Assembly: GCF_002119805.1 (NCBI RefSeq)
Contig: NZ_CP021059.1
Span: 2,108,001-2,172,000 of the forward strand
Origin: Macrococcoides canis
Lineage (GTDB): Bacteria; Bacillota; Bacilli; Staphylococcales; Staphylococcaceae
Direction: 5' to 3'
DNA length: 64,000 nucleotides
In this document: positions 1-64,000 of the stretch, piece after piece
Layout: each line of letters starts with the position of its first letter
How positions within the stretch are numbered: position 1 is the first letter of the stretch
Program-made: the position numbers and the translations under genes
The notes under the pieces: generated by a model
Told to the model about the DNA's origin: nothing
The model's database searches: none
Seen by the model: the letters and a program-made list of their open reading frames with translations, nothing else

Positions 1-158
1 ACGATGGCCGCGAAATTGTTAACCGCGTTATGGAATATCAACAACGCATTTATAATAGTGCAGAAGATGCTTTCACTAAAGAAGATGGCGAAACACTTTT
101 TCTCCTTCTCCAAAAATACAGAAAAGCTTTCCATCAATATAGAGATACGATTAATTAA
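1..158 (+). CDS. MarR-like transcriptional regulator, C-terminal fragment (cut by window edge)
   Basis: The reading frame whose codons begin at position 3 is open from the window edge to a TAA at 156-158 and gives about 51 residues, beginning DGREIVNRVMEYQQRIY and ending KAFHQYRDTIN. The pattern of a D/E-G-R-E start of a long helix followed by 'FTKEDGETLFLLLQKYRK' is typical of the C-terminal dimerisation helices of MarR-family regulators, whose HTH would lie upstream outside the window. It is followed directly by a strong palindromic terminator shared with the convergent nhaC gene. The target is unknown. The family call rests only on this short tail, so another helical regulator family remains possible. 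Confidence 0.5.
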   Translation, partial: DGREIVNRVMEYQQRIYNSAEDAFTKEDGETLFLLLQKYRKAFHQYRDTIN

Positions 159-190
159 AAAACTGGATGCATATGCATCCAGTTTTTTAT
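155..190. terminator. Bidirectional terminator between MarR-like gene and nhaC
   Basis: A perfect palindrome has its arms at 161-172 and 173-184 (AACTGGATGCAT and its complement), flanked by A-runs on the left and T-runs on the right. It can therefore terminate transcription in both directions. The last codons of nhaC run into it. Confidence 0.85.
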
Positions 191-1632
191 AGTTCTGCAG
201 GTTGTACTTGTTGACGTAAAAATTCCTGCTGTTCTTCTTTATTAATTTTAACAATCTTAAATCCAGTATAACCGTAAATAATCGAGATAATAGGTACAAC
301 AAAGTTTAATATCGCATACGGCGCGTATTCACCAACGCCTACACCTAAAGTAGCCAGAATAAATACACCACATGTATTCCACGGAACGAATACACTTGTC
401 AACGTCCCGCTATCTTCAAGACAACGCGATAAGTTTTTCGGATGTAATCCTTTATCAATAAATGCTTTTAAATACATACGGCTTGGAACTACAATACTAA
501 TATACTGCTCTGAGCATGTTGCATTTACAGTGAAACAACTTACGATTGTTGCAGCTATTAAACTTCCTGTTGATTTCGCTACAAGTAAAATCTTTGAAAT
601 TAAAGCTTGCAACATACCACTAAACTCTAGAATCCCACCGAACGTCATGGCAACGATCGTCATCGAAATCGTAAAGAACATCGACTCTAATCCGCCTTTG
701 TTGAATAATTCTTGTACAAGTTCATTCTTTGATTCCATAACATATCCAGCTTGTAATGTGTCAGCGATTGTCTTTAATGAATCACCCTGAATGAATAACT
801 GACATCCTGATCCTAATAAAATACCGACAACTAAAGCAGGAACAGCCGGCACTTTCATTGCAACGAGCACAATAACAGCGACAGGAACTAACAATAACCA
901 AGGTGAAATCGTAAACTGTGCTTCCATTGCTTTTGTAATAGAATCAATCTTCGAAGTATCTAAATGCCCCCCACTAAATTGACGTCCAATAAAGAAATAT
1001 GCAACTAATGCAATAATTACACCTGGCACAGTTGTATAAAACATATGTTTAATATGAACAAATAAATCCGTACCTGTAAGACCAGATGCAAGGTTTGTCG
1101 TATCTGATAAAGGACTCATCTTATCCCCAAAATAACTGCCTGAAATAACTGCTCCTGCAATCATACCGGCAGGAATATCCATACTTAACCCAATACCCAT
1201 TCCAGCAACACCGACAGTAGCCATTGTTGACCAGCTTGAGCCAATTGCAAGTGCCACGATACCACAAATCACACAGATAGTAACAAGAAACATCGAAGGT
1301 GATATCATCTTTAAGCCATAATAAATCATCGTGGCTACGACACCGCCACCTATCCATGCTCCGATTACAAGACCTACAAGAATGATGATCACAATCGCTG
1401 GTAATGCCATTTTAATTCCACGATACATCATTTCTTCAATCTGTTCCCACGTAAAACCATGACGATGTGCTACTATGGCCGCTACAGCTGTACCAATCAT
1501 CAGTGGAATATGCGGAGCTTGTTCCAATTTTACTACCCAGAATAACATACAGACAATCATAACAAGTAAAGGCACTAACGCCCAGAAAACATTAATATCT
1601 TTTCTTTCAACTACCTTTTTTTCTTTCGCCAT
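187..1632 (-). CDS. nhaC: Na+/H+ antiporter, NhaC family
   Basis: The gene encodes a 481-residue polytopic membrane protein with about 11-12 hydrophobic segments. It probably exchanges cytoplasmic Na+ for external H+ and so supports pH and sodium homeostasis. Family hallmarks seen include the 'GSSWSTMATVGVAGMGIG' stretch (about residue 130), 'GSYFGDKMSPLSDTTNLAS' (about residue 165) and the late 'LEDSGTLTSVFVPWNTCGVF' segment (about residue 405), which carry the polar residues expected in the transport path. The start is supported by an AAAGGGGAG ribosome site just upstream of the ATG. Length fits the family (about 450-480). It is transcribed alone, convergent with the MarR-like gene. Substrate specificity within the family (for example malate/lactate versus Na+ only) cannot be read from sequence. 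Confidence 0.92.
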   Translation of the reverse strand: MAKEKKVVERKDINVFWALVPLLVMIVCMLFWVVKLEQAPHIPLMIGTAVAAIVAHRHGFTWEQIEEMMYRGIKMALPAIVIIILVGLVIGAWIGGGVVATMIYYGLKMISPSMFLVTICVICGIVALAIGSSWSTMATVGVAGMGIGLSMDIPAGMIAGAVISGSYFGDKMSPLSDTTNLASGLTGTDLFVHIKHMFYTTVPGVIIALVAYFFIGRQFSGGHLDTSKIDSITKAMEAQFTISPWLLLVPVAVIVLVAMKVPAVPALVVGILLGSGCQLFIQGDSLKTIADTLQAGYVMESKNELVQELFNKGGLESMFFTISMTIVAMTFGGILEFSGMLQALISKILLVAKSTGSLIAATIVSCFTVNATCSEQYISIVVPSRMYLKAFIDKGLHPKNLSRCLEDSGTLTSVFVPWNTCGVFILATLGVGVGEYAPYAILNFVVPIISIIYGYTGFKIVKINKEEQQEFLRQQVQPAEL

Positions 1633-1734
1633 TTTTCATTCTCCCCTTTGATGAAATCGCTTACTTTTTTTATTTTAATGTATTAATGCAAAAAAATCTA
1701 TACTGAATTTTCGAATAAATTAAAAAATTCCAAA

Positions 1735-1768
1735 CAAAATAAGATACGCTTGAAATGCGTATCTCATT
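1735..1768. terminator. Hairpin terminator downstream of the 50-residue gene
   Basis: The arms are AGATACGC at 1742-1749 and GCGTATCT at 1757-1764. On the minus strand the hairpin is followed by a T-rich tract. It overlaps the stop codon of the small gene at 1764-1916. Confidence 0.65.
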
Positions 1769-1916
1769 TTTCATCAGATTTAATTTTTTCTACTAACATC
1801 GTGATCGCAAGACACATCATAATAATGAAAGATGCTGCAAGTGCATTATCCGGTCCGACAAACATTTGGAGGAACAACGTTTCTTTCAGGCTAAGTTGCG
1901 TTACTAATACGTCCAT
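1764..1916 (-). CDS. Small hypothetical membrane protein (50 aa)
   Basis: The frame starts at the ATG at 1914-1916 (MDVLVTQLSLKETLF) and is preceded by a strong GAGGGGG ribosome site about 6 nt upstream. A longer frame starting at 1949 is unlikely, because that extension contains the ribosome site. The product has one hydrophobic segment (residues about 25-43, ASFIIMMCLAITMLV) and a charged KIKSDEK tail, so it is probably a single-pass membrane peptide. I do not recognise the family. It sits between nhaC and another tiny gene on the same strand and has its own terminator. Confidence 0.55.
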   Translation of the reverse strand: MDVLVTQLSLKETLFLQMFVGPDNALAASFIIMMCLAITMLVEKIKSDEK

Positions 1917-1990
1917 ATATTTCCCCCTCATATATCTATTTACTGTCATTATAATATTTTTATCTGAATATTCAAATTACATTTATATTA

Positions 1991-2030
1991 CAAAAAAAAT
2001 ATCACAGCAAGAACGCTGTGATATTTTTTC
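1991..2030. terminator. Bidirectional terminator after the 39-residue gene
   Basis: A ten-base-pair stem has arms ATATCACAGC at 1999-2008 and GCTGTGATAT at 2015-2024, flanked by A-runs and T-runs on both sides. It follows the stop codon of the gene at 2030-2149. Confidence 0.85.
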
Positions 2031-2149
2031 TATTTCTCTTTTTTTTCTTCTTTTTTCGTTTCAGTACGATCTGTTACACGACCACTGATATCTTTTTTAG
2101 TTACATCTTTTACTGTACCAGTAATTGAACCTGTATTTTTCTCTGTCAT
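2030..2149 (-). CDS. Very small basic/acidic hypothetical protein (39 aa)
   Basis: An ATG at 2147-2149, preceded by AGGTGA about 6 nt upstream, opens a 39-codon frame ending in TAG at 2030-2032. The product begins MTEKNTGSITGTVKDVTKK and ends in a Lys/Glu-rich tail (TKKEEKKEK). It is hydrophilic and predicted to be disordered or helical, with no signal peptide. A good ribosome site, a tidy stop and an immediate strong terminator support a real gene despite its size. Function is unknown. The GTVKDVTKKDISGRVTD stretch superficially recalls small stress proteins, but I would not assign a family. Confidence 0.6.
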   Translation of the reverse strand: MTEKNTGSITGTVKDVTKKDISGRVTDRTETKKEEKKEK

Positions 2150-2223
2150 AATTATCACCTATCCTTTTCAAGATTTCTAATGTAATTATAACATAATGAA
2201 ACTATTATTTCGCACGATAAGAG

Positions 2224-5200
2224 TTAGAACTCCTCACGCTTTCTTCTTGAAGCTAACACAGTAAATCCACCTAACGCTAATAATAAAGCTGTTGATGCAC
2301 CATTATTATCCGCCTCTCCAGTGTCTGGAAGTTCTACAGCCTTCTGTTCAGCATGCTGCTTTGGCACCGAATGATGTTCAACATGCTCACCTTGAACAGA
2401 ATGCGGATGACCTTTATGATGCATAGTCTCTTTTACATGTTCCGGTTCCGGTTCCGGTTCTGGATCCGACGTTGGCTCTGGATCCGGAGTCGGTTCTGGA
2501 TCCGGTGTTGGCTCTGGATCCGGTGTTAGCTCTGGATCCGGTGTTGGTTCTGGATCCGGTGTTGGCTCTGGATCCGGTGTTGGTTCTGGATCCGGTGTTG
2601 GTTCTGGATCCGGTGTTGGCTCTGGATCCGGTGTTGGTTCTGGATCCGGTGTTGGTTCTGGATCCGGTGTTGGCTCTGGATCCGGTGTTGGCTCTGGATC
2701 CGGTGTTGGCTCTGGATCCGGTGTTGGTTCTGGATCTGGTGTTGGTTCTGGATCCGGTGTTGGCTCTGGATCCGGTGTTGGCTCTGGATCCGGTGTTGGT
2801 TCTGGATCCGGTGTTGGCTCTGGTACAACGACCGGTATCTCGAATCCTCGGTCAATCGTTAAGTTATCACCATTACTAATCGTTACTGGCACGACTGCTT
2901 GATCTGAATCCGCATCGGCTGCTCCAACGTTTTCGTTTACCGGAATATAGCCTGGTGTCAATGGCGTTCCGAACTCAACTGTGTAGTCACCGTTCGTTAA
3001 GCCTTCAAACAGGTAATTACCGTTGGCATCTGTTGTCGCTGTCTGCACAACATTGCCTGATGCATCTTTAAGCGTCACCGTTACTCCAGCAATACCTGTG
3101 TCTTCCGCATCCTGGATATCGTTGTTGTTGTTATCTTCCCATACACGGTCGCCGATTTTGTAGACTGCTTTTTCGAATCCACGGTCAATCGTTAAGTTAT
3201 CGCCATTACTGATCGTTACTGGCACAACTGCATGATCTGAATCCATATCAGCGGTTCCAACATTTTCATTTACCGGAACATATCCTGGTGTCGATGGCGT
3301 TCCGAATTCAACTGTGTAGTCACCGTTCGTTAAGCCTTCAAACAGATAGTTTCCATTGGCATCTGTTGTCGCTGTCTGCACAATATTTCCTGATGCATCT
3401 TTAAGTGTCACCGTTACTCCGGCGATACCTGCGTCTCCTGAATCCTGGATATCGTTGTTGTTGTTATCTTCCCATACACGGTCGCCGATTTTGTAGACTG
3501 CTTTTTCGAATCCTCGGTCAATCGTTAAGTTATCGCCATTACTGATCGTTACTGGCACGACTGCCTGATCTGAATCCGCATCGGCTGCTCCAACGTTTTC
3601 GTTTACCGGAATATAGCCTGGTGTCAATGGCGTTCCAAACTCAACTGTGTAGTCACCGTTCGTTAAGCCTTCAAACAGGTAATTACCGTTGGCATCTGTT
3701 GTCGCTGTCTGCACAACATTGCCTGATGCATCTTTAAGCGTCACTGTTACTCCGGCGATACCAACATCTCCTGCATCCTGGATATCGTTGTTGTTGTTAT
3801 CTTCCCATACACGGTCGCCGATTTTGTAGTTTGCTTTTTCGAATCCGCGGTCAATCGTTAAGTTATCGCCATTACTGATCGTTACTGGCACAACTGCATA
3901 ATCTGAATCCGCTTCAGCTGTTCCAACGTTTTCATTTACCGGAATATAGCCTGGTGTCGAAGGCGTTCCGAACTCAACTGTGTAGTCGCCGTTCGTTAAG
4001 CCTTCAAACAGATAGTTTCCGTTGGCATCTGTTGTCGCTGTCTGCACAACATTTCCTGATGCATCTTTAAGTGTCACCGTTACTCCGGCAATACCTGTAT
4101 CTTCCGCATCCTGGATATCGTTGTTGTTGTTATCTTCCCATACACGGTCGCCGATTTTGTAGACTGCTTTTTCGAATCCACGGTCAATCGTTAAGTTATC
4201 GCCATTACTGATCGTTACTGACACAACTGCATAATCTGAATCCGCATCAGTTGTTCCAACATTTTCATTTACCGCAACATATCCCGGTGTCGATGGCGTT
4301 CCGAACTCAACTGTGTAGTCACCGTTCGTTAAACCTTCAAACAGGTAATTACCGTTGACATCTGTTGTCGCTGTCTGCACAACATTGCCTGATGCATCTT
4401 TAAGCGTCAACGTTACTCCGGCAATACCAACATCTCCTGCATCCTGGATATCATTGTTATTGTTATCTTCCCATACACGGTCGCCGATTTTGTAGATTGC
4501 TTTTTCGAATCCAGCATCAACAGTTGTATTGTTCCCAGTTAAGTTTACTGTCACTGTGCCTTGTGTATTCGTATCATTAAACACTGGATCTGAATCCAAT
4601 GTATCATCTGCACTTTGATCAGGAGATACAGGTGCATAATTTGGTGGTGTGATGAAAGTAACTGTGTATTCACCTTTCGGAAGATTCGTAAATGAATAGT
4701 TTCCGTTGGCATCCGTTGTCTGTGTCTCAGTACTTCCATCTGGTTTTGTTAATGTTACCGTCACACCAGGAATACCAGATTCAGTAGAATCTTGAATTCC
4801 ATCATGATTTAAGTCTTCAAATACTTTGTCCCCTAATGTAAAGCGTTGCTCAAATCCACGGTCAATTGTTAAGTTGTTACCATTACTGATGGTCACTGGC
4901 ACGATTGCCTGATCTGAATCCATATCAGCAGCTCCAACATTTTCATTTACCGGGAAATATCCTGGGGCTGTCGGTGTTCCGAATTCAACTGTGTAGTCAC
5001 CGTTCGTTAAACCTTCAAACAGATAGTTTCCGTTGGCATCTGTTGTCGCTGTCTGCACAACATTTCCTGATGCATCTTTAAGCGTCACTGTTACTCCAGC
5101 GATTCCTGTGTCTTCCGCATCCTGGATATCGTTGTTGTTGTTATCTTCCCATACACGGTCTCCGATTTTGTAGATTGCTTTTTCGAATCCGCGGTCAATC

Positions 5201-8200
5201 GTTAAGTTATCGCCATTACTGATCGTCACTGGCACTACTGCCTGATCTGAATCCGCATCAGCTGTTCCAACGTTTTCATTTACCGGAACATATCCTGGTG
5301 TCGATGGCGTTCCGAACTCAACTGTGTAGTCGCCATTCGTTAAACCTTCAAATAGATAGTTTCCGTTGGCATCTGTTGTCGCTGTCTGCACAATATTTCC
5401 TGATGCATCTTTAAGCGTCACCGTTACTCCGGCGATACCAACATCTCCTGCATCCTGGATATCGTTGTTGTTGTTATCTTCCCATACACGGTCTCCGATT
5501 TTGTAGATTGCTTTTTCGAATCCAGCATCAACAGTTGTATTGTTCCCCGTTAAGTTTACTGTCACTGTGCCTTGTGTATTCGTATCATTAAACACTGGAT
5601 CTGAATCCAATGTATCATCTGCACCTTGATCAGGAGATACAGGCGCATAATTTGGTGGTGTGATGAAAGTAACTGTGTATTCACCTTTCGGAAGATTCGT
5701 AAATGAATAGTTTCCGTTGACATCCGTCGTCTGTGTCTCAGTAGTTCCATCTGGTTTTGTTAATGTTACTGTCACACCAGGAATACCAGGTTCAGTAGAA
5801 TCTTGGATTCCGTCATGATTTAAGTCTCCGAATACTTTATCCCCTAAAGTTAAACGTTGCTCAAATCCGCGATCAATCGTTAAGTTGTCTTCATTATTGA
5901 TTGTCACTTGTACAATCGCTTGATCTGAATCTACGTCAAATGTACCCACATTTTCTGTCACTGGCACGTAAATGCCGTTTACAGGGTTAGCAGGTGTTCC
6001 GAACTCAACTGTGTAGTCGCCGTTCGTTAAACCTTCAAACAGATAATTACCGTTGGCATCTGTTGTCGCTGTCTGCACAATATTTCCTGATGCATCTTTA
6101 AGTATCACTGTTACTCCGGCGATTCCTGTGTCTCCTGTATCTTGAATATCATTATTGTTGTTATCTTCCCATACACGATCACCGATTCTATAAGTAATCA
6201 CGCCAAGATCTACAATCTGAACATCTTGATCCACAACGGATACAGGTGCTTCAACAATATTAGGATTAGCTGAATCAACGTTTATACCATCCGAATCTAA
6301 ATCATCTACCGTTGTATCGTTTGGAGAAATAGAAACGCCTGTTGGCAATTCAAACACAACCTTGTAATCTCCAGGCATAATATCTATAAACTCATATGTT
6401 CCATCAGTTGTAACGATATCTTCAACCGGTGTACCATCGAAATGCGTTACTGGGTTACCATCAACGTCTACTAATTTAACAGTAACTTCTCCTAAGTAAT
6501 TTGTTTCTGTAACATCTTGAATACCGTCTTTATCTGTATCATTCCATATACGATCTCCAACATTATAAACTTCTGGAGCTACTGCCATATCAACCGTCAT
6601 ATTATCTGCATTATTTATTGTTGCTGTAGTTCTAAATATATTTGAAGTGTCAACTCTGATGCCGTCAGTATCAATCTCATCATTCGTACCTACATCATGA
6701 TTATCTTGGCCAATAATCATTCCTGGTATTTCAGGAACTTCAAATTCCACAATGTAGTCACCATTCGTAAGCCCATCAAATTGATAATGACCATTAGCGT
6801 CAGAAATTACAACCATTTCCTCACCAAATTGATTTAATACAGGAAGATTCGTTGTTGCATCAAATATACGAACAATAACACCTTCATATGGCGTTACATC
6901 ATTCAATTGTCCATCAAAATTCAAATCTTCTGAAGAATAATCATCTTGAAGTCCATTATTATTTATATCAAACCAAGTAAAATTACCTAATGAATACGAC
7001 TTAACAAAACCTTTATCTATTGTCAGGTTGTCAGCACCATTAATCGTTACAGTATTCACATCAGGATTTGACCCTGTTGGTTCAACTTCACCATCAGTAG
7101 TTGTTGTTGCAACATATCCAGTGGGTGTTTCAAAAATGACTTTATATGTTTCATTATTTGTTAACCCTGTAAATTCATAATGACCAGTGCTATCTGTTCT
7201 CACTGCTTTTTGTGTACCATCTGGAAATTGAAGTGTTACAAGTACGTTAGGAATTCCTGTTCCAGTCTCGTTTTGAATACCATCTTGGTTTGTATCTTCC
7301 CAAACAATGTCGCCTACTTTATATGTCGGAACACCACTTCCAATATTTGATTGATTAATTCTTTCAATAGCGTTACTAGTGGCAACAGTATGAATATTAT
7401 TATCTATAGGGCTTTCAGAAGCCATTGATGCTCCTTGAACAATAGGTGATGGTGAATTAGGGTCATACTGACTAATCACTCTTATTATATAAGCACTGTC
7501 AATACTTCCAAAATTATAACTCACTACATCAGTTCCATATACGATATCTTGAGCATTAAAATATGAGCTCACATTAGTGTATGCACTAAAATCATTTATA
7601 TACATACTTGCTGGAAGAGTATTTCCACTTCCAACTGAATATACATCTATCTGTGTATTTGGATCAATAAAAGGACTGCCTTCTAGAATAAGATTCCCTT
7701 TAGAATCTTTGTCCGCACCATAAATTTTCACTTTAGTATTATTTGATACTTTATTTAAAGGATTTATATAAAATATTTGCTCGACTGTATGATTTTGAGG
7801 ATCCCAATTTGTAAAAATTGATTCAATATTTGAAGAAGGTGAATCAATAGGTTCACCGTATTGAACATTAACGTTTTTAGATACAGCTTCTCCATCTAAA
7901 TTAAAGGTTACAGTTTCTTCCGAGTTATTCTGTACTAAACTTTTATTTACATATGCACTCATATTAATATTTCCAATAATATTTTCATATTTATCTACAT
8001 AATCAGTAAAAGTATACGTAATTAATTTTGTTTGATTGTCATAAGTTCCATTTGCAATTATCTCTCCACTTGCATCAGTGATCGGTTCTGCAATATAATT
8101 TGCTAAATCTAAATCTGTAAGAGTAATATTGTTACTTGTAGAAATATTAAATGTATCTCCAGCTTGCGCAGAGTCATTTATAGTGAAGTTCGCATTATAT

Positions 8201-9183
8201 ATAACAGGTTCTGCACTATGTGGTTTTACAATACCATCATTTGATTCTGCTATTGGATTACCATACCCACCATCTTCAATTGATGAAGTAATCACTTTAA
8301 CTAAATCGTTCGTGCTTGAAGAAGCTAATGAATTAACATTATCCATATTTCCTAAAGTAATGCTTCTCATTAGTTCTGTATTTGTCGTTAAAGTCACAGG
8401 CGTTGCCAATGTTTGGTTAGCATCTTGCTCAGCCGCTACCGCGTTTAATAATGCAGCTATCAACTCTTCTTGTGTAAGGTTTGGATTTGAAACATTTAAA
8501 TTGCTTATTGTTTCATTAACTACAGATTCTGATAATCCTGATTCTTGCAAACTGTTAGATAATATTTGTTCTTTTTGTTCAACAGTATTTTTTTGATTAA
8601 CTTCGTTTACTGTAGATTCAACATTTATAACATTAGTTTCTTGATTTGTAGAAATAGCTGGGGTTTCTGTAGTTACTTTTTCAGTTGTCGGGGTTTCTAC
8701 TGTCGGAGCTTCTGTAGTCACTTCTTCAGTTGTAGGAGCTTCTGTTGTTGGTGCTTCTGTCGTTACTTCTTCAGTTGTTGGAGTTTCAGTTGTTGGTGCT
8801 TCTGTCGTTACTTCTTCAGTTGTTAGAGTTTCAGTTGTAGGAGCTTCTGTAGTCACTTCTTCAGTTGTAGGAGCTTCTGCCGTTGGTGCCTCTGTCGTTA
8901 CTTCTTCAGTCGTCAGAGTTTCAGTTGTTGGTGCTTCTGTAGTCACTTCTTCAGTCGTCGGAGTTTCTGTTGTTGGCGCTTCTGTCGTTACTTCTTCAGT
9001 CGTCGGAGTTTCTGTTGTTGGATTCTCAACACTTAAAACTTCTGAATTAGTTTCAGCTGCTTTTACAGTATCATTACTGCCTATAAACAATAAAGATCCT
9101 ATTAAAATAGAAGTAGTACCCACTGTAAACTTTCGTATAGAATACTTATTTTGTTTGTTTGGTAAAAAATTAAATTTTTTCAT
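2224..9183 (-). CDS. Giant LPXTG adhesin with 13 SdrD-B repeats and a PEPTPD stalk (2319 aa)
   Basis: This is an Sdr/MSCRAMM-like surface protein secreted by Sec and linked to peptidoglycan by sortase A. Order of parts: signal peptide with [11 protein letters not shown] (residues 1 to about 43); Thr/Glu/Pro repeats of the TTEAPTTEE type (about 51-174); a short helical module (about 218-264) ending in [13 protein letters not shown]; a non-repetitive A-like head (about 275-615); 13 B-type repeats with calcium-site motifs of the D-x-N-x-D-x-I-Q-D kind (about 619-2111); 20 copies of a Pro-Glu-Pro-Thr-Pro-Asp hexapeptide; a His-rich linker (about 2240-2280); then [11 protein letters not shown], a hydrophobic helix and an RRKREEF tail. 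AGGAGG lies 4 nt before the ATG. The A head probably binds a host or surface ligand, and the repeats act as a stiff calcium-dependent spacer. The ligand is unknown. Confidence 0.9.
2455..2825 (-). repeat. 18-bp tandem array encoding the PEPTPD stalk
   Basis: Twenty units of an 18-bp repeat (plus-strand reading ctggatccggtgttggct with small variants) run from about 2461 to 2820. Nineteen units contain GGATCC and one (near 2731) has GGATCT. The array encodes the wall-spanning hexapeptide repeat of the adhesin at 2224-9183. Confidence 0.95.
2850..7325 (-). repeat. SdrD-B type repeat array (13 units) in the 2319-residue adhesin
   Basis: Thirteen domains of roughly 110-125 codons each begin with a motif like [18 protein letters not shown]. 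The six units nearest the stalk are close to one another in nucleotide sequence. Two units (near 4500-4850 and 5520-5870) belong to a distinct [16 protein letters not shown] subtype and are embedded among the others, which suggests unit shuffling. The family is known from staphylococcal SdrC/D/E as calcium-binding spacer domains. Confidence 0.9.
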
Positions 9184-9440
9184 TTTTCCTCCTGGAGCAC
9201 CTATAGTTTTAAATAATAGATTGCGTAATACTTGTTATTATAGCACAGACTTAAATAAAGTGGAGAATATACACTTTGATGAATTCCTTGTTTTACTAAA
9301 ATTTAATATATTCATAAAGTATATACAATTAATTTTATTTATAACATATCTAAATTATCTAAATACTATTTAATAACAATACTAAACGGCATTCAAAATC
9401 AATTATTTATAAATAATAATAATATTTTTCAATTTTTATA
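9184..9440. other. Intergenic AT-rich leader upstream of the 2319-residue adhesin gene
   Basis: About 260 bp without a gene. It must hold the minus-strand promoter of the adhesin at 2224-9183, but I see no confident -35/-10 pair. A weak inverted repeat (AAAGTG...CACTTT, about 9258-9278) is present. The shared promoter block found upstream of the two related adhesin genes further right was not found here. Confidence 0.4.
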
Positions 9441-9483
9441 TTAAAAAAGCAGCCTAAGCAAATATATTCTGCTTAGACTGCTG
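9441..9483 (-). terminator. Terminator of the 3548-residue adhesin gene
   Basis: A stem of GCAGCCTAAGCA (9449-9460) with TGCTTAGACTGC (9470-9481), about twelve base pairs with one G-T pair, is followed on the minus strand by a T-run (9443-9448). It lies just after the stop codon at 9495. Confidence 0.85.
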
Positions 9484-9494
9484 AAAACAAATCT

Positions 9495-12400
9495 TTATTT
9501 TATTTCTTTCTTCTTATCTTCTTTTCTTTTTCTGAATAATAACAATCCGCCAAATCCAGCAATCATAGCTGAAAGTAATCCATTGTTATCGTGCTCCCCT
9601 GTATCAGGTAACTCTTTCAGATTTTGATTATATTCCTTATTCTCAGATGACTTTTCACTATTATCAGATATAGTCTTATTCTCGATATAATCTTTTTCAG
9701 CAACAGATTTTTCTGTTGATAACACTGACGCTTCCGGTGCTTCCGGTGTTGCCGGTGCTTCTGGTGTTGCCGGTGCTTCTGGTGTTGCCGATGCTTCCGG
9801 AACTTCTAACTCTGTAGATGCTGTCTGCACTTCTGGTGTTCCCTGATAAGTTAATATTTCTGGTTTGTAGAATCCTGAGTCGATCGTCATATCGTCTCCA
9901 TTGTTCACCACTACCGTCACTGTCTGACCATCTGAATCTAATCGGTCATCTCCTGTGTTCGATACTGTCGGTTCGTAGCCTTCTGGTGTTCCGAATTCGA
10001 TCGTGTACTCTCCATTCGGAAGGTCAGGGAAGACATAGCTGCCGTTCTCATCTGTCGTTGTCGTCACTGTCGTTCCATCCGGTTTCGTGATCGTTACCGT
10101 CACACCAGGGATTCCTGGTTCGTTCGAGTTCTGGATACCGTCTTTATTTGTATCCTCCCATACCTTGTCACCTACATTGTATACTGCTGGCTCCTGTACC
10201 GGCGGTACTTCTGGTTTGTAGAATCCTGAGTCGATCGTCATATCGTCTCCATTGTTCACTACTACCGTCACTGTCTGACCATCTGAATCTAATCGGTCAT
10301 CTCCTGTGTTCGATACTGTCGGTTCGTAGCCTTCTGGTGTTCCGAATTCGATCGTGTACTCTCCATTCGAAAGGTCAGGGAACACATAGCCGCCGTTCTC
10401 ATCTGTCGTTGTCGTCACTGTCGTTCCATCCGGTTTCGTGATCGTTACCGTAACTCCAGGAATTCCTGGTTCGTTCGAGTTCTGGATACCGTCTTTATTT
10501 GTATCCTCCCATACCTTGTCACCTACACTGTATACTGCTGGCTCCTGTACCGGCGGTACTTCTGGTTTGTAGAATCCTGAGTCGATCGTCATATCGTCTC
10601 CATTGTTCACCACTACCGTCACTGTCTGACCATCTGAATCTAATCGGTCATCTCCTGTGTTCGATACTGTCGGTTCGTAGCCTTCTGGTGTTTCGAATTC
10701 GATCGTGTACTCTCCATTCGGAAGGTCAGGGAACACATAGCTGCCGTTCTCATCTGTCGTTGTCGTCACTGTCGTTCCATCCGGTTTCATGATCGTTACC
10801 GTCACACCAGGGATTCCTGGTTCATTCGAGTTCTGGATACCGTCTTTATTTGTATCCTCCCATACCTTGTCACCTACATTGTATACTGCTGGTTCCTGTA
10901 CCGGCGGTACTTCTGGTTTGTAGAATCCTGAGTCGATCGTCATATCGTCTCCATTGTTCACCACTACCGTCACTGTCTGACCATCTGAATCTAATCGGTC
11001 ATCTCCTGTGTTCGATACTGTCGGTTCGTAGCCTTCTGGTGTTTCGAATTCGATCGTGTACTCTCCATTCGGAAGGTCAGGGAACACATAGCTGCCGTTC
11101 TCATCTGTCGTTGTCGTCACTGTCGTTCCATCCGGTTTCATGATCGTTACCGTCACACCAGGGATTCCTGGTTCATTCGAGTTCTGGATACCGTCTTTAT
11201 TTGTATCCTCCCATACCTTGTCACCTACATTGTATACTGCTGGTTCCTGTACCGGCGGTACTTCTGGTTTGTAGAATCCTGAGTCGATCGTCATATCGTC
11301 TCCATTGTTCACTACTACCGTCACTGTCTGACCATCTGAATCTAATCGGTCATCTCCTGTGTTCGATACTGTCGGTTCGTAGCCTTCTGGTGTTCCGAAT
11401 TCGATCGTGTACTCTCCATTCGGAAGATCAGGGAACACATAGCTGCCGTTCTCATCTGTCGTTGTCGTCACTGTCGTTCCATCCGGTTTCGTGATCGTTA
11501 CCGTCACACCAGGGATTCCTGGTTCGTTCGAGTTCTGGATACCGTCTTTATTTGTATCCTCCCATACCTTGTCACCTACACTGTATACTGCTGGTTCCTG
11601 TACCGGTGGTACTTCAGTCGGTGCCACGACTCCTAGATCCACCGTATAGTCGTTCGCATTGTTGATCGTCACTGTCGATGTCAAGCCGTTTGAATCTAAT
11701 GATGCGTCTCCAACGTTCGACGTTGTCGGTGTATAGCCTTCCGGCAGATTGCTGAACGTCACTGTATAGTCACCGTTCTCCAGTCCTGTGAATACATATT
11801 TACCTGTCGCATCCGTCGTTGTTGTTGCCGTTGTTCCGTCAGGCTTCGTTAATCTCACCGTCACGTTCCCAACTGGTGTCTCGTTCGTGTTCTGGATACC
11901 GTCTTTATTTGAGTCGATCCATACATAGTCCCCGAGCTCATACGTTGCCGGTATCGGTTCTGGTGTCGGCTCCGCTGGTGCCACGACTCCTAGATCCACC
12001 GTATAGTTGTTCGCGTTGTTGATCGTCACTGTCGATGTCAAGCCGTTTGAATCTAATAATGCGTCTCCAACGTTCGATGTTGTCGGTGTATAGCCTTCCG
12101 GCAGATTGCTGAACGTCACTGTATAGTCACCGTTCTCCAGTCCTGTGAATACATATTTACCTGTCGCATCCGTCGTTGTTGTTGCCGTTGTTCCGTCAGG
12201 CTTCGTTAATGTCACCGTCACGTTCGCAACTGGTGTCTCGTTCGTGTTCTGGATACCGTCTTTATTTGAGTCGATCCATACATAGTCCCCGAGCTCATAC
12301 GTTGCCGGTATCGGTTCTGGTGTCGGCTCCGCTGGTGCCACGACTCCTAGATCCACCGTATAGTTGTTCGCGTTGTTGATCGTCACTGTCGATGTCAAGC

Positions 12401-15400
12401 CGTTTGAATCTAATGATGCGTCTCCAACGTTCGATGTTGTCGGTGTATAGCCTTCCGGCAGATTGCTGAACGTCACTGTGTAGTCACCGTTCTCCAGTCC
12501 TGTGAATACATATTTACCTGTCGCATCCGTCGTTGTTGTTGCCGTTGTTCCGTCAGGCTTCGTCAATGTCACCGTCACGTTCGCAACTGATGTCTCGTTC
12601 GTGTTCTGTATGCCGTCGTTATTTGAGTCGATCCATACATAGTCCCCGAGCTCATACGTTGCCGGTGTCGGTTCTGGTGTCGGCTCCGCTGGTGCCACGA
12701 CTCCTAGATCCACTGTATAGTCATTCGCATTGTTGATCGTCACTGTCGATGTCAAGCCGTTTGAATCTAATGATGCGTCTCCAACGTTCGCCGTTGTCGG
12801 TGTATAGCCTTCCGGCAGATTGCTGAACGTCACTGTGTAGTCACCGTTCTCCAGTCCTGTGAATACATATTTACCTGTCTCATCCGTAGTTGTTGTTGCC
12901 GTTGTTCCGTCAGGCTTCGTCAATGTCACCGTCACGTTCGCAACTGGTGTCTCGTTCGAGTTCTGGATACCGTCGTTATTTGAGTCGATCCATACATAGT
13001 CCCCGAGCTCATACGTTGCAGGTGTCGGTTCTGGTGTCACCACAGGTGCCACAACGCCCAGGTCAACCGTGTAGTCGTTCGCATTGTTGATCGTCACTGT
13101 CGATGTTAAGCCGTTTGAATCCAGCGCAGGGTCGCCTACATTCGATGTTGTCGGTGTATAGCCTTCCGGCAGGTTGCTGAACGTCACTGTGTAGTCACCG
13201 TTCTCCAGTCCTGTGAACACATATCGACCGGTTGCGTCTGTTACTGCCGTCTCAGTTGTTCCGTCCGGCTTCGTCAATGTTACTACGACACCTTCCACTG
13301 CTGTCTCGTTCGAGTTCTGGATGCCGTCGTTATTTGAGTCGATCCATACATAGTCTCCAAGCTCATACGTTGCCGGTGTCGGTACTGGTGTCACCACCGG
13401 TGCCACGACACCCAAGTCAACCGTGTAGTCGTTCGCATTGTTGATCGTTACTGTCGATGTTAAACCGTTTGAATCCAGCGCAGGGTCACCTACGTTCGAT
13501 GTTGTCGGTGTATAGCCTTCCGGCAGGTTGCTGAACGTCACTGTGTAGTCACCGTTCTCCAGTCCTGTGAACACATATCGACCGGTTGCGTCTGTTACTG
13601 CCGTTGTTGTTGTACCGTCTGGCTTCGTCAATGTCACCGTCACGTTCGCAACTGGCATTTCGTTCGAGTTCTGGATACCGTCGTTATTTGAGTCGATCCA
13701 TACATAGTCCCCGAGCTCATACGTTGCCGGTGTCGGTTCTGGTGTCACCACCGGTGCCACAACGCCCAGGTCAACCGTGTAGTCGTTCGCATTGTTGATC
13801 GTCACTGTCGATGTTAAGCCGTTTGAATCCAGCGCAGGGTCGCCTACGTTCGATGTTGTCGGTGTATAGCCTTCCGGCAGGTTGCTGAACGTCACTGTGT
13901 AGTCACCGTTCTCCAGTCCTGTGAATACATATTTACCTGTCGCATCCGTCGTTGTTGTTGCCGTTGTTCCGTCAGGCTTCGTCAATGTCACCGTCACGTT
14001 CGCAACTGATGTCTCGTTCGTGTTCTGTATGCCGTCGTTATTTGAGTCGATCCATACATAGTCCCCGAGCTCATACGTTGCCGGTGTCGGTTCTGGTGTC
14101 GGCTCCGCTGGTGCCACGACTCCTAGATCCACTGTATAGTCATTCGCATTGTTGATCGTCACTGTCGATGTCAAGCCGTTTGAATCTAATGATGCGTCTC
14201 CAACGTTCGCCGTTGTCGGTGTATAGCCTTCCGGCAGATTGCTGAACGTCACTGTGTAGTCACCGTTCTCCAGTCCTGTGAATACATATTTACCTGTCTC
14301 ATCCGTCGTTGTTGTTGCCGTTGTTCCGTCAGGCTTCGTCAATGTCACCGTCACGTTCGCAACTGGTGTCTCGTTCGAGTTCTGGATACCGTCGTTATTT
14401 GAGTCGATCCATACATAGTCCCCGAGCTCATACGTTGCAGGTGTCGGTTCTGGTGTCACCACAGGTGCCACAACGCCCAGGTCAACCGTGTAGTCGTTCG
14501 CATTGTTGATCGTCACTGTCGATGTTAAGCCGTTTGAATCCAGCGCAGGGTCGCCTACATTCGATGTTGTCGGTGTATAGCCTTCCGGCAGGTTGCTGAA
14601 CGTCACTGTGTAGTCACCGTTCTCCAGTCCTGTGAACACATATCGACCGGTTGCGTCTGTTACTGCCGTCTCAGTTGTTCCGTCCGGCTTCGTCAATGTT
14701 ACTACGACACCTTCCACTGCTGTCTCGTTCGAGTTCTGGATGCCGTCGTTATTTGAGTCGATCCATACATAGTCTCCAAGCTCATACGTTGCCGGTGTCG
14801 GTACTGGTGTCACCACCGGTGCCACGACACCCAAGTCAACCGTGTAGTCGTTCGCATTGTTGATCGTTACTGTCGATGTTAAACCGTTTGAATCCAGCGC
14901 AGGGTCACCTACGTTCGATGTTGTCGGTGTATAGCCTTCCGGCAGGTTGCTGAACGTCACTGTGTAGTCACCGTTCTCCAGTCCTGTGAACACATATCGA
15001 CCGGTTGCGTCTGTTACTGCCGTTGTTGTTGTACCGTCTGGCTTCGTCAATGTCACCGTCACGTTCGCAACTGGCATTTCGTTCGAGTTCTGGATACCGT
15101 CGTTATTTGAGTCGATCCATACATAGTCCCCGAGCTCATACGTTGCAGGTGTCGGTTCTGGTGTCACCACCGGTGCCACAACGCCCAGGTCAACCGTGTA
15201 GTCGTTCGCATTGTTGATCGTCACTGTCGATGTTAAGCCGTTTGAATCCAGCGCAGGGTCGCCTACATTCGATGTTGTCGGTGTATAGCCTTCCGGCAGG
15301 TTGCTGAACGTCACTGTGTAGTCACCGTTCTCCAGTCCTGTGAACACATATCGACCGGTTGCGTCTGTTACTGCCGTCTCAGTTGTTCCGTCCGGCTTCG

Positions 15401-18400
15401 TCAATGTTACTACGACACCTTCCACTGCTGTCTCGTTCGAGTTCTGGATGCCGTCGTTATTTGAGTCGATCCATACATAGTCTCCAAGCTCATACGTTGC
15501 AGGTGTCGGTTCTGGTGTCACCACCGGTGCCACAACGCCCAGGTCAACCGTGTAGTCGTTCGCATTGTTGATCGTCACTGTCGATGTTAAGCCGTTTGAA
15601 TCCAGCGCAGGGTCGCCTACGTTCGATGTTGTCGGTGTATAGCCTTCCGGCAGGTTGCTGAACGTCACTGTGTAGTCACCGTTCTCCAGTCCTGTGAACA
15701 CATATCGACCGGTTGCGTCTGTTACTGCCGTTGTTGTTGTACCGTCTGGCTTCGTCAATGTTACTACGACACCTTCCACTGCTGTCTCGTTCGAGTTCTG
15801 GATGCCGTCGTTATTTGAGTCGATCCATACATAGTCTCCAAGCTCATACGTTGCCGGTGTCGGTACTGGTGTCACCACCGGTGCCACGACACCCAAGTCA
15901 ACCGTGTAGTCGTTCGCATTGTTGATCGTTACTGTCGATGTTAAACCGTTTGAATCCAGCGCAGGGTCACCTACGTTCGATGTTGTCGGTGTATAGCCTT
16001 CCGGCAGGTTGCTGAACGTCACTGTGTAGTCACCGTTCTCCAGTCCTGTGAACACATATCGACCGGTTGCGTCTGTTACTGCCGTTGTTGTTGTACCGTC
16101 TGGCTTCGTCAATGTCACCGTCACGTTCGCAACTGGCATTTCGTTCGAGTTCTGGATACCGTCGTTATTTGAGTCGATCCATACATAGTCCCCGAGCTCA
16201 TACGTTGCCGGTGTCGGTTCTGGTGTCACCACCGGTGCCACAACGCCCAGGTCAACCGTGTAGTCGTTCGCATTGTTGATCGTCACTGTCGATGTTAAGC
16301 CGTTTGAATCCAGCGCAGGGTCGCCTACGTTCGATGTTGTCGGTGTATAGCCTTCCGGCAGGTTGCTGAACGTCACTGTGTAGTCACCGTTCTCCAGTCC
16401 TGTGAACACATATCGGCCGGTTGCGTCTGTTACTGCCGTTGTTGTTGTACCGTCTGGCTTCGTCAATGTTACTACGACACCTTCTACTGCTGTCTCGTTC
16501 GAGTTCTGGATACCGTCGTTATTTGAGTCGATCCATACATAGTCTCCGAGTTCATACGTTGCAGGTGTCGGTACTGGTGTCACCACCGGTGCCACAACGC
16601 CTAGGTCAACCGTGTAGTCGTTCGCATTGTTGATCGTCACTGTCGATGTTAAGCCGTTTGAATCTAATGATGCATCTCCAACATTCGACGTCGTCGGTGT
16701 ATAGCCTTCCGGCAGGTTGCTGAATGTCACTGTATAGTCACCGTTCTCCAGCCCTGTGAATACATATCGGCCGGTTGCGTCTGTTACTGCCGTCTCGGTT
16801 GTTCCGTCCGGCTTCGTCAATGTTACTACGACACCTTCTACTGCTGTCTCGTTAGAGTTCTGGATACCATCGTTATTTGAGTCGACCCATACATAGTCGC
16901 CAAGCTCATACGTTGCAGGTGTCGGTTCTGGTGTCGGCTCCGCTGGCGCTACAACTCCTAAATCCACCGTATAGTTGTTCGCGTTGTTGATCGTCACTGT
17001 CGATGTTAAGCCGTTTGAATCTAAGACAGGATGACCAACATTCGACGTTGTCGGTGTAAAGCCTTCCGGCAGGTTGCTGAACGTCACTGTATAGTCACCG
17101 TTCTCCAGTCCTGTGAATACATATTTACCTGTCGCATCCGTCGTTGTTGTTGCCGTTGTTCCGTCAGGCTTCGTCAATGTCACCGTCACGTTCGCAACTG
17201 GCATTTCGTTCGAGTTCTGGATGCCGTCGTTATTTGAGTCGATCCATACATAGTCACCCAGCTCATACGTGGCCGGCGTAGGTTCAATGTACGTCAGACC
17301 AGCATCTATACTCATATTGTCTGCATTATCAATAACAGCTGTAACTCTATTATTATCTAAAGGTAAATTAGAATCATTTTCAGCAGTACCTGCATTCGGA
17401 GTAACAACAATTAATCCTTCTGGTACTATAAACTCTACTTCATAAGTTCCATTCAATAAATTATCGAATTGGTAATGTCCCGTATTATCTGTAGTAGTAG
17501 TTTCTAATAATTCTCCTGATGAGGAATATAAATTAACTGTCATGCCTTCTAATGGCCCTTCAGTTTCATTCGTATTCTGAATACCATCTGATACTGTTGT
17601 ATTGCCATCAATCCATACATAATCACCTAAACTATAAGTAGGTTGATAAATACCTAGGTCTGCTGTTAAATTATTAGCATCTTGAATAGTAATTACAGAT
17701 GATAATCCGTTAGAATCTTTAGCTGCATCTCCTCCTTGATTACTAGGCGAAACAACATAATCAGAAGGTAGATTACTAAACTCAACTCTATAATCACCAT
17801 TCGGTAAATTATCAATTAAATACCCACCATTAATATCTGTGGTATCTGTTCCCACAAGTTCATTAGTAATATTATTATAGACATTCACAATTACATTGGC
17901 TACTCCATTCTCACCAACATCTTGTATACCATCTTGATCAATATCGTTCCAAACGTAATTACCTAAATTATAATTACTACCGGTACCGACTGCTTCTCCT
18001 GCGAAAGTATCTGTCATATTTCCTGTCGAAAGAGTTGCAATACTTCCAGTGGCTGTTCTTACACCACTGATTTTAGCCGATTGTATCAGCAAATCATCTC
18101 CAGCTTCTGTCAAACTATCTACAATCACTACATATGAAGAGGTTACATCTCCTAAATCTATGGTAGCAGTTCCATCAGTGTTATAAACAATCGGTACACT
18201 TATCTGCGTGGCAGTAGAACGATTGAAGTAATAACTTTGATTTAATGTGCTGCCATCAGGTACTTCATATACAGTAATCGTGGTTACTTCTGGATTAATT
18301 TGAGCCTTACTTGCAATAGTAGAATCCACAGGATGAGTCGGTGTAATAGTTACTGTTGTATCTAACATTGTTGAATTTAAAGGATTGATATAAAAAACTT

Positions 18401-20141
18401 GTGTATACTCTATTGGTTGACTCGGATCACCATCAACTGTCTCCACTGTTGAAACTATAGAACTACCGTAATTAAAGTTTTCACGGACAGTATAATCATT
18501 ATAATTTACAGCTATACTTTCACTATACGGCGCTTCGCCTGCAACCGTATAAGTAATAGGATATGTTCCATCATTTAATGCAGTCCTTCTATCAATCACT
18601 TGTCCATATTCTAAATTCATCGCAACATTACTAAACCTATCAACATAGTCAGTAAAAGTATATGTGAGTGTACGAGATGCATAATCATTTGTAACTGTTG
18701 CTATAATTTCACCATTAGGTCCATAAACCGATAAAGGAGTATCATTCGGATTTAAATCACTCTGAGCAACATATTCTCCATATTGAATCGTAAAATAATC
18801 TCCAGCTTGCACAGCATCATCAACATTTAAATTAGTGACAAACGTAAAGGTCTCACTTGCAGATAACTCGCTATCTTGAAATATGATATCTGTCCCACTG
18901 GCTGTTACATAATCATTTACATTTACAGAAGCACCATCCAACGTGTTATAAGTCGTTGTATCTAAATTACCTAAAGTAATAGACTGCATCATTGAAGTAT
19001 TGCTCGTCGTAGATACAGGTGTAGCAAGAGCTGTATCTGCATCTTGTTGAGCAGCTATAGCTTGTAGCAATTCTGCCATTAATTCCTCAGAAGTCAAGTT
19101 AGCATAATCAATATTAAGAGATTCGACAGCAATCTGAGCTTCTTCTGGTGTCACATTAGTATTTTCCGCATAATAATTTACAAGAACTTCTTGTTTATCT
19201 GCTTCTGTAGTCAAAGAATTTAATTGTTCAGTCGTCTGTGTTACCGATTCAGTTGAAGGTGTAACAACTGTTTCCAATACAGATTCTTCTGTTGAAGATG
19301 TTTCTGCTAAAGGTGATTCTGATGTTACTTTCTCTGTTGTAGGGGTTTCTGTCGTTGGGTTTTCTGTTGTCGATGTCTCTGCTGAAGGAGTTTCTGTCGT
19401 TGGATTTTCTGTCGTTGATTTCTCGGTTGTCGGAGCTTCTGTCGTTGGATTTTCTGTCGTTGATTTCTCGGTTGTCGGAGCTTCTGTCGTTGGATTTTCT
19501 GTCGTTGATTTCTCGGTTGTCGGAGCTTCTGTCGTTGCTTCTTCCGTCGTATGATTCTCTGTTGTTGGTTCCTCTGTCGTTGGATTCTCTGTTGTTGGAT
19601 TCTCTGTTGTTGGTTTTTCTGTAGTAGGTTCTTCTGTCGTTGGGTTTTCTGTTGTTGGTTCCTCAATTAGATTACTCATTATAGAAACAGATTCACTTCG
19701 GTTATTATTATCAATTACCGTTATAGATACTGTTTCATTGCTATCTATAGTTAAATTATTAAAAATAAAAGAGCCATCATCATTTACACTTGCTTTTTGA
19801 ATAGTTCCATCAGCTAATTTTAATTCAACAATACTATTTGCTAAAGCTTTACCAGTTATCTCCGAATTATCAGCATTAATTTTAACTTCTGAAGCTTTTT
19901 CGACAATAGTAATTTCTTCTGTCGAAGGAGATTCTATACTAGTAGTATGGTTATTTGAACTTTCTATACTAGCCTGTTCTATCTGCACAGTCTCTGCTGC
20001 TGAACTTTGCTCTGAATTCCCTAAAAACATCAGTGATCCTATTAAAATAGATGACGTTCCTACCGTAAACTTTCTTATAGAATATTTATTTAAACGATTT
20101 GCAATAAAATCATAACGTTTATTTTTTGATTTATTTTTCAT
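9495..20141 (-). CDS. Giant LPXTG adhesin with 23 SdrD-B repeats (3548 aa)
   Basis: This is a sortase-anchored Sdr-like surface protein. I place the start at the ATG at 20139-20141, because GGAGG lies 5 nt before it; an in-frame GTG at 20153 overlaps that ribosome site. Parts: YSIRK signal (to about 48); a bacterial-Ig-like module with ELKLADGT (about 84-154); Thr/Glu/Pro repeats (about 159-303); a helical module with [20 protein letters not shown] (about 310-384); [17 protein letters not shown]; an A-like head (about 400-715); two divergent B repeats; 16 near-identical [18 protein letters not shown] units; five [16 protein letters not shown] units; a TPEAPA stalk; then [11 protein letters not shown] (about 3511), a membrane helix and an RKRKE tail. 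The ligand is unknown. The extreme repeat identity makes the length likely to vary between strains and the assembly worth checking. Confidence 0.9.
9850..11606 (-). repeat. Five near-identical 351-bp B-repeat units
   Basis: Five tandem units with a 351-bp period encode domains starting [16 protein letters not shown], each ending in a VPPVQEPA linker. Differences between units are a few synonymous or single-residue changes (for example YVFPDLPNG versus YVFPDLSNG). They are the wall-proximal B repeats of the 3548-residue adhesin. Confidence 0.95.
11620..17285 (-). repeat. Sixteen 354-357-bp B-repeat units, including a 1419-bp higher-order duplication
   Basis: Sixteen YELGDYVW units have periods of 354 or 357 bp. 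The linker between units is either [12 protein letters not shown] or [11 protein letters not shown], which sets the period. The unit pattern ([26 protein letters not shown]) occurs twice in succession. Sequence around 12463-13727 recurs at an offset of 1419 bp (13882-15146) with almost no differences by eye; 12888 (A) versus 14307 (C) is one. Confidence 0.9.
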
Positions 20142-20161
20142 TGTTACCTCCACATTGGATA

Positions 20162-20194
20162 TTATTCGACATTATCTAAATTTATTCGACATTA
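20162..20194 (-). promoter_or_regulatory. Direct repeats TTATTCGACATTA, candidate operator
   Basis: Two exact copies of TTATTCGACATTA (plus-strand reading) lie at 20162-20174 and 20182-20194, 20 bp apart centre to centre, about two helical turns. They lie between the putative -10 and the ribosome site of the 3548-residue adhesin gene. A related ATTCGACATTT lies at the same place upstream of the adhesin at 24321-30437. Confidence 0.5.
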
Positions 20195-20207
20195 AATAAT
20201 ATATCCA

Positions 20208-20265
20208 AGTATAGAAGAATATAAACATAATAAAAAGAGACAATGTTTAAATGAAATGTCTCCCT
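20208..20265 (-). promoter_or_regulatory. Putative promoter with upstream inverted repeat, 3548-residue adhesin gene
   Basis: On the minus strand TATACT (20208-20213) is preceded at 17 bp by TTTTTA (20231-20236), a poor -35. That abuts an inverted repeat, GAGACA at 20237-20242 with TGTCTC at 20257-20262. The same GTCTCTTTTTA-N17-TACAAT layout occurs upstream of the adhesin at 24321-30437, which suggests a shared activator site rather than a chance hairpin. Reading it as a terminator-like hairpin is the alternative. Confidence 0.4.
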
Positions 20266-20549
20266 TTAATATTATAGAAATTTTATTTCAATAATATTGT
20301 TATAAAAATTATTAAATCAACAAAATTATTTTATTTATATTTTGTGCAATATATTATTAAATAAAAATATATTTATTTTACATAATTATATTTCCAATGA
20401 ATTTCACAACAACAAATAATACATTTTATACCATTATGTCGTTTTTATACCTTTATTAAGTTGATTTTAAAAATAAGTTAGACTAATTATTTAACCATTT
20501 GCGCTAAATTCAATATGTATTTCCGGCCAAAGAAAATTAAATTGTGAAA
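20266..20549. other. AT-rich intergenic stretch
   Basis: About 280 bp of very AT-rich sequence between the adhesin promoter region and the transposase relic. I see no gene, RNA or clear repeat. It may be further decayed insertion-sequence DNA. Confidence 0.4.
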
Positions 20550-20784
20550 AACTATATGAAATTTTCAATATATCTCATTCTTCAATGTGGATTTGATGAA
20601 CTTCTAACGAGATACATAGACTCAATGGATTAGATTAGTAGCTAGACTTCAATTTAGTCAGTGATAATATCATTAGGGTTGATCAAAATATTAATCATCT
20701 TCCAGTAAATCTTTAGGCTATAAAGATCCAATAGAAGTATTTATGATTTTTATCGTAGATGAGAAACTGACTAGCTTATTTTGA
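20550..20784 (+). pseudogene. Decayed IS30-family transposase, C-terminal remnant
   Basis: No long open frame exists, but translation with stops and one frameshift recovers the conserved C-terminus of IS30-type transposases. The pieces are EIFNISHSSMW, then TSNE...NGL, then DFNLVSDN (about 20645), then INHLP (about 20690) and, after a 1-nt shift, SLGYKDPIEVFM (about 20711-20746), ending at a TGA at 20782-20784. The family motif is PYSSW-x-RGTNEN-x-NGLLR...DF...INHRPRK-SLGYKTPIEVF. The N-terminal half and inverted repeats are not recognisable, so it is an old relic. Confidence 0.7.
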
Positions 20785-20873
20785 CATAAGAAATTCTATA
20801 AAACTTAGTAGTTTTTTATTTTATCAATTTAATGTATGTTAAAATGAATCTATATTATTAAAAGGATGATTTT

Positions 20874-21077
20874 ATGCATAAATATATCGATGAGCAGGAT
20901 AAGAAGAAAACTTTAGATGAAATTAATGCAGAAATTGAAGCAGAACTTCAAAAAGAAGATACACAAAATATTAATGAAAAAAAAAGTAATAAAACTATTT
21001 TCAGTGTAGCTGGTATTATCACTTTTTTAATATTAGCTCGATTGATTTATCACATCATTCAATATTACTTCGTCTAG
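20874..21077 (+). CDS. Small single-pass membrane protein (67 aa), function unknown
   Basis: The frame starts at an ATG preceded by AAAGGATG, a reasonable ribosome site, and a likely extended -10 (TGTTAAAAT, about 20836-20844) lies upstream. The first 40 residues are strongly charged and helical (DEQDKKKTLDEINAEIEAELQKE). They are followed by one hydrophobic segment (residues about 43-62, TIFSVAGIITFLILARLIYH). The expected topology is an N-terminal cytoplasmic helix with a C-terminal anchor. A bidirectional terminator follows within 10 bp of the stop. It is the only plus-strand gene between nhaC and the metalloprotease. I do not recognise the family. Confidence 0.6.
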   Translation: MHKYIDEQDKKKTLDEINAEIEAELQKEDTQNINEKKSNKTIFSVAGIITFLILARLIYHIIQYYFV

Positions 21078-21081
21078 AATT

Positions 21082-21124
21082 ATAAAAAGTCTAAGCACTT
21101 CTAAAGATGTGCTTAGACTTTTTG
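21082..21124. terminator. Bidirectional terminator between the 67-residue gene and the MurF-like gene
   Basis: A fifteen-base-pair stem has arms AAAAAGTCTAAGCAC (21084-21098) and its complement (21109-21123). The A and T ends serve both strands. Confidence 0.9.
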
Positions 21125-21161
21125 TGATATTATTTCTTATATTACGTCAGTAGATCTTTTT

Positions 21162-22598
21162 TTATATTTTTGCCAGTTCATCCGGTAACTCTTTTGCTAT
21201 TTCTGGGAACTTAGTATTTGTGACAGACGATTTAAGCAATATTAAAGAATCGTCATTAGCTAGCGTCAATAATCTAGTTAATAGCTCATTTTTCCCTTCA
21301 AACCACTCAACCTTTTTATTATTTATATTTTGATAAATATTTCTATATGGAGAGTCCATCAAGAGAATAATATCAGCATTACTACTCCCTAATCTTTCTA
21401 AAAGTTTAAGATGTATTTGCTCTTCTCTCTTACCTAAGTCACTAATTTGTCCTAAAGCTATAATCTTATTCCCTTGATAATATTTAGTTTGCGAATCAAA
21501 TGCTGATATAGCATTAATCATAGCAGGTAAAGAAGCGTTGTGTGTGTCATCTATTACAGTAACATTACCTCTACTATTATGAAATTCTTTTACTTCTAAT
21601 ACTTTATTAAATGGATTAAAGTCAGTAAGCTTCATAATTAAATTAGGAATATCCAAATTTAAAATTTGTAGGGTCAAGAGTACTGCAAGTGAGTTACTAA
21701 CCATCCCTTCACTCAATGTTTCTAATTTATATGAGATTTCCTCGTTTTTTTGGTTACTAGCATTTATTTCAGAAACTCCCTTTTTATATATCAATTTATT
21801 GATCTTTAGATTTTCAGTCCCATTCAAGCTATATTTATATACTTTGTCCGTATTAGATTTTGCTCGTTCTAGTAAAAATTGGCTATGTTCTGTATCCGTA
21901 TTAATAATTGCAGCACTTTCTGAATTTAACCCATCAAGTAGCCGTGCTTTATACTTAGCAACTTCTTGTGTCGTCGGAATTGTAGACAGATGAGCTGCAC
22001 CAATTCCAGTGATAATTGCAACATCCGGCGAAAGATTGAGTGACATATTCCCTCTATTATTAATAGCATTTATAGAGACTTCAAATAGTGCAAAGTCAGG
22101 GTTAGTTGCTAATTTACACATATTCAACATAATTACTGGTCGCGTATTGCTATTATTTCTATTTGCTAAAACGTTAAAATCTTCTAACGTTTTTTCAAGC
22201 ATTAATCTTGTAGAACTCTTTCCCATCGATCCTGTAATTGCGATTAATGGATTTTTGTAATTTAAACGTGCTTTAGCACCTATTTCTTTCATAGCTTCTA
22301 TACTATCTCTAACAATAATTTGTGGAATTTTATATTTTAAATTTGGTATATATTCTTCAGTAATAATTAGACCGATATTTTCAATTTGTGAATTTATCTG
22401 TTCATTTCCATCAATTATTTTAGATTTTCTACCATGAAACTTTTCCCATGTTCTATTCTTAATTGAGATAAATGCAGTATTTTTATTTTTAACGTAATTT
22501 ATATTATATTCAAAATCATTTATTAAATGATTACGTTTATTTTCTCCATCTACTAACCTGCCATTTAATAGGTAATGTAACGATTCAATATTAAACAA
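21162..22598 (-). CDS. MurF-like Mur ligase family protein (478 aa)
   Basis: This is an ATP-dependent amide ligase of the Mur superfamily, closest in layout to MurF. Seen: an N-terminal MurF-like domain (1 to about 105); the ATP P-loop ITGSMGKSST (about 119-128); EVSINAINNRG (about 173); the PDVAIITGIGAAHL box; a candidate carbamylated lysine in VAKYKARLLDGL (about 217); and the C-terminal DDTHNASLPAMINAI and LGQISDLGKREEQIH boxes matching MurF's DDSYNANP and LG-DM-ELG motifs. It starts with TTG 7 nt after the stop of the gene at 22605-24236 and shares its ribosome site with that gene's end, so the two are an operon. As it lies away from ddl/murF it is unlikely to be the housekeeping MurF. 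It may ligate an amino acid or peptide to another substrate. The substrate is unknown. Confidence 0.75.
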   Translation of the reverse strand: MFNIESLHYLLNGRLVDGENKRNHLINDFEYNINYVKNKNTAFISIKNRTWEKFHGRKSKIIDGNEQINSQIENIGLIITEEYIPNLKYKIPQIIVRDSIEAMKEIGAKARLNYKNPLIAITGSMGKSSTRLMLEKTLEDFNVLANRNNSNTRPVIMLNMCKLATNPDFALFEVSINAINNRGNMSLNLSPDVAIITGIGAAHLSTIPTTQEVAKYKARLLDGLNSESAAIINTDTEHSQFLLERAKSNTDKVYKYSLNGTENLKINKLIYKKGVSEINASNQKNEEISYKLETLSEGMVSNSLAVLLTLQILNLDIPNLIMKLTDFNPFNKVLEVKEFHNSRGNVTVIDDTHNASLPAMINAISAFDSQTKYYQGNKIIALGQISDLGKREEQIHLKLLERLGSSNADIILLMDSPYRNIYQNINNKKVEWFEGKNELLTRLLTLANDDSLILLKSSVTNTKFPEIAKELPDELAKI

Positions 22599-22604
22599 AG
22601 TTGA

Positions 22605-24236
22605 TCATCCTCTCTCCTGCCTATTCTTAAATACCTGTTGGTATTGAACAAAGCCAGATAAATAATGTTCTATATCATCAATTCTAACCCTATATCCATG
22701 ATGTTTTATAAAAAATCCATCTAATATTCTTTCAGGGTTTTTAAAATACATTGCTGTTTCAGGATAAAAGAAACCTACACGTTGATAATCAGCTCGTTTA
22801 TGAATAATTCTTAATAGTTTTTCTTCATCTATTAGTTGATCCACAAGTTCATTTAGGCCCTCCGACTTCGCTTTTTGTATTAAGTGATACGTGGCCATCA
22901 TCATTTCTAAAAATGTAGGAAAAGTAGTTTCTCTTTTTTCGATAAAATCTAACTGTCCTGCTGCGTTTCTAATCCCTAATTCGAAATATCGAACATCTGG
23001 ATTTAATTGAACGAGCTCATTTGTACAATAGCCAAGCCAATGATCATTATACTTCCAATAATTATGACTGATAAATTTTTCGAACATTTTTTCAACTAAT
23101 TCTAACCATTTTTTGTTTCCATCTATTTGATATAATCTCAGAAAAGCTAAAGCAGCTTCTCCATCATAATAAATAATTCTAAATTTTTCTTTAACTGATA
23201 AATTTGGATAGTTTAGTACATGAATCGTGTTTCCATGAATATCAATCATACTAGCCATACCATTAGCCACAAGTTGAGCAGCTTCTAAAAATTCTTGATT
23301 CTTATTAACTTTCAGATATTCACAAATTGCGAATATGAATGCAGCATTCTGTCCTAATTTAACTTCATTAATATTATTAGTATCATCAAAGATAAATCCT
23401 TTTTGTTCAATTTTCAATATATAATTATCTATTAAATATTTTAATGGTCGTTCAGCTATACTGATATCTTTTCCTGTATAATTCAATCCTTCAATTAAAG
23501 AATAAGTTGAAGATGCATGCCTAAGATTATTATAAAAACTTATTTTTCTATCGAAATGAGGAAAATAGCCATAATTGTACTTACCATTTTCATTAATTTC
23601 TCCTGCTAAATAATCAGTACTCTTTTCGATGAGTCTGTCTAATTCTTGTGAAATATTGTCTACCTGGCGCAAACCTTTTGCATATCCTTTTTCATTTAAT
23701 ATATATACCTTATCTTCCTCTAAAAAATATCCTTTTGTATAAAATCTTTTGACTCTTTTCCCAGTATATTTGTTACTAGAGAATGCATTTTTTTGATTTG
23801 TATACTTTAATAAATAGTGATTAATATTGGTTTCTGATAGCATTAACTTCCTTCCGGTTTTATCAGGTTTCAGAAATGCATTCGCATTAATCACTTCAGG
23901 TAAAAATGATAAATTCCACATGTCATCAAAAGCAATTCCATATTCAATATAATTTCGACGAGTATTGATCATCATTTTAACTAAATCATCAAAAAATATA
24001 TCTTCAACACTAGTAATAAGATCAAATTTAATCCATTCAGGTTGTCTTCTATTTTTTTTAATATATTTTTCTATATGATTTATAATATCTCTTTTTGCAT
24101 TATTTGTTTTTCTAAAGAATTTAATATCTGCTTTTGATTTTCTTGTCCCTATGCTTATATAAAAATTTCCTTTTATTACTCTATTGTCTTTTTCAATAGT
24201 ATTTAATAATTCATCAATTCTTTCTTCAAGTTTCAT
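22605..24236 (-). CDS. Conserved-looking cytoplasmic protein with alpha/alpha-barrel-like C-terminus (543 aa), function unknown
   Basis: First gene of a two-gene operon with the MurF-like ligase. AGGAGG stands 5 nt before the ATG. There is no signal peptide or membrane segment. The N-terminal ~170 residues are mixed alpha/beta (ISIGTRKSKADIKFF, PEWIKFDLITSVED). The C-terminal ~330 residues are a series of helix pairs (LRHASSTYSLIEGLNY, GQNAAFIFAICEYLK, YYDGEAALAFLRLYQIDGN, TTFPTFLEMMMATYHLI) resembling an (alpha/alpha)6 toroid as in glycosidases, epimerases or terpenoid-type barrels. The conserved-looking acidic and aromatic residues (YYDGEAA, FELGIRNAAGQ) may form an active site. I cannot name the family. 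Coupling to a Mur ligase suggests modification of a glycan or cell-envelope precursor. Confidence 0.65.
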   Translation of the reverse strand: MKLEERIDELLNTIEKDNRVIKGNFYISIGTRKSKADIKFFRKTNNAKRDIINHIEKYIKKNRRQPEWIKFDLITSVEDIFFDDLVKMMINTRRNYIEYGIAFDDMWNLSFLPEVINANAFLKPDKTGRKLMLSETNINHYLLKYTNQKNAFSSNKYTGKRVKRFYTKGYFLEEDKVYILNEKGYAKGLRQVDNISQELDRLIEKSTDYLAGEINENGKYNYGYFPHFDRKISFYNNLRHASSTYSLIEGLNYTGKDISIAERPLKYLIDNYILKIEQKGFIFDDTNNINEVKLGQNAAFIFAICEYLKVNKNQEFLEAAQLVANGMASMIDIHGNTIHVLNYPNLSVKEKFRIIYYDGEAALAFLRLYQIDGNKKWLELVEKMFEKFISHNYWKYNDHWLGYCTNELVQLNPDVRYFELGIRNAAGQLDFIEKRETTFPTFLEMMMATYHLIQKAKSEGLNELVDQLIDEEKLLRIIHKRADYQRVGFFYPETAMYFKNPERILDGFFIKHHGYRVRIDDIEHYLSGFVQYQQVFKNRQERG

Positions 24237-24280
24237 ACGGACCTCCTGTTTCCTTATTTACTCTTATCTTATCATAGTAT

Positions 24281-24318
24281 AAAAACAAACTCGGCTATAT
24301 TAACTATAGCCGAGTTTA
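24281..24318 (-). terminator. Terminator of the Asp-Ala adhesin gene
   Basis: A twelve-base-pair stem, AACTCGGCTATA (24288-24299) with its complement at 24305-24316, is followed on the minus strand by TGTTTTT. It ends 3 bp before the stop codon of the adhesin at 24321, and the leader of the operon at 22605-24236 begins directly after it. Confidence 0.85.
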
Positions 24319-24320
24319 TT

Positions 24321-27300
24321 TTATTCTTCTTCTGCTTTTATTTCTTTTCTTTTTCTGAATAATAATAATCCACCTAATCCTGCAAATACTGTTGCAAGTA
24401 GACCACTATTATCTTTTTCACCTGTATCAGGTAACTCTTTAATTGCTTCACTTGGTTGTTCAGGTATTCCTGGCTGTTCAGGTGCCACTGGTTGCTCAGG
24501 TGTTCCTGGCTGTTCAGGTGCCACTGGCTGTTCAGGTGTTCCTGGTTGCTCAGGTGTTCCTGGTTGCTCAGGTGTTCCTGGCTGTTCAGGTGCCACTGGC
24601 TGTTCAGGCGTTCCTGGTTGCTCAGGTGTTCCTGGCTGTTCAGGTGTTCCTGGTTGCTCAGGTGTGACAAATCCGCTGTCGATTGTCATATTATCTTCTG
24701 TTCCCATAGTTACTTTAACAACATTTCCATCAGAATCTAATGCACTACCACCAACATGTATCAATGTAGGTTCCATTCCTTCTGGTGTTTCGAACGTCAC
24801 TGTATAGTCTCCTGGCTCTAGGTCTTCGAAGATATAGTTGCCGTTCTCATCTGTTGTTGTCGTCACTGTTGTTCCGTCTGCTTTCGTCAGGATCACTGTT
24901 ACGCCCGGGATACCTGGTTCATTCGCATCCTGTACGCCGTCCTTATCTTCATCGAACCATACTTTATCTCCTAAGTCCGGTAATTCTTTCACGAATCCGC
25001 TGTCGATCGTCATGTTGTCTTCTTTACCGATGGTAACCTTAACAACCTGACCGTCTGAATCTAATCCGTCATTACCTACATTTGAGATTGTTGGACCATC
25101 GTAACCTTCTGGTGTTTCGAACGTTACCGTATAGTCTCCTGGCTCTAGGTCTTCGAAGATATAGTTACCGTTCTCATCTGTTGTTGTCGTCACTGTTGTT
25201 CCGTCTGGTTTCGTTAAGATCACTGTTACGCCCGGGATACCTGGTTCATTCGCATCCTGTACGCCGTCCTTATCTTCATCGAACCATACTTTGTCGCCTA
25301 GGTCCGGTAATTCTTTCACGAATCCGCTGTCGATCGTCATGTTGTCTTCTTTACCGATGGTAACCTTAACAACCTGACCGTCTGAATCTAATCCGTCATT
25401 ACCTACATTTGAGATTGTTGGACCATCGTAACCTTCTGGTGTTTCGAACGTCACTGTATAGTCTCCTGGCTCTAGGTCTTCGAAGATATAGTTGCCGTTC
25501 TCATCTGTTGTTGTCGTCACTGTTGTTCCGTCTGCTTTCGTCAGGATCACTGTTACGCCCGGGATACCTGGTTCATTCGCATCCTGTACGCCGTCCTTAT
25601 CTTCATCGAACCATACTTTGTCGCCTAGGTCTGGTAATTCTTTCACGAATCCGCTATCGATTGTCATATTGTCTTCTTTACCGATGGTAACCTTAACAAC
25701 CTGACCGTCTGAATCTAATCCGTCATTACCTACATTTGAGATTGTTGGACCATCGTAACCTTCTGGTGTTTCGAACGTCACTGCATAGTCTCCTGGCTCT
25801 AGGTCTTCGAAGATATAGTTGCCGTTCTCATCTGTTGTTGTCGTCACTGTTGTTCCGTCTGGTTTCGTTAAGATCACTGTTACGCCCGGGATACCTGGTT
25901 CATTCGCATCCTGTACGCCGTCCTTATCTTCATCGAACCATACTTTGTCTCCTAGGTCTGGTAATTCTTTCACGAATCCGCTGTCGATTGTCGGGATATC
26001 CTTATCTCCAACTGTGATCGTCACCTTCGTACCATCTGAATCTTTCGTGTCATCACCTTGATTTGAAGTTGTTGGTGTATAACCATCCGGAGTACCGAAG
26101 TCAATCGTCACTTCACCTGGTGGTACATTAGGGAACTCATACTTACCATCTTCATCTGTCACTACAGTTTCTGTTGTGCCATCTGGATAAGTGATCGTTA
26201 CTTCAACACCTGGGATGCCCGGCTCATCTGGATCTTGTTGTCCGTCTTTATCCGTATCTTCCCATACTGTGTCTCCGACACTTACTCGGATGAATCCACT
26301 GTCGATCGTCATGTTGTCTTTAGTTCCCATCGTCACCTTAACAACCTGACCATCTGAATCTAACGCATCGTCTCCAACATTTGTGATTGTTGGGCCGTTA
26401 TAACCTTCTGGTGTGCCGAACGTCACTGTATAGTCTCCTGGCTCTAGGTCTTCGAAGATGTAGTTACCGTTCTCATCTGTTGTTGTTGTCACTGTTGTTC
26501 CGTCTGGTTTCGTTAACGTTACTGTTACGCCTGGGATACCCGGCTCATCTGTGCCCTGGATACCGTCTTTATTCTCATCGAACCATACTTTGTCGCCTAG
26601 GTCTGGTAATTCTTTGATGAATCCGCTGTCGATTGTCGGGATATCCTTATCTCCAACTGTGATCGTCACCTTCGTACCATCTGAATCTTTCGTGTCATCA
26701 CCTTGATTTGGAGTTGTTGGTGTATAACCATCCGGAGTACCGAAGTCAATCGTCACTTCACCTGGCGGTACATTAGGGAACTCATACTTACCGTCTTCAT
26801 CTGTCACTACAGTTTCAGTTGTTCCATCTGGATAAGTGATCGTTACTTCAACACCTGGGATGCCCGGCTCATCTGGATCTTGTTGTCCGTCTTTATCCGT
26901 ATCTTCCCATACTGTGTCGCCGACACTTACTCGGATGAATCCGCTGTCGATCGTCATATTGTCTTCAGTTCCCATCGTCACCTTAACAACCTGACCATCT
27001 GAATCTAACGCATCGTCTCCAACATTTGTGATTGTTGGGCCGTTATAACCTTCTGGTGTGCCGAACGTCACTGTATAGTCTCCTGGCTCTAGGTCTTCGA
27101 AGATGTAGTTACCGTTCTCATCTGTTGTTGTTGTCACTGTTGTTCCGTCTGGTTTCGTTAACGTTACTGTTACGCCTGGGATACCCGGCTCATCTGTGCC
27201 CTGGATACCGTCTTTATTCTCATCGAACCATACTTTGTCGCCTAAGTCTGGTAATTCTTTCACGAATCCGCTGTCGATCGTCATATCATCTGAATCGTTA

Positions 27301-30300
27301 ATCGTTACCGGTACGACAAGTCCGTCGGAGTCAAGTACGTCATCTCCACCTGTCGTGATCGTTGGACCATCATAACCGGCCGGCGTCTCGAACATCACTG
27401 TGTAATCACCATTCGGTAGATCTGTAAAGATATAGTTCCCATTCTCATCCGTTGTCGTTGTTACTGTTGTTCCATCTGGTTTCGTTAACGTTACTGTTAC
27501 GCCTGAAATTCCTGACTCATCTATGTCTTGAAGACCATCTTTATCTTCATCAAACCATACTTTATCGCCTATATTATATACTTTGTCGGCGTCAGCATCG
27601 GCATCGGCGTCAGCATCGGCGTCGGCGTCGGCGTCTGCATCTGCATCTGCATCCGCGTCGGCATCCGCGTCGGCATCCGCATCGGCATCCGCATCTGCGT
27701 CGGCATCCGCATCGGCATCTGCGTCTGCGTCTGCGTCGGCATCTGCGTCGGCATCGGCATCTGCGTCAGCATCCGCGTCTGCGTCGGCATCCGCGTCGGC
27801 ATCTGCATCTGCGTCGGCATCTGCATCAGCGTCAGCGTCGGCATCCGCATCAGCATCTGCGTCGGCATCTGCGTCGGCATCTGCATCAGCGTCAGCGTCA
27901 GCGTCGGCATCTGCGTCTGCGTCTGCGTCAGCGTCAGCATCCGCATCGGCATCTGCGTCAGCATCCGCGTCTGCGTCGGCATCTGCGTCGGCATCCGCAT
28001 CTGCGTCGGCATCCGCATCAGCGTCGGCATCCGCATCGGCATCTGCGTCAGCATCCGCGTCTGCGTCGGCATCCGCGTCGGCATCTGCGTCGGCATCCGC
28101 ATCAGCGTCGGCATCTGCGTCGGCATCTGCATCAGCGTCAGCGTCGGCATCTGCGTCTGCGTCTGCGTCAGCGTCAGCATCCGCGTCGGCATCTGCGTCT
28201 GCGTCGGCATCTGCGTCAGCGTCGGCATCCGCGTCAGCGTCAGCGTCGGCATCTGCGTCTGCATCGGCATCAGCGTCTGCATCGGCATCCGCGTCTGCAT
28301 CTGAGTCATCTAAAAAGTATCCTGCATCAATTGTCATATCATCTTTATCAATAATAGTTACAGTCACTCTGTTATTATCAGCAGAAATATCAGAGTCCAC
28401 TGAATCATTTCCAGCATTTGATGCAACTGGTGTTAAGCCATCTGGGTTAAGAAATTCAACTTGATAAGTCCCTGGTAATAATTCAGAAAATTCATAATAT
28501 CCTGTACTTGTTGTAGTAGTTGTTTTTAGAAAATTACCTGTCTCATCATATAAGTTTACTACTACGTTACTAATAGGTTGTTCAGCAGAATTTGTATTTT
28601 GGACACCATCGGTCTCTTGAGAATTCCCATCATACCAAACATAATTCCCAATTTTATATTGGTTACCCGAACCTGTTGAATCTCCTGAGAAGTTAGTTAT
28701 ATAGTTATCATTATATTCATTATACGTATAAACCGAATCATCATAGTTGATATTGTATAAAACTCTTCCTTCAGATGAAATTGAAGTTCCTTCAGTAACA
28801 GTTCTAATTAGATACGTTTGTCCGCCGTAAATAGCATTTCCAAAATTAATTGTTGCAGAATTTTCATCTGTATAATTGATAACAAAATTATTGGTAACAT
28901 TAGTAAGGGTACTTAAATCCGGATCAAAACTATCAACTACTGCGCTATCTGGCATAGCATATATTTGTATGGATGTATTATCTTTAAAATTTAAGTTAGT
29001 AAAATCTACTGTTACAGTTGCATTCCTTACATCAGAAATATTAGAGGTATTAATGTACTCATTATGTACATATGCACTTCCGTCTTGTTCATAATAATCC
29101 CAAAATCCAGACATTAGCTTAGGTTCATATCCGTAATCAACCATTATTGGTTCTGAATGATTTTCACCAGCAACATTAATATTAACAGGGTAGTTAGTTC
29201 GTTGATCCGTCATTGTAGAACGAGTCGGGAAAAATGGATGTGAAATACTACCATTAACATTCGCACGATTATCAACATAATCTGTAAATGTATATACAAT
29301 AGTATTTGTTGCTTGATCATAACTTGCTTTAGCAATTAGTTCACCATTTACATCTTTAAAATCTACTAAGGAAGGAGGACTTTCCAATCCACCTGGTTGA
29401 GTATATTGATCAAATTGAATAGTAAAATAGTCGCCTGCTTGTACTGCATCATCAATTGTAAAATCTGAATTTAACATTAAATAACCGTTCGACGTAATCC
29501 ATGCTGGTTCAGTTGGATCATTAGTGTCTGGATTTACAGCATTTGTAGTAATATTAGTCGCAGTTACCAAATCATTAACATTTGTTTGTACCCCATCTAA
29601 AGTATTATAAGTCGTCGTATCTAAATTCCCTAAAGTGATAGACTTCATCATACTTGTATTGCTTGTTGTTGATACTGGCGTTGCAAGTACTGTTTTAGCA
29701 TCCTGTTCGTTTGCGATCGCAAGTAACATCTCAGCCATAAGTTCTTCTGAAGTCAAGTTTGTGTAATCGATGTTCAGTGATTCTACTGCTAACTGTGCTT
29801 CCTCTGCAGTCACACCTGTATTCTCTGCATAGTAGTTAACTAATACGTCTTGCTTCTCTGCTTCTGATGTTAACGTATTTAATTGTTCTGTTGTTTTAGT
29901 GATTGATTCTGTTGTCGGCGCAACAGTAATATTCGTAGTTTGCTCTTCAGTCGTGATTTCCTTTGTTGTTGGTGCTTCTGTGGTTGATGCTTCTGTTGTC
30001 GCTGCTTCTGTTGTTGGCGCTTCTGTTGTCGGCGCTTCTGTTGTCGCTGCTTCTGTTGTCGCTGCTTCTGTTGTTGGCGCTTCTGTTGTCGGCGCTTCTG
30101 TTGTTGGCGCTTCTGTTGTCGGCGCTTCTGTTGTCGCTGCTTCTGTTGTTGGTGCTTCTGTTGTCGCTGCTTCTGTTGTTGGCGCTTCTGTTGTTGGGGC
30201 TTCTGTTGTTGGCGCTTCTGTTGTTGGGGCTTCTGTTGTTGGCGCTTCTGTTGTCGGCGCTTCAGTTGTTACGCTTGGTTTTGTTTCTTCTGCTGCATTT

Positions 30301-30437
30301 GCCTCACTCGGGTTACCAAGAAACATTAATGATCCGATTAAGATTGATGATGTCCCTACTGTAAACTTTCTTATCGAGTATTTATTAAGGCGGTTGGCGA
30401 TGAAATCATAGCGTTTGTTATTAGGTTTTTTCTTCAA
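24321..30437 (-). CDS. LPXTG adhesin with 10 SdrD-B repeats and a central Asp-Ala repeat (2038 aa)
   Basis: This is a sortase-anchored Sdr-like protein. The preferred start is the TTG at 30435-30437, 7 nt after GGAGG; an upstream ATG at 30476 would add [13 protein letters not shown] in front of the signal and would place the candidate operator inside the gene. Parts: YSIRK signal (to about 45); TTEAP repeats (about 57-169); a helical module with [20 protein letters not shown] (about 177-262); [17 protein letters not shown]; an A-like head (to about 590); one B repeat (about 592-705); an uninterrupted Asp-Ala dipeptide tract of 239 residues (about 712-950); nine further B repeats (to about 1924); a PEQPGT stalk; then [11 protein letters not shown] (about 2000), a helix and an RKRKE tail. 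Classical Sdr proteins have Ser-Asp next to the wall, so a mid-protein Asp-Ala tract is unusual. Head and signal are close paralogues of the 3548-residue adhesin. Confidence 0.88.
24665..27580 (-). repeat. Nine SdrD-B type repeats, wall-proximal block of the Asp-Ala adhesin
   Basis: Units alternate between a [16 protein letters not shown] type and a [17 protein letters not shown] type, then four consecutive [16 protein letters not shown] units with a period of about 327 bp. The two-unit block near 26290-26620 and 26940-27270 is repeated almost exactly, which indicates a duplication of a pair. Confidence 0.85.
27585..28301 (-). repeat. Asp-Ala dipeptide repeat tract (717 bp)
   Basis: 239 codons alternate GAY and GCN without interruption. 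All four Ala codons and both Asp codons are used, so the DNA is a degenerate 6-bp array, unlike the near-identical B repeats. The alternative frames on both strands are stop-free only because of this composition. Confidence 0.95.
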
Positions 30438-30460
30438 ATTATTCCCTCCAGATATGTAAT

Positions 30461-30480
30461 TCGAATGATAAATCATTCGA
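30461..30480 (-). promoter_or_regulatory. Operator-like palindrome upstream of the Asp-Ala adhesin
   Basis: An inverted repeat has arms TCGAATGAT (30461-30469) and ATCATTCGA (30472-30480) around a 2-bp centre, 24-43 bp upstream of the TTG start. Its right arm continues into ATTCGACATTT, the motif present twice upstream of the 3548-residue adhesin gene. It could be a repressor site or a leader hairpin. Confidence 0.5.
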
Positions 30481-30498
30481 CATTTACTACATGTTCCA

Positions 30499-30555
30499 TT
30501 GTATTCCTAGTAACATTAATTAAAAAGAGACACTTTGTTATATAAATGTCCACTT
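30499..30555 (-). promoter_or_regulatory. Putative promoter of the Asp-Ala adhesin gene
   Basis: On the minus strand TACAAT lies 17 bp after TTTTTA, and the block TGTCTCTTTTTA (complement at 30521-30532) is identical to that upstream of the gene at 9495-20141. A partner half-site, GTGGACATTT (complement at 30544-30553), makes an imperfect inverted repeat with TGTCTC. The weak -35 beside a conserved inverted repeat suggests activator dependence. Confidence 0.4.
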
Positions 30556-30654
30556 TTATATAGCATTATATTTATATAGATATAAAACAAGTTATTATAC
30601 TATCTATTTTCTATAATTATTATATTTTAATAACTATTTAAAAATATTATTTAC

Positions 30655-30692
30655 AAAATAAAAAAACCGCTTAACAAAGTAAGCGATTTCTT
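30655..30692 (-). terminator. Terminator of the accessory Sec operon
   Basis: A short stem, CGCTTA (30668-30673) with TAAGCG (30680-30685), is followed on the minus strand by GTTTTTTTATTTT. It lies about 45 bp after the gtfB stop codon. Confidence 0.7.
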
Positions 30693-30732
30693 ATATTATT
30701 TTCTTATTCAATTTATCTTACTTAATTCATGT

Positions 30733-32058
30733 TTATGTTTTAATAATATCCAGTGCTCCATTAAACATCTCAACACTCACTTCATTCGCCTGCGATTTTT
30801 GCTTTTTCAGGGCTGTTTCTTTCTCCTTGTTATTCATATGCAAGTATTCAAGCAATAAATCAGGTTCTCTTTCGCTTACTAACATTGCATTATTCGTATA
30901 TGTGACATTATGTACTGTTTCCTTATATCCCATAATGAGGTGATCGTAGTCATACGCACTTCTTACTGCATTCATAATTTCATTTCCTTGATTAATATCA
31001 AGATAAATATCCGCCGCTTCATAAAGTTGTCGTGCTTTATTGAGTTCTACTGAAGGATAGAGTTTAACATTTTTATACTTGCCAAGATTCATAAGCTTCG
31101 ATGACATCTCTGTAATCGCAGCAATAGTAAATGTATAGTCAGGACTATTTTTTATAATGTGCTCTACATGTGGAAGCTGATCGGAATTTGTCATTGTCAG
31201 GACATTCTTTGTAAATGTATTTTTACGGTGATATTGATATAGATATCCTGACTGTTTTATTTTATGACGCAATTCTTTTTTCGTAAGCGTTGTGATACGT
31301 GCGTATTCTAACTTATTGGGTACAATTACTTTGAATGACAGATGATTATTTGATTCAAGTATCGAGACCATATTCCCTGGTAGTGCATCTTGGACTTGCT
31401 CTTGCCAGAAGAGATATCCATGTGTTCTTTGCTTTCTGTTGTAGATTGCAATAAGTGGTAACGACAGGGAGTTAAAGATAATTTTCGATGTATCGACATT
31501 CAGCTGATCAATAAAATAAGTGATAAATTCTGCTTTATTACTAAATATATATTCCTTGTCATCAAGTGTCAGCATGATGCTACCCGTAATATAGTTTTCA
31601 TAGATAACTACTTTACCTTCTTTTGTGAAGTATGTTTTCATTATCGACTTGCCATGAATGTCATTTACCGTCTGTGCAAATCTCAATCCATGTTTCGTAT
31701 AGTGATCAATATACCTGACGTTATTGTTATCACCTAACCACTCAACGCGTTCTACGATACGCGATTTGTAATTCATCTTATAGATGATATTGGCTTTCGT
31801 TCTTCCATTATCTTTAATGTGCGCCTCGCTATTATTCCCATCAATCTCCCAGTATTTCGGTTTCTTGACTGCGTTGAAATATAATGCTTTCGTCGGTTCA
31901 GGATGATAGTGTGCAAAGTAACGGTAAGGAGTAATGATATTATCTGGTAGAAATCCGTCGTCTTCAATGACAATTGTAGGATGGTTGTTGCCAGCTAACT
32001 GCAAAGATTGATAAAGTTCTGCAGAAGGCAAATTAAAATATTCAAATAGATTAATCAT
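30733..32058 (-). CDS. gtfB: Accessory Sec glycosylation partner GtfB
   Basis: GtfB is the chaperone-like partner of GtfA. Together they form the O-GlcNAc transferase that starts glycosylation of Ser/Thr residues on the serine-rich repeat protein in the cytoplasm, with GtfB recognising the polypeptide acceptor. The sequence (MINLFEYFNLPSAELYQSLQLAGNNHPTIVIEDDGFLPDNI...) has the N-terminal features of GtfB proteins and lacks a nucleotide-sugar motif. I start it at the ATG at 32056-32058, which overlaps the gtfA stop as ATGA and has GAGGTGATAG just upstream; a start at 32088 would lie inside gtfA without a ribosome site. At 441 residues it matches the family. It is the last gene of the locus and is followed by a terminator. 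Confidence 0.9.
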   Translation of the reverse strand: MINLFEYFNLPSAELYQSLQLAGNNHPTIVIEDDGFLPDNIITPYRYFAHYHPEPTKALYFNAVKKPKYWEIDGNNSEAHIKDNGRTKANIIYKMNYKSRIVERVEWLGDNNNVRYIDHYTKHGLRFAQTVNDIHGKSIMKTYFTKEGKVVIYENYITGSIMLTLDDKEYIFSNKAEFITYFIDQLNVDTSKIIFNSLSLPLIAIYNRKQRTHGYLFWQEQVQDALPGNMVSILESNNHLSFKVIVPNKLEYARITTLTKKELRHKIKQSGYLYQYHRKNTFTKNVLTMTNSDQLPHVEHIIKNSPDYTFTIAAITEMSSKLMNLGKYKNVKLYPSVELNKARQLYEAADIYLDINQGNEIMNAVRSAYDYDHLIMGYKETVHNVTYTNNAMLVSEREPDLLLEYLHMNNKEKETALKKQKSQANEVSVEMFNGALDIIKT

Positions 32059-33566
32059 CCTATCACCTCTTCTACTAAATCTCTCCATTTTTGTTTAATG
32101 TATTGCTCTTTAAAAGGTTCTGCAATTTCATATGACTTTTGTGCGACAGACTCCAGATTCATATTATAGAAATCAATGATGCGCTCTGCAAAACGGTCTG
32201 TTAATGTTTCTATCGATGCTTCTGTTAACTCAGCTGGCAATAAAAATCCATTATAACCGTCATGAATAAATGTTGGATTTCCATATTCAACGTCAAATCC
32301 AATCATGCCAAGCCCTGAAGCTACAGCTTCTAATAGTGTTAATCCAAACCCTTCGCTTTGAGAAGCTGAAAGGAATAGCTCGTACTTGCTATATACTTGG
32401 TCAAGATTGACATGTCCACGCAATCGAATATATTGATTTGCATCAAAAGTATCGATGACTTCTTGAATCTTCTGCTTTTCCACACCTTCTCCATATATAT
32501 CAAATGTGAGTTCTGGAATATGTTGCTTTGCTTTAACAACTGCTCGAACCAGCCAGTCCACATGTTTCTCATTTGCAAGACGCGACGCTGTGATAATCGA
32601 ATACGGAGTGCGTGTTTCTGTGGGATACGTTAATTCTTCAACTGCACCAACTGGAATCGGATATATCTTCGGTTGTTTGTCATAGTAATGTTTGAATTGT
32701 TCACTAAGTATTTCTTGCTGGCGCTTTGTAGCAGTAATAAAGAAATCTATATCATTTGCCTGTGCGAACTGATATTCATAATAGTTGTTCCATAGGATAT
32801 CATCTTTCGTTGTTGCATTCTTACTAAAATGTTCTGCATGAACGACCACGCCCACTTTACTGTCACCTTTATTTTCCATCACTGCTTGTCCAATGTTCGT
32901 CGCTCTATCTACAATCAGTATATCTTCAGATGATAGTTGTAATGATTGAAGGAAGTATGCAACAAATGCACGCTTTCCATATAGTGGCGTATGGTTAATG
33001 ACATAAAGACTCTCCTCATGATCGTTTCCGAGATATTCTTCATATGCAATCGTGCCGTCTTCATTATAGAATTGCCTCATATACGCGTTGGCACGATTGT
33101 TCTCAGGAGCATAATATTCAGACATAAATCTGACATACGTATAGAAGTCCTTTCTTATCAGCATACCATCTGATACAAATTCAGCACGATCAACGATATC
33201 TGTTCCTGCAGTTTTTAAATAACATGTAACAAATGTATTGTGATTTTTGAAGAATATACGTTTGACTTTGCCATTTTCTTCTACTTTAATTACTTCTTCT
33301 GTCAACGTCTCAATAATATCCGACACTTTATATGTTGTTGGTGCGATTTTAATATCTGTGAAATGTTGATACAGCCAAATAATCTCATCATCTTTAAATC
33401 CTATATTGTGCGTCAATGTCTGTATATTCTCATTTTGGATAAAATCAAGAAACACAAACTTCTTCGTCTGTTCTAGATCACGTAGTAACTTCGCGCGATA
33501 GCTCTGTGCATATTCTACACCACTACTCGCCCAACCAATGCCAAAGTTAATATTATATATCGTCAT
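32055..33566 (-). CDS. gtfA: Accessory Sec glycosyltransferase GtfA (GT4)
   Basis: GtfA is a cytoplasmic GT-B glycosyltransferase that transfers GlcNAc from UDP-GlcNAc to Ser/Thr of the SRR adhesin, in complex with GtfB. The N-terminus, MTIYNINFGIGWASSGVEYAQSYRA, is the GtfA signature. The C-terminal half has the GT4 pattern, including SIITASRLANEKHVDWLV (about 323) and the E-x7-E motif EGFGLTLLE (about 406). At 503 residues it fits the family. It lies 10 bp after secA2 and overlaps gtfB by 4 bp, which supports coupled translation and stoichiometric GtfA-GtfB. Confidence 0.95.
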   Translation of the reverse strand: MTIYNINFGIGWASSGVEYAQSYRAKLLRDLEQTKKFVFLDFIQNENIQTLTHNIGFKDDEIIWLYQHFTDIKIAPTTYKVSDIIETLTEEVIKVEENGKVKRIFFKNHNTFVTCYLKTAGTDIVDRAEFVSDGMLIRKDFYTYVRFMSEYYAPENNRANAYMRQFYNEDGTIAYEEYLGNDHEESLYVINHTPLYGKRAFVAYFLQSLQLSSEDILIVDRATNIGQAVMENKGDSKVGVVVHAEHFSKNATTKDDILWNNYYEYQFAQANDIDFFITATKRQQEILSEQFKHYYDKQPKIYPIPVGAVEELTYPTETRTPYSIITASRLANEKHVDWLVRAVVKAKQHIPELTFDIYGEGVEKQKIQEVIDTFDANQYIRLRGHVNLDQVYSKYELFLSASQSEGFGLTLLEAVASGLGMIGFDVEYGNPTFIHDGYNGFLLPAELTEASIETLTDRFAERIIDFYNMNLESVAQKSYEIAEPFKEQYIKQKWRDLVEEVIG

Positions 33567-33575
33567 ACTTGCCTC

Positions 33576-35963
33576 CTACGGAAAATGTACAATCATATTT
33601 CCATCTTTATCATATGTTATCATACTCAGCGCCAGATTTCTGACGATGTCTTCTTTAATACGTTCTCCCATCACTTTATATGAATTTAAAGCAGTGCGAT
33701 GATACTCGAAGACGGCATTTCTTCGTCCCATCTGTCGATTATTCATACTGGAACGTAGTTGCTGCAAGTAGTCTACTTGTTCAATCCAGTTTTTATCTAT
33801 TGCTTTTAATAACGATTTTTGAATGTATTGTACATAAAAAAATTCATTGTCGAACTGTGCTTTCTGTAATTTAAGCTGTTCCATAAATAGCTCAGTCAAA
33901 AATGTTACACATTGCTCTGAATCGTTGATAATAGAGGGTGCTATATCTTGCTCAAATTGAAACCTGATGTTTCTATAGATATACTGTTTTAATTGCCTCT
34001 CGGTAAGTTTGTCTTGTGTTTTCACATAGGAAGCAATTACATCGCTTGCCACTTTCTTAAAATCAAAATGATCGAAGTTGTCGGATTTCAAAATTAAATC
34101 TCTTTGAGCATATATCATCTTTCTCTGCTTACTCACACTTTGCTCAAATTCATTATTCATCTGACGTGCGATCATCCCATGTTCTTCAGATACAACTTGC
34201 GCTTTCTCAACGATACTTTCGATTTTCTTCATCAATAGCTTACTATCACGAATACGCCATTCATCGAAATCATGAATACGCTTATTATTTAATAAGCTGT
34301 TATCACTCCAGCGCTTAACAAGATAATCCTCTAAAGAAATATATATCTGCGAACTTCCTGGATCACCTTGGCGACCTGATCTTCCTCTCAATTGGCGATC
34401 GATACGGCTGTTCTCCATATGTTCACTGATAATAACAGCTAAACCTCCAAGCATTCTGACGCTTTCACTAAGTTTAATATCTGTTCCACGCCCTGCCATA
34501 CTTGTTGCAACAGTTACATTCGATAATTGTCCAGCTTCTGCTATCATCTGAGCTTCTTTCGCTACATTTTGTGCGATGAGTAAATTATTCGGTATATTCA
34601 AAGCAGACAAGCGTTCAGAAAAGAATTCCGCATCTTCAGCTGTACGCGTTATCAAAAGTAATGGTCGTCCAGTTTTATGTATCATGAGGACGTCTTTCAA
34701 CAATGCTTTATGCTTCTGCTGTTTACTGATAAACACGCGGTCCGGCAGATCCTTCCTGATGACTGGGCGATCTGTCGGTATTTGTACGACAACTTTTCCA
34801 TACAGTTCAAAAAACTCTTTCTCACCTAGTTTACTCGTTGCACTCATACCAGAAAAAGCTTTAAACTGCTGAAATAAGTTTTGAAAGGTTATTGTTGCCA
34901 TCACACTCATATCATTACTAATTTCTAAGTTTTCTTTAGCCTCTATTGATTGATGCAACCCAGATTGAAGTTTCGTACCCGGAAGAAGGCGGCCTGAAAT
35001 GCGATCAATCAACACAATTTCGCCATCATTTACATAGTAATCAATATTTAAATCAAACATACATTTTGCTCTCAGGGCTAAATTGATATTGCGAACGAGC
35101 GCAGTATGCTTCCCATCATACATATCTTCTATATCAAAATATGTGTTGCTTGCTAAAATACCCTCTTCCGTCAAATAAACTTCCTGCTGCTGTTTATCCA
35201 CTTTAAAGTGCAGCTCTTCTTGCAGAGTATCTGTTAGCTCTTTAACTACATTAAATAAGTTCGATTGTACACGCGGTGCACCACTAATCACAAGCGGTGT
35301 TTGAGCAGCATCCAGGATAATCGAATCAATCTCATCAATAATGCAGAAATTGAAGGGCTTAAGAAACTTTCCGTTTAAATTGTCAGCTAAATTATCAATT
35401 AAATAATCAAAACCAATACGACCATTCGTTGAATAGATGATATCAGCATCATAAAGTGCTTTTTTTTCGCCTTTTTTGTACTCATGGCCAGGGATATCAA
35501 CAAATCCTAAAGAAGCGCGCAGACCTAACCATTCGAATAACGGTTTCATCTCTTCATAATCTCGTCGTGCTAAATAATCATTCGTCGTAATAAGGTATGC
35601 ACCTTCGCCTAAAATACCGTTCAAATACAGCGGCATTGTGGCAGTTAACGTCTTTCCTTCACCAGTCTGCATTTCAGCGATATTACCTTGATGCATAACA
35701 ATTGCTCCCATGACCTGCACATCTTTAGGGTACATACCAAGTACACGCTCACTCGCAATACGCACTACAGCGTAACTTTCAGGTAACAGGGCCTCTAACG
35801 TTTCACCGCGCTTCAAACGTGTTCTGAATTCTTCTGTCTTAAGTTTTAATTCTGTATCTGACAATGATTTAAAAGTTTCACTAAAGTGATTAACTCGGTT
35901 TAATATCCGCTTGAGACCTTTGATTCGGGTATTATTAATCGTCTGTTCTACCACCTGTTTCAT
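33576..35963 (-). CDS. secA2: Accessory Sec translocase ATPase SecA2
   Basis: SecA2 is the motor ATPase that drives export of the glycosylated SRR protein through SecY2. Seen: Walker A in [16 protein letters not shown] (about residue 97); Walker [19 protein letters not shown] (about 205); the helicase boxes [14 protein letters not shown] (about 490) and [24 protein letters not shown] (about 530); and the preprotein cross-linking region between them. At 795 residues it is slightly shorter than housekeeping SecA and lacks the zinc-binding C-terminal tail, as expected for SecA2. It sits in the asp3-secA2-gtfA order of staphylococcal sraP loci. An AGGTGACA ribosome site precedes its ATG. Confidence 0.97.
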
Positions 35964-35977
35964 GTGTCACCTCCAAC

Positions 35978-36445
35978 TTACAAATAGCTTTGTATATCAA
36001 TCTCGTCTGAATATACCGAAATTTGCGCTCCAGTTATTACAATGGATTCAAAGTTCATATGCTGAACTGCAGCACTCATCATGTGAATCGTGTAACTATA
36101 ATAATCATCAGGCACTTCAACCTGTATTTCTCGTTCTTGGACAACCTTGGTTTCTATTAAAGTTTCATTACGTCGATAAAACGAAATTTTGAAATATACA
36201 CTTTGCTTTGGCACCGCTTCGTAGTTAAAGTAAAATGTATATCTCTTATTTCTTTTAAGAAAAGGTAGGTCAGGTGCAGTCTTCTCGCTATAATAATCTG
36301 CTGTCATACGCCATTCATTCAGCACTATTCCCGCAGGTGTCTGATGATTTGTGAACTGTACTACAGAACCTTTTTTGATAACCGAACCATACATAAAAGC
36401 ATGATTTAAACTTTTCCACTTCACTATAAAGTTTTGACTATTCAC
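35978..36445 (-). CDS. asp3: Accessory Sec system protein Asp3
   Basis: Asp3 is a component of the Asp1-Asp2-Asp3 complex that binds SecA2 and the adhesin and is needed for export. The 155-residue product has no signal or membrane segment and is predicted to be all-beta (FIVKWKSLNHAFMYGSVIKKGS, RYTFYFNYEAVPKQSVYFKISFYRR). This matches the carbohydrate-binding-module-like fold known for Asp3. It lies directly after asp2 (1 bp apart) and 14 bp before secA2. Length agrees with the family. Confidence 0.9.
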   Translation of the reverse strand: MNSQNFIVKWKSLNHAFMYGSVIKKGSVVQFTNHQTPAGIVLNEWRMTADYYSEKTAPDLPFLKRNKRYTFYFNYEAVPKQSVYFKISFYRRNETLIETKVVQEREIQVEVPDDYYSYTIHMMSAAVQHMNFESIVITGAQISVYSDEIDIQSYL

Positions 36446-36446
36446 A

Positions 36447-37982
36447 TTATCCTCTCCCGAACTTGCTTTGCATCAATATTTTGTAGAAGTTAATAAACCA
36501 ATTATTAATCGTCGGTGAGTCATCATTATGACGTCCTGGTATGCCTCTGCTGATGACTTTAGCATGATGGCGACTTAATACCTCCAGTAATTCATCAAAT
36601 GCAAATAGGTCATAGTCATCATCTTCCATATAACATATCGCAAATGTTGTCTTTTCAATATCATGTTGTTCAAATGTATTCCAGAATTTATCATTCAGCA
36701 TCCTTACATGTGCATCACTTGTACCACCAGTGTTTGTCAGCAATACATCAAGCGCCGTTCCAAACTCTTCTGGACGCAGCAATTTCATATTCGCGCCAAT
36801 TGTGCCAACATTCACTAACGGTTTACCGACAATCACTGCACTTGGATTGAGTTTAGCCCCATAATAAATCGCACCGAAAGAACCCATTGATAATCCGGAT
36901 AATATTAATTCGTGTTCATCAAAATTCAAATATTCGAGTGCATCTTTAATCACTTTTTCAATCATCGCTTCATATTGATCAGAGCCGAGGTAGAAACTGC
37001 CACCTTCTATTCTTGGATCGCCAATCAGTATGAACGGGGCACCAAGCTTTTGCATCATAAAATAACCTTCAAATCCTTCAGCGGGGCGATATCCAGAAAA
37101 ATAGACATTAAGCGGTGGTTTCATATCTCCTGGATGAAACAAGTAGATGAACTCATCGCGATTATTATCACTGTAACGATTTCCGCCAAGAAGGAATTCT
37201 CCAAATTCAAGACGTGACCAGCGACGATGTATAACGCCGAGCGACAGCTTTCCTTTACCTTTTGCTTTTACACTTACAGCAACATAACCATCTTCTGTCA
37301 TCATCGGTCTGATAATCGGCTCATTGAACGCACTGCTTAAAACTGTGAATGTTTCCATTAATGTTTCTACAGTTCCACCTTTATAGACTCTGAACGTATA
37401 TTCCAGCTCTACACCTTCTACTTTAAATTCTGGCCATAGTTCAAGCGCATGATTGCGTTCGTAATAGAGCAGTTTAGATAATGAAGCTACCGGTAAGAAT
37501 TCTGTACCAAAGTCGCCTTCACAATAAAGCCACTTGTTACCCAGGAACTTTGATTGAACCTCTGACATCGGATGTACTTCCCAAGCTTCAACGCCAATTT
37601 TGTCTCCATATTGACCGTTGTAACAGATTGTCTTCAACTTCTCTATGTAATGTGCTTCATCGTCTGCATTAACAGGTAACGCAAAATTTCTTTTTATCGT
37701 TTCGTCCGCTTCATACTGAGGATAATAAGCGCCTTTAATATATAAATTAAAAGGTGCTGCCACGCTTTTAATCACCCGCATTAAATTCTCGCTATAAGGT
37801 GCTTCAACTAGTACAAAATTATATGCTTTTTGAGCATCGATGAATTTAATAATTTCATCCATCATCCCATCGTCCTGATAGACAAAGTTAGCATCCAGAA
37901 AATCGAGGTGAATTTGTGGTGTACTTAAAGTTGTCTCAAGCGACGCTTGTCCTATCTGCAGTATCCTAAATTTTCGAACCAT
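36447..37982 (-). CDS. asp2: Accessory Sec system protein Asp2 (putative O-acetyltransferase)
   Basis: Asp2 is required for export of the SRR protein and in streptococci also O-acetylates its GlcNAc residues. The alpha/beta-hydrolase nucleophile elbow is present as LSGLSMGSFGAIYYGA, with Ser near residue 363, and a late His in GIPGRHNDDSPT (about residue 488) fits the catalytic triad. So the enzyme is probably active. The start at 37982 has AGGAG 7 nt upstream and overlaps the end of asp1 by 17 bp. At 511 residues it has the family length. Confidence 0.93.
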   Translation of the reverse strand: MVRKFRILQIGQASLETTLSTPQIHLDFLDANFVYQDDGMMDEIIKFIDAQKAYNFVLVEAPYSENLMRVIKSVAAPFNLYIKGAYYPQYEADETIKRNFALPVNADDEAHYIEKLKTICYNGQYGDKIGVEAWEVHPMSEVQSKFLGNKWLYCEGDFGTEFLPVASLSKLLYYERNHALELWPEFKVEGVELEYTFRVYKGGTVETLMETFTVLSSAFNEPIIRPMMTEDGYVAVSVKAKGKGKLSLGVIHRRWSRLEFGEFLLGGNRYSDNNRDEFIYLFHPGDMKPPLNVYFSGYRPAEGFEGYFMMQKLGAPFILIGDPRIEGGSFYLGSDQYEAMIEKVIKDALEYLNFDEHELILSGLSMGSFGAIYYGAKLNPSAVIVGKPLVNVGTIGANMKLLRPEEFGTALDVLLTNTGGTSDAHVRMLNDKFWNTFEQHDIEKTTFAICYMEDDDYDLFAFDELLEVLSRHHAKVISRGIPGRHNDDSPTINNWFINFYKILMQSKFGRG

Positions 37983-39489
37983 GACTTACTCCTTTTGTAA
38001 AAGCATCAATCTGGTCGATAATATTTCTAGATGAATATTTCTGAACCAGTTGCAAAGAATGTGTAAATGCTGCATTCCAATGTTTAAGCTGCTTCAAATA
38101 ATAATCAACCCCTTCAAATATCGATTGATTATCTGGAATGATATAACCATTTTCTTTATGTTTTACGTAATCTGTCTCAATAATATTGATTTGTGGGACA
38201 CCTGCACTTATCGCTGAGATTTGAAGATATAGATCAGGCTCATCATTGATATCAATTATAATTCTTAATTGTGACATGACTTGAACAATGTTTATCTCAA
38301 AAGGGATGTATTCGAACTGAATCACTTCTTTTTCAATAATTTCTTTATCCTTTAAATCTTCAAAGTCATCTTCCATTTCAATAAACTTTTGATTAATCGC
38401 AGCAATTTGCTGCCACAGTGCCTCACTTCTGTTGCCTTTATGAAAGCGCGATAGAAGTTTCAATCTATATTTATTAGATTTCCCGATATACAGTTCAAAC
38501 AAGTCTATTAGTTTCTGTAGATAAAGATCTTCAATCCCATCGATGAGTATACCGATATAATTTACGTAAAGCTGGCTGCTGACTGACGGTATAAATTCTG
38601 CATCAAATGGTGTAACTCTCAATAAATCATGAGAGTGCCCTAAACTTTGTAGTCTATTCATATTCTTTACTGTATCTACAATGATTCTTGGGCTATGCTG
38701 CACAGTGTTGATCCACGCTTCATCAATCTTTGTATTTCTTTTCTGAAAGACTGAAAACGTCATTCGCTCTGAAGAAATACTACGAGCAATCAACTGATTA
38801 TGTCTATTATCTGCTGCAACGATGAAATGGTCGTCTTCTGCGAAAACTAATTTACTTAGTTGATAAGCAATCAATTCATCCATAGACGTATATAGTTTAC
38901 GGTCAAACTTATGAAAATCAGCTTTTATTTCCACCATGGTTGTAGCTGTGTTTTCAGTCATTATGATTATCCCTTGCGCATTTAAATAGTGGATGAGCGT
39001 GGATTCACCTGTGAAATCCACAATACTGGATAAATAACCTCTATCATCAAAGACGAGCCGCTTTAACAGCTGCTCTTGATGGTAACGCTCCATCCATACA
39101 AGATAGCCTTCCTGGTTATAGTATATTTTCGTTTCTGTATCTTTATAAAATGCTTTAACAATAAATGAAGTATGTACAAACTCCGTTTCTCTCGGCCATT
39201 GCATCTTCCTGTAATCTAATGGTTTAGGTGTAACAGCATCAAATCCTTGCAACGCGTCAAACAAAGACCAGTAGTTTGTATTCATCAATTGATTGCGATG
39301 CAAAAATAACCGCAAACTAGAATCATAATTCAATACGATAAGTCGATGATCTTCTCCAATTTTTTGATGCATATTCATCATGCTTACAATATCATCGAAT
39401 TCACTTTGTTTACTTTTAGAATAGAATGGCTCATTGCGATCATGCCACCAAACTGTTTCAGAATACCATGCTGGAATAAAATATTTCAT
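37966..39489 (-). CDS. asp1: Accessory Sec system protein Asp1
   Basis: Asp1 is a glycosyltransferase-fold protein without known catalytic function that forms the core of the Asp complex. It begins MKYFIPAWYSETVWWHDRNEPFY, the recognisable Asp1 N-terminus, and ends with a GT-B-like C-terminal region (RIIIDINDEPDLYLQISAISAGVPQINIIETDYV). At 507 residues it has the typical length. It lies 10 bp downstream of secY2 and overlaps asp2. Confidence 0.92.
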   Translation of the reverse strand: MKYFIPAWYSETVWWHDRNEPFYSKSKQSEFDDIVSMMNMHQKIGEDHRLIVLNYDSSLRLFLHRNQLMNTNYWSLFDALQGFDAVTPKPLDYRKMQWPRETEFVHTSFIVKAFYKDTETKIYYNQEGYLVWMERYHQEQLLKRLVFDDRGYLSSIVDFTGESTLIHYLNAQGIIIMTENTATTMVEIKADFHKFDRKLYTSMDELIAYQLSKLVFAEDDHFIVAADNRHNQLIARSISSERMTFSVFQKRNTKIDEAWINTVQHSPRIIVDTVKNMNRLQSLGHSHDLLRVTPFDAEFIPSVSSQLYVNYIGILIDGIEDLYLQKLIDLFELYIGKSNKYRLKLLSRFHKGNRSEALWQQIAAINQKFIEMEDDFEDLKDKEIIEKEVIQFEYIPFEINIVQVMSQLRIIIDINDEPDLYLQISAISAGVPQINIIETDYVKHKENGYIIPDNQSIFEGVDYYLKQLKHWNAAFTHSLQLVQKYSSRNIIDQIDAFTKGVSHGSKI

Positions 39490-39498
39490 AATCTCTCC

Positions 39499-40722
39499 TT
39501 ACCAATACTTATCCAGAAAAGTTCTATATCCTTCAAAGTATAAATAGTTTCGAATAGCCTCTACAACATTAATTGCAATATATACGAGTATCAATATTTG
39601 AATCGATAAGAATACTTCATCAAAAACTTGTGGTATCAGCAAAGTGATATAAAAAGGGAGACCGATAATTATTGAGATTAATATTGCGCTGCTCCTACTT
39701 ATAATATTTGCTTTTTGATTTAAATATCGAGCTGTTGGTTTGCCAGGCAATACCCCTTCAAAATAATTACCACTCTTCATAAATTCTTCTGCCTTCTTTG
39801 AAGGATTCAGCATAAATTTAGATAACAGCATATTCAATACAAAGAGTAATACAACGAAGAAAGTAATACCTATCGGATGCGTTAAATCTAAGTACGTGAA
39901 TTGCTTTAACTTTATATCTGTAAAAAACATAAGCACAAGTTCAACGATATACTTTACCGTCATATAAAATGACATACAAAGCATAATTGCCAGACTTCCC
40001 GCAGGATTTAACTTCCATGCTAAAAAATCTTTCTGAACTTTCGAAATATGCATGATGTCAATATAAGGCAGACGATATTCAGAACGTTCTACAAACACGA
40101 GTAACACGATACTGAATAACATAAGTAAGATTACAGCCAGCCAGAAGGTCGGATTTAAATCATCAATCACATGATGCCCTTTAAAGATCGACTTAATAAT
40201 ACTGATCATTACAATCGGCATAGGACCTGCAATACCGTAAAGTGCATTCTGATCAGCAAGCCAGATAAGACACATACTACCAGCAACTAATACAATTAAG
40301 CTTATCGTCATCACTTCAGCAAAGTGCTCTCCACCCTTTATATGCATATTCAGTACATAATAACCTTGAATCACACATAAACATAAAGTAGCTACTTTTT
40401 CCTTAACCTGTTTTTGGAGCTTCGTCTGCTTCATCATCTTATCAATATTGCGATAACTAATTAAGTTAATAATCAGCAATGATGTCAGCCATGGTCCAAG
40501 CCCTAACGAGAACAGATTAACGTTCGTATAATCTCCACCCATCGTTGCAGCACCGATACTATTAACAACATTCACATCATGATTTAAATATTGTTTAGAG
40601 ATAATCGGTATATTGCTCCCCAATATAAAAACCATCAGTATGAACAAAGTATAGATGATTCTTCTGTAGAGAGAAATTCTATAAATATGGTTTTTCATGT
40701 CGATGTTCAGTTTCTTTTTCAT
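39499..40722 (-). CDS. secY2: Accessory Sec translocon channel SecY2
   Basis: SecY2 is the membrane channel specific to the SRR glycoprotein. The 407-residue product has about ten transmembrane segments and SecY-like motifs (LGSNIPIISKQY, SLGLGPWLTSLLIINLISY), and is shorter than housekeeping SecY as usual for SecY2. I start it at the ATG at 40720-40722 (MKKKLNIDMKNHIYR), with GAGGTTTAAC directly upstream. A start at 40779 would lie within the hairpin and upstream of the likely -10 element. It is the first gene after the glycoprotein gene and heads the secY2-asp1-asp2-asp3-secA2-gtfA-gtfB operon. Confidence 0.93.
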   Translation of the reverse strand: MKKKLNIDMKNHIYRISLYRRIIYTLFILMVFILGSNIPIISKQYLNHDVNVVNSIGAATMGGDYTNVNLFSLGLGPWLTSLLIINLISYRNIDKMMKQTKLQKQVKEKVATLCLCVIQGYYVLNMHIKGGEHFAEVMTISLIVLVAGSMCLIWLADQNALYGIAGPMPIVMISIIKSIFKGHHVIDDLNPTFWLAVILLMLFSIVLLVFVERSEYRLPYIDIMHISKVQKDFLAWKLNPAGSLAIMLCMSFYMTVKYIVELVLMFFTDIKLKQFTYLDLTHPIGITFFVVLLFVLNMLLSKFMLNPSKKAEEFMKSGNYFEGVLPGKPTARYLNQKANIISRSSAILISIIIGLPFYITLLIPQVFDEVFLSIQILILVYIAINVVEAIRNYLYFEGYRTFLDKYW

Positions 40723-40761
40723 GTTAAACCTCATCATTTGCAATTTGATTTTATAACTTAA

Positions 40762-40801
40762 ATTATAGCACAGGCACAAACACAGATTGTGTTTGTGCCT
40801 G
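40762..40801 (-). promoter_or_regulatory. Hairpin without U-tract plus extended -10 of the secY2 operon
   Basis: A perfect 14-bp stem (40771-40784 with 40788-40801, arm CAGGCACAAACACA) begins 16 bp after the glycoprotein stop codon. On the minus strand it runs straight into TGCTATAAT (40762-40770), a consensus extended -10, rather than into a T-run. It therefore looks like a combined RNA stabiliser or weak terminator for the adhesin mRNA and a start site for secY2, about 40 bp before the secY2 ATG. Confidence 0.55.
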
Positions 40802-40817
40802 AGGCTATATTACTTAT

Positions 40818-43800
40818 TTACTTAGATGATTCCGGATCTTCGTTATCCTTCTTCTTTTTCTTTAATAAACCTAGGCCTGTAAGTAATGTTATGAATGCAG
40901 GAATGATGCCTTCTTTCGCTTCTCCTGTATCTGGTAAAGTCGCTTGTTCTGAATTATTTTGCACTTTTGCATCAGCAAGTTGTGGTCTGCTATGTTCGGA
41001 TGCATTAGCTCCAATTGTGCTATTTTGTGCATTTACATCAGCAAGTTGTGGTCTGTTGTGTTCAGTATTTGTATTTATACCAGAAGAAACTTTGCTTTCA
41101 TTTTCTGAAGAGACTTCTGTTATATGCTCAGGAACAGACGGACTTACAGTTCCATCATTCGCTGGAGGCGGATCCATTGTGTCAGCTGTCTCTGGAGGTA
41201 TAACATCCTCACTGTCATCATGCCAGAATGGTAAGTTCTCCCAATCTACTTCTTCATCAATGACCTCGCTATGAGAGTTTGACTCGCTTAGACTCGTGCT
41301 CACTGAAACAGAAGTACTAAGAGATTCCGAAATACTTGTTGATGTGCTTGTCGATTCACTAATTGATGTGCTTCCACTTAAGCTACCTGACATTGAAGTA
41401 CTTAGAGAATCACTGATCGATGTCGATGTTGATGTTGATGAACTTCCACTTTGGCTATCTGACATTGAAGTACTTAGAGATTCACTGATTGATGTCGATG
41501 TTGATGTACTTCCACTTTGGCTACCTGACATTAAAGCACTTAGAGAATCACTGATTGATGTCGATGTTGATGTACTTCCACTTTGGCTGCCTGACATTGA
41601 AGTACTTAGTGACTCACTGATCGATGTCGATGTTGACGTACTTCCACTTTGGCTGCCTGACATTGAAGTACTTAGTGACTCACTGATCGATGTTGAAAGC
41701 GAAGTGCTAACTGATTCATCAGTAATGATTCCTAAAGATAATGAAGTACTATCACTCATGCTGTCTGATAATGAATGACTTAATGACAATGATGTACTTG
41801 TTGAGACACTGTCAGAAACACTATTCGACATACTATTAAAATGACTTAAAGATAAGCTCGTCGAAGTCGATGCTGATTCACTTGTTGAAGCGCTCTCTGA
41901 TTGAGATTCACTCAATGATAGAGATGTACTTGTCGATGTACTACTTGACTGACTCAATGAACCACTAAATGATGTGCTTAATGACAACGATGTACTAATC
42001 GACTCACTTACCGTCATACTTGTTGAATTTGCACTCATCGATAGAGAATTACTTATCGAAACGCTGTCTGAACCGCTGAACGATGTACTTAACGAGTCAC
42101 TAACTGACAAGCTGACAGAAGTACTGTTGCTCAAGCTGCTTGAAAGCGATGTGCTGAGTGATGTCGAGATACTCGTTGATGTACTTAATGATTGACTCAG
42201 CGAGCTACTAATCGATGTTGAAAGTGATGTACTAACGCTCTCACTTGTCGATAATGATGTACTTAACGACGTCGACACACTCGTTGATTCACTTGTCGAT
42301 GTGCTTTCAGAGTTACTCATCGATGTTGAAAGTGACGTTGATGTTGATGTACTTTCACTTGCACTTCCTGATAATGATGTACTTAACGACGTTGATACGC
42401 TTGTTGATTCACTCGTTGATGTACTTTCAAAGTTGCTTGTCGATGTACTTAACGACGTTGATCCCGATGTACTTTCACTTGTGCTTTCCGATAACGATGT
42501 GCTTAACGACGAAGATATGCTTGTTGATTCACTTGTTGATGTACTTTCAGAGTTACTCATCGATGTTGAAAGTGACGTTGATGTCGATGTACTTTCACTT
42601 GTGCTTCCTGATATCGATGTACTTAACGACGAAGACACACTTGTCGATTCACTTGTTGATGTGCTTTCAGAGTTACTCATCGATGTTGAAAGTGATGTTG
42701 ATGTTGATGTGCTGTCACTTGTGCTCACCGACAGCGATGTACTTAATGATTCTGACAACGACTGTGAAACCGATGTACTCAAACTTGTGCTCGTAGAAAT
42801 CGATTCACTATTTGATACTGACGTACTTGTCGAAGTAAGCTCTGAATCACTTGTCGATGTCGATACTGAATCACTGATTGAATTACTCAATGAATTCGAT
42901 AACGAATCACTATTCACTGTACTTGTTGATAACGATTCGCTTAATGATGCTGATGTACTATCTGATATTTGAGTAGACACTCTATCTGATGTACTCAATG
43001 AATTTGATACAGAATCACTGTTTAATGTGCTTAATGATGTTGACGTACTAAGCGAGTTTGACATACTCGTCGATTCTTGTGTCGATACTACTTCAGATGT
43101 ACTTAACGAATTCGATACAGAATCACTATTTACAGTGCTTAATGACGTTGACGCGCTTAGCGAGTTTGACATACTCGTTGATTCTTGCGTCGATACTATT
43201 TCAGATGTACTTAATGAATTCGATACTGAAATACTATTTACTGTACTTAATGATGTCGATGCACTGAGTGATGCTGAAACACTCGTTGATTCTTGAGTAG
43301 AAACATTTTCAGATAAGCTTAACGAATTTGAAACTGAATCACTTGTAACAACACTTAATGATGTCGATGCGCTTAATGATCCGGACACACTTGTTGATGC
43401 TTGTTCTGATATTTGTTGTGAATCACTCAATGATGTCGATACTGAATCACTATTTAATGCACTTAATGATGTTGAGCTACTTAATGATTCAGATACTTGT
43501 GTTGATTCTGATGTACTCGATGATAGTGAAGTACTAACAGAATCCGATATAGATGTACTTATCTCAGCACTCACTGACATTGAAGAACTTACTGATACTG
43601 ATTCTTCTGCCGACGCTGATGTACTCGCTGACATTGATGTACTTAATGATGTCGATACTGAATCACTATTTACTGTACTAATCGATGTTGACGTGCTTAA
43701 TGATTCGGATACTTGTACCGATTCTGACGTACTTGATGAAATTGACGTGCTTAATGATGTCGATACTGAATCACTGTTCTCTGTGCTTAACGATGTTGAG

Positions 43801-46800
43801 GCACTTAGTGATTCTGATACTTGTACCGATTCTGACGTGCTTGATGAAATTGACGTGCTTAATGATGTCGATACTGAATCACTGTTCTCTGTGCTTAACG
43901 ATGTTGAGGCACTTAGTGATTCTGATACTTGTACCGACTCTGACGTGCTTGATGAAATTGACGTGCTTAATGACGTCGATTCTGAATCACTGTTCTCTGT
44001 GCTTAACGATGTTGAGGCACTTAATGATTGTGATTCTTGCACCGATTCTGATGTACTTTCAACTTCAGATGTACTCAATGATGTCGATACTGAATCACTG
44101 TTCACTGTGCTTAACGATGTTGACGTACTTAATGATTGTGATTCTTGCACCGATTCTGATGTACTTCCTGACATTGATGTACTTAACGAGATTGATGTCG
44201 ACGTACTTTCTGATGTACTTGTTGACATCGATGTGCTAACCGATTCTGACACTTGTGCAGACTCTGATGTACTTCCTGACATTGACGTACTTAATGAGAT
44301 CGATGTCGACGTACTTTCTGATGTACTTGTTGACATCGATGTGCTAACCGATTCCGACACTTGTGCAGACTCTGATGTACTTCCTGACATTGACGTACTT
44401 AACGAGATCGATGTCGACGTACTTTCTGATGTACTTGTTGACATCGATGTGCTAACTGATTCTGACACTTGTGCTGATTCTGATGTACTCGCTGATGTCG
44501 ATGCGGCAAATGAGATCGATGTCGACGTACTATCTGATGTACTTGTTGACATCGATGTGCTCAATGATTCCGACACTTGTGCTGATTCTGATGTACTCGC
44601 TGATGTCGATGCAGCTAATGAGATTGATGTCGACGTACTTTCTGATGTACTTGTTGACGTCGATGTGCTCAATGATTCCGACACTTGTGCTGATTCTGAT
44701 GTACTCGCTGATGTCGATGCGACTAATGAGATCGATGTCGACGTACTTTCTGATGTACTTGTTGACGTCGATGTGCTCAATGATTCTGACACTTGTGCCG
44801 ACTCCGAAACACTTGCTTCTTTAGATGTACTTAATGATTCACTGACAACTACAGAGTCACTATTAGAAATTGATTCACTTATTACTGTTGAATTGCTTAA
44901 TGATTCTGAAATACTTATTGATTCCTGAGAATCATAAGTGCTTGTTGAATTTTCATTACTTAAAGATACCGATTCACTAAATGAAAGAGATACACTTTCT
45001 GACCTTGATGTACTTGTTGAATCACTTGCACTCGTTGAATCACTGATACTCGTGCTTTCTGACGTACTTAATGATACTGATGTACTTGTTGAATCACTGT
45101 TGCTTGTACTTTCTGACGTGCTTATTAATTCCGATGTACTTGTTGAGTCACTAATACTTGTACTTTCTGATTCACTTGCTGATACTGATGTGCTTGTTGA
45201 GTCACTGTTACTTGTACTTTCTGATGTGCTTAACGACACTGATGTACTCGTCGAATCACTGATACTCGTGCTTTCTGATGTGCTTACAGATAATGACGAG
45301 CTTGTTGAGTCACTGATACTCGTACTCTCTGATGTACTTAATGATGCTGATGTACTTGTTGAGCCACTGATACTTGTACTTTCTGATGTGCTTAATGACA
45401 CCGATGTACTCGATGAATCACTGATGCTCGTACTCTCCGAGGTACTTATCGATAACGACGTACTTGTTGAGTCACTGATACTTGTACTTTCTGATGTGCT
45501 TAATGATACTGATGCACTCATTGAGTCACTGATACTGATGCTTTCTGATGTGCTTACAGATAATGACGAGCTTGTTGATGTACTAATACTCGTACTTTCT
45601 GATGTGCTTAATGACACTGATGTGCTTGTTGATGCACTGATACTGATGCTTTCTGATGTGCTTACAGATAATGACGAGCTTGTTGATGCACTGATACTCG
45701 TACTTTCTGATGTGCTTAATGACACTGATGTGCTTGTTGAGTCGCTGTTACTCGTTGACTCTGATGTGCTTAATGACACTGATGTACTTGTTGAATTACG
45801 AATACTTGTACTCTCTGATGTGCTTAATGACGCTGATGCACTTGTTGAGTCGCTGTTACTCGTTGACTCTGATGTGCTTAATGACACTGATGTACTTGTT
45901 GAATTACGAATACTTGTACTTTCTGATATACTTTCAGACTCTGATGTACTCATTGAGTCACTGATACTTGTACTCTCCGACGTGCTTAATGACACTGATG
46001 TACTTGTTGAATCACTAATACTCACACTCTCTGATGTACTTGCGGATACTGACGTACTCGCGCTATCACTGACACTTGTACTCTCTGATGTACTTGCGGA
46101 TACTGATGTACTTGTTGAGTCACTGATACTTGTACTCTCTGATGTGCTCGTAGATTGTGAAATGCTAGTAGAATCACTATTACTCAAACTATCTGAATTA
46201 CTGATCGAAGTTGATGAACTTATCGAATCGCTAATACTCGTACTCTCCGAATCACTAATAGATGTTGATGTACTCATAGAATCACTTACACTCAGACTTT
46301 CAGAGTTACTTATTGAAACCGATGTACTTGTACTTTCACTGATACTTATACTCTCTGATGTACTTTCTGATTCTGACGTACTTGTTGAATCACTGTTACT
46401 TGTACTTTCTGATGTGCTTAAAGATTCGCTAACGCTTGTTGATGCACTGATACTTATACTTGCTGAATCACTTGTCGAAGTAGACGCACTTGTACTATCA
46501 CTTACACTCGTGCTTGCGGACTCACTTGCTGAAATCGATGTACTTGTACTATCACTGATGCTCGTACTTTCCGAGGTACTCATTGAGACTGACATACTTG
46601 CACTGTCACTTATACTTGTACTTGCTGAATCACTTTCTGATGTCGATAAACTTGTTGAGTCACTTACACTTATGCTCGCTGAGTCGCTTGCCGAAATTGA
46701 ATTACTTGTTGAATCACTGTTACTCACACTCTCTGAGTCGCTTACTGAAATCGAAGTACTCGTACTATCATTTACGCTTGTACTTGATGAGTCACTTTCT

Positions 46801-49472
46801 GATGTCGATATACTCGTTGAGTCACTTACACTTATGCTCTCTGAATCGCTTGCCGAAATTGATGCACTCTCACTATTACTGATACTTGTTGAATCTGATA
46901 AACTTGTTGATTCAGATAAACTTGTTGAATCACTTACACTTAATGATTCAGATTCGCTGACACTCACAGAACTTGAAGTGCTCTCTGATACTGAACCACT
47001 TAAAGATTCACTGTCACTGATACTTACTGAATCACTTTCAGATGTTGATACACTATTACTGTTAACAACTGATGTTGACTCAGACTCACTATTAGATATA
47101 GATGTGCTTAAAGATTCGCTAACGCTTGTTGAATCGCTGTTACTTACTGATGTTGAAGTACTTGTTGATCCAACGATACTTAATGATTCAGATGCACTAT
47201 TTGAATTAGACGTGCTTGTTGATGCACTGTTTACCAAACTCGTTGAATCACTTACTGAATTAGATGCACTAATCGACGAAGATAAACTTGTTGAAGTCGA
47301 TGTGCTGACAGATTCAGATGCTATAACTGAATTTTCTTCACTTGTTGAAATCGAAGAACTTACAGATTGCGAATTCAGAATTGAAGTCTCTTCACTTTCT
47401 GATTGTGAATTACTTATTGATTGTGATTCTACAGTTGAAACATCTTCACTTTCTGATTGTGAAGCGCTGATTGATTGCGAATCAAGAATTGAAGTCTCTT
47501 CACTTTCTGATTGAGATAAGCTTACAGATGTACTGTTGCTCGTTGATACATTTTGAGAATTTAAAGTACTTGTTGATACACTTTGAGAATTAGCCGCACT
47601 TGTCGATGTACTCTGTGAGTTTCGGATGCTCGTTGATGTATTTTGAGAATTTACAATACTTGTTGATGTACTTTGCGAATTTCGTATACTCGTTGATGTA
47701 CTTTGTGAATTAACAGTACTCGTTGATCTGCTAGTACTTTGAGAGTTAGCAGTACTTGTTGATACACTTTGAGAATTTACAACACTTGTTGATGCACTCG
47801 CACTTTGTGAATTCGCCACACTTGTCGATGTACTTGTCGATGCTGCAGTACTCGCATTTAGCGAGTTTACGGTACTTGTCGAAGCGCTCGTTGAAGCAAC
47901 CGTACTACTTGATTTACTTGTGCTTGTCGACGTACTTGTCGATGCTGATGCAGAATCAGGAACTGTAATTGTACCAGCAGCTGCAAAATAGTCTCCTAAA
48001 GTTGAACCATCCTGAGAAGCATAAGGATTAAATTTTATTGTTGTATCCGTTGTATTTAATATCGGTACAGTAAATGTTGTAGTTAAACCGTATCCTTTAT
48101 TTAAGTTAAATCCTGTAATCATTGCACCAGTTGCCCAAGAGTATCCTCCTCCTGTTGCGGTCATTGCTTGACCTGTTGCAACAGTCGATGCAGTTGCGTT
48201 TGTCGACATATCTGTCAGCGTTGTTGTCGCTGTTGAAGGCGCACCAAAACTTGGTCCTAAAGTAATCATTGGCGTTGTCGATGTAGATGTATTCTTGATT
48301 GTTGTAGAATTAGGTACTTGCGGTTTTTCAACAGTTGAAGTCGCTGGGTTATCATAAGTCGTCGTATAAGATACAGTAGCTGTCTTACCATCAGCACTTG
48401 TCGTAATCTTCAATATATAGTAAATAGGAATATTATTAAAACTATCAGTCCCTGCCCCAGTATAAGTAACTGTCTGTCCTGCTGCAGCTAACGTATTAAT
48501 AGTAGAAAATGATCCTAAAGTTATAACTTTGTTTACTGTAGGCGTTTCGCTTAAATACATTGATAAACTTTGGCTAATTGAAGTGGACTCGCTTGACGCT
48601 GCACTAGTCATATCGTTACTTAGCGAATTTGATTGCGTCGTAGAAGTCGTGTTTGCTGAATCTGATTCACTGCTTGTACTATTTAAAGATGCCACTTCAG
48701 ACTTAGTTGATGTACTAGATTCTGAACTAGTTGATGCACTAGATTCTGAAGTTGTTGATGCAGAAGTTTCACTTTTTGAATCTGAAGTTGCCGATTCGCT
48801 ACTTGAATTATTTTGTTCTGATTGTGAAGTTTCTACTTTTGCACTTTCACTATTTGAAAGGCTGATACTTTTCGATTCGCTAATGTCGTGTGATTTTAGT
48901 TCAGAGGTGGACAAACTTTCTGAAACACTAATAGAATTTGATTTAAGTTCTGAATCCGATAAACTTTCTATCTTTGATTGGCTGCCTGTATTCGATGTAC
49001 TTTCTGACGCCGTATCATTATTTTCAGAAACATTATTTGATAAAGAAGCTTCTGAAATTGATGTTTCTGAAGTTGAACTACTAAGTGAAGTCTCACTTTG
49101 TGTCTCACTCTCTGAATCTGAAATGATAGTGGAATTCTGGTTAGCCACTGTTTCACTTAACGATGTCATTTCAGAAGTGACAGGTAAATCTGATGCAGCA
49201 AATGCCTGATTATTATCTAGTAAATTAACCGTTAAAAATCCTCCTGCGAGAGCACCACCAGTTTTAGCAGCTTGTTTCGCTTTATCACCTACGCTCAATC
49301 CATCTTTATCATTATCGCTATGTTCTTTTACAATTAAAGGCATACCTAATAAGCGCAGCATTTCCAATTCTTTTATGCCCGCTTTCACCCAATGTTTTCC
49401 GGATTTATATAATTTAAATCTAACCTTCTCATCTGTAGTACTTGCTTTAAACAGTCTAATTTTTTTCGACAT
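40818..49472 (-). CDS. Serine-rich repeat glycoprotein adhesin (SraP-type, 2884 aa), substrate of the accessory Sec system
   Basis: This is a wall-anchored, heavily glycosylated adhesin. The long accessory-Sec signal (residues 1 to about 91) carries the motif KLYKSGKHWVKAGIKE, followed by a Gly/Ala-rich core (TGGALAGGFLTVNLL) and AFAAS. Then come a short Ser-rich region (about 92-310), a compact non-repeat region (about 311-505), a second Ser-rich region of over 2200 residues built from STSxSxSxS/ESxS repeats (about 506-2727), a linker with two HxRPQLADxxxQN repeats, LPDTGEAKEG (about 2847), a helix and a KKKKK tail. GAGGTGACAG precedes the ATG. The gene heads the locus in staphylococcal order (adhesin-secY2-asp1-asp2-asp3-secA2-gtfA-gtfB). 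The non-repeat region is shorter than that of SraP and its ligand is unknown. Confidence 0.96.
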   Translation of the reverse strand: MSKKIRLFKASTTDEKVRFKLYKSGKHWVKAGIKELEMLRLLGMPLIVKEHSDNDKDGLSVGDKAKQAAKTGGALAGGFLTVNLLDNNQAFAASDLPVTSEMTSLSETVANQNSTIISDSESETQSETSLSSSTSETSISEASLSNNVSENNDTASESTSNTGSQSKIESLSDSELKSNSISVSESLSTSELKSHDISESKSISLSNSESAKVETSQSEQNNSSSESATSDSKSETSASTTSESSASTSSESSTSTKSEVASLNSTSSESDSANTTSTTQSNSLSNDMTSAASSESTSISQSLSMYLSETPTVNKVITLGSFSTINTLAAAGQTVTYTGAGTDSFNNIPIYYILKITTSADGKTATVSYTTTYDNPATSTVEKPQVPNSTTIKNTSTSTTPMITLGPSFGAPSTATTTLTDMSTNATASTVATGQAMTATGGGYSWATGAMITGFNLNKGYGLTTTFTVPILNTTDTTIKFNPYASQDGSTLGDYFAAAGTITVPDSASASTSTSTSTSKSSSTVASTSASTSTVNSLNASTAASTSTSTSVANSQSASASTSVVNSQSVSTSTANSQSTSRSTSTVNSQSTSTSIRNSQSTSTSIVNSQNTSTSIRNSQSTSTSAANSQSVSTSTLNSQNVSTSNSTSVSLSQSESEETSILDSQSISASQSESEDVSTVESQSISNSQSESEETSILNSQSVSSSISTSEENSVIASESVSTSTSTSLSSSISASNSVSDSTSLVNSASTSTSNSNSASESLSIVGSTSTSTSVSNSDSTSVSESLSTSISNSESESTSVVNSNSVSTSESDSVSISDSESLSGSVSESTSSSVSVSESESLSVSDSTSLSESTSLSDSTSISNSESASISASDSESISVSDSTSISTSESDSSSTSVNDSTSTSISVSDSESVSNSDSTSNSISASDSASISVSDSTSLSTSESDSASTSISDSASMSVSMSTSESTSISDSTSTSISASESASTSVSDSTSASTSTSDSASISISASTSVSESLSTSESTSNSDSTSTSESESTSESISISESTSTSVSISNSESLSVSDSMSTSTSISDSESTSISDSISSSTSISNSDSLSNSDSTSISQSTSTSESTSISDSTSTSVSASTSESTSVSDSASTSVSASTSESVSISDSTSTSVSLSTSESTSISDSMSTSESESISESTSIRNSTSTSVSLSTSESTSNSDSTSASASLSTSESTSIRNSTSTSVSLSTSESTSNSDSTSTSVSLSTSESTSISASTSSSLSVSTSESISISASTSTSVSLSTSESTSISTSTSSSLSVSTSESISISDSMSASVSLSTSESTSISDSTSTSLSISTSESTSISDSSSTSVSLSTSESTSISGSTSTSASLSTSESTSISDSTSSSLSVSTSESTSISDSTSTSVSLSTSESTSNSDSTSTSVSASESESTSISDSTSTSELISTSESTSNSDSTSTSVSLSTSESTSISDSTSASDSTSTSRSESVSLSFSESVSLSNENSTSTYDSQESISISESLSNSTVISESISNSDSVVVSESLSTSKEASVSESAQVSESLSTSTSTSTSESTSTSISLVASTSASTSESAQVSESLSTSTSTSTSESTSTSISLAASTSASTSESAQVSESLSTSMSTSTSDSTSTSISFAASTSASTSESAQVSESVSTSMSTSTSESTSTSISLSTSMSGSTSESAQVSESVSTSMSTSTSESTSTSISLSTSMSGSTSESAQVSESVSTSMSTSTSESTSTSISLSTSMSGSTSESVQESQSLSTSTSLSTVNSDSVSTSLSTSEVESTSESVQESQSLSASTSLSTENSDSESTSLSTSISSSTSESVQVSESLSASTSLSTENSDSVSTSLSTSISSSTSESVQVSESLSASTSLSTENSDSVSTSLSTSISSSTSESVQVSESLSTSTSISTVNSDSVSTSLSTSMSASTSASAEESVSVSSSMSVSAEISTSISDSVSTSLSSSTSESTQVSESLSSSTSLSALNSDSVSTSLSDSQQISEQASTSVSGSLSASTSLSVVTSDSVSNSLSLSENVSTQESTSVSASLSASTSLSTVNSISVSNSLSTSEIVSTQESTSMSNSLSASTSLSTVNSDSVSNSLSTSEVVSTQESTSMSNSLSTSTSLSTLNSDSVSNSLSTSDRVSTQISDSTSASLSESLSTSTVNSDSLSNSLSNSISDSVSTSTSDSELTSTSTSVSNSESISTSTSLSTSVSQSLSESLSTSLSVSTSDSTSTSTSLSTSMSNSESTSTSESTSVSSSLSTSISGSTSESTSTSTSLSTSMSNSESTSTSESTSISSSLSTSLSESTSESTSGSTSLSTSTSNFESTSTSESTSVSTSLSTSLSGSASESTSTSTSLSTSMSNSESTSTSESTSVSTSLSTSLSTSESVSTSLSTSISSSLSQSLSTSTSISTSLSTSLSSSLSNSTSVSLSVSDSLSTSFSGSDSVSISNSLSMSANSTSMTVSESISTSLSLSTSFSGSLSQSSSTSTSTSLSLSESQSESASTSESASTSTSLSLSHFNSMSNSVSDSVSTSTSLSLSHSLSDSMSDSTSLSLGIITDESVSTSLSTSISESLSTSMSGSQSGSTSTSTSISESLSTSMSGSQSGSTSTSTSISDSLSALMSGSQSGSTSTSTSISESLSTSMSDSQSGSSSTSTSTSISDSLSTSMSGSLSGSTSISESTSTSTSISESLSTSVSVSTSLSESNSHSEVIDEEVDWENLPFWHDDSEDVIPPETADTMDPPPANDGTVSPSVPEHITEVSSENESKVSSGINTNTEHNRPQLADVNAQNSTIGANASEHSRPQLADAKVQNNSEQATLPDTGEAKEGIIPAFITLLTGLGLLKKKKKDNEDPESSK
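41290..47955 (-). repeat. Serine-rich repeat region 2 coding sequence
   Basis: About 6.7 kb of degenerate Ser-x codons with several sub-arrays. These include units of about 87 bp near 45000-45950, SxSESAQVSESLSTS blocks (about 96-114 bp) near 43690-44800, and SGSTSTSTSISESLS blocks near 41300-41700. The minus-strand reading is the real gene. The long open frames on the plus strand here are by-products of the composition. Confidence 0.9.
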
Positions 49473-49511
49473 TCTGTCACCTCTTAATTTTCTACCTTAT
49501 TAATGTTAAGT

Positions 49512-49540
49512 ATTATATAACTTTATAATAAAAATCACAA
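49512..49540 (-). promoter_or_regulatory. Promoter of the serine-rich glycoprotein gene
   Basis: On the minus strand TTGTGA (complement at 49535-49540) and TATAAT (complement at 49512-49517) are separated by exactly 17 bp, about 40 bp before the ATG. This is the best sigma-A type promoter in the window. Confidence 0.6.
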
Positions 49541-49633
49541 ATAATAGCACACAACATTTAAAATGTAAAATGTATATTGGAATTCCATTTTATCCTTTGT
49601 ATATACATTTCATTTTACCACCTTTTCTTCTCA

Positions 49634-49678
49634 ATAAAAGTGGACATTTAATGCTATGAAATGTCCACCTTTTTTTGT
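49634..49678. terminator. Inverted repeat in the divergent region (terminator-like or regulatory)
   Basis: The arms are GTGGACATTT at 49640-49649 and AAATGTCCAC at 49659-49668, flanked by AAAA and TTTTTTT. It sits between two divergent genes, where no transcript needs to end. The half-site GTGGACATTT also occurs upstream of the Asp-Ala adhesin (30544-30553 complement), so a shared regulatory role is possible. Confidence 0.5.
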
Positions 49679-49787
49679 TAGAGATTTAATTTCACACAAT
49701 TTATTTAGTGTACTTTTCCATTACTATCAAGTATACTTTTGATATTAATAATATATTTAAAAATTAATTTATACGAAGGAGTTCTAT

Positions 49788-51272
49788 ATGAACAATAAAA
49801 TACTATCTACAATAATCGGTACTTCCGTCCTTGCTGTAACTTTATCTACGCAAGTAGATGCTACTCAAGTTAAGGATAATAAATCTGCAATCGAGAGTTT
49901 AAAGACACTACCTCAAGAAGCAAATGCACGTGCTTTATTTAATAAATATAATGTTATCGAAACTAAAACCGATGAACTTGGTTTCACTCATTACACATTA
50001 TCTCCGAAAGTTAAAGGCAAAGTGATAGGTGATAAAGAAATTAAAGTTCATGTAAATCCTCAAGGTAAGGTAGTTCTCATTAACGGAGAAACAGATGCAG
50101 AGATTAAAGAACCTACAAATACTGTAACTCTTTCTAAGCAAGAGGCTTTAAATTATGCTTTCAGCACTATCAATACGACACAAGCACAAGCTACTAATAT
50201 AGGAAGTGATGTCGTTAAACAAAACGACCTCAATATTGACGCAAGTACAAATAAGCTTGTTTATGATATCGAACTAATAACTACTACTCCATCAATCGGT
50301 CATTGGAATATTAAAGTTGATGCTGAGACTGGTGCTATTATCGAGAAGACAAGTTTAATCGACACAGCTGCAACAACTGGACTTGGTTTAGGTGTTATCG
50401 GCTCTTACAAAACGATTAATATAAATAGTGAACCTTCTGGCTATTCATTAACTGATTTAACACATACAGGTATGCTTGCAACGTATAGATTCGATGCTGC
50501 AACTGGAAATGGGAATCTAGTGACAGATCCTGATAAAACATTCAATGCAACAAATCAAAAACCAGCAGTAGATGCTCACTATTATGCAGGTAGGGTTTAT
50601 GACTACTTCAAAAATGTTCATGGCAGAGATTCATATGATGGTTTAGGTTCAGATATTCCTTCAATCGTAAGTGTAAACACAATTAATACAACCAATGACT
50701 ACAGAAACAATGCAGCATGGATTGGTGACAAAATGATTTACGGTGACGGCGATGGTACAAAGTTCCGTGCTACTTCTGGAGCTATCGATGTCGTAGCTCA
50801 TGAGATTACACATGGTGTTACCCAAACATCTGCTAAATTAGTAAATCAAGGACAGGCAGGTGCCTTAAATGAAAGTATGTCGGATGTCTTCGCATACTTC
50901 ATCGATCCTCAAGACTGGTTAATTGCTGAAGATATTTATACACCTGCTGTTGCAGGAGATGGCTTAAGAAGTCTAGCTAATCCAGATGCTTATGGTCAAC
51001 CAAGTCATATGAGCAAATATTTAAATACCACTGCTGATTTTGGTGGAATCCATACAAATATGGGTATTCCAAATAAAGCTGCTTACAATACAATCACTAC
51101 GATTGGAAAAGAAAAGTCAGAGAAAATTTATTATCGTGCATTGACACAATATTTAACATCTACTTCTACATTCCCAGACGCTAAAAATGCATTAGTTCAA
51201 TCTGCAAGAGATTTATACGGAGAAACAACTGCAACGAGTGTGAAAGCTGCCTGGGATAAGGTGGGCGTATAA
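49788..51272 (+). CDS. Secreted thermolysin-family (M4) zinc metalloprotease, aureolysin-like
   Basis: This is a secreted neutral protease. Parts: signal peptide (MNNKILSTIIGTSVLAVTLS...VDA, about 1-25); a propeptide with FTP/PepSY-like sequence (about 30-205); then a catalytic domain. The zinc motif HEITH is at about residue 338, the third zinc ligand Glu is in GALNESMSDVFAYF (about 362), and the catalytic His is in GGIHTNMGIPNKAAYN (about 422). All expected active-site residues are present. At 494 residues it is close to aureolysin (about 509). AAGGAG lies 7 nt before the ATG, and a strong terminator follows. It is divergent from the serine-rich glycoprotein gene and convergent with the 3867-residue adhesin. 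Processing of neighbouring adhesins is a reasonable guess but not shown by the sequence. Confidence 0.93.
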   Translation: MNNKILSTIIGTSVLAVTLSTQVDATQVKDNKSAIESLKTLPQEANARALFNKYNVIETKTDELGFTHYTLSPKVKGKVIGDKEIKVHVNPQGKVVLINGETDAEIKEPTNTVTLSKQEALNYAFSTINTTQAQATNIGSDVVKQNDLNIDASTNKLVYDIELITTTPSIGHWNIKVDAETGAIIEKTSLIDTAATTGLGLGVIGSYKTININSEPSGYSLTDLTHTGMLATYRFDAATGNGNLVTDPDKTFNATNQKPAVDAHYYAGRVYDYFKNVHGRDSYDGLGSDIPSIVSVNTINTTNDYRNNAAWIGDKMIYGDGDGTKFRATSGAIDVVAHEITHGVTQTSAKLVNQGQAGALNESMSDVFAYFIDPQDWLIAEDIYTPAVAGDGLRSLANPDAYGQPSHMSKYLNTTADFGGIHTNMGIPNKAAYNTITTIGKEKSEKIYYRALTQYLTSTSTFPDAKNALVQSARDLYGETTATSVKAAWDKVGV

Positions 51273-51281
51273 TATTATAAT

Positions 51282-51313
51282 TAAAGAAGCTGGAAACCCA
51301 GCTTCTTTTTTTA
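51282..51313 (+). terminator. Terminator of the metalloprotease gene
   Basis: A stem of GAAGCTGG (51286-51293) and CCAGCTTC (51298-51305) is followed by seven T residues. Confidence 0.9.
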
Positions 51314-51315
51314 CA

Positions 51316-51358
51316 CAAAATAACCCGAAGATGACTATTCATCTTCGGGTTATTTTAA
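51316..51358. terminator. Bidirectional terminator after the 3867-residue adhesin gene
   Basis: A perfect 18-bp stem (51317-51334 with 51339-51356) has A-rich and T-rich ends. It lies just downstream of the adhesin stop codon at 51368 on the minus strand and backs up the protease terminator on the plus strand. Confidence 0.9.
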
Positions 51359-51367
51359 TGTTTAATA

Positions 51368-54300
51368 CTATTTCTCTTCAGTTTGCACATCATCTTGACG
51401 TCTTCTGCGAGCCGCAAGCAATGCAAATCCTCCGATTGCTGCTAATAATGCAGCTGTTGCTGCTCCATTATCAGCTTCCCCTGTATCAGGTAAAGTTGCT
51501 TGAGTATTAGAAGGTTTAACTTCTGGTTTTACTTGTTCTGGTTTTGTTGTGACAGGAACTGTTTCACTTGAAACATCTGAAGTATTTCCTGCATCATCTA
51601 TCGCTACTGCTTCTACAGTATCTCCTTCTTTTAAAGGAGGCACTGTTACAATCCAAGTACCATCTGGTTTAACGATAGTTTTTACAACTTCTCCATTTGG
51701 TAATGTAACAATTACCGTACTTCCTGGTTCACTTGTTCCAGTTACCACTGTATCTCCTGGTTTAATAGGATCTACATCAATCACTGGTGGTTCAACATCC
51801 ACTACAGGTGGTGTAACTGTTGGTGGTGTAACAACTGGTGGCTCATTTATTTGTTCAGTAGGAACTGTCTCACTTGATGACTCTGAAACATTTCCTGCAT
51901 CATCTTTTGCTATCGCTATGACAGTTTCTCCTGATTTCAATGGCGGCACAATTACCGTCCATGTGCCATCCGGTTTTGTCACTGTCGTCACAGTTGCTCC
52001 ATCTGGTAACGTTACAATTACTGTACTTCCTGGTTCGCTTGTCCCACTTACAATTGTGTCTCCTGGTTTTACCGGATTCACATCAATAACCGGTGCTGTT
52101 GTGTCTGCTGGCGGTGTTACGATTGGTGACACCGGCGCTGTCTCTGTATCTGGTTTAGACGTGTTGCCTGACGCATCTGTCGCTACTGCTGATACCGTCT
52201 CTCCCTCTTTAATCGCAGGAACTTCTACCGACCATGTGCCATCTGGGTTTGTAACTGTCGTTACCGTTGTTCCATCTGGTAGTGTAACGATGACTGTACT
52301 TCCTGGTTCACTCGTTCCACTTACTACTGTATCTCCTACTTTTACAGGATTCACATCAATAACCGGTGCTGTTGTGTCTGCTGGCGGTGTTACGATTGGT
52401 GACACCGGCGCTGTTTCTGTATCTGGTTTAGACGTATTGCCTGACGCATCCGTTGCTATCGCTGATACCGTCTCTCCCTCTTTAATCGCAGGAACTTCTA
52501 CCGACCATGTGCCATCTGGGTTTGTAACTGTCGTTACCGTTGTTCCATCTGGCAGGATCACTGTGATGATGCTGCCTGGTTCACTTGTTCCGCTTACCAC
52601 TGTATCTCCTGCTTTGATTGGCGCAAGGTTGATCGCTGGGGCTGTCGTATCTGCCGCTGCCGTAGGCGCTGTCTCTGTATATGGTTTAGACGTGTTGCCT
52701 GACGCATCCGTCGCTACCGCTGATACTGTCTCTCCCTCTTTAATCGCAGGAACTTCTACTGACCATGTGCCATCTGGGTTTGTAACTGTCGTTACCGTTG
52801 TTCCATCTGGTAGGATCACTGTGATGATGCTGCCTGGTTCACTTGTTCCGCTTACCACTGTATCTCCTGCTTTGATTGGCGCAAGGTTGATCGCTGGGGC
52901 TGTCGTATCTGCTGCTGCCGTAGGCGCTGTCTCTGTATCTGGTTTAGACGTGTTGCCTGACGCATCCGTTGCTATCGCTGATACCGTCTCTCCCTCTTTA
53001 ATCGCAGGAACTTCTACCGACCATGTGCCATCTGGGTTTGTAACTGTCGTTACCGTTGTTCCATCTGGCAGGATCACTGTGATGATGCTGCCTGGTTCAC
53101 TTGTTCCGCTTACCACTGTATCTCCTGCTTTGATTGGCGCAAGGTTGATCGCTGGGGCTGTCGTATCTGCTGCTGCCGTAGGCGCTGTCTCTGTATCTGG
53201 TTTAGACGTGTTGCCTGACGCATCTGTCGCTACCGCTGATACTGTCTCTCCCTCTTTAATCGCAGGAACTTCTACCGACCATGTGCCATCTGGGTTTGTA
53301 ACTGTCGTTACCGCTGTTCCATCTGGTAGGATCACTGTGATGATGCTGCCTGATTCACTTGTTCCGCTTACCACTGTATCTCCTGCTTTGATCGGCGCAA
53401 GGTTAATCGCAGGGGCCGTCGTATCTGAAGGTGGCGTTACCACTGTTGAAGATGGTGCTACTTCATTAGCCGGATCTGAAGTGTTTCCTGATTCATCTGT
53501 TGCTAATGCTGTAAATTTGTCACCCTCTTTAATCGCAGGAACTTCCACTGACCAAGTGCCATCTGGATTTGTAACTGTTGTTATCGTTGTTCCATCTGGT
53601 AGGATCACTGTTACTGTACTTCCTGGTTCACTCGTTCCACTTACTACTGTATCTCCTGCTTTAACTGGATTTATATCTACTAACGGTGCTGTTGTATCTG
53701 CTGTTATTACCGGCGCTACTTCTGTATCTGGGCCTGATGTATTTCCTGATCCGTCTGTCGATACTGCTGACACTGTGTCTCCAGATTTAATTACAGGTGT
53801 ATCCACTGTCCATGTCCCATCTGGATTCGTAACTGTCGTTACCGTTGTTCCATCTGGTAGGATCACTGTTACTGTACTTCCTGGTTCACTTGTTCCTGTT
53901 ACTACTGTATCTCCTATTTGGATAGGGTTAACATTGATTACAGGTGCTGTTGTATCCGCTGTTACTACCGGCGCTACTTCTGTATCTGGGCCTGATGTAT
54001 TCCCAGCTTCATCTGTCGATACTGCTGACACTGTGTCTCCAGATTTAATTACAGGTGTATCCACTGTCCATGTCCCATCTGGATTCGTAACTGTCGTCAC
54101 TGCTGTTCCATCTGGTAGGATCACTGTTACTGTACTTCCTGGTTCACTTGTTCCTGTTATCACTGTATCACCTATTTGGATAGGGTTAACGTTGATTACA
54201 GGTGCTGTTGTATCCGCTGTTACTACCGGCGCTACTTCTGTATCCGGCCCTGATGTATTTCCTGCTTCATCTGTCGATACTGCTGACACTGTTTCTCCAG

Positions 54301-57300
54301 ATTTAATTACAGGTGTATCCACTGTCCATGTCCCATCTGGATTCGTAACTGTCGTTACCGTTGTTCCATCTGGTAGGATCACTGTTACTGTACTTCCTGG
54401 CTCACTTGTTCCTGTTATCACTGTATCTCCTATTTGGATAGGGTTAACATTGATTACAGGTGCCGTTGTATCTGCTGTTATTACAGGCGCTACTTCTGTA
54501 TATGGGCCTGATGTATTTCCTGATCCATCTGTCGATACTGCTGATACTGTGTCTCCAGATTTAATTACAGGTGTATCCACTGTCCATGTCCCATCTGAAT
54601 TCGTAACTGTCGTTACCGTTGTTCCATCTGGTAGGATTACTGTCACTGTACTTCCCGGCTCACTTGTTCCTGTTATCACTGTATCACCTATTTGGATAGG
54701 GTTAACGTTGATTACAGGTGCCGTTGTATCCGCTGTTACTACAGGTGCTACTTCTGTATCTGGACCTGATGTATTCCCTGATCCGTCTGTCGATACCGCT
54801 GAAACTGTTTCTCCAGATTTAATCACAGGTGTATTCACTGTCCATGTCCCATCTGAATTCGTAACTGTCGTCACCGTTGTTCCATCTGATAGGGTCACTG
54901 TTACTGTACTTCCTGGTTCACTTGTTCCCGTTACCACTGTATCTCCTATTTGGATAGGGTCAACATTGATTACAGGTGCTGTTGTATCCACTGTCGATGG
55001 TGCTATTTCTTCATCTGGAGACGATACATTTCCGGCTTCGTCTTTCGCAACTGCTGAAACTTTGTCACCTTCTTTAATTGGAGGAACTGGTATAGACCAA
55101 CTTCCTGTGGCATCTGTATTAACCATAACTACAGTACCGTCTGGCAATGTCACTGTAACAATCGCATTAGGCTCACTTGTTCCGCTTACCGTAGTATCAC
55201 CAACTTGGATAGGTTTGATATCCACTACAGGCGGTGTTATATCTTTCGGAGCTAACACAGTAATAATTACATCTATTTCTTCAGTTGATCCATCAGCAAA
55301 TGTCACTAAAACAGGAATAGTATAACTACCTGGTAATACAGCTGTATCAGGTGCAATATTAATTGTTCCATCTGGGTTTACAACAATCCATGATGGTAAT
55401 GTCGCCGCATCCGCCGGCGCATACGTTGTACCTGCTGGTGCCGAAGTTCCATTTGAATTAAGTGGTACTGAAATTATTTTTGTTTCGCCTGCTAATAAAG
55501 ATACATCCGTATAATCTAAAATATTATCTACTGCATCTGTCGTTCCCACTGTAATAACAACATTTATTATCTCTGTCGTGCCATCCGGGTATGTTACTAG
55601 AACAGGAATATTATAATCTCCCGCAACTACCGTCGCATCAGGTGATGTCGTAACTGTTCCGTCTGGATTCACAACCACCCATGTTGGTAACGTCGCCGCA
55701 TCCGCTGGCGCATACGTCGTACCTGTCGGTGGTGTCGTGCCATCTGAGTTCAATGGTGCCGCTACTGTTACCGTGTTGCCTGGTTCTACTGTTGCATCAA
55801 TATAATCCGGTTGGTTATCTACCTCATCTGTTGTTCCAACTGTAATCACTGATTCTATCACATCTGTCGTGCCGTCTGGGTATGTTACTGTCACTTTAAC
55901 AGCTATTTGTCCCGATGGTACTGTAACATCTGGATTCACTGTAATTGTTCCGTCTGGATTCACAACCACCCATGATGGTAGTGTCGCCGCATCCGCCGGC
56001 GCATATGTCGTACCTGCCGGTGGTGTCGTGCCATCTGAGTTCAATGGTGCTGCTACTGTTACTGTATCTCCAGGTTCTACGAATGCATCCTTATAGTTCG
56101 GCTGATATGTCGCCGCATCTGTCACACCTACTGTAATCACTGATTCTATCACATCTGTTGTGCCATCCGGATATGTCACCGTCACTTTGATCGGGTATGC
56201 TCCTGATGCTACTGTCGTATCTGGTGTCGCTGTGATTGTTCCATCTGGATTCACAACCACCCATGATGGTAATGTCGCTGCATCCGCCGGCGCATACGTC
56301 GTACCTGCCGGTGGTGTCGTGCCATCTGAGTTCAATGGTGCTGCTACTGTTACTGTATCTCCAGGTTCTACGAATGCATCCTTATAGTTCGGCTGATATG
56401 TCGCCGCATCTGTCACACCTACTGTAATCACTGATTCTATCACATCTGTTGTGCCATCCGGATATGTCACCGTCACTTTGATCGGGTATGCTCCTGATGC
56501 TACTGTCGTATCTGGTGTCGCTGTGATTGTTCCATCTGGATTCACAACCACCCATGATGGTAATGTCGCTGCATCCGCCGGCGCATACGTCGTACCTGCC
56601 GGTGGTGTCGTGCCATCTGAGTTCAATGGTGCTGCTACTGTTACTGTATCTCCAGGTTCTACGAATGCATCCTTATAGTTCGGCTGATATGTCGCCGCAT
56701 CTGTCACACCTACTGTAATCACTGATTCTATCACATCTGTTGTGCCATCCGGATATGTCACCGTCACTTTGATCGGGTATGCTCCTGATGCTACTGTCGT
56801 ATCTGGTGTCGCTGTGATTGTTCCATCTGGATTCACAACCACCCATGATGGTAATGTCGCTGCATCCGCCGGCGCATACGTCGTACCTGCCGGTGGTGTC
56901 GTGCCATCTGAGTTCAATGGTGCTGCTACTGTTACTGTATCTCCAGGTTCTACGAATGCATCCTTATAGTTCGGCTGATATGTCGCCGCATCTGTCACAC
57001 CTACTGTAATCACTGATTCTATCACATCTGTTGTGCCATCCGGATATGTCACCGTCACTTTGATCGGGTATGCTCCTGATGCTACTGTCGTATCTGGTGT
57101 CGCTGTGATTGTTCCATCTGGATTCACAACCACCCATGATGGTAATGTCGCTGCATCCGCCGGCGCATACGTCGTACCTGCCGGTGGTGTCGTGCCATCT
57201 GAGTTCAATGGTGCTGCTACTGTTACTGTATCTCCAGGTTCTACGAATGCATCCTTATAGTTCGGCTGATATGTCGCCGCATCTGTCACACCTACTGTAA

Positions 57301-60300
57301 TCACTGATTCTATCACATCTGTTGTGCCATCCGGATATGTCACCGTCACTTTGATCGGGTATGCTCCTGATGCTACTGTCGTATCTGGTGTCGCTGTGAT
57401 TGTTCCATCTGGATTCACAACCACCCATGATGGTAATGTCGCTGCATCCGCCGGCGCATACGTCGTACCTGCCGGTGGTGTCGTGCCATCTGAGTTCAAC
57501 GGTGCTGCTACTGTTACTGTATCTCCTGGTTCTACCGATGCATCCTTATAGTTCGGCTGATATGTCGCCGCATCTGTCACGCCTACTGTGATCACTGATT
57601 CTATCACATCTGTTGTGCCATCCGGATATGTCACCTTCACCTTGATCGGGTATGCTCCTGATGCTACTGTCGTATCTGGTGTCGCTGTGATTGTTCCATC
57701 TGGATTCACAACCACCCATGATGGTAACGTTGTTGCATCCGCTGGTGCATATGTCGTACCTGCTGGTGGCGTCGTTCCATCTGAATTCAATGGTGCTGCA
57801 ATCGTCGTTGTTGTCCCTGGCTTAGCTGTTGTATTCAGATAATCTGGTTGATTTTCTAAATTTTGTGGAACAGTTACATTTGGTTCTAATACTGTAATTG
57901 CAACATCAATAACTTCTGTTGATCCATCTGGATACGTTACTGTTACTGGTACTGATAATTGTGTTGACGTAACCGTCGCATCTGGACTAACAGTAATCGT
58001 TCCATCCGGATTCACAACCACCCATGATGGTAATGTCGCCGCATCCGCTGGCGCATATGTCGTACCTGCTGGTGGTGTCGTTCCATCTGAATTCAATGGT
58101 GCTGCAATTGTCGTTGGCGTTCCTGGTTCTACTGTCGTGTCTATATAATCTGGCTGGTTATCTATTGCATCTGTAGCTCCTACAGTAACTACTACATCGA
58201 TCACTTCCGAAGAACCATCTGGATAATTTACTGTAACCGGAATCGTGTAATCTCCTGCTGTCACTGTCGCACCTGGTTTTACAGTGATTGTTCCATCCGG
58301 ATTCACCACTGCCCATGTCGGTAACGTTGATGCATCCGCTGGCGCATATGTCGTACCTGCTGGTGGCGTCGTTCCATCTGAATTCAATGGTGCTGCAATC
58401 GTCGTTGTTGTTCCTGGCTCAACTGTTGTGTTGATATATTCTGGCTGATTATCTGCTGCGTCTGTTGTCCCTACTGTTACTACTACATCGATTACTTCCG
58501 AAGAACCATCTGGATAATTTACCGTTACAGGAATCGTATAATCTGCTGCTGTCACTGTCGCACCTGGATTAACCGTGATTGTTCCATCCGGATTCACCAC
58601 TGCCCATGTCGGTAACGTTGATGCATCCGCTGGCGCATATGTCGTACCTGCTGGTAATGTCGTTCCATCTGAATCCAATGGTGCTGCAATCGTCGTTGTT
58701 GTTCCTGGCTCAACTGTTGTGTTGATATATTCTGGCTGATTATCTGCTGCGTCTGTTGTCCCTACTGTTACTACTACATCGATTACTTCCGAAGAACCAT
58801 CTGGATAATTTACCGTTACAGGAATCGTATAATCTCCTGCTGTCACTGTCGCACCTGGTTTTACAGTGATCGTTCCATCCGGATTCACCACTGCCCATGA
58901 TGGTAAAGTCGTTGCATCCGCTGGCGCATACGTTGTTCCTGTTGGTGGCGTCGTTCCATCTGAATTCAATGGTGCTGCAATTGTCGTTGTTGTTCCTGGC
59001 TCAACTGTTGCGTTGATATATTCTGGTTGGTTAACTTCTTTATCTGCTGGTAAAACTGTCACTACTACATCGATCACTTCCGAAGAACCATCTGGATAAT
59101 TTACCGTTACAGGAATCGTATAATCTCCTGCTGTCACTGTCACCCCTGGATTAACCGTGATCGTTCCATCCGGATTCACCACTGCCCATGTCGGTAACGT
59201 TGATGCATCCGCTGACGCATATATTGTACCTGTTGGTGGCGTCGTTCCATCTGAATTCAATGGTGCTGCAATTGTCGTTGTTGTTCCTGGCTCAACTGTT
59301 GCGTTGATATATTCTGGTTGGTTAACTTCTTTATCTGCTGGTAAAACTGTTACTACTACATCGATTACTTCCGAAGAACCATCTGGATAATTTACCGTTA
59401 CAGGAATCGTATAATCTCCTGCTGTCACTGTCGCACCTGGATTAACTGTGATCGTTCCATCCGGATTCACCACTGCCCATGTCGGTAATGTCGTTGCATC
59501 CGCTGGCGCATACGTTGTTCCTGTTGGTGGCGTCGTACCATCTGAATTCAATGGTGCTGCAATTGTCGTTGTTGTTCCCGGCTCAACTGTTGCGTTGATA
59601 TATTCTGGTTGGTTAACTACTGCATCTGTCGGTAATACTGTTACTACTACATCGATAACTCCAGATGAACCATCTGGATAATTTACTGTAACCGGTATTG
59701 TGTAATCACCTTCAGGTATATTTGCATCTGGATTTACAGTGATCGTTCCATCTGGATTCACTACTGCCCATGATGGTAAAGACGTTGCATCCGCTGGCGC
59801 ATACGTTGTTTCTGCTGGTGGTGGCGTTCCATCTGGATTTAATGGAGCTGCAATCGTCGTTGTTGTTCCTGGTTCTACTGTTGCATTAATATATTCTGGC
59901 TGATTAACTACTGCATCTGTCGGTAATACTGTTACTACTACATCAATCACTTCCGAAGAACCGTCTGGATAGTTTACTGTAACCGGAATTGTAACATTTC
60001 CAGCTGGTACAGTTACATCTGGGTTTACAGTAATTATGCCGTTTGCATTCACCACTGCCCATGATGGTAAAGTCGTTGCATCCGCTGGCGCATACGTCGT
60101 ACCTGATGGTGGTGGCGTTCCATCCGCATTTAATGGTGCTGCAATTGTTTCAGGTGTTCCTGGTTTTACCGTTGCATCAATGTAATCCGGTTGATTAACC
60201 GATGCATCTGTCACTACAACAACAAAAGAATCTATAGCAAGTGGGTATGGACTACGTGTTACGTCATCCGTTGGATTAATAGAGTATAACTTCGCAGTAT

Positions 60301-62971
60301 AAATATCTCCATCTAATGCCGTTGCAGGTACTAAAAAGTCTGCTGATGATAAAGTTCCATCTGTATTTGGCGCTTGAATAGGTGAAGCAGCTACTTCATT
60401 TCCATTCTTGTCATACCACACAATTTGGTATTTATTATCTCCCATTTCAGGAGAAGGTAAACCTACTGTTGATGTAGTTACTGTAGTTCCTGGTGCAGCA
60501 GGAGTAGTTGAAGTATTGTAGTTTACGACATCAAAGTTCATTTCATCCATGAATAGTGCAAAGTCCGCATTAATTACATTTTGAAGCGTAATCGTATCGT
60601 TCTTGAATGTATTAGTCCAAGATGTACTTGCTGTATCAAACGCGAATTTATTTCCATAATATGGACTAGCTACACCGAATGCATCCATACCTTGTAAAGA
60701 TACATAAGTCCAATCTAAATTAACATGTTTAGGTGCAGCTTCAATATTCATATTAGTAGATGATGCACTTACATCTCCATACCAACTTCCTTGAGTAGGA
60801 CTTGATGCTACACGATTAAATAAATCTGCATAAGTTGATCCGATCGGTAACCCTTCAGAGATTGCTAATGCATCCGGCATCACTTTAGTACTATTAGTCG
60901 CTGAATCTAATAATGCACCATTAAAACCTCTATCATTATACTCTTTACCATACGTTCCATTGAATTGTAATGTATAATTCCCTCTTGCATCAGTAGTAGT
61001 AGTTACAGTTTCAGCAATCCATAAATCCGTACCTTCTAATGCAATTTGTTGTTTAACCCAATCTTGTAATTTTGCTTCATCAGCATCGCTCCATGCAATC
61101 CCACGAATCGGTTCTCCCATATATGCCTGACCCGCTGAATAAATTTTATTCAAGGCATAATCAGATAAATAAGAACCAACAACAGTAACATTTGTTGCCG
61201 CTGTATCTGTCGTTCCAGCTGAGTTTGTTGCTGTCGATCCCATTGTTTGAGCACCAAAATTTATATTATTATTCCAGAACACTGTCCCAGAGATATAACC
61301 TTGTTCTCCTGAAACTGGAGTACTCGTTGTTGCATTCGTCATATCATGCATTACAGCTTCATCAGTCTGTGCTGTATATATAAAATTGAAGTCCGTTAAC
61401 TGATCATTACCTATGCCATATCCTGCATTATAACTTGTATCCATAACAGGCGATTGTGGTCCTAATTGACTATTCTCCCATGAATAATAAAGCTGTAAAC
61501 CAGTTGGAGTTTCAGCCCAAACACGCCATTTTTCTCCTTGTGGTAAGTTAGGATCTGCATCAAATGTGTAAACTGTTCCATCTGGACCTGTAAAATCTTG
61601 CATTACGATATGATAAGTACCATCAGCTAATGTTGTTGTTGTAAAAATTGGTGAAGTTGCTCCACTCTTTTCAACCCATTGCGCGTATACACGTACACCT
61701 TCTAAAGGTTTAGCCACTGTCGTATTATTAATTTCAAGTGGATTCCCAGTCCATTGTTCTACAACTTTACCATTTACCGTATTCTGGATCATAGTCGGTG
61801 AACCAGATTCAATAACATTAACTCCATCAATAATTAAAGCAGAATCTCCAGCTGTACTACCTGCAGCGGTTAATGTATTAACCGTTCCGTTCATATCTAA
61901 AGTAATAGACTCATTATTTGTTAATGAAGTTGTTCTAAATGTCGCCGCTGTCGCATCTACAGTATTCGCATCTTGGTTCGCTGCGATACCTTGTAATAAT
62001 GCCGCCATCAATTCTTCAGATGTAAGATTTGAATAATCAAGTTTTAAACTATTGATTGTCGCTAATGCTGCTTCTTCTGTTACACCTGTATTTTCAACTA
62101 CATAATTTGTTAGCTCAGCTTTTTTCTCTGCTTCTGTCGTTAATGTGTTTAACTTTTCAGTTGTCGCAGTTACTGATTCTGTCGTTGGTTCGAATACTGG
62201 TACTTCTGTAGTCGGCGCTTCTGTAGTTGCACTTTCAGTTGTTGGCGCTTCTGTTGTTGGTGCTTCTGTAGTCGCACTTTCAGTTGTTGGGGCTTCTGTA
62301 GTTGCACCTTCAGTTGTCGGCGCTTCTGTTGTTGGTGCTTCTGTAGTTGGGGCTTCTGTAGTCGCACCTTCAGTTGTCGGCGCTTCTGTTGTTGGGGCTT
62401 CTGTAGTCGGTGCTTCTACAACATTTGCAGTTGCTTGAGCTACTTCACTACGTGTGTTATCAGATCCGATAACAGTCACTTCAACTACGTCTCCGCTGTT
62501 AACTGTCAAACCAGTGAAAGTGAAAGTTCCTGATTGTACAGTCGCTGTCTTAACTGTGCCATCAGCTAATTTTAATTCAACTGTCTGTCCAGTCGCTTGA
62601 CCAGTAAGTTGCGTGTTATCTGCATTGAAATTAAGATTTGTAGCTTTCTCAACTACTACTGGAGCTTCTGTAGTTGCACTTTCTGTCGTTGGGGCTTCTG
62701 TTGTTGGCGTTTCTGTAGTAGAAGCTTCAGTTGTTGGTGCCTCTGTAGTCACTGCTTCAGTCGTTGGGGCTTCTGTGGTTGGTGTTTCAGTTGTTGCTGC
62801 TTCCGTTGACGCTACTGTTGTTTCTGCTGCTTTAGAATCTGTAGAAGTTCCTAAAAACAATAAAGAACCTATTAAAATCGATGTCGTACCTACAGTAAAC
62901 TTACGAATAGAATACTTGTTCAATTTGTTGGGTAAGAAATCCATTCTTTTGTTTGTTGATTTTTTATTCAT
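51368..62971 (-). CDS. Giant LPXTG surface protein with 17 Rib-like and 14 bacterial-Ig repeats (3867 aa)
   Basis: This is the largest protein of the window, sortase-anchored. Parts: YSIRK signal (to about 48); Thr/Glu/Pro repeats (about 44-104); an Ig-like module with [14 protein letters not shown] (about 107-180); more TTEAP repeats (about 182-260); a helical module with [20 protein letters not shown] (about 269-349); [17 protein letters not shown]; a unique head (about 355-924) with a Cna-B-like stretch and an [19 protein letters not shown] segment; 17 repeats of about 97 residues ending in [15 protein letters not shown] as in Rib/alpha-type domains (about 924-2570); 14 repeats with [18 protein letters not shown]...TDxSGNxS as in bacterial Ig (Big_6-like) domains (about 2570-3810); then [11 protein letters not shown] and an AARRRRQDD tail. 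GGAGG lies 6 nt before the ATG. It is probably an adhesin or biofilm protein, Bap/Esp-like in style, with no known ligand. Confidence 0.9.
51590..55230 (-). repeat. Fourteen bacterial-Ig (Big_6-like) repeat units
   Basis: Tandem units of about 255-267 bp each encode [27 protein letters not shown] domains. Adjacent units fall into two subfamilies (VNPIQIGD and LAPIKAGD), each internally almost identical, so recent local amplification is evident. Confidence 0.9.
55260..60200 (-). repeat. Seventeen Rib-like repeat units with a 291-bp period
   Basis: Units have a period of about 291 bp. Within this, 56161-57551 contains units that are identical or nearly identical by eye: the string ccatccggatatgtcacc recurs at 56163, 56454, 56745, 57036 and 57327, exactly 291 bp apart. 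The flanking units are more diverged, which places the most recent expansion in the centre of the array. Confidence 0.92.
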
Positions 62972-63304
62972 TTTTTCCTCCGATATTTAACGAATTTGAT
63001 TATCGCTAATATATAATATTGCACTACACTTTATATTATGTACTATTTGCATGTAATTGTAAATTTATTCTGTTTGTAAATTTTTTGTATACTTTATTAA
63101 TCTTTAAATTTTCTAATAATTTCTCAACCTTTTATTTCATAACGATTGAAGAAACCATTTCTTATAAAAAGTATATATCCTATTGTACCTTATTTATTTT
63201 ATATGAATTTCATGCATATTTAATTATCACTTTAATAAAAAATTATTAATAATTTGACTCTTGGGTAATAACGTAGAAATTATGTTTCGAAAATAACTTA
63301 TATT
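62972..63304. other. AT-rich intergenic leader upstream of the 3867-residue adhesin gene
   Basis: About 330 bp of AT-rich sequence holding the minus-strand leader of the adhesin. No confident promoter or gene is seen. A plus-strand open frame in this stretch (63019-63249) is low-complexity and lacks a ribosome site. Confidence 0.4.
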
Positions 63305-63347
63305 AAAATGAAGGAACCTCACTACGAGATTCCTTCATTTCATTTTA
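63303..63347. terminator. Terminator after the right-edge LPXTG gene
   Basis: A stem of AAATGAAGGAA (63306-63316) with TTCCTTCATTT (63330-63340) is A/T-flanked on both sides. It lies just downstream of the stop codon at 63364. Confidence 0.8.
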
Positions 63348-63363
63348 TGATATTTTTATCAAA

Positions 63364-64000
63364 TTATTTTTCTTCAGTTTGAACGTCCTCTTGGCGTCTT
63401 CTACGAGCTGCAAGTAAAGCAAATCCACCGATTGCTGCAACAAGACCTGCTGCTGCTCCGTTATTTTCAGCTTCACCTGTATCTGGTAACACGTTTTGAG
63501 AAGGTTTTTCTTGTTTAGAACCAACTACATGATGACCATAAGATGGTTTTTCAGGTTTAGAGTCAACTGTCGATTGAATGTAAGATGGTTTTTCAGGTTT
63601 AGTAGGAACAGATTGCTTATCGTTATCCACGATATCTGCTACTCCGTCTCCATCTTCATCCGTGATTGTTGTTCCGCTGTCTACTGACTCGTCATCGTTG
63701 TTGATACCGTCGCCATCTGTATCTTCAGCGCCGTCTTTGATGCCATCTCCGTCTGTATCCGGATTCTTCGGATCTAAGTCTGCTGCGATCTCGTCTGAAT
63801 CATTCACTCCGTCGTTGTCATCATCTGTACTATCGACTGGTTTCGTCGCTGGGTCTACGATATCAGCGATGCCGTCGCCATCTTCATCTGTGATTGTTGT
63901 TCCGCTGTCTACTGACTCGTCATCGTTGTTGATACCGTCGCCATCTGTATCTTCAGCGCCGTCTTTGATGCCATCTCCGTCTGTATCTGGATTCTTCGGA
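63364..64000 (-). CDS. LPXTG surface protein with DxDxDGxxD calcium-binding repeats, C-terminal part (N-terminus outside window)
   Basis: The frame is open from the right edge of the window to a TAA at 63364-63366, so only about 211 C-terminal residues are seen. They contain two copies (228-bp period) of a block with DTDGDGIKDGAEDTDGDGIN and ITDEDGDGIADIVD, resembling thrombospondin type-3 or EF-hand-like calcium-binding loops. A KPEKPSY-type linker repeated three times follows, then LPDTGEAENNGAA, a helix and AARRRRQEDVQTEEK. The last 40 residues are nearly the same as those of the 3867-residue protein, so the two are paralogous at least at the anchor. The N-terminal domains cannot be judged. 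Confidence 0.85.
   Translation of the reverse strand, partial: PKNPDTDGDGIKDGAEDTDGDGINNDDESVDSGTTITDEDGDGIADIVDPATKPVDSTDDDNDGVNDSDEIAADLDPKNPDTDGDGIKDGAEDTDGDGINNDDESVDSGTTITDEDGDGVADIVDNDKQSVPTKPEKPSYIQSTVDSKPEKPSYGHHVVGSKQEKPSQNVLPDTGEAENNGAAAGLVAAIGGFALLAARRRRQEDVQTEEK

Follow-up and report, generated by a model that had tools for sequence, protein, structure and literature searches.

A candidate adhesin-stalk modification module of an AMMECR1-like/toroid protein and a MurF-like ligase in Macrococcoides canis

Why should a MurF-like ligase be encoded among genes for large surface adhesins, in tandem with a protein that matches no described family? This question was raised by a gene pair in a 64,000-nucleotide stretch of the Macrococcoides canis genome (contig NZ_CP021059.1, positions 2,108,001 to 2,172,000; hereafter the window), in which the following features were considered.

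22605-24236, minus strand: protein A, 543 aa, the core of the module
21162-22598, minus strand: protein B, 478 aa, TTG start, a MurF-like Mur ligase
24321-30476, minus strand: YSIRK/LPxTG adhesin of the Sdr type, 2051 aa, directly upstream of A, with an (Asp-Ala)n run at aa 723-964
9495-20153, minus strand: YSIRK/LPxTG adhesin with SdrD-B-like repeats and no xD dipeptide run
20874-21077, plus strand: small membrane protein, 67 aa, convergent with B, with an EINAEIEAEL motif and a single TM helix at its C-terminus

The reading frames of A and B, reported in a first-pass annotation of the window, are both present at these coordinates and, as that annotation held, lie outside any cell-wall synthesis locus. 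A is separated from B downstream by 6 nt, and a Shine-Dalgarno-like sequence of B (ggagagagg) lies within the end of A; on this spacing and placement, translational coupling of the two genes, previously asserted outright, is plausible. The (DA)n run of the upstream adhesin and the 67-aa membrane protein at 20874-21077 (+) had both been overlooked, and at least 13 staphylococcal loci have a look-alike of the latter next to A. Among the large adhesins of the window that were checked, the (Asp-Ala)n run of 24321-30476 is the only xD-dipeptide run, and the places in the window genome where the (DA)8 pattern occurs, among the matches listed, lie in this same gene. Its product is the presumed substrate of A and B; the adhesin at 9495-20153 is probably not.

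Protein B scored 96.1 bits against Mur_ligase_M (cut-off 24; E 3.6e-27) and 48.9 bits against Mur_ligase_C (cut-off 28.4; E 1.5e-12). The full set of Mur-ligase motifs that had been read in B was borne out by alignment with the genome's own MurF, in which the P-loop ITGSMGKSS, the KYKARL lysine region and the DDTHNAS box align, and G123, K127, E173, H203, K217, D351 and N354 of B are invariant. The best profile match of B was to MurF (TIGR01143; E 1.4e-58), but at 198.8 bits the curated cut-off of 288.6 was not reached, and the housekeeping MurF, 22-25% identical to B, is encoded next to ddl elsewhere in the genome (G000:C1:2043463-2044566); B is therefore distinct from the housekeeping enzyme, as had been proposed. 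No second Ddl was found in the window genome. A relative with 48% identity to B is likewise paired with A. When B was considered as a cyanophycin synthetase, this identity was rejected, given a score of 37.3 bits against a cya_phycin_syn cut-off of 850 and the absence of an ATP-grasp in B. Most staphylococcal relatives of B carry a C-terminal extension of ~200 aa that B lacks. In those other loci the extension bears a weak likeness to DD-carboxypeptidases (S11; 4k91, E 0.67; hhalign 42%, E 2.7e-4) and does not retain SxxK; it may be a degenerate DD-carboxypeptidase-like domain, and the S11 likeness is not relied upon here.

For protein A, the Pfam/NCBIfam profile search returned no family above its cut-off, and no solved structure with a convincing sequence relationship was found. 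The AF2 model (pLDDT 95.6, pTM 0.93) predicts two parts, an AMMECR1-like alpha/beta domain at residues ~1-190 and, at ~192-541, an (alpha/alpha)6 toroid close to those of sugar 2-epimerases. The earlier description of A as alpha/alpha-barrel-like thus holds for the second part; the N-terminal domain, revealed by a structure search with the predicted model, had been missed. The toroid superimposed on cellobiose 2-epimerase 3vw5 with a VIA Z of 29.0 (317 residues, rmsd 2.8) and aligned with the AGE family by hhalign (probability 86%, E 4.9e-6), and on these two measures it is homologous to the AGE toroid. Although the fold agrees, A was rejected as a true AGE epimerase, its score against PF07221 being 13.9 bits, under the gathering score of 23.4; in the single, low-identity hhalign alignment, the catalytic His of the AGE G-H-D-I-E motif aligns to Gln296 of A (LGQNA). 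Many charged residues are invariant in A, e.g. K293, H399, E407, D520, D521 and H524. The best fold matches of the N-terminal domain were 1zq7 (Foldseek E 4.1e-3) and 1vaj (Z 7.1, 150/194 residues, rmsd 3.9), which we take to be AMMECR1 proteins; the rows that followed had Z 5.5. At E<=1, the Pfam AMMECR1 profile neither matched the N-domain of the window protein nor appeared among the 25 families listed for 53 such domains. We know of no biochemical function described for AMMECR1.

In public databases the family of A is annotated as 'poly(glycerol-phosphate) alpha-glucosyltransferase'. This name suits only fused A+GT4 proteins; A itself has no GT domain, and neither A nor B matched a GT profile in Pfam/NCBIfam. 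A role in phage defence was also discarded, as no PADLOC model matched A or B at E<=0.001, no relative of A was found in viral_contigs, and the eight matching records of a phage collection were all Listeria, Acinetobacter or faecal contigs resembling host DNA.

Across genomes, A was found to be strongly linked to Asp-dipeptide repeats. Relatives of A in genome_contigs numbered 518, of which 80 were kept. An in-sense xD run, either (Asp-Ala)n or (Ser-Asp)n, was present in a neighbouring LPxTG or type I-secreted adhesin in 73 of 92 A loci, usually in the gene directly upstream of A; the remaining 19 had no such run in the flank examined, some of them lying at contig ends and some not. When 108 genomes of the host's family were compared, A occurred in all 26 with a coding (DA)8 and in 56 of the 108 overall (p=1e-9, the loci being phylogenetically correlated). 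Among 300 genomes of the class, A was present in 11 of the 13 with a non-microsatellite (DA)8, and in the two exceptions (G169 and G256) the pattern falls in Lys-rich ORFs with no evident signal peptide or LPxTG. Two genomes (G151 and G341) were set aside from the (DA)8 count, because the reversed control also matched or the matches were perfect hexamer microsatellites.

The Mur ligase, in turn, follows A: in the same family the A-type enzyme was found in 30 of 108 genomes, every one of them A-positive (p=1.6e-11). Conservation of the pair across Firmicutes, for which a neighbourhood check had been proposed, was confirmed, and unexpectedly it extends to Proteobacteria. In several loci the Mur gene is encoded on the other strand or at a distance of 3-7 genes, and in Listeria and many Bacillus A occurs without any Mur ligase. 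Partners of A differ between loci, are at times fused, and comprise Mur ligase, ATP-grasp ligases, Ddl (beside A in L047, L049, L050 and L091) and GT4. Fusions include A+Mur (Agrobacterium, Halomonas), A+CapA+Mur (Microbulbifer), A+GT4 (Klebsiella, an E. coli plasmid), A with three ATP-grasps (Agrobacterium) and, among the partners themselves, ATP-grasp+Mur (L077). In Gram-negatives, A lies inside TolC-adhesin-HlyB-HlyD type I secretion operons. Within the Gamma- and Alphaproteobacteria its occurrence is scattered and frequently on plasmids: in class-wide samples, full-length A was found in 1 of 321 gammaproteobacterial genomes (plus three partial, toroid-only matches) and in 1 of 385 alphaproteobacterial genomes, and both times the positive genome was the one on which the sample had been centred. 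A forms the core of a mobile module, linked to adhesins, that occurs in Bacillota and Proteobacteria.

The kind of partner also tracked the repeat. The Ser+Thr fraction of the repeat was 0.88-1.0 in nine GT4-only loci, compared with a median of 0.03 in 31 ligase-only loci (p=6e-6, again with phylogenetically correlated loci), and three loci added later agreed. If the repeat is what the partner acts on, GT4 should be confined to Ser-rich repeats, as it is. Since repeat composition did not differ between ligase-linked and partnerless loci (p=0.98), only the GT4 half of this rule is positively supported, and one Ser-rich locus, L091, runs against it by carrying a Mur ligase together with Ddl and GT2.

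On this combined evidence, we consider it probable that A and B work as a unit in the cytoplasm to modify the (Asp-Ala)n stalk of the adhesin whose gene lies immediately upstream. The module goes with giant adhesins that have long Asp-Ala or Ser-Asp stalks, and chemical modification of these stalks ahead of export is its most likely role. We infer that the pair acts on the protein itself, at Asp, by amide chemistry and with an effect on the stalk. The core enzyme A would recognise or modify the Asp-dipeptide repeat of the nascent, unfolded adhesin; as it is common to Ala-Asp and Ser-Asp systems, its site of action is most likely the invariant Asp or a position close to it. B would be one of several swappable tailoring enzymes. 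As other Mur ligases do, it would use ATP to activate a carboxylate as an acyl phosphate and couple this to a single amino acid or a short peptide; the carboxylate would belong to the Asp side chain or to a group that A has placed on it. Export (by Sec here, by a type I system in Gram-negatives) and anchoring of the modified adhesin would follow, and with many acidic side chains capped, the stalk would differ in charge, stiffness, calcium binding, hydrophobicity and resistance to proteases. A more specific form of this proposal, which we put forward tentatively and regard as rather doubtful, is a ribosomal counterpart of cyanophycin, in which A and the MurF-derived ligase would attach amino acids or, where Ddl is present, D-amino-acid dipeptides through amide bonds to the Asp side chains of the poly(Asp-Ala) stalk. 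If true, this would be the first case of a surface adhesin decorated by a ligase and would assign an AMMECR1-type domain its first biochemical role, and branches ending in D-Ala-D-Ala could let wall transpeptidases cross-link the adhesin.

Other readings were weighed against stalk modification. The pair might instead make a small donor, such as an amino-acylated sugar or a dipeptide-carrying precursor, which another enzyme attaches to the adhesin. The resemblance of the toroid to sugar 2-epimerases and uronate-acting enzymes, the GT2/GT4 and Ddl genes found nearby in some loci, and the action of ordinary Mur ligases on UDP-sugars all speak for such a route; we nevertheless judge it unlikely, as the partnerless loci of Listeria and many Bacillus have no obvious transferase beside A, and A is elsewhere fused to its partners within the adhesin's own secretion operon. 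Just as GtfB/Asp proteins serve SraP, A could be a chaperone dedicated to the export or folding of a very acidic repeat, with the Mur ligase playing another role. Its occurrence with every kind of partner, with both Sec and type I export, and with no partner at all would suit a chaperone, but its enzyme fold, its invariant charged residues, its fusion to catalytic ligase or GT domains and the restriction of this type of Mur ligase to places where A is found make this improbable.

The first-pass annotation had suggested that the pair makes a polymer of the envelope or an alternative wall precursor. MurF ancestry, the four loci with Ddl neighbours, the CapA domain in Microbulbifer and the degenerate extension that many of these Mur ligases carry would fit this idea, which we nonetheless consider very unlikely and have set aside, since A also occurs without Mur or with GT4 or ATP-grasp partners, mostly beside Asp-dipeptide adhesins, and is strictly tied to these adhesins and their secretion operons. 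No polymerase, flippase or membrane exporter of a wall polymer was linked to A, save for the CapA-like domain fused in the two Microbulbifer loci. The adhesin, rather than the wall, is the best-supported substrate. Finally, it is hardly credible that B is a mere duplicate of the housekeeping MurF; MurF is indeed its top profile match, but the shortfall against TIGR01143, the separate ddl-murF pair and the confinement of B-type genes to A-positive genomes all argue otherwise. The view of this locus as an undescribed pathway stood up to our searches, in that no description of the pair was found in the literature searched and none of the family libraries searched contains the module as a unit.

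Adhesins with Asp-Ala or Ser-Asp stalks are tied to biofilm formation and attachment (ClfA/Sdr of staphylococci, BapA of Paracoccus), and we know of no stalk modification besides sugars. If stalk modification by A and B is true, it would represent a new kind of surface-protein decoration, ligase-based and working on serine-free stalks, and would give a function to a large misannotated family; the biochemistry of the AMMECR1-like domain would also become directly testable in E. coli. Ligase-based chemistry could explain the anomalous mass and hydrophobicity of Asp-Ala adhesins (PMC5588039). Where stalk serines carry GlcNAc, the sugar shields the stalk against proteolysis by the host and is a dominant epitope for antibodies (PMC3794999).

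Among known systems, the SdgB/SdgA enzymes of staphylococci add GlcNAc to Ser of SD repeats (PMC3794999), a precedent for the proposed stalk modification. Like the window pair, they are encoded beside adhesins with an xD stalk (there Sdr), which they modify as A and B are proposed to do, and the GT4 partner of A in other loci, found only with Ser-rich repeats, is of the same broad enzyme class; in contrast, the window pair has no GT4, its Ala-Asp repeat has no serine to glycosylate, its ligase partner is of the Mur type, and A has no counterpart there. BapA of Paracoccus denitrificans is type I-secreted, carries 891 Asp-Ala repeats and is needed for biofilm; although its mass is 212 kDa, it migrates at more than 300 kDa, and the authors of that study could not rule out that it is modified (PMC5588039). 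This aberrant gel mobility of an Asp-Ala adhesin is an independent hint of stalk modification; no modification enzyme has been described for the BapA/BapBCD system (PMC5588039). With AGE/cellobiose 2-epimerases (PF07221), A shares the (alpha/alpha)6 toroid (Z 29, hhalign 86%), but it falls under the Pfam cut-off, has apparently replaced the first catalytic His, has other invariant residues and carries the additional AMMECR1-like domain. Both top fold matches of that domain point to the AMMECR1 family, whereas it has no Pfam match and a Z of only 7.1. B shares with Mur ligases the P-loop, central and C-terminal domains and DDxxNAS box, MurF being the nearest subfamily, and some A loci add Ddl as in the housekeeping ddl-murF pair; unlike MurF, B scores under the family cut-off, lies in another context and is only 22-25% identical to the genome's own enzyme, and A-type Mur ligases are often fused to A or to the degenerate DD-carboxypeptidase-like domain. 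A chemical parallel exists with cyanophycin synthetase and poly-gamma-glutamate ligases, in which Mur ligase/ATP-grasp chemistry acts on Asp/Glu carboxylates, and the partners of A include ATP-grasp+Mur (L077) and A+CapA+Mur (L079); here, however, the backbone that supplies Asp would be a secreted protein made on ribosomes rather than a ligase-made polymer.

Both members of the gene pair reported by the first-pass annotation, here termed A and B, were found as placed, directly downstream of a YSIRK/LPxTG adhesin gene:

22605-24236, minus strand: A, 543 aa
21162-22598, minus strand: B, a MurF-like Mur ligase, 478 aa, TTG start
20874-21077, plus strand: small membrane protein; look-alikes adjoin A in staphylococci

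A and B are separated by 6 nt, with a ribosome-binding-like ggagagagg within the end of A. B contained both Mur_ligase_M and Mur_ligase_C domains, and its closest NCBIfam model was MurF, scoring below the cut-off (198.8 versus 288.6 bits). The genome (2.36 Mb, one contig) carries its own murF directly adjoining ddl, about 85 kb from B, and the two ligases share 25% identity. A had no Pfam or NCBIfam match above cut-off, and a sequence search of solved structures returned no reliable match.

The occurrence of A was then considered. As judged by tblastn, A was present in 54 plasmid records at 30-60% identity across most of its length, with hosts including Staphylococcus, Listeria and Enterococcus as well as Agrobacterium, Rhizobium, Sulfitobacter, Nitratireductor, Variovorax, Acinetobacter and Klebsiella. 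Among 84,980 species genomes scanned, 518 relatives were detected, and 80 of these were retained with flanks. In Bacillota, the gene mostly lies immediately downstream of an LPxTG adhesin gene, and a sortase gene follows A in many Bacillus-type loci; in Proteobacteria, TolC/adhesin/HlyB/HlyD operons often end with A. Stand-alone A records (e.g., WP_216514709.1, WP_014930977.1) are publicly named "poly(glycerol-phosphate) alpha-glucosyltransferase", a name probably inherited from A+GT4 fusions; A itself lacks a GT domain, and this assignment was rejected.

The feature common to A-linked adhesins was an Asp-dipeptide run, (DA)n or (SD)n, of up to >1200 aa. By six-frame check, such a run was encoded in the sense of A at 73 of 92 loci and, among the 60 loci with 6 kb or more of upstream sequence, at 47. 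In the window, it occupies aa 723-964 of the adhesin encoded just upstream of A and is absent from the remaining large adhesins checked. The (DA)8 coding pattern occurred in 26 of 108 Staphylococcaceae genomes, all 26 of which contained A, compared with 56 of 108 overall (Fisher p=1e-9, kinship ignored). Of 13 non-microsatellite (DA)8 genomes among 300 sampled from the class, 11 contained A (kinship ignored); the two A-less genomes had the pattern in Lys-rich ORFs without evident signal peptide or LPxTG. These long Ala-Asp repeats (L089:8156-10726 and L090:2713-3591; genomes G256 and G169), with no A nearby, constitute a use of this repeat distinct from that in the adhesins. Since A occurs mostly with Asp-dipeptide adhesins, the earlier proposal that the pair makes an envelope polymer or alternative wall precursor gives way to probable modification of the adhesin stalk. 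We conclude that A and B would probably form a repeat-directed surface-adhesin modification system, of a kind already known, with an uncharacterised core enzyme family.

Adjoining this region is a separate, known adhesin glycosylation and export system, the accessory Sec locus (40818-49472 and 30733-40779, both minus strand), encoding SecY2, Asp1, Asp2, SecA2, GtfA, GtfB, a 155-aa ORF at the Asp3 position and a 2884-aa serine-rich adhesin. Between two adhesin genes, at 49788-51272 (plus strand), lies a gene for a 494-aa protein with a weak match to thermolysin-type metalloproteases over their C-terminal part.

A does not always have a Mur ligase as its partner. B-type ligases were present in 30 of 108 family genomes, and A in all 30 (p=1.6e-11, kinship ignored). 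The A-Mur pair recurs in a Gram-negative bacterium (adhesin-TolC-HlyB-HlyD-A-murF in Nitratireductor), and the two form a single protein in Agrobacterium and Halomonas. At other loci the partner was GT4, which in Klebsiella and on an E. coli plasmid is fused to A, or a set of one to three ATP-grasp ligases (YheCD/GSH/RimK type; fused in Agrobacterium CP048491). Methylobacter has a fusion of ATP-grasp and Mur, Microbulbifer has CapA+Mur, and Ddl+Mur occurs at three Bacillaceae loci and in the sister species, G001. Listeria and many Bacillus loci had A without a Mur, GT4, ATP-grasp or Ddl-type partner. Many A-linked Mur ligases bear a degenerate DD-carboxypeptidase-like extension that is absent from B. 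This C-terminal extension of about 200 aa (L008:18025-18669, L047:5005-5637, L091:9432-10064, others) is collinear with S11 DD-carboxypeptidases, with TIEG in place of SxxK. A family of apparently secreted proteins of about 310-350 aa, with no Pfam match, comes after A/GT4 or A/Mur at several Gram-negative loci (L004:15101-16057, L075, L077, L078, L087:13946-15010).

Were the partners to act on the repeat, a glycosyltransferase would be expected to require serine. Indeed, the Ser+Thr fraction at the variable repeat position was 0.88-1.0 in GT4-only loci (n=9), with medians of 0.03 in ligase-only loci (n=31; p=6e-6 versus GT4) and 0.06 in loci with neither (n=45; p=6e-5 versus GT4); ligase and neither did not differ (p=0.98). 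GT4 loci spanned separate lineages (Enterobacteriaceae, Staphylococcus, Oceanobacillus/Gracilibacillus). Three later-examined plasmids fit: one from S. epidermidis (pure SD repeat, glycosyltransferase adjoining A), E. coli ET210 (SD repeat, A fused to GT) and S. aureus pWBG759 (a mix richer in Ala, with Mur). Positive statistical support covers GT4 only, the ligases being simply compatible with Ala repeats. Because an Asp-Ala repeat has no hydroxyl group, its Asp carboxylates are the sole reactive side chains; from known enzymology, these would suit carboxylate-activating ligases.

The AlphaFold2 model of A (pLDDT 95.6, pTM 0.93; 66 aligned sequences) showed an (alpha/alpha)6 toroid at residues ~192-541, with a top Z of 29.0 to cellobiose 2-epimerase 3vw5 and a top Foldseek match to 5zhb (E 6.6e-7). 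Homology to the AGE family was also detected at profile level (hhalign 86%, E 4.9e-6). Gln296, however, aligns with the catalytic His of the AGE GHDIE motif, so that an epimerase reaction appears doubtful. The N-terminal domain, modelled alone (pLDDT 93.9), best matched 1zq7 and 1vaj (Foldseek E 4.1e-3; Z 7.1, 150/194 residues), which we take to be AMMECR1-family proteins. Invariant residues included R239, H240, E249, E291, K293, H339, Y357, D398, H399, E407, E444, R481, E493, R516, R518, D520, D521 and H524; their high charge suggests an active site that takes an anionic substrate. Distant relatives of the toroid part only (366- and 663-aa frames, E 1e-25 to 1e-43; L096 and L097, genomes G471 and G521) were found in the class of Klebsiella, and could show the ancestral reaction.

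Most likely, A would act first: in the cytoplasm it would bind the repeat while this is unfolded and carry out an initial reaction at Asp or close to it. B would then join an amino acid or short peptide through an amide bond. That the added group may be a D-amino acid or dipeptide is hinted at by descent from MurF, by neighbouring Ddl genes and by the degenerate extension on many Mur ligases. The window genome lacks a second Ddl, so its system would use another amine or the D-Ala-D-Ala of the housekeeping pool. The small membrane protein may be a further part of the system; its look-alikes (L012, L014, L020, L024, L025, L029, L034, L035, L038, L091, L110, L113, L114) have 56-93 aa, with a single TM helix at the C-terminus and the motif I(N/D)xEIEAEL.

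We found no account of A or the A-Mur pair in the open-licence literature, an absence that is not proof. In L. monocytogenes (L005), A lies immediately downstream of a (DA)n LPxTG adhesin, a pair that is presumably lmo1799-lmo1798. For Lmo1799, 226 Ala-Asp repeats were reported (PMC8687577). Paracoccus BapA has 891 Asp-Ala repeats and migrates in gels far above its mass; its authors were unable to exclude modification, and asked how such repeats could add hydrophobicity (PMC5588039). SdgA and SdgB glycosylate Ser in SD repeats (PMC3794999); the A module would follow the same idea with other enzymes, and Asp-Ala stalks would necessarily be modified at a different site.
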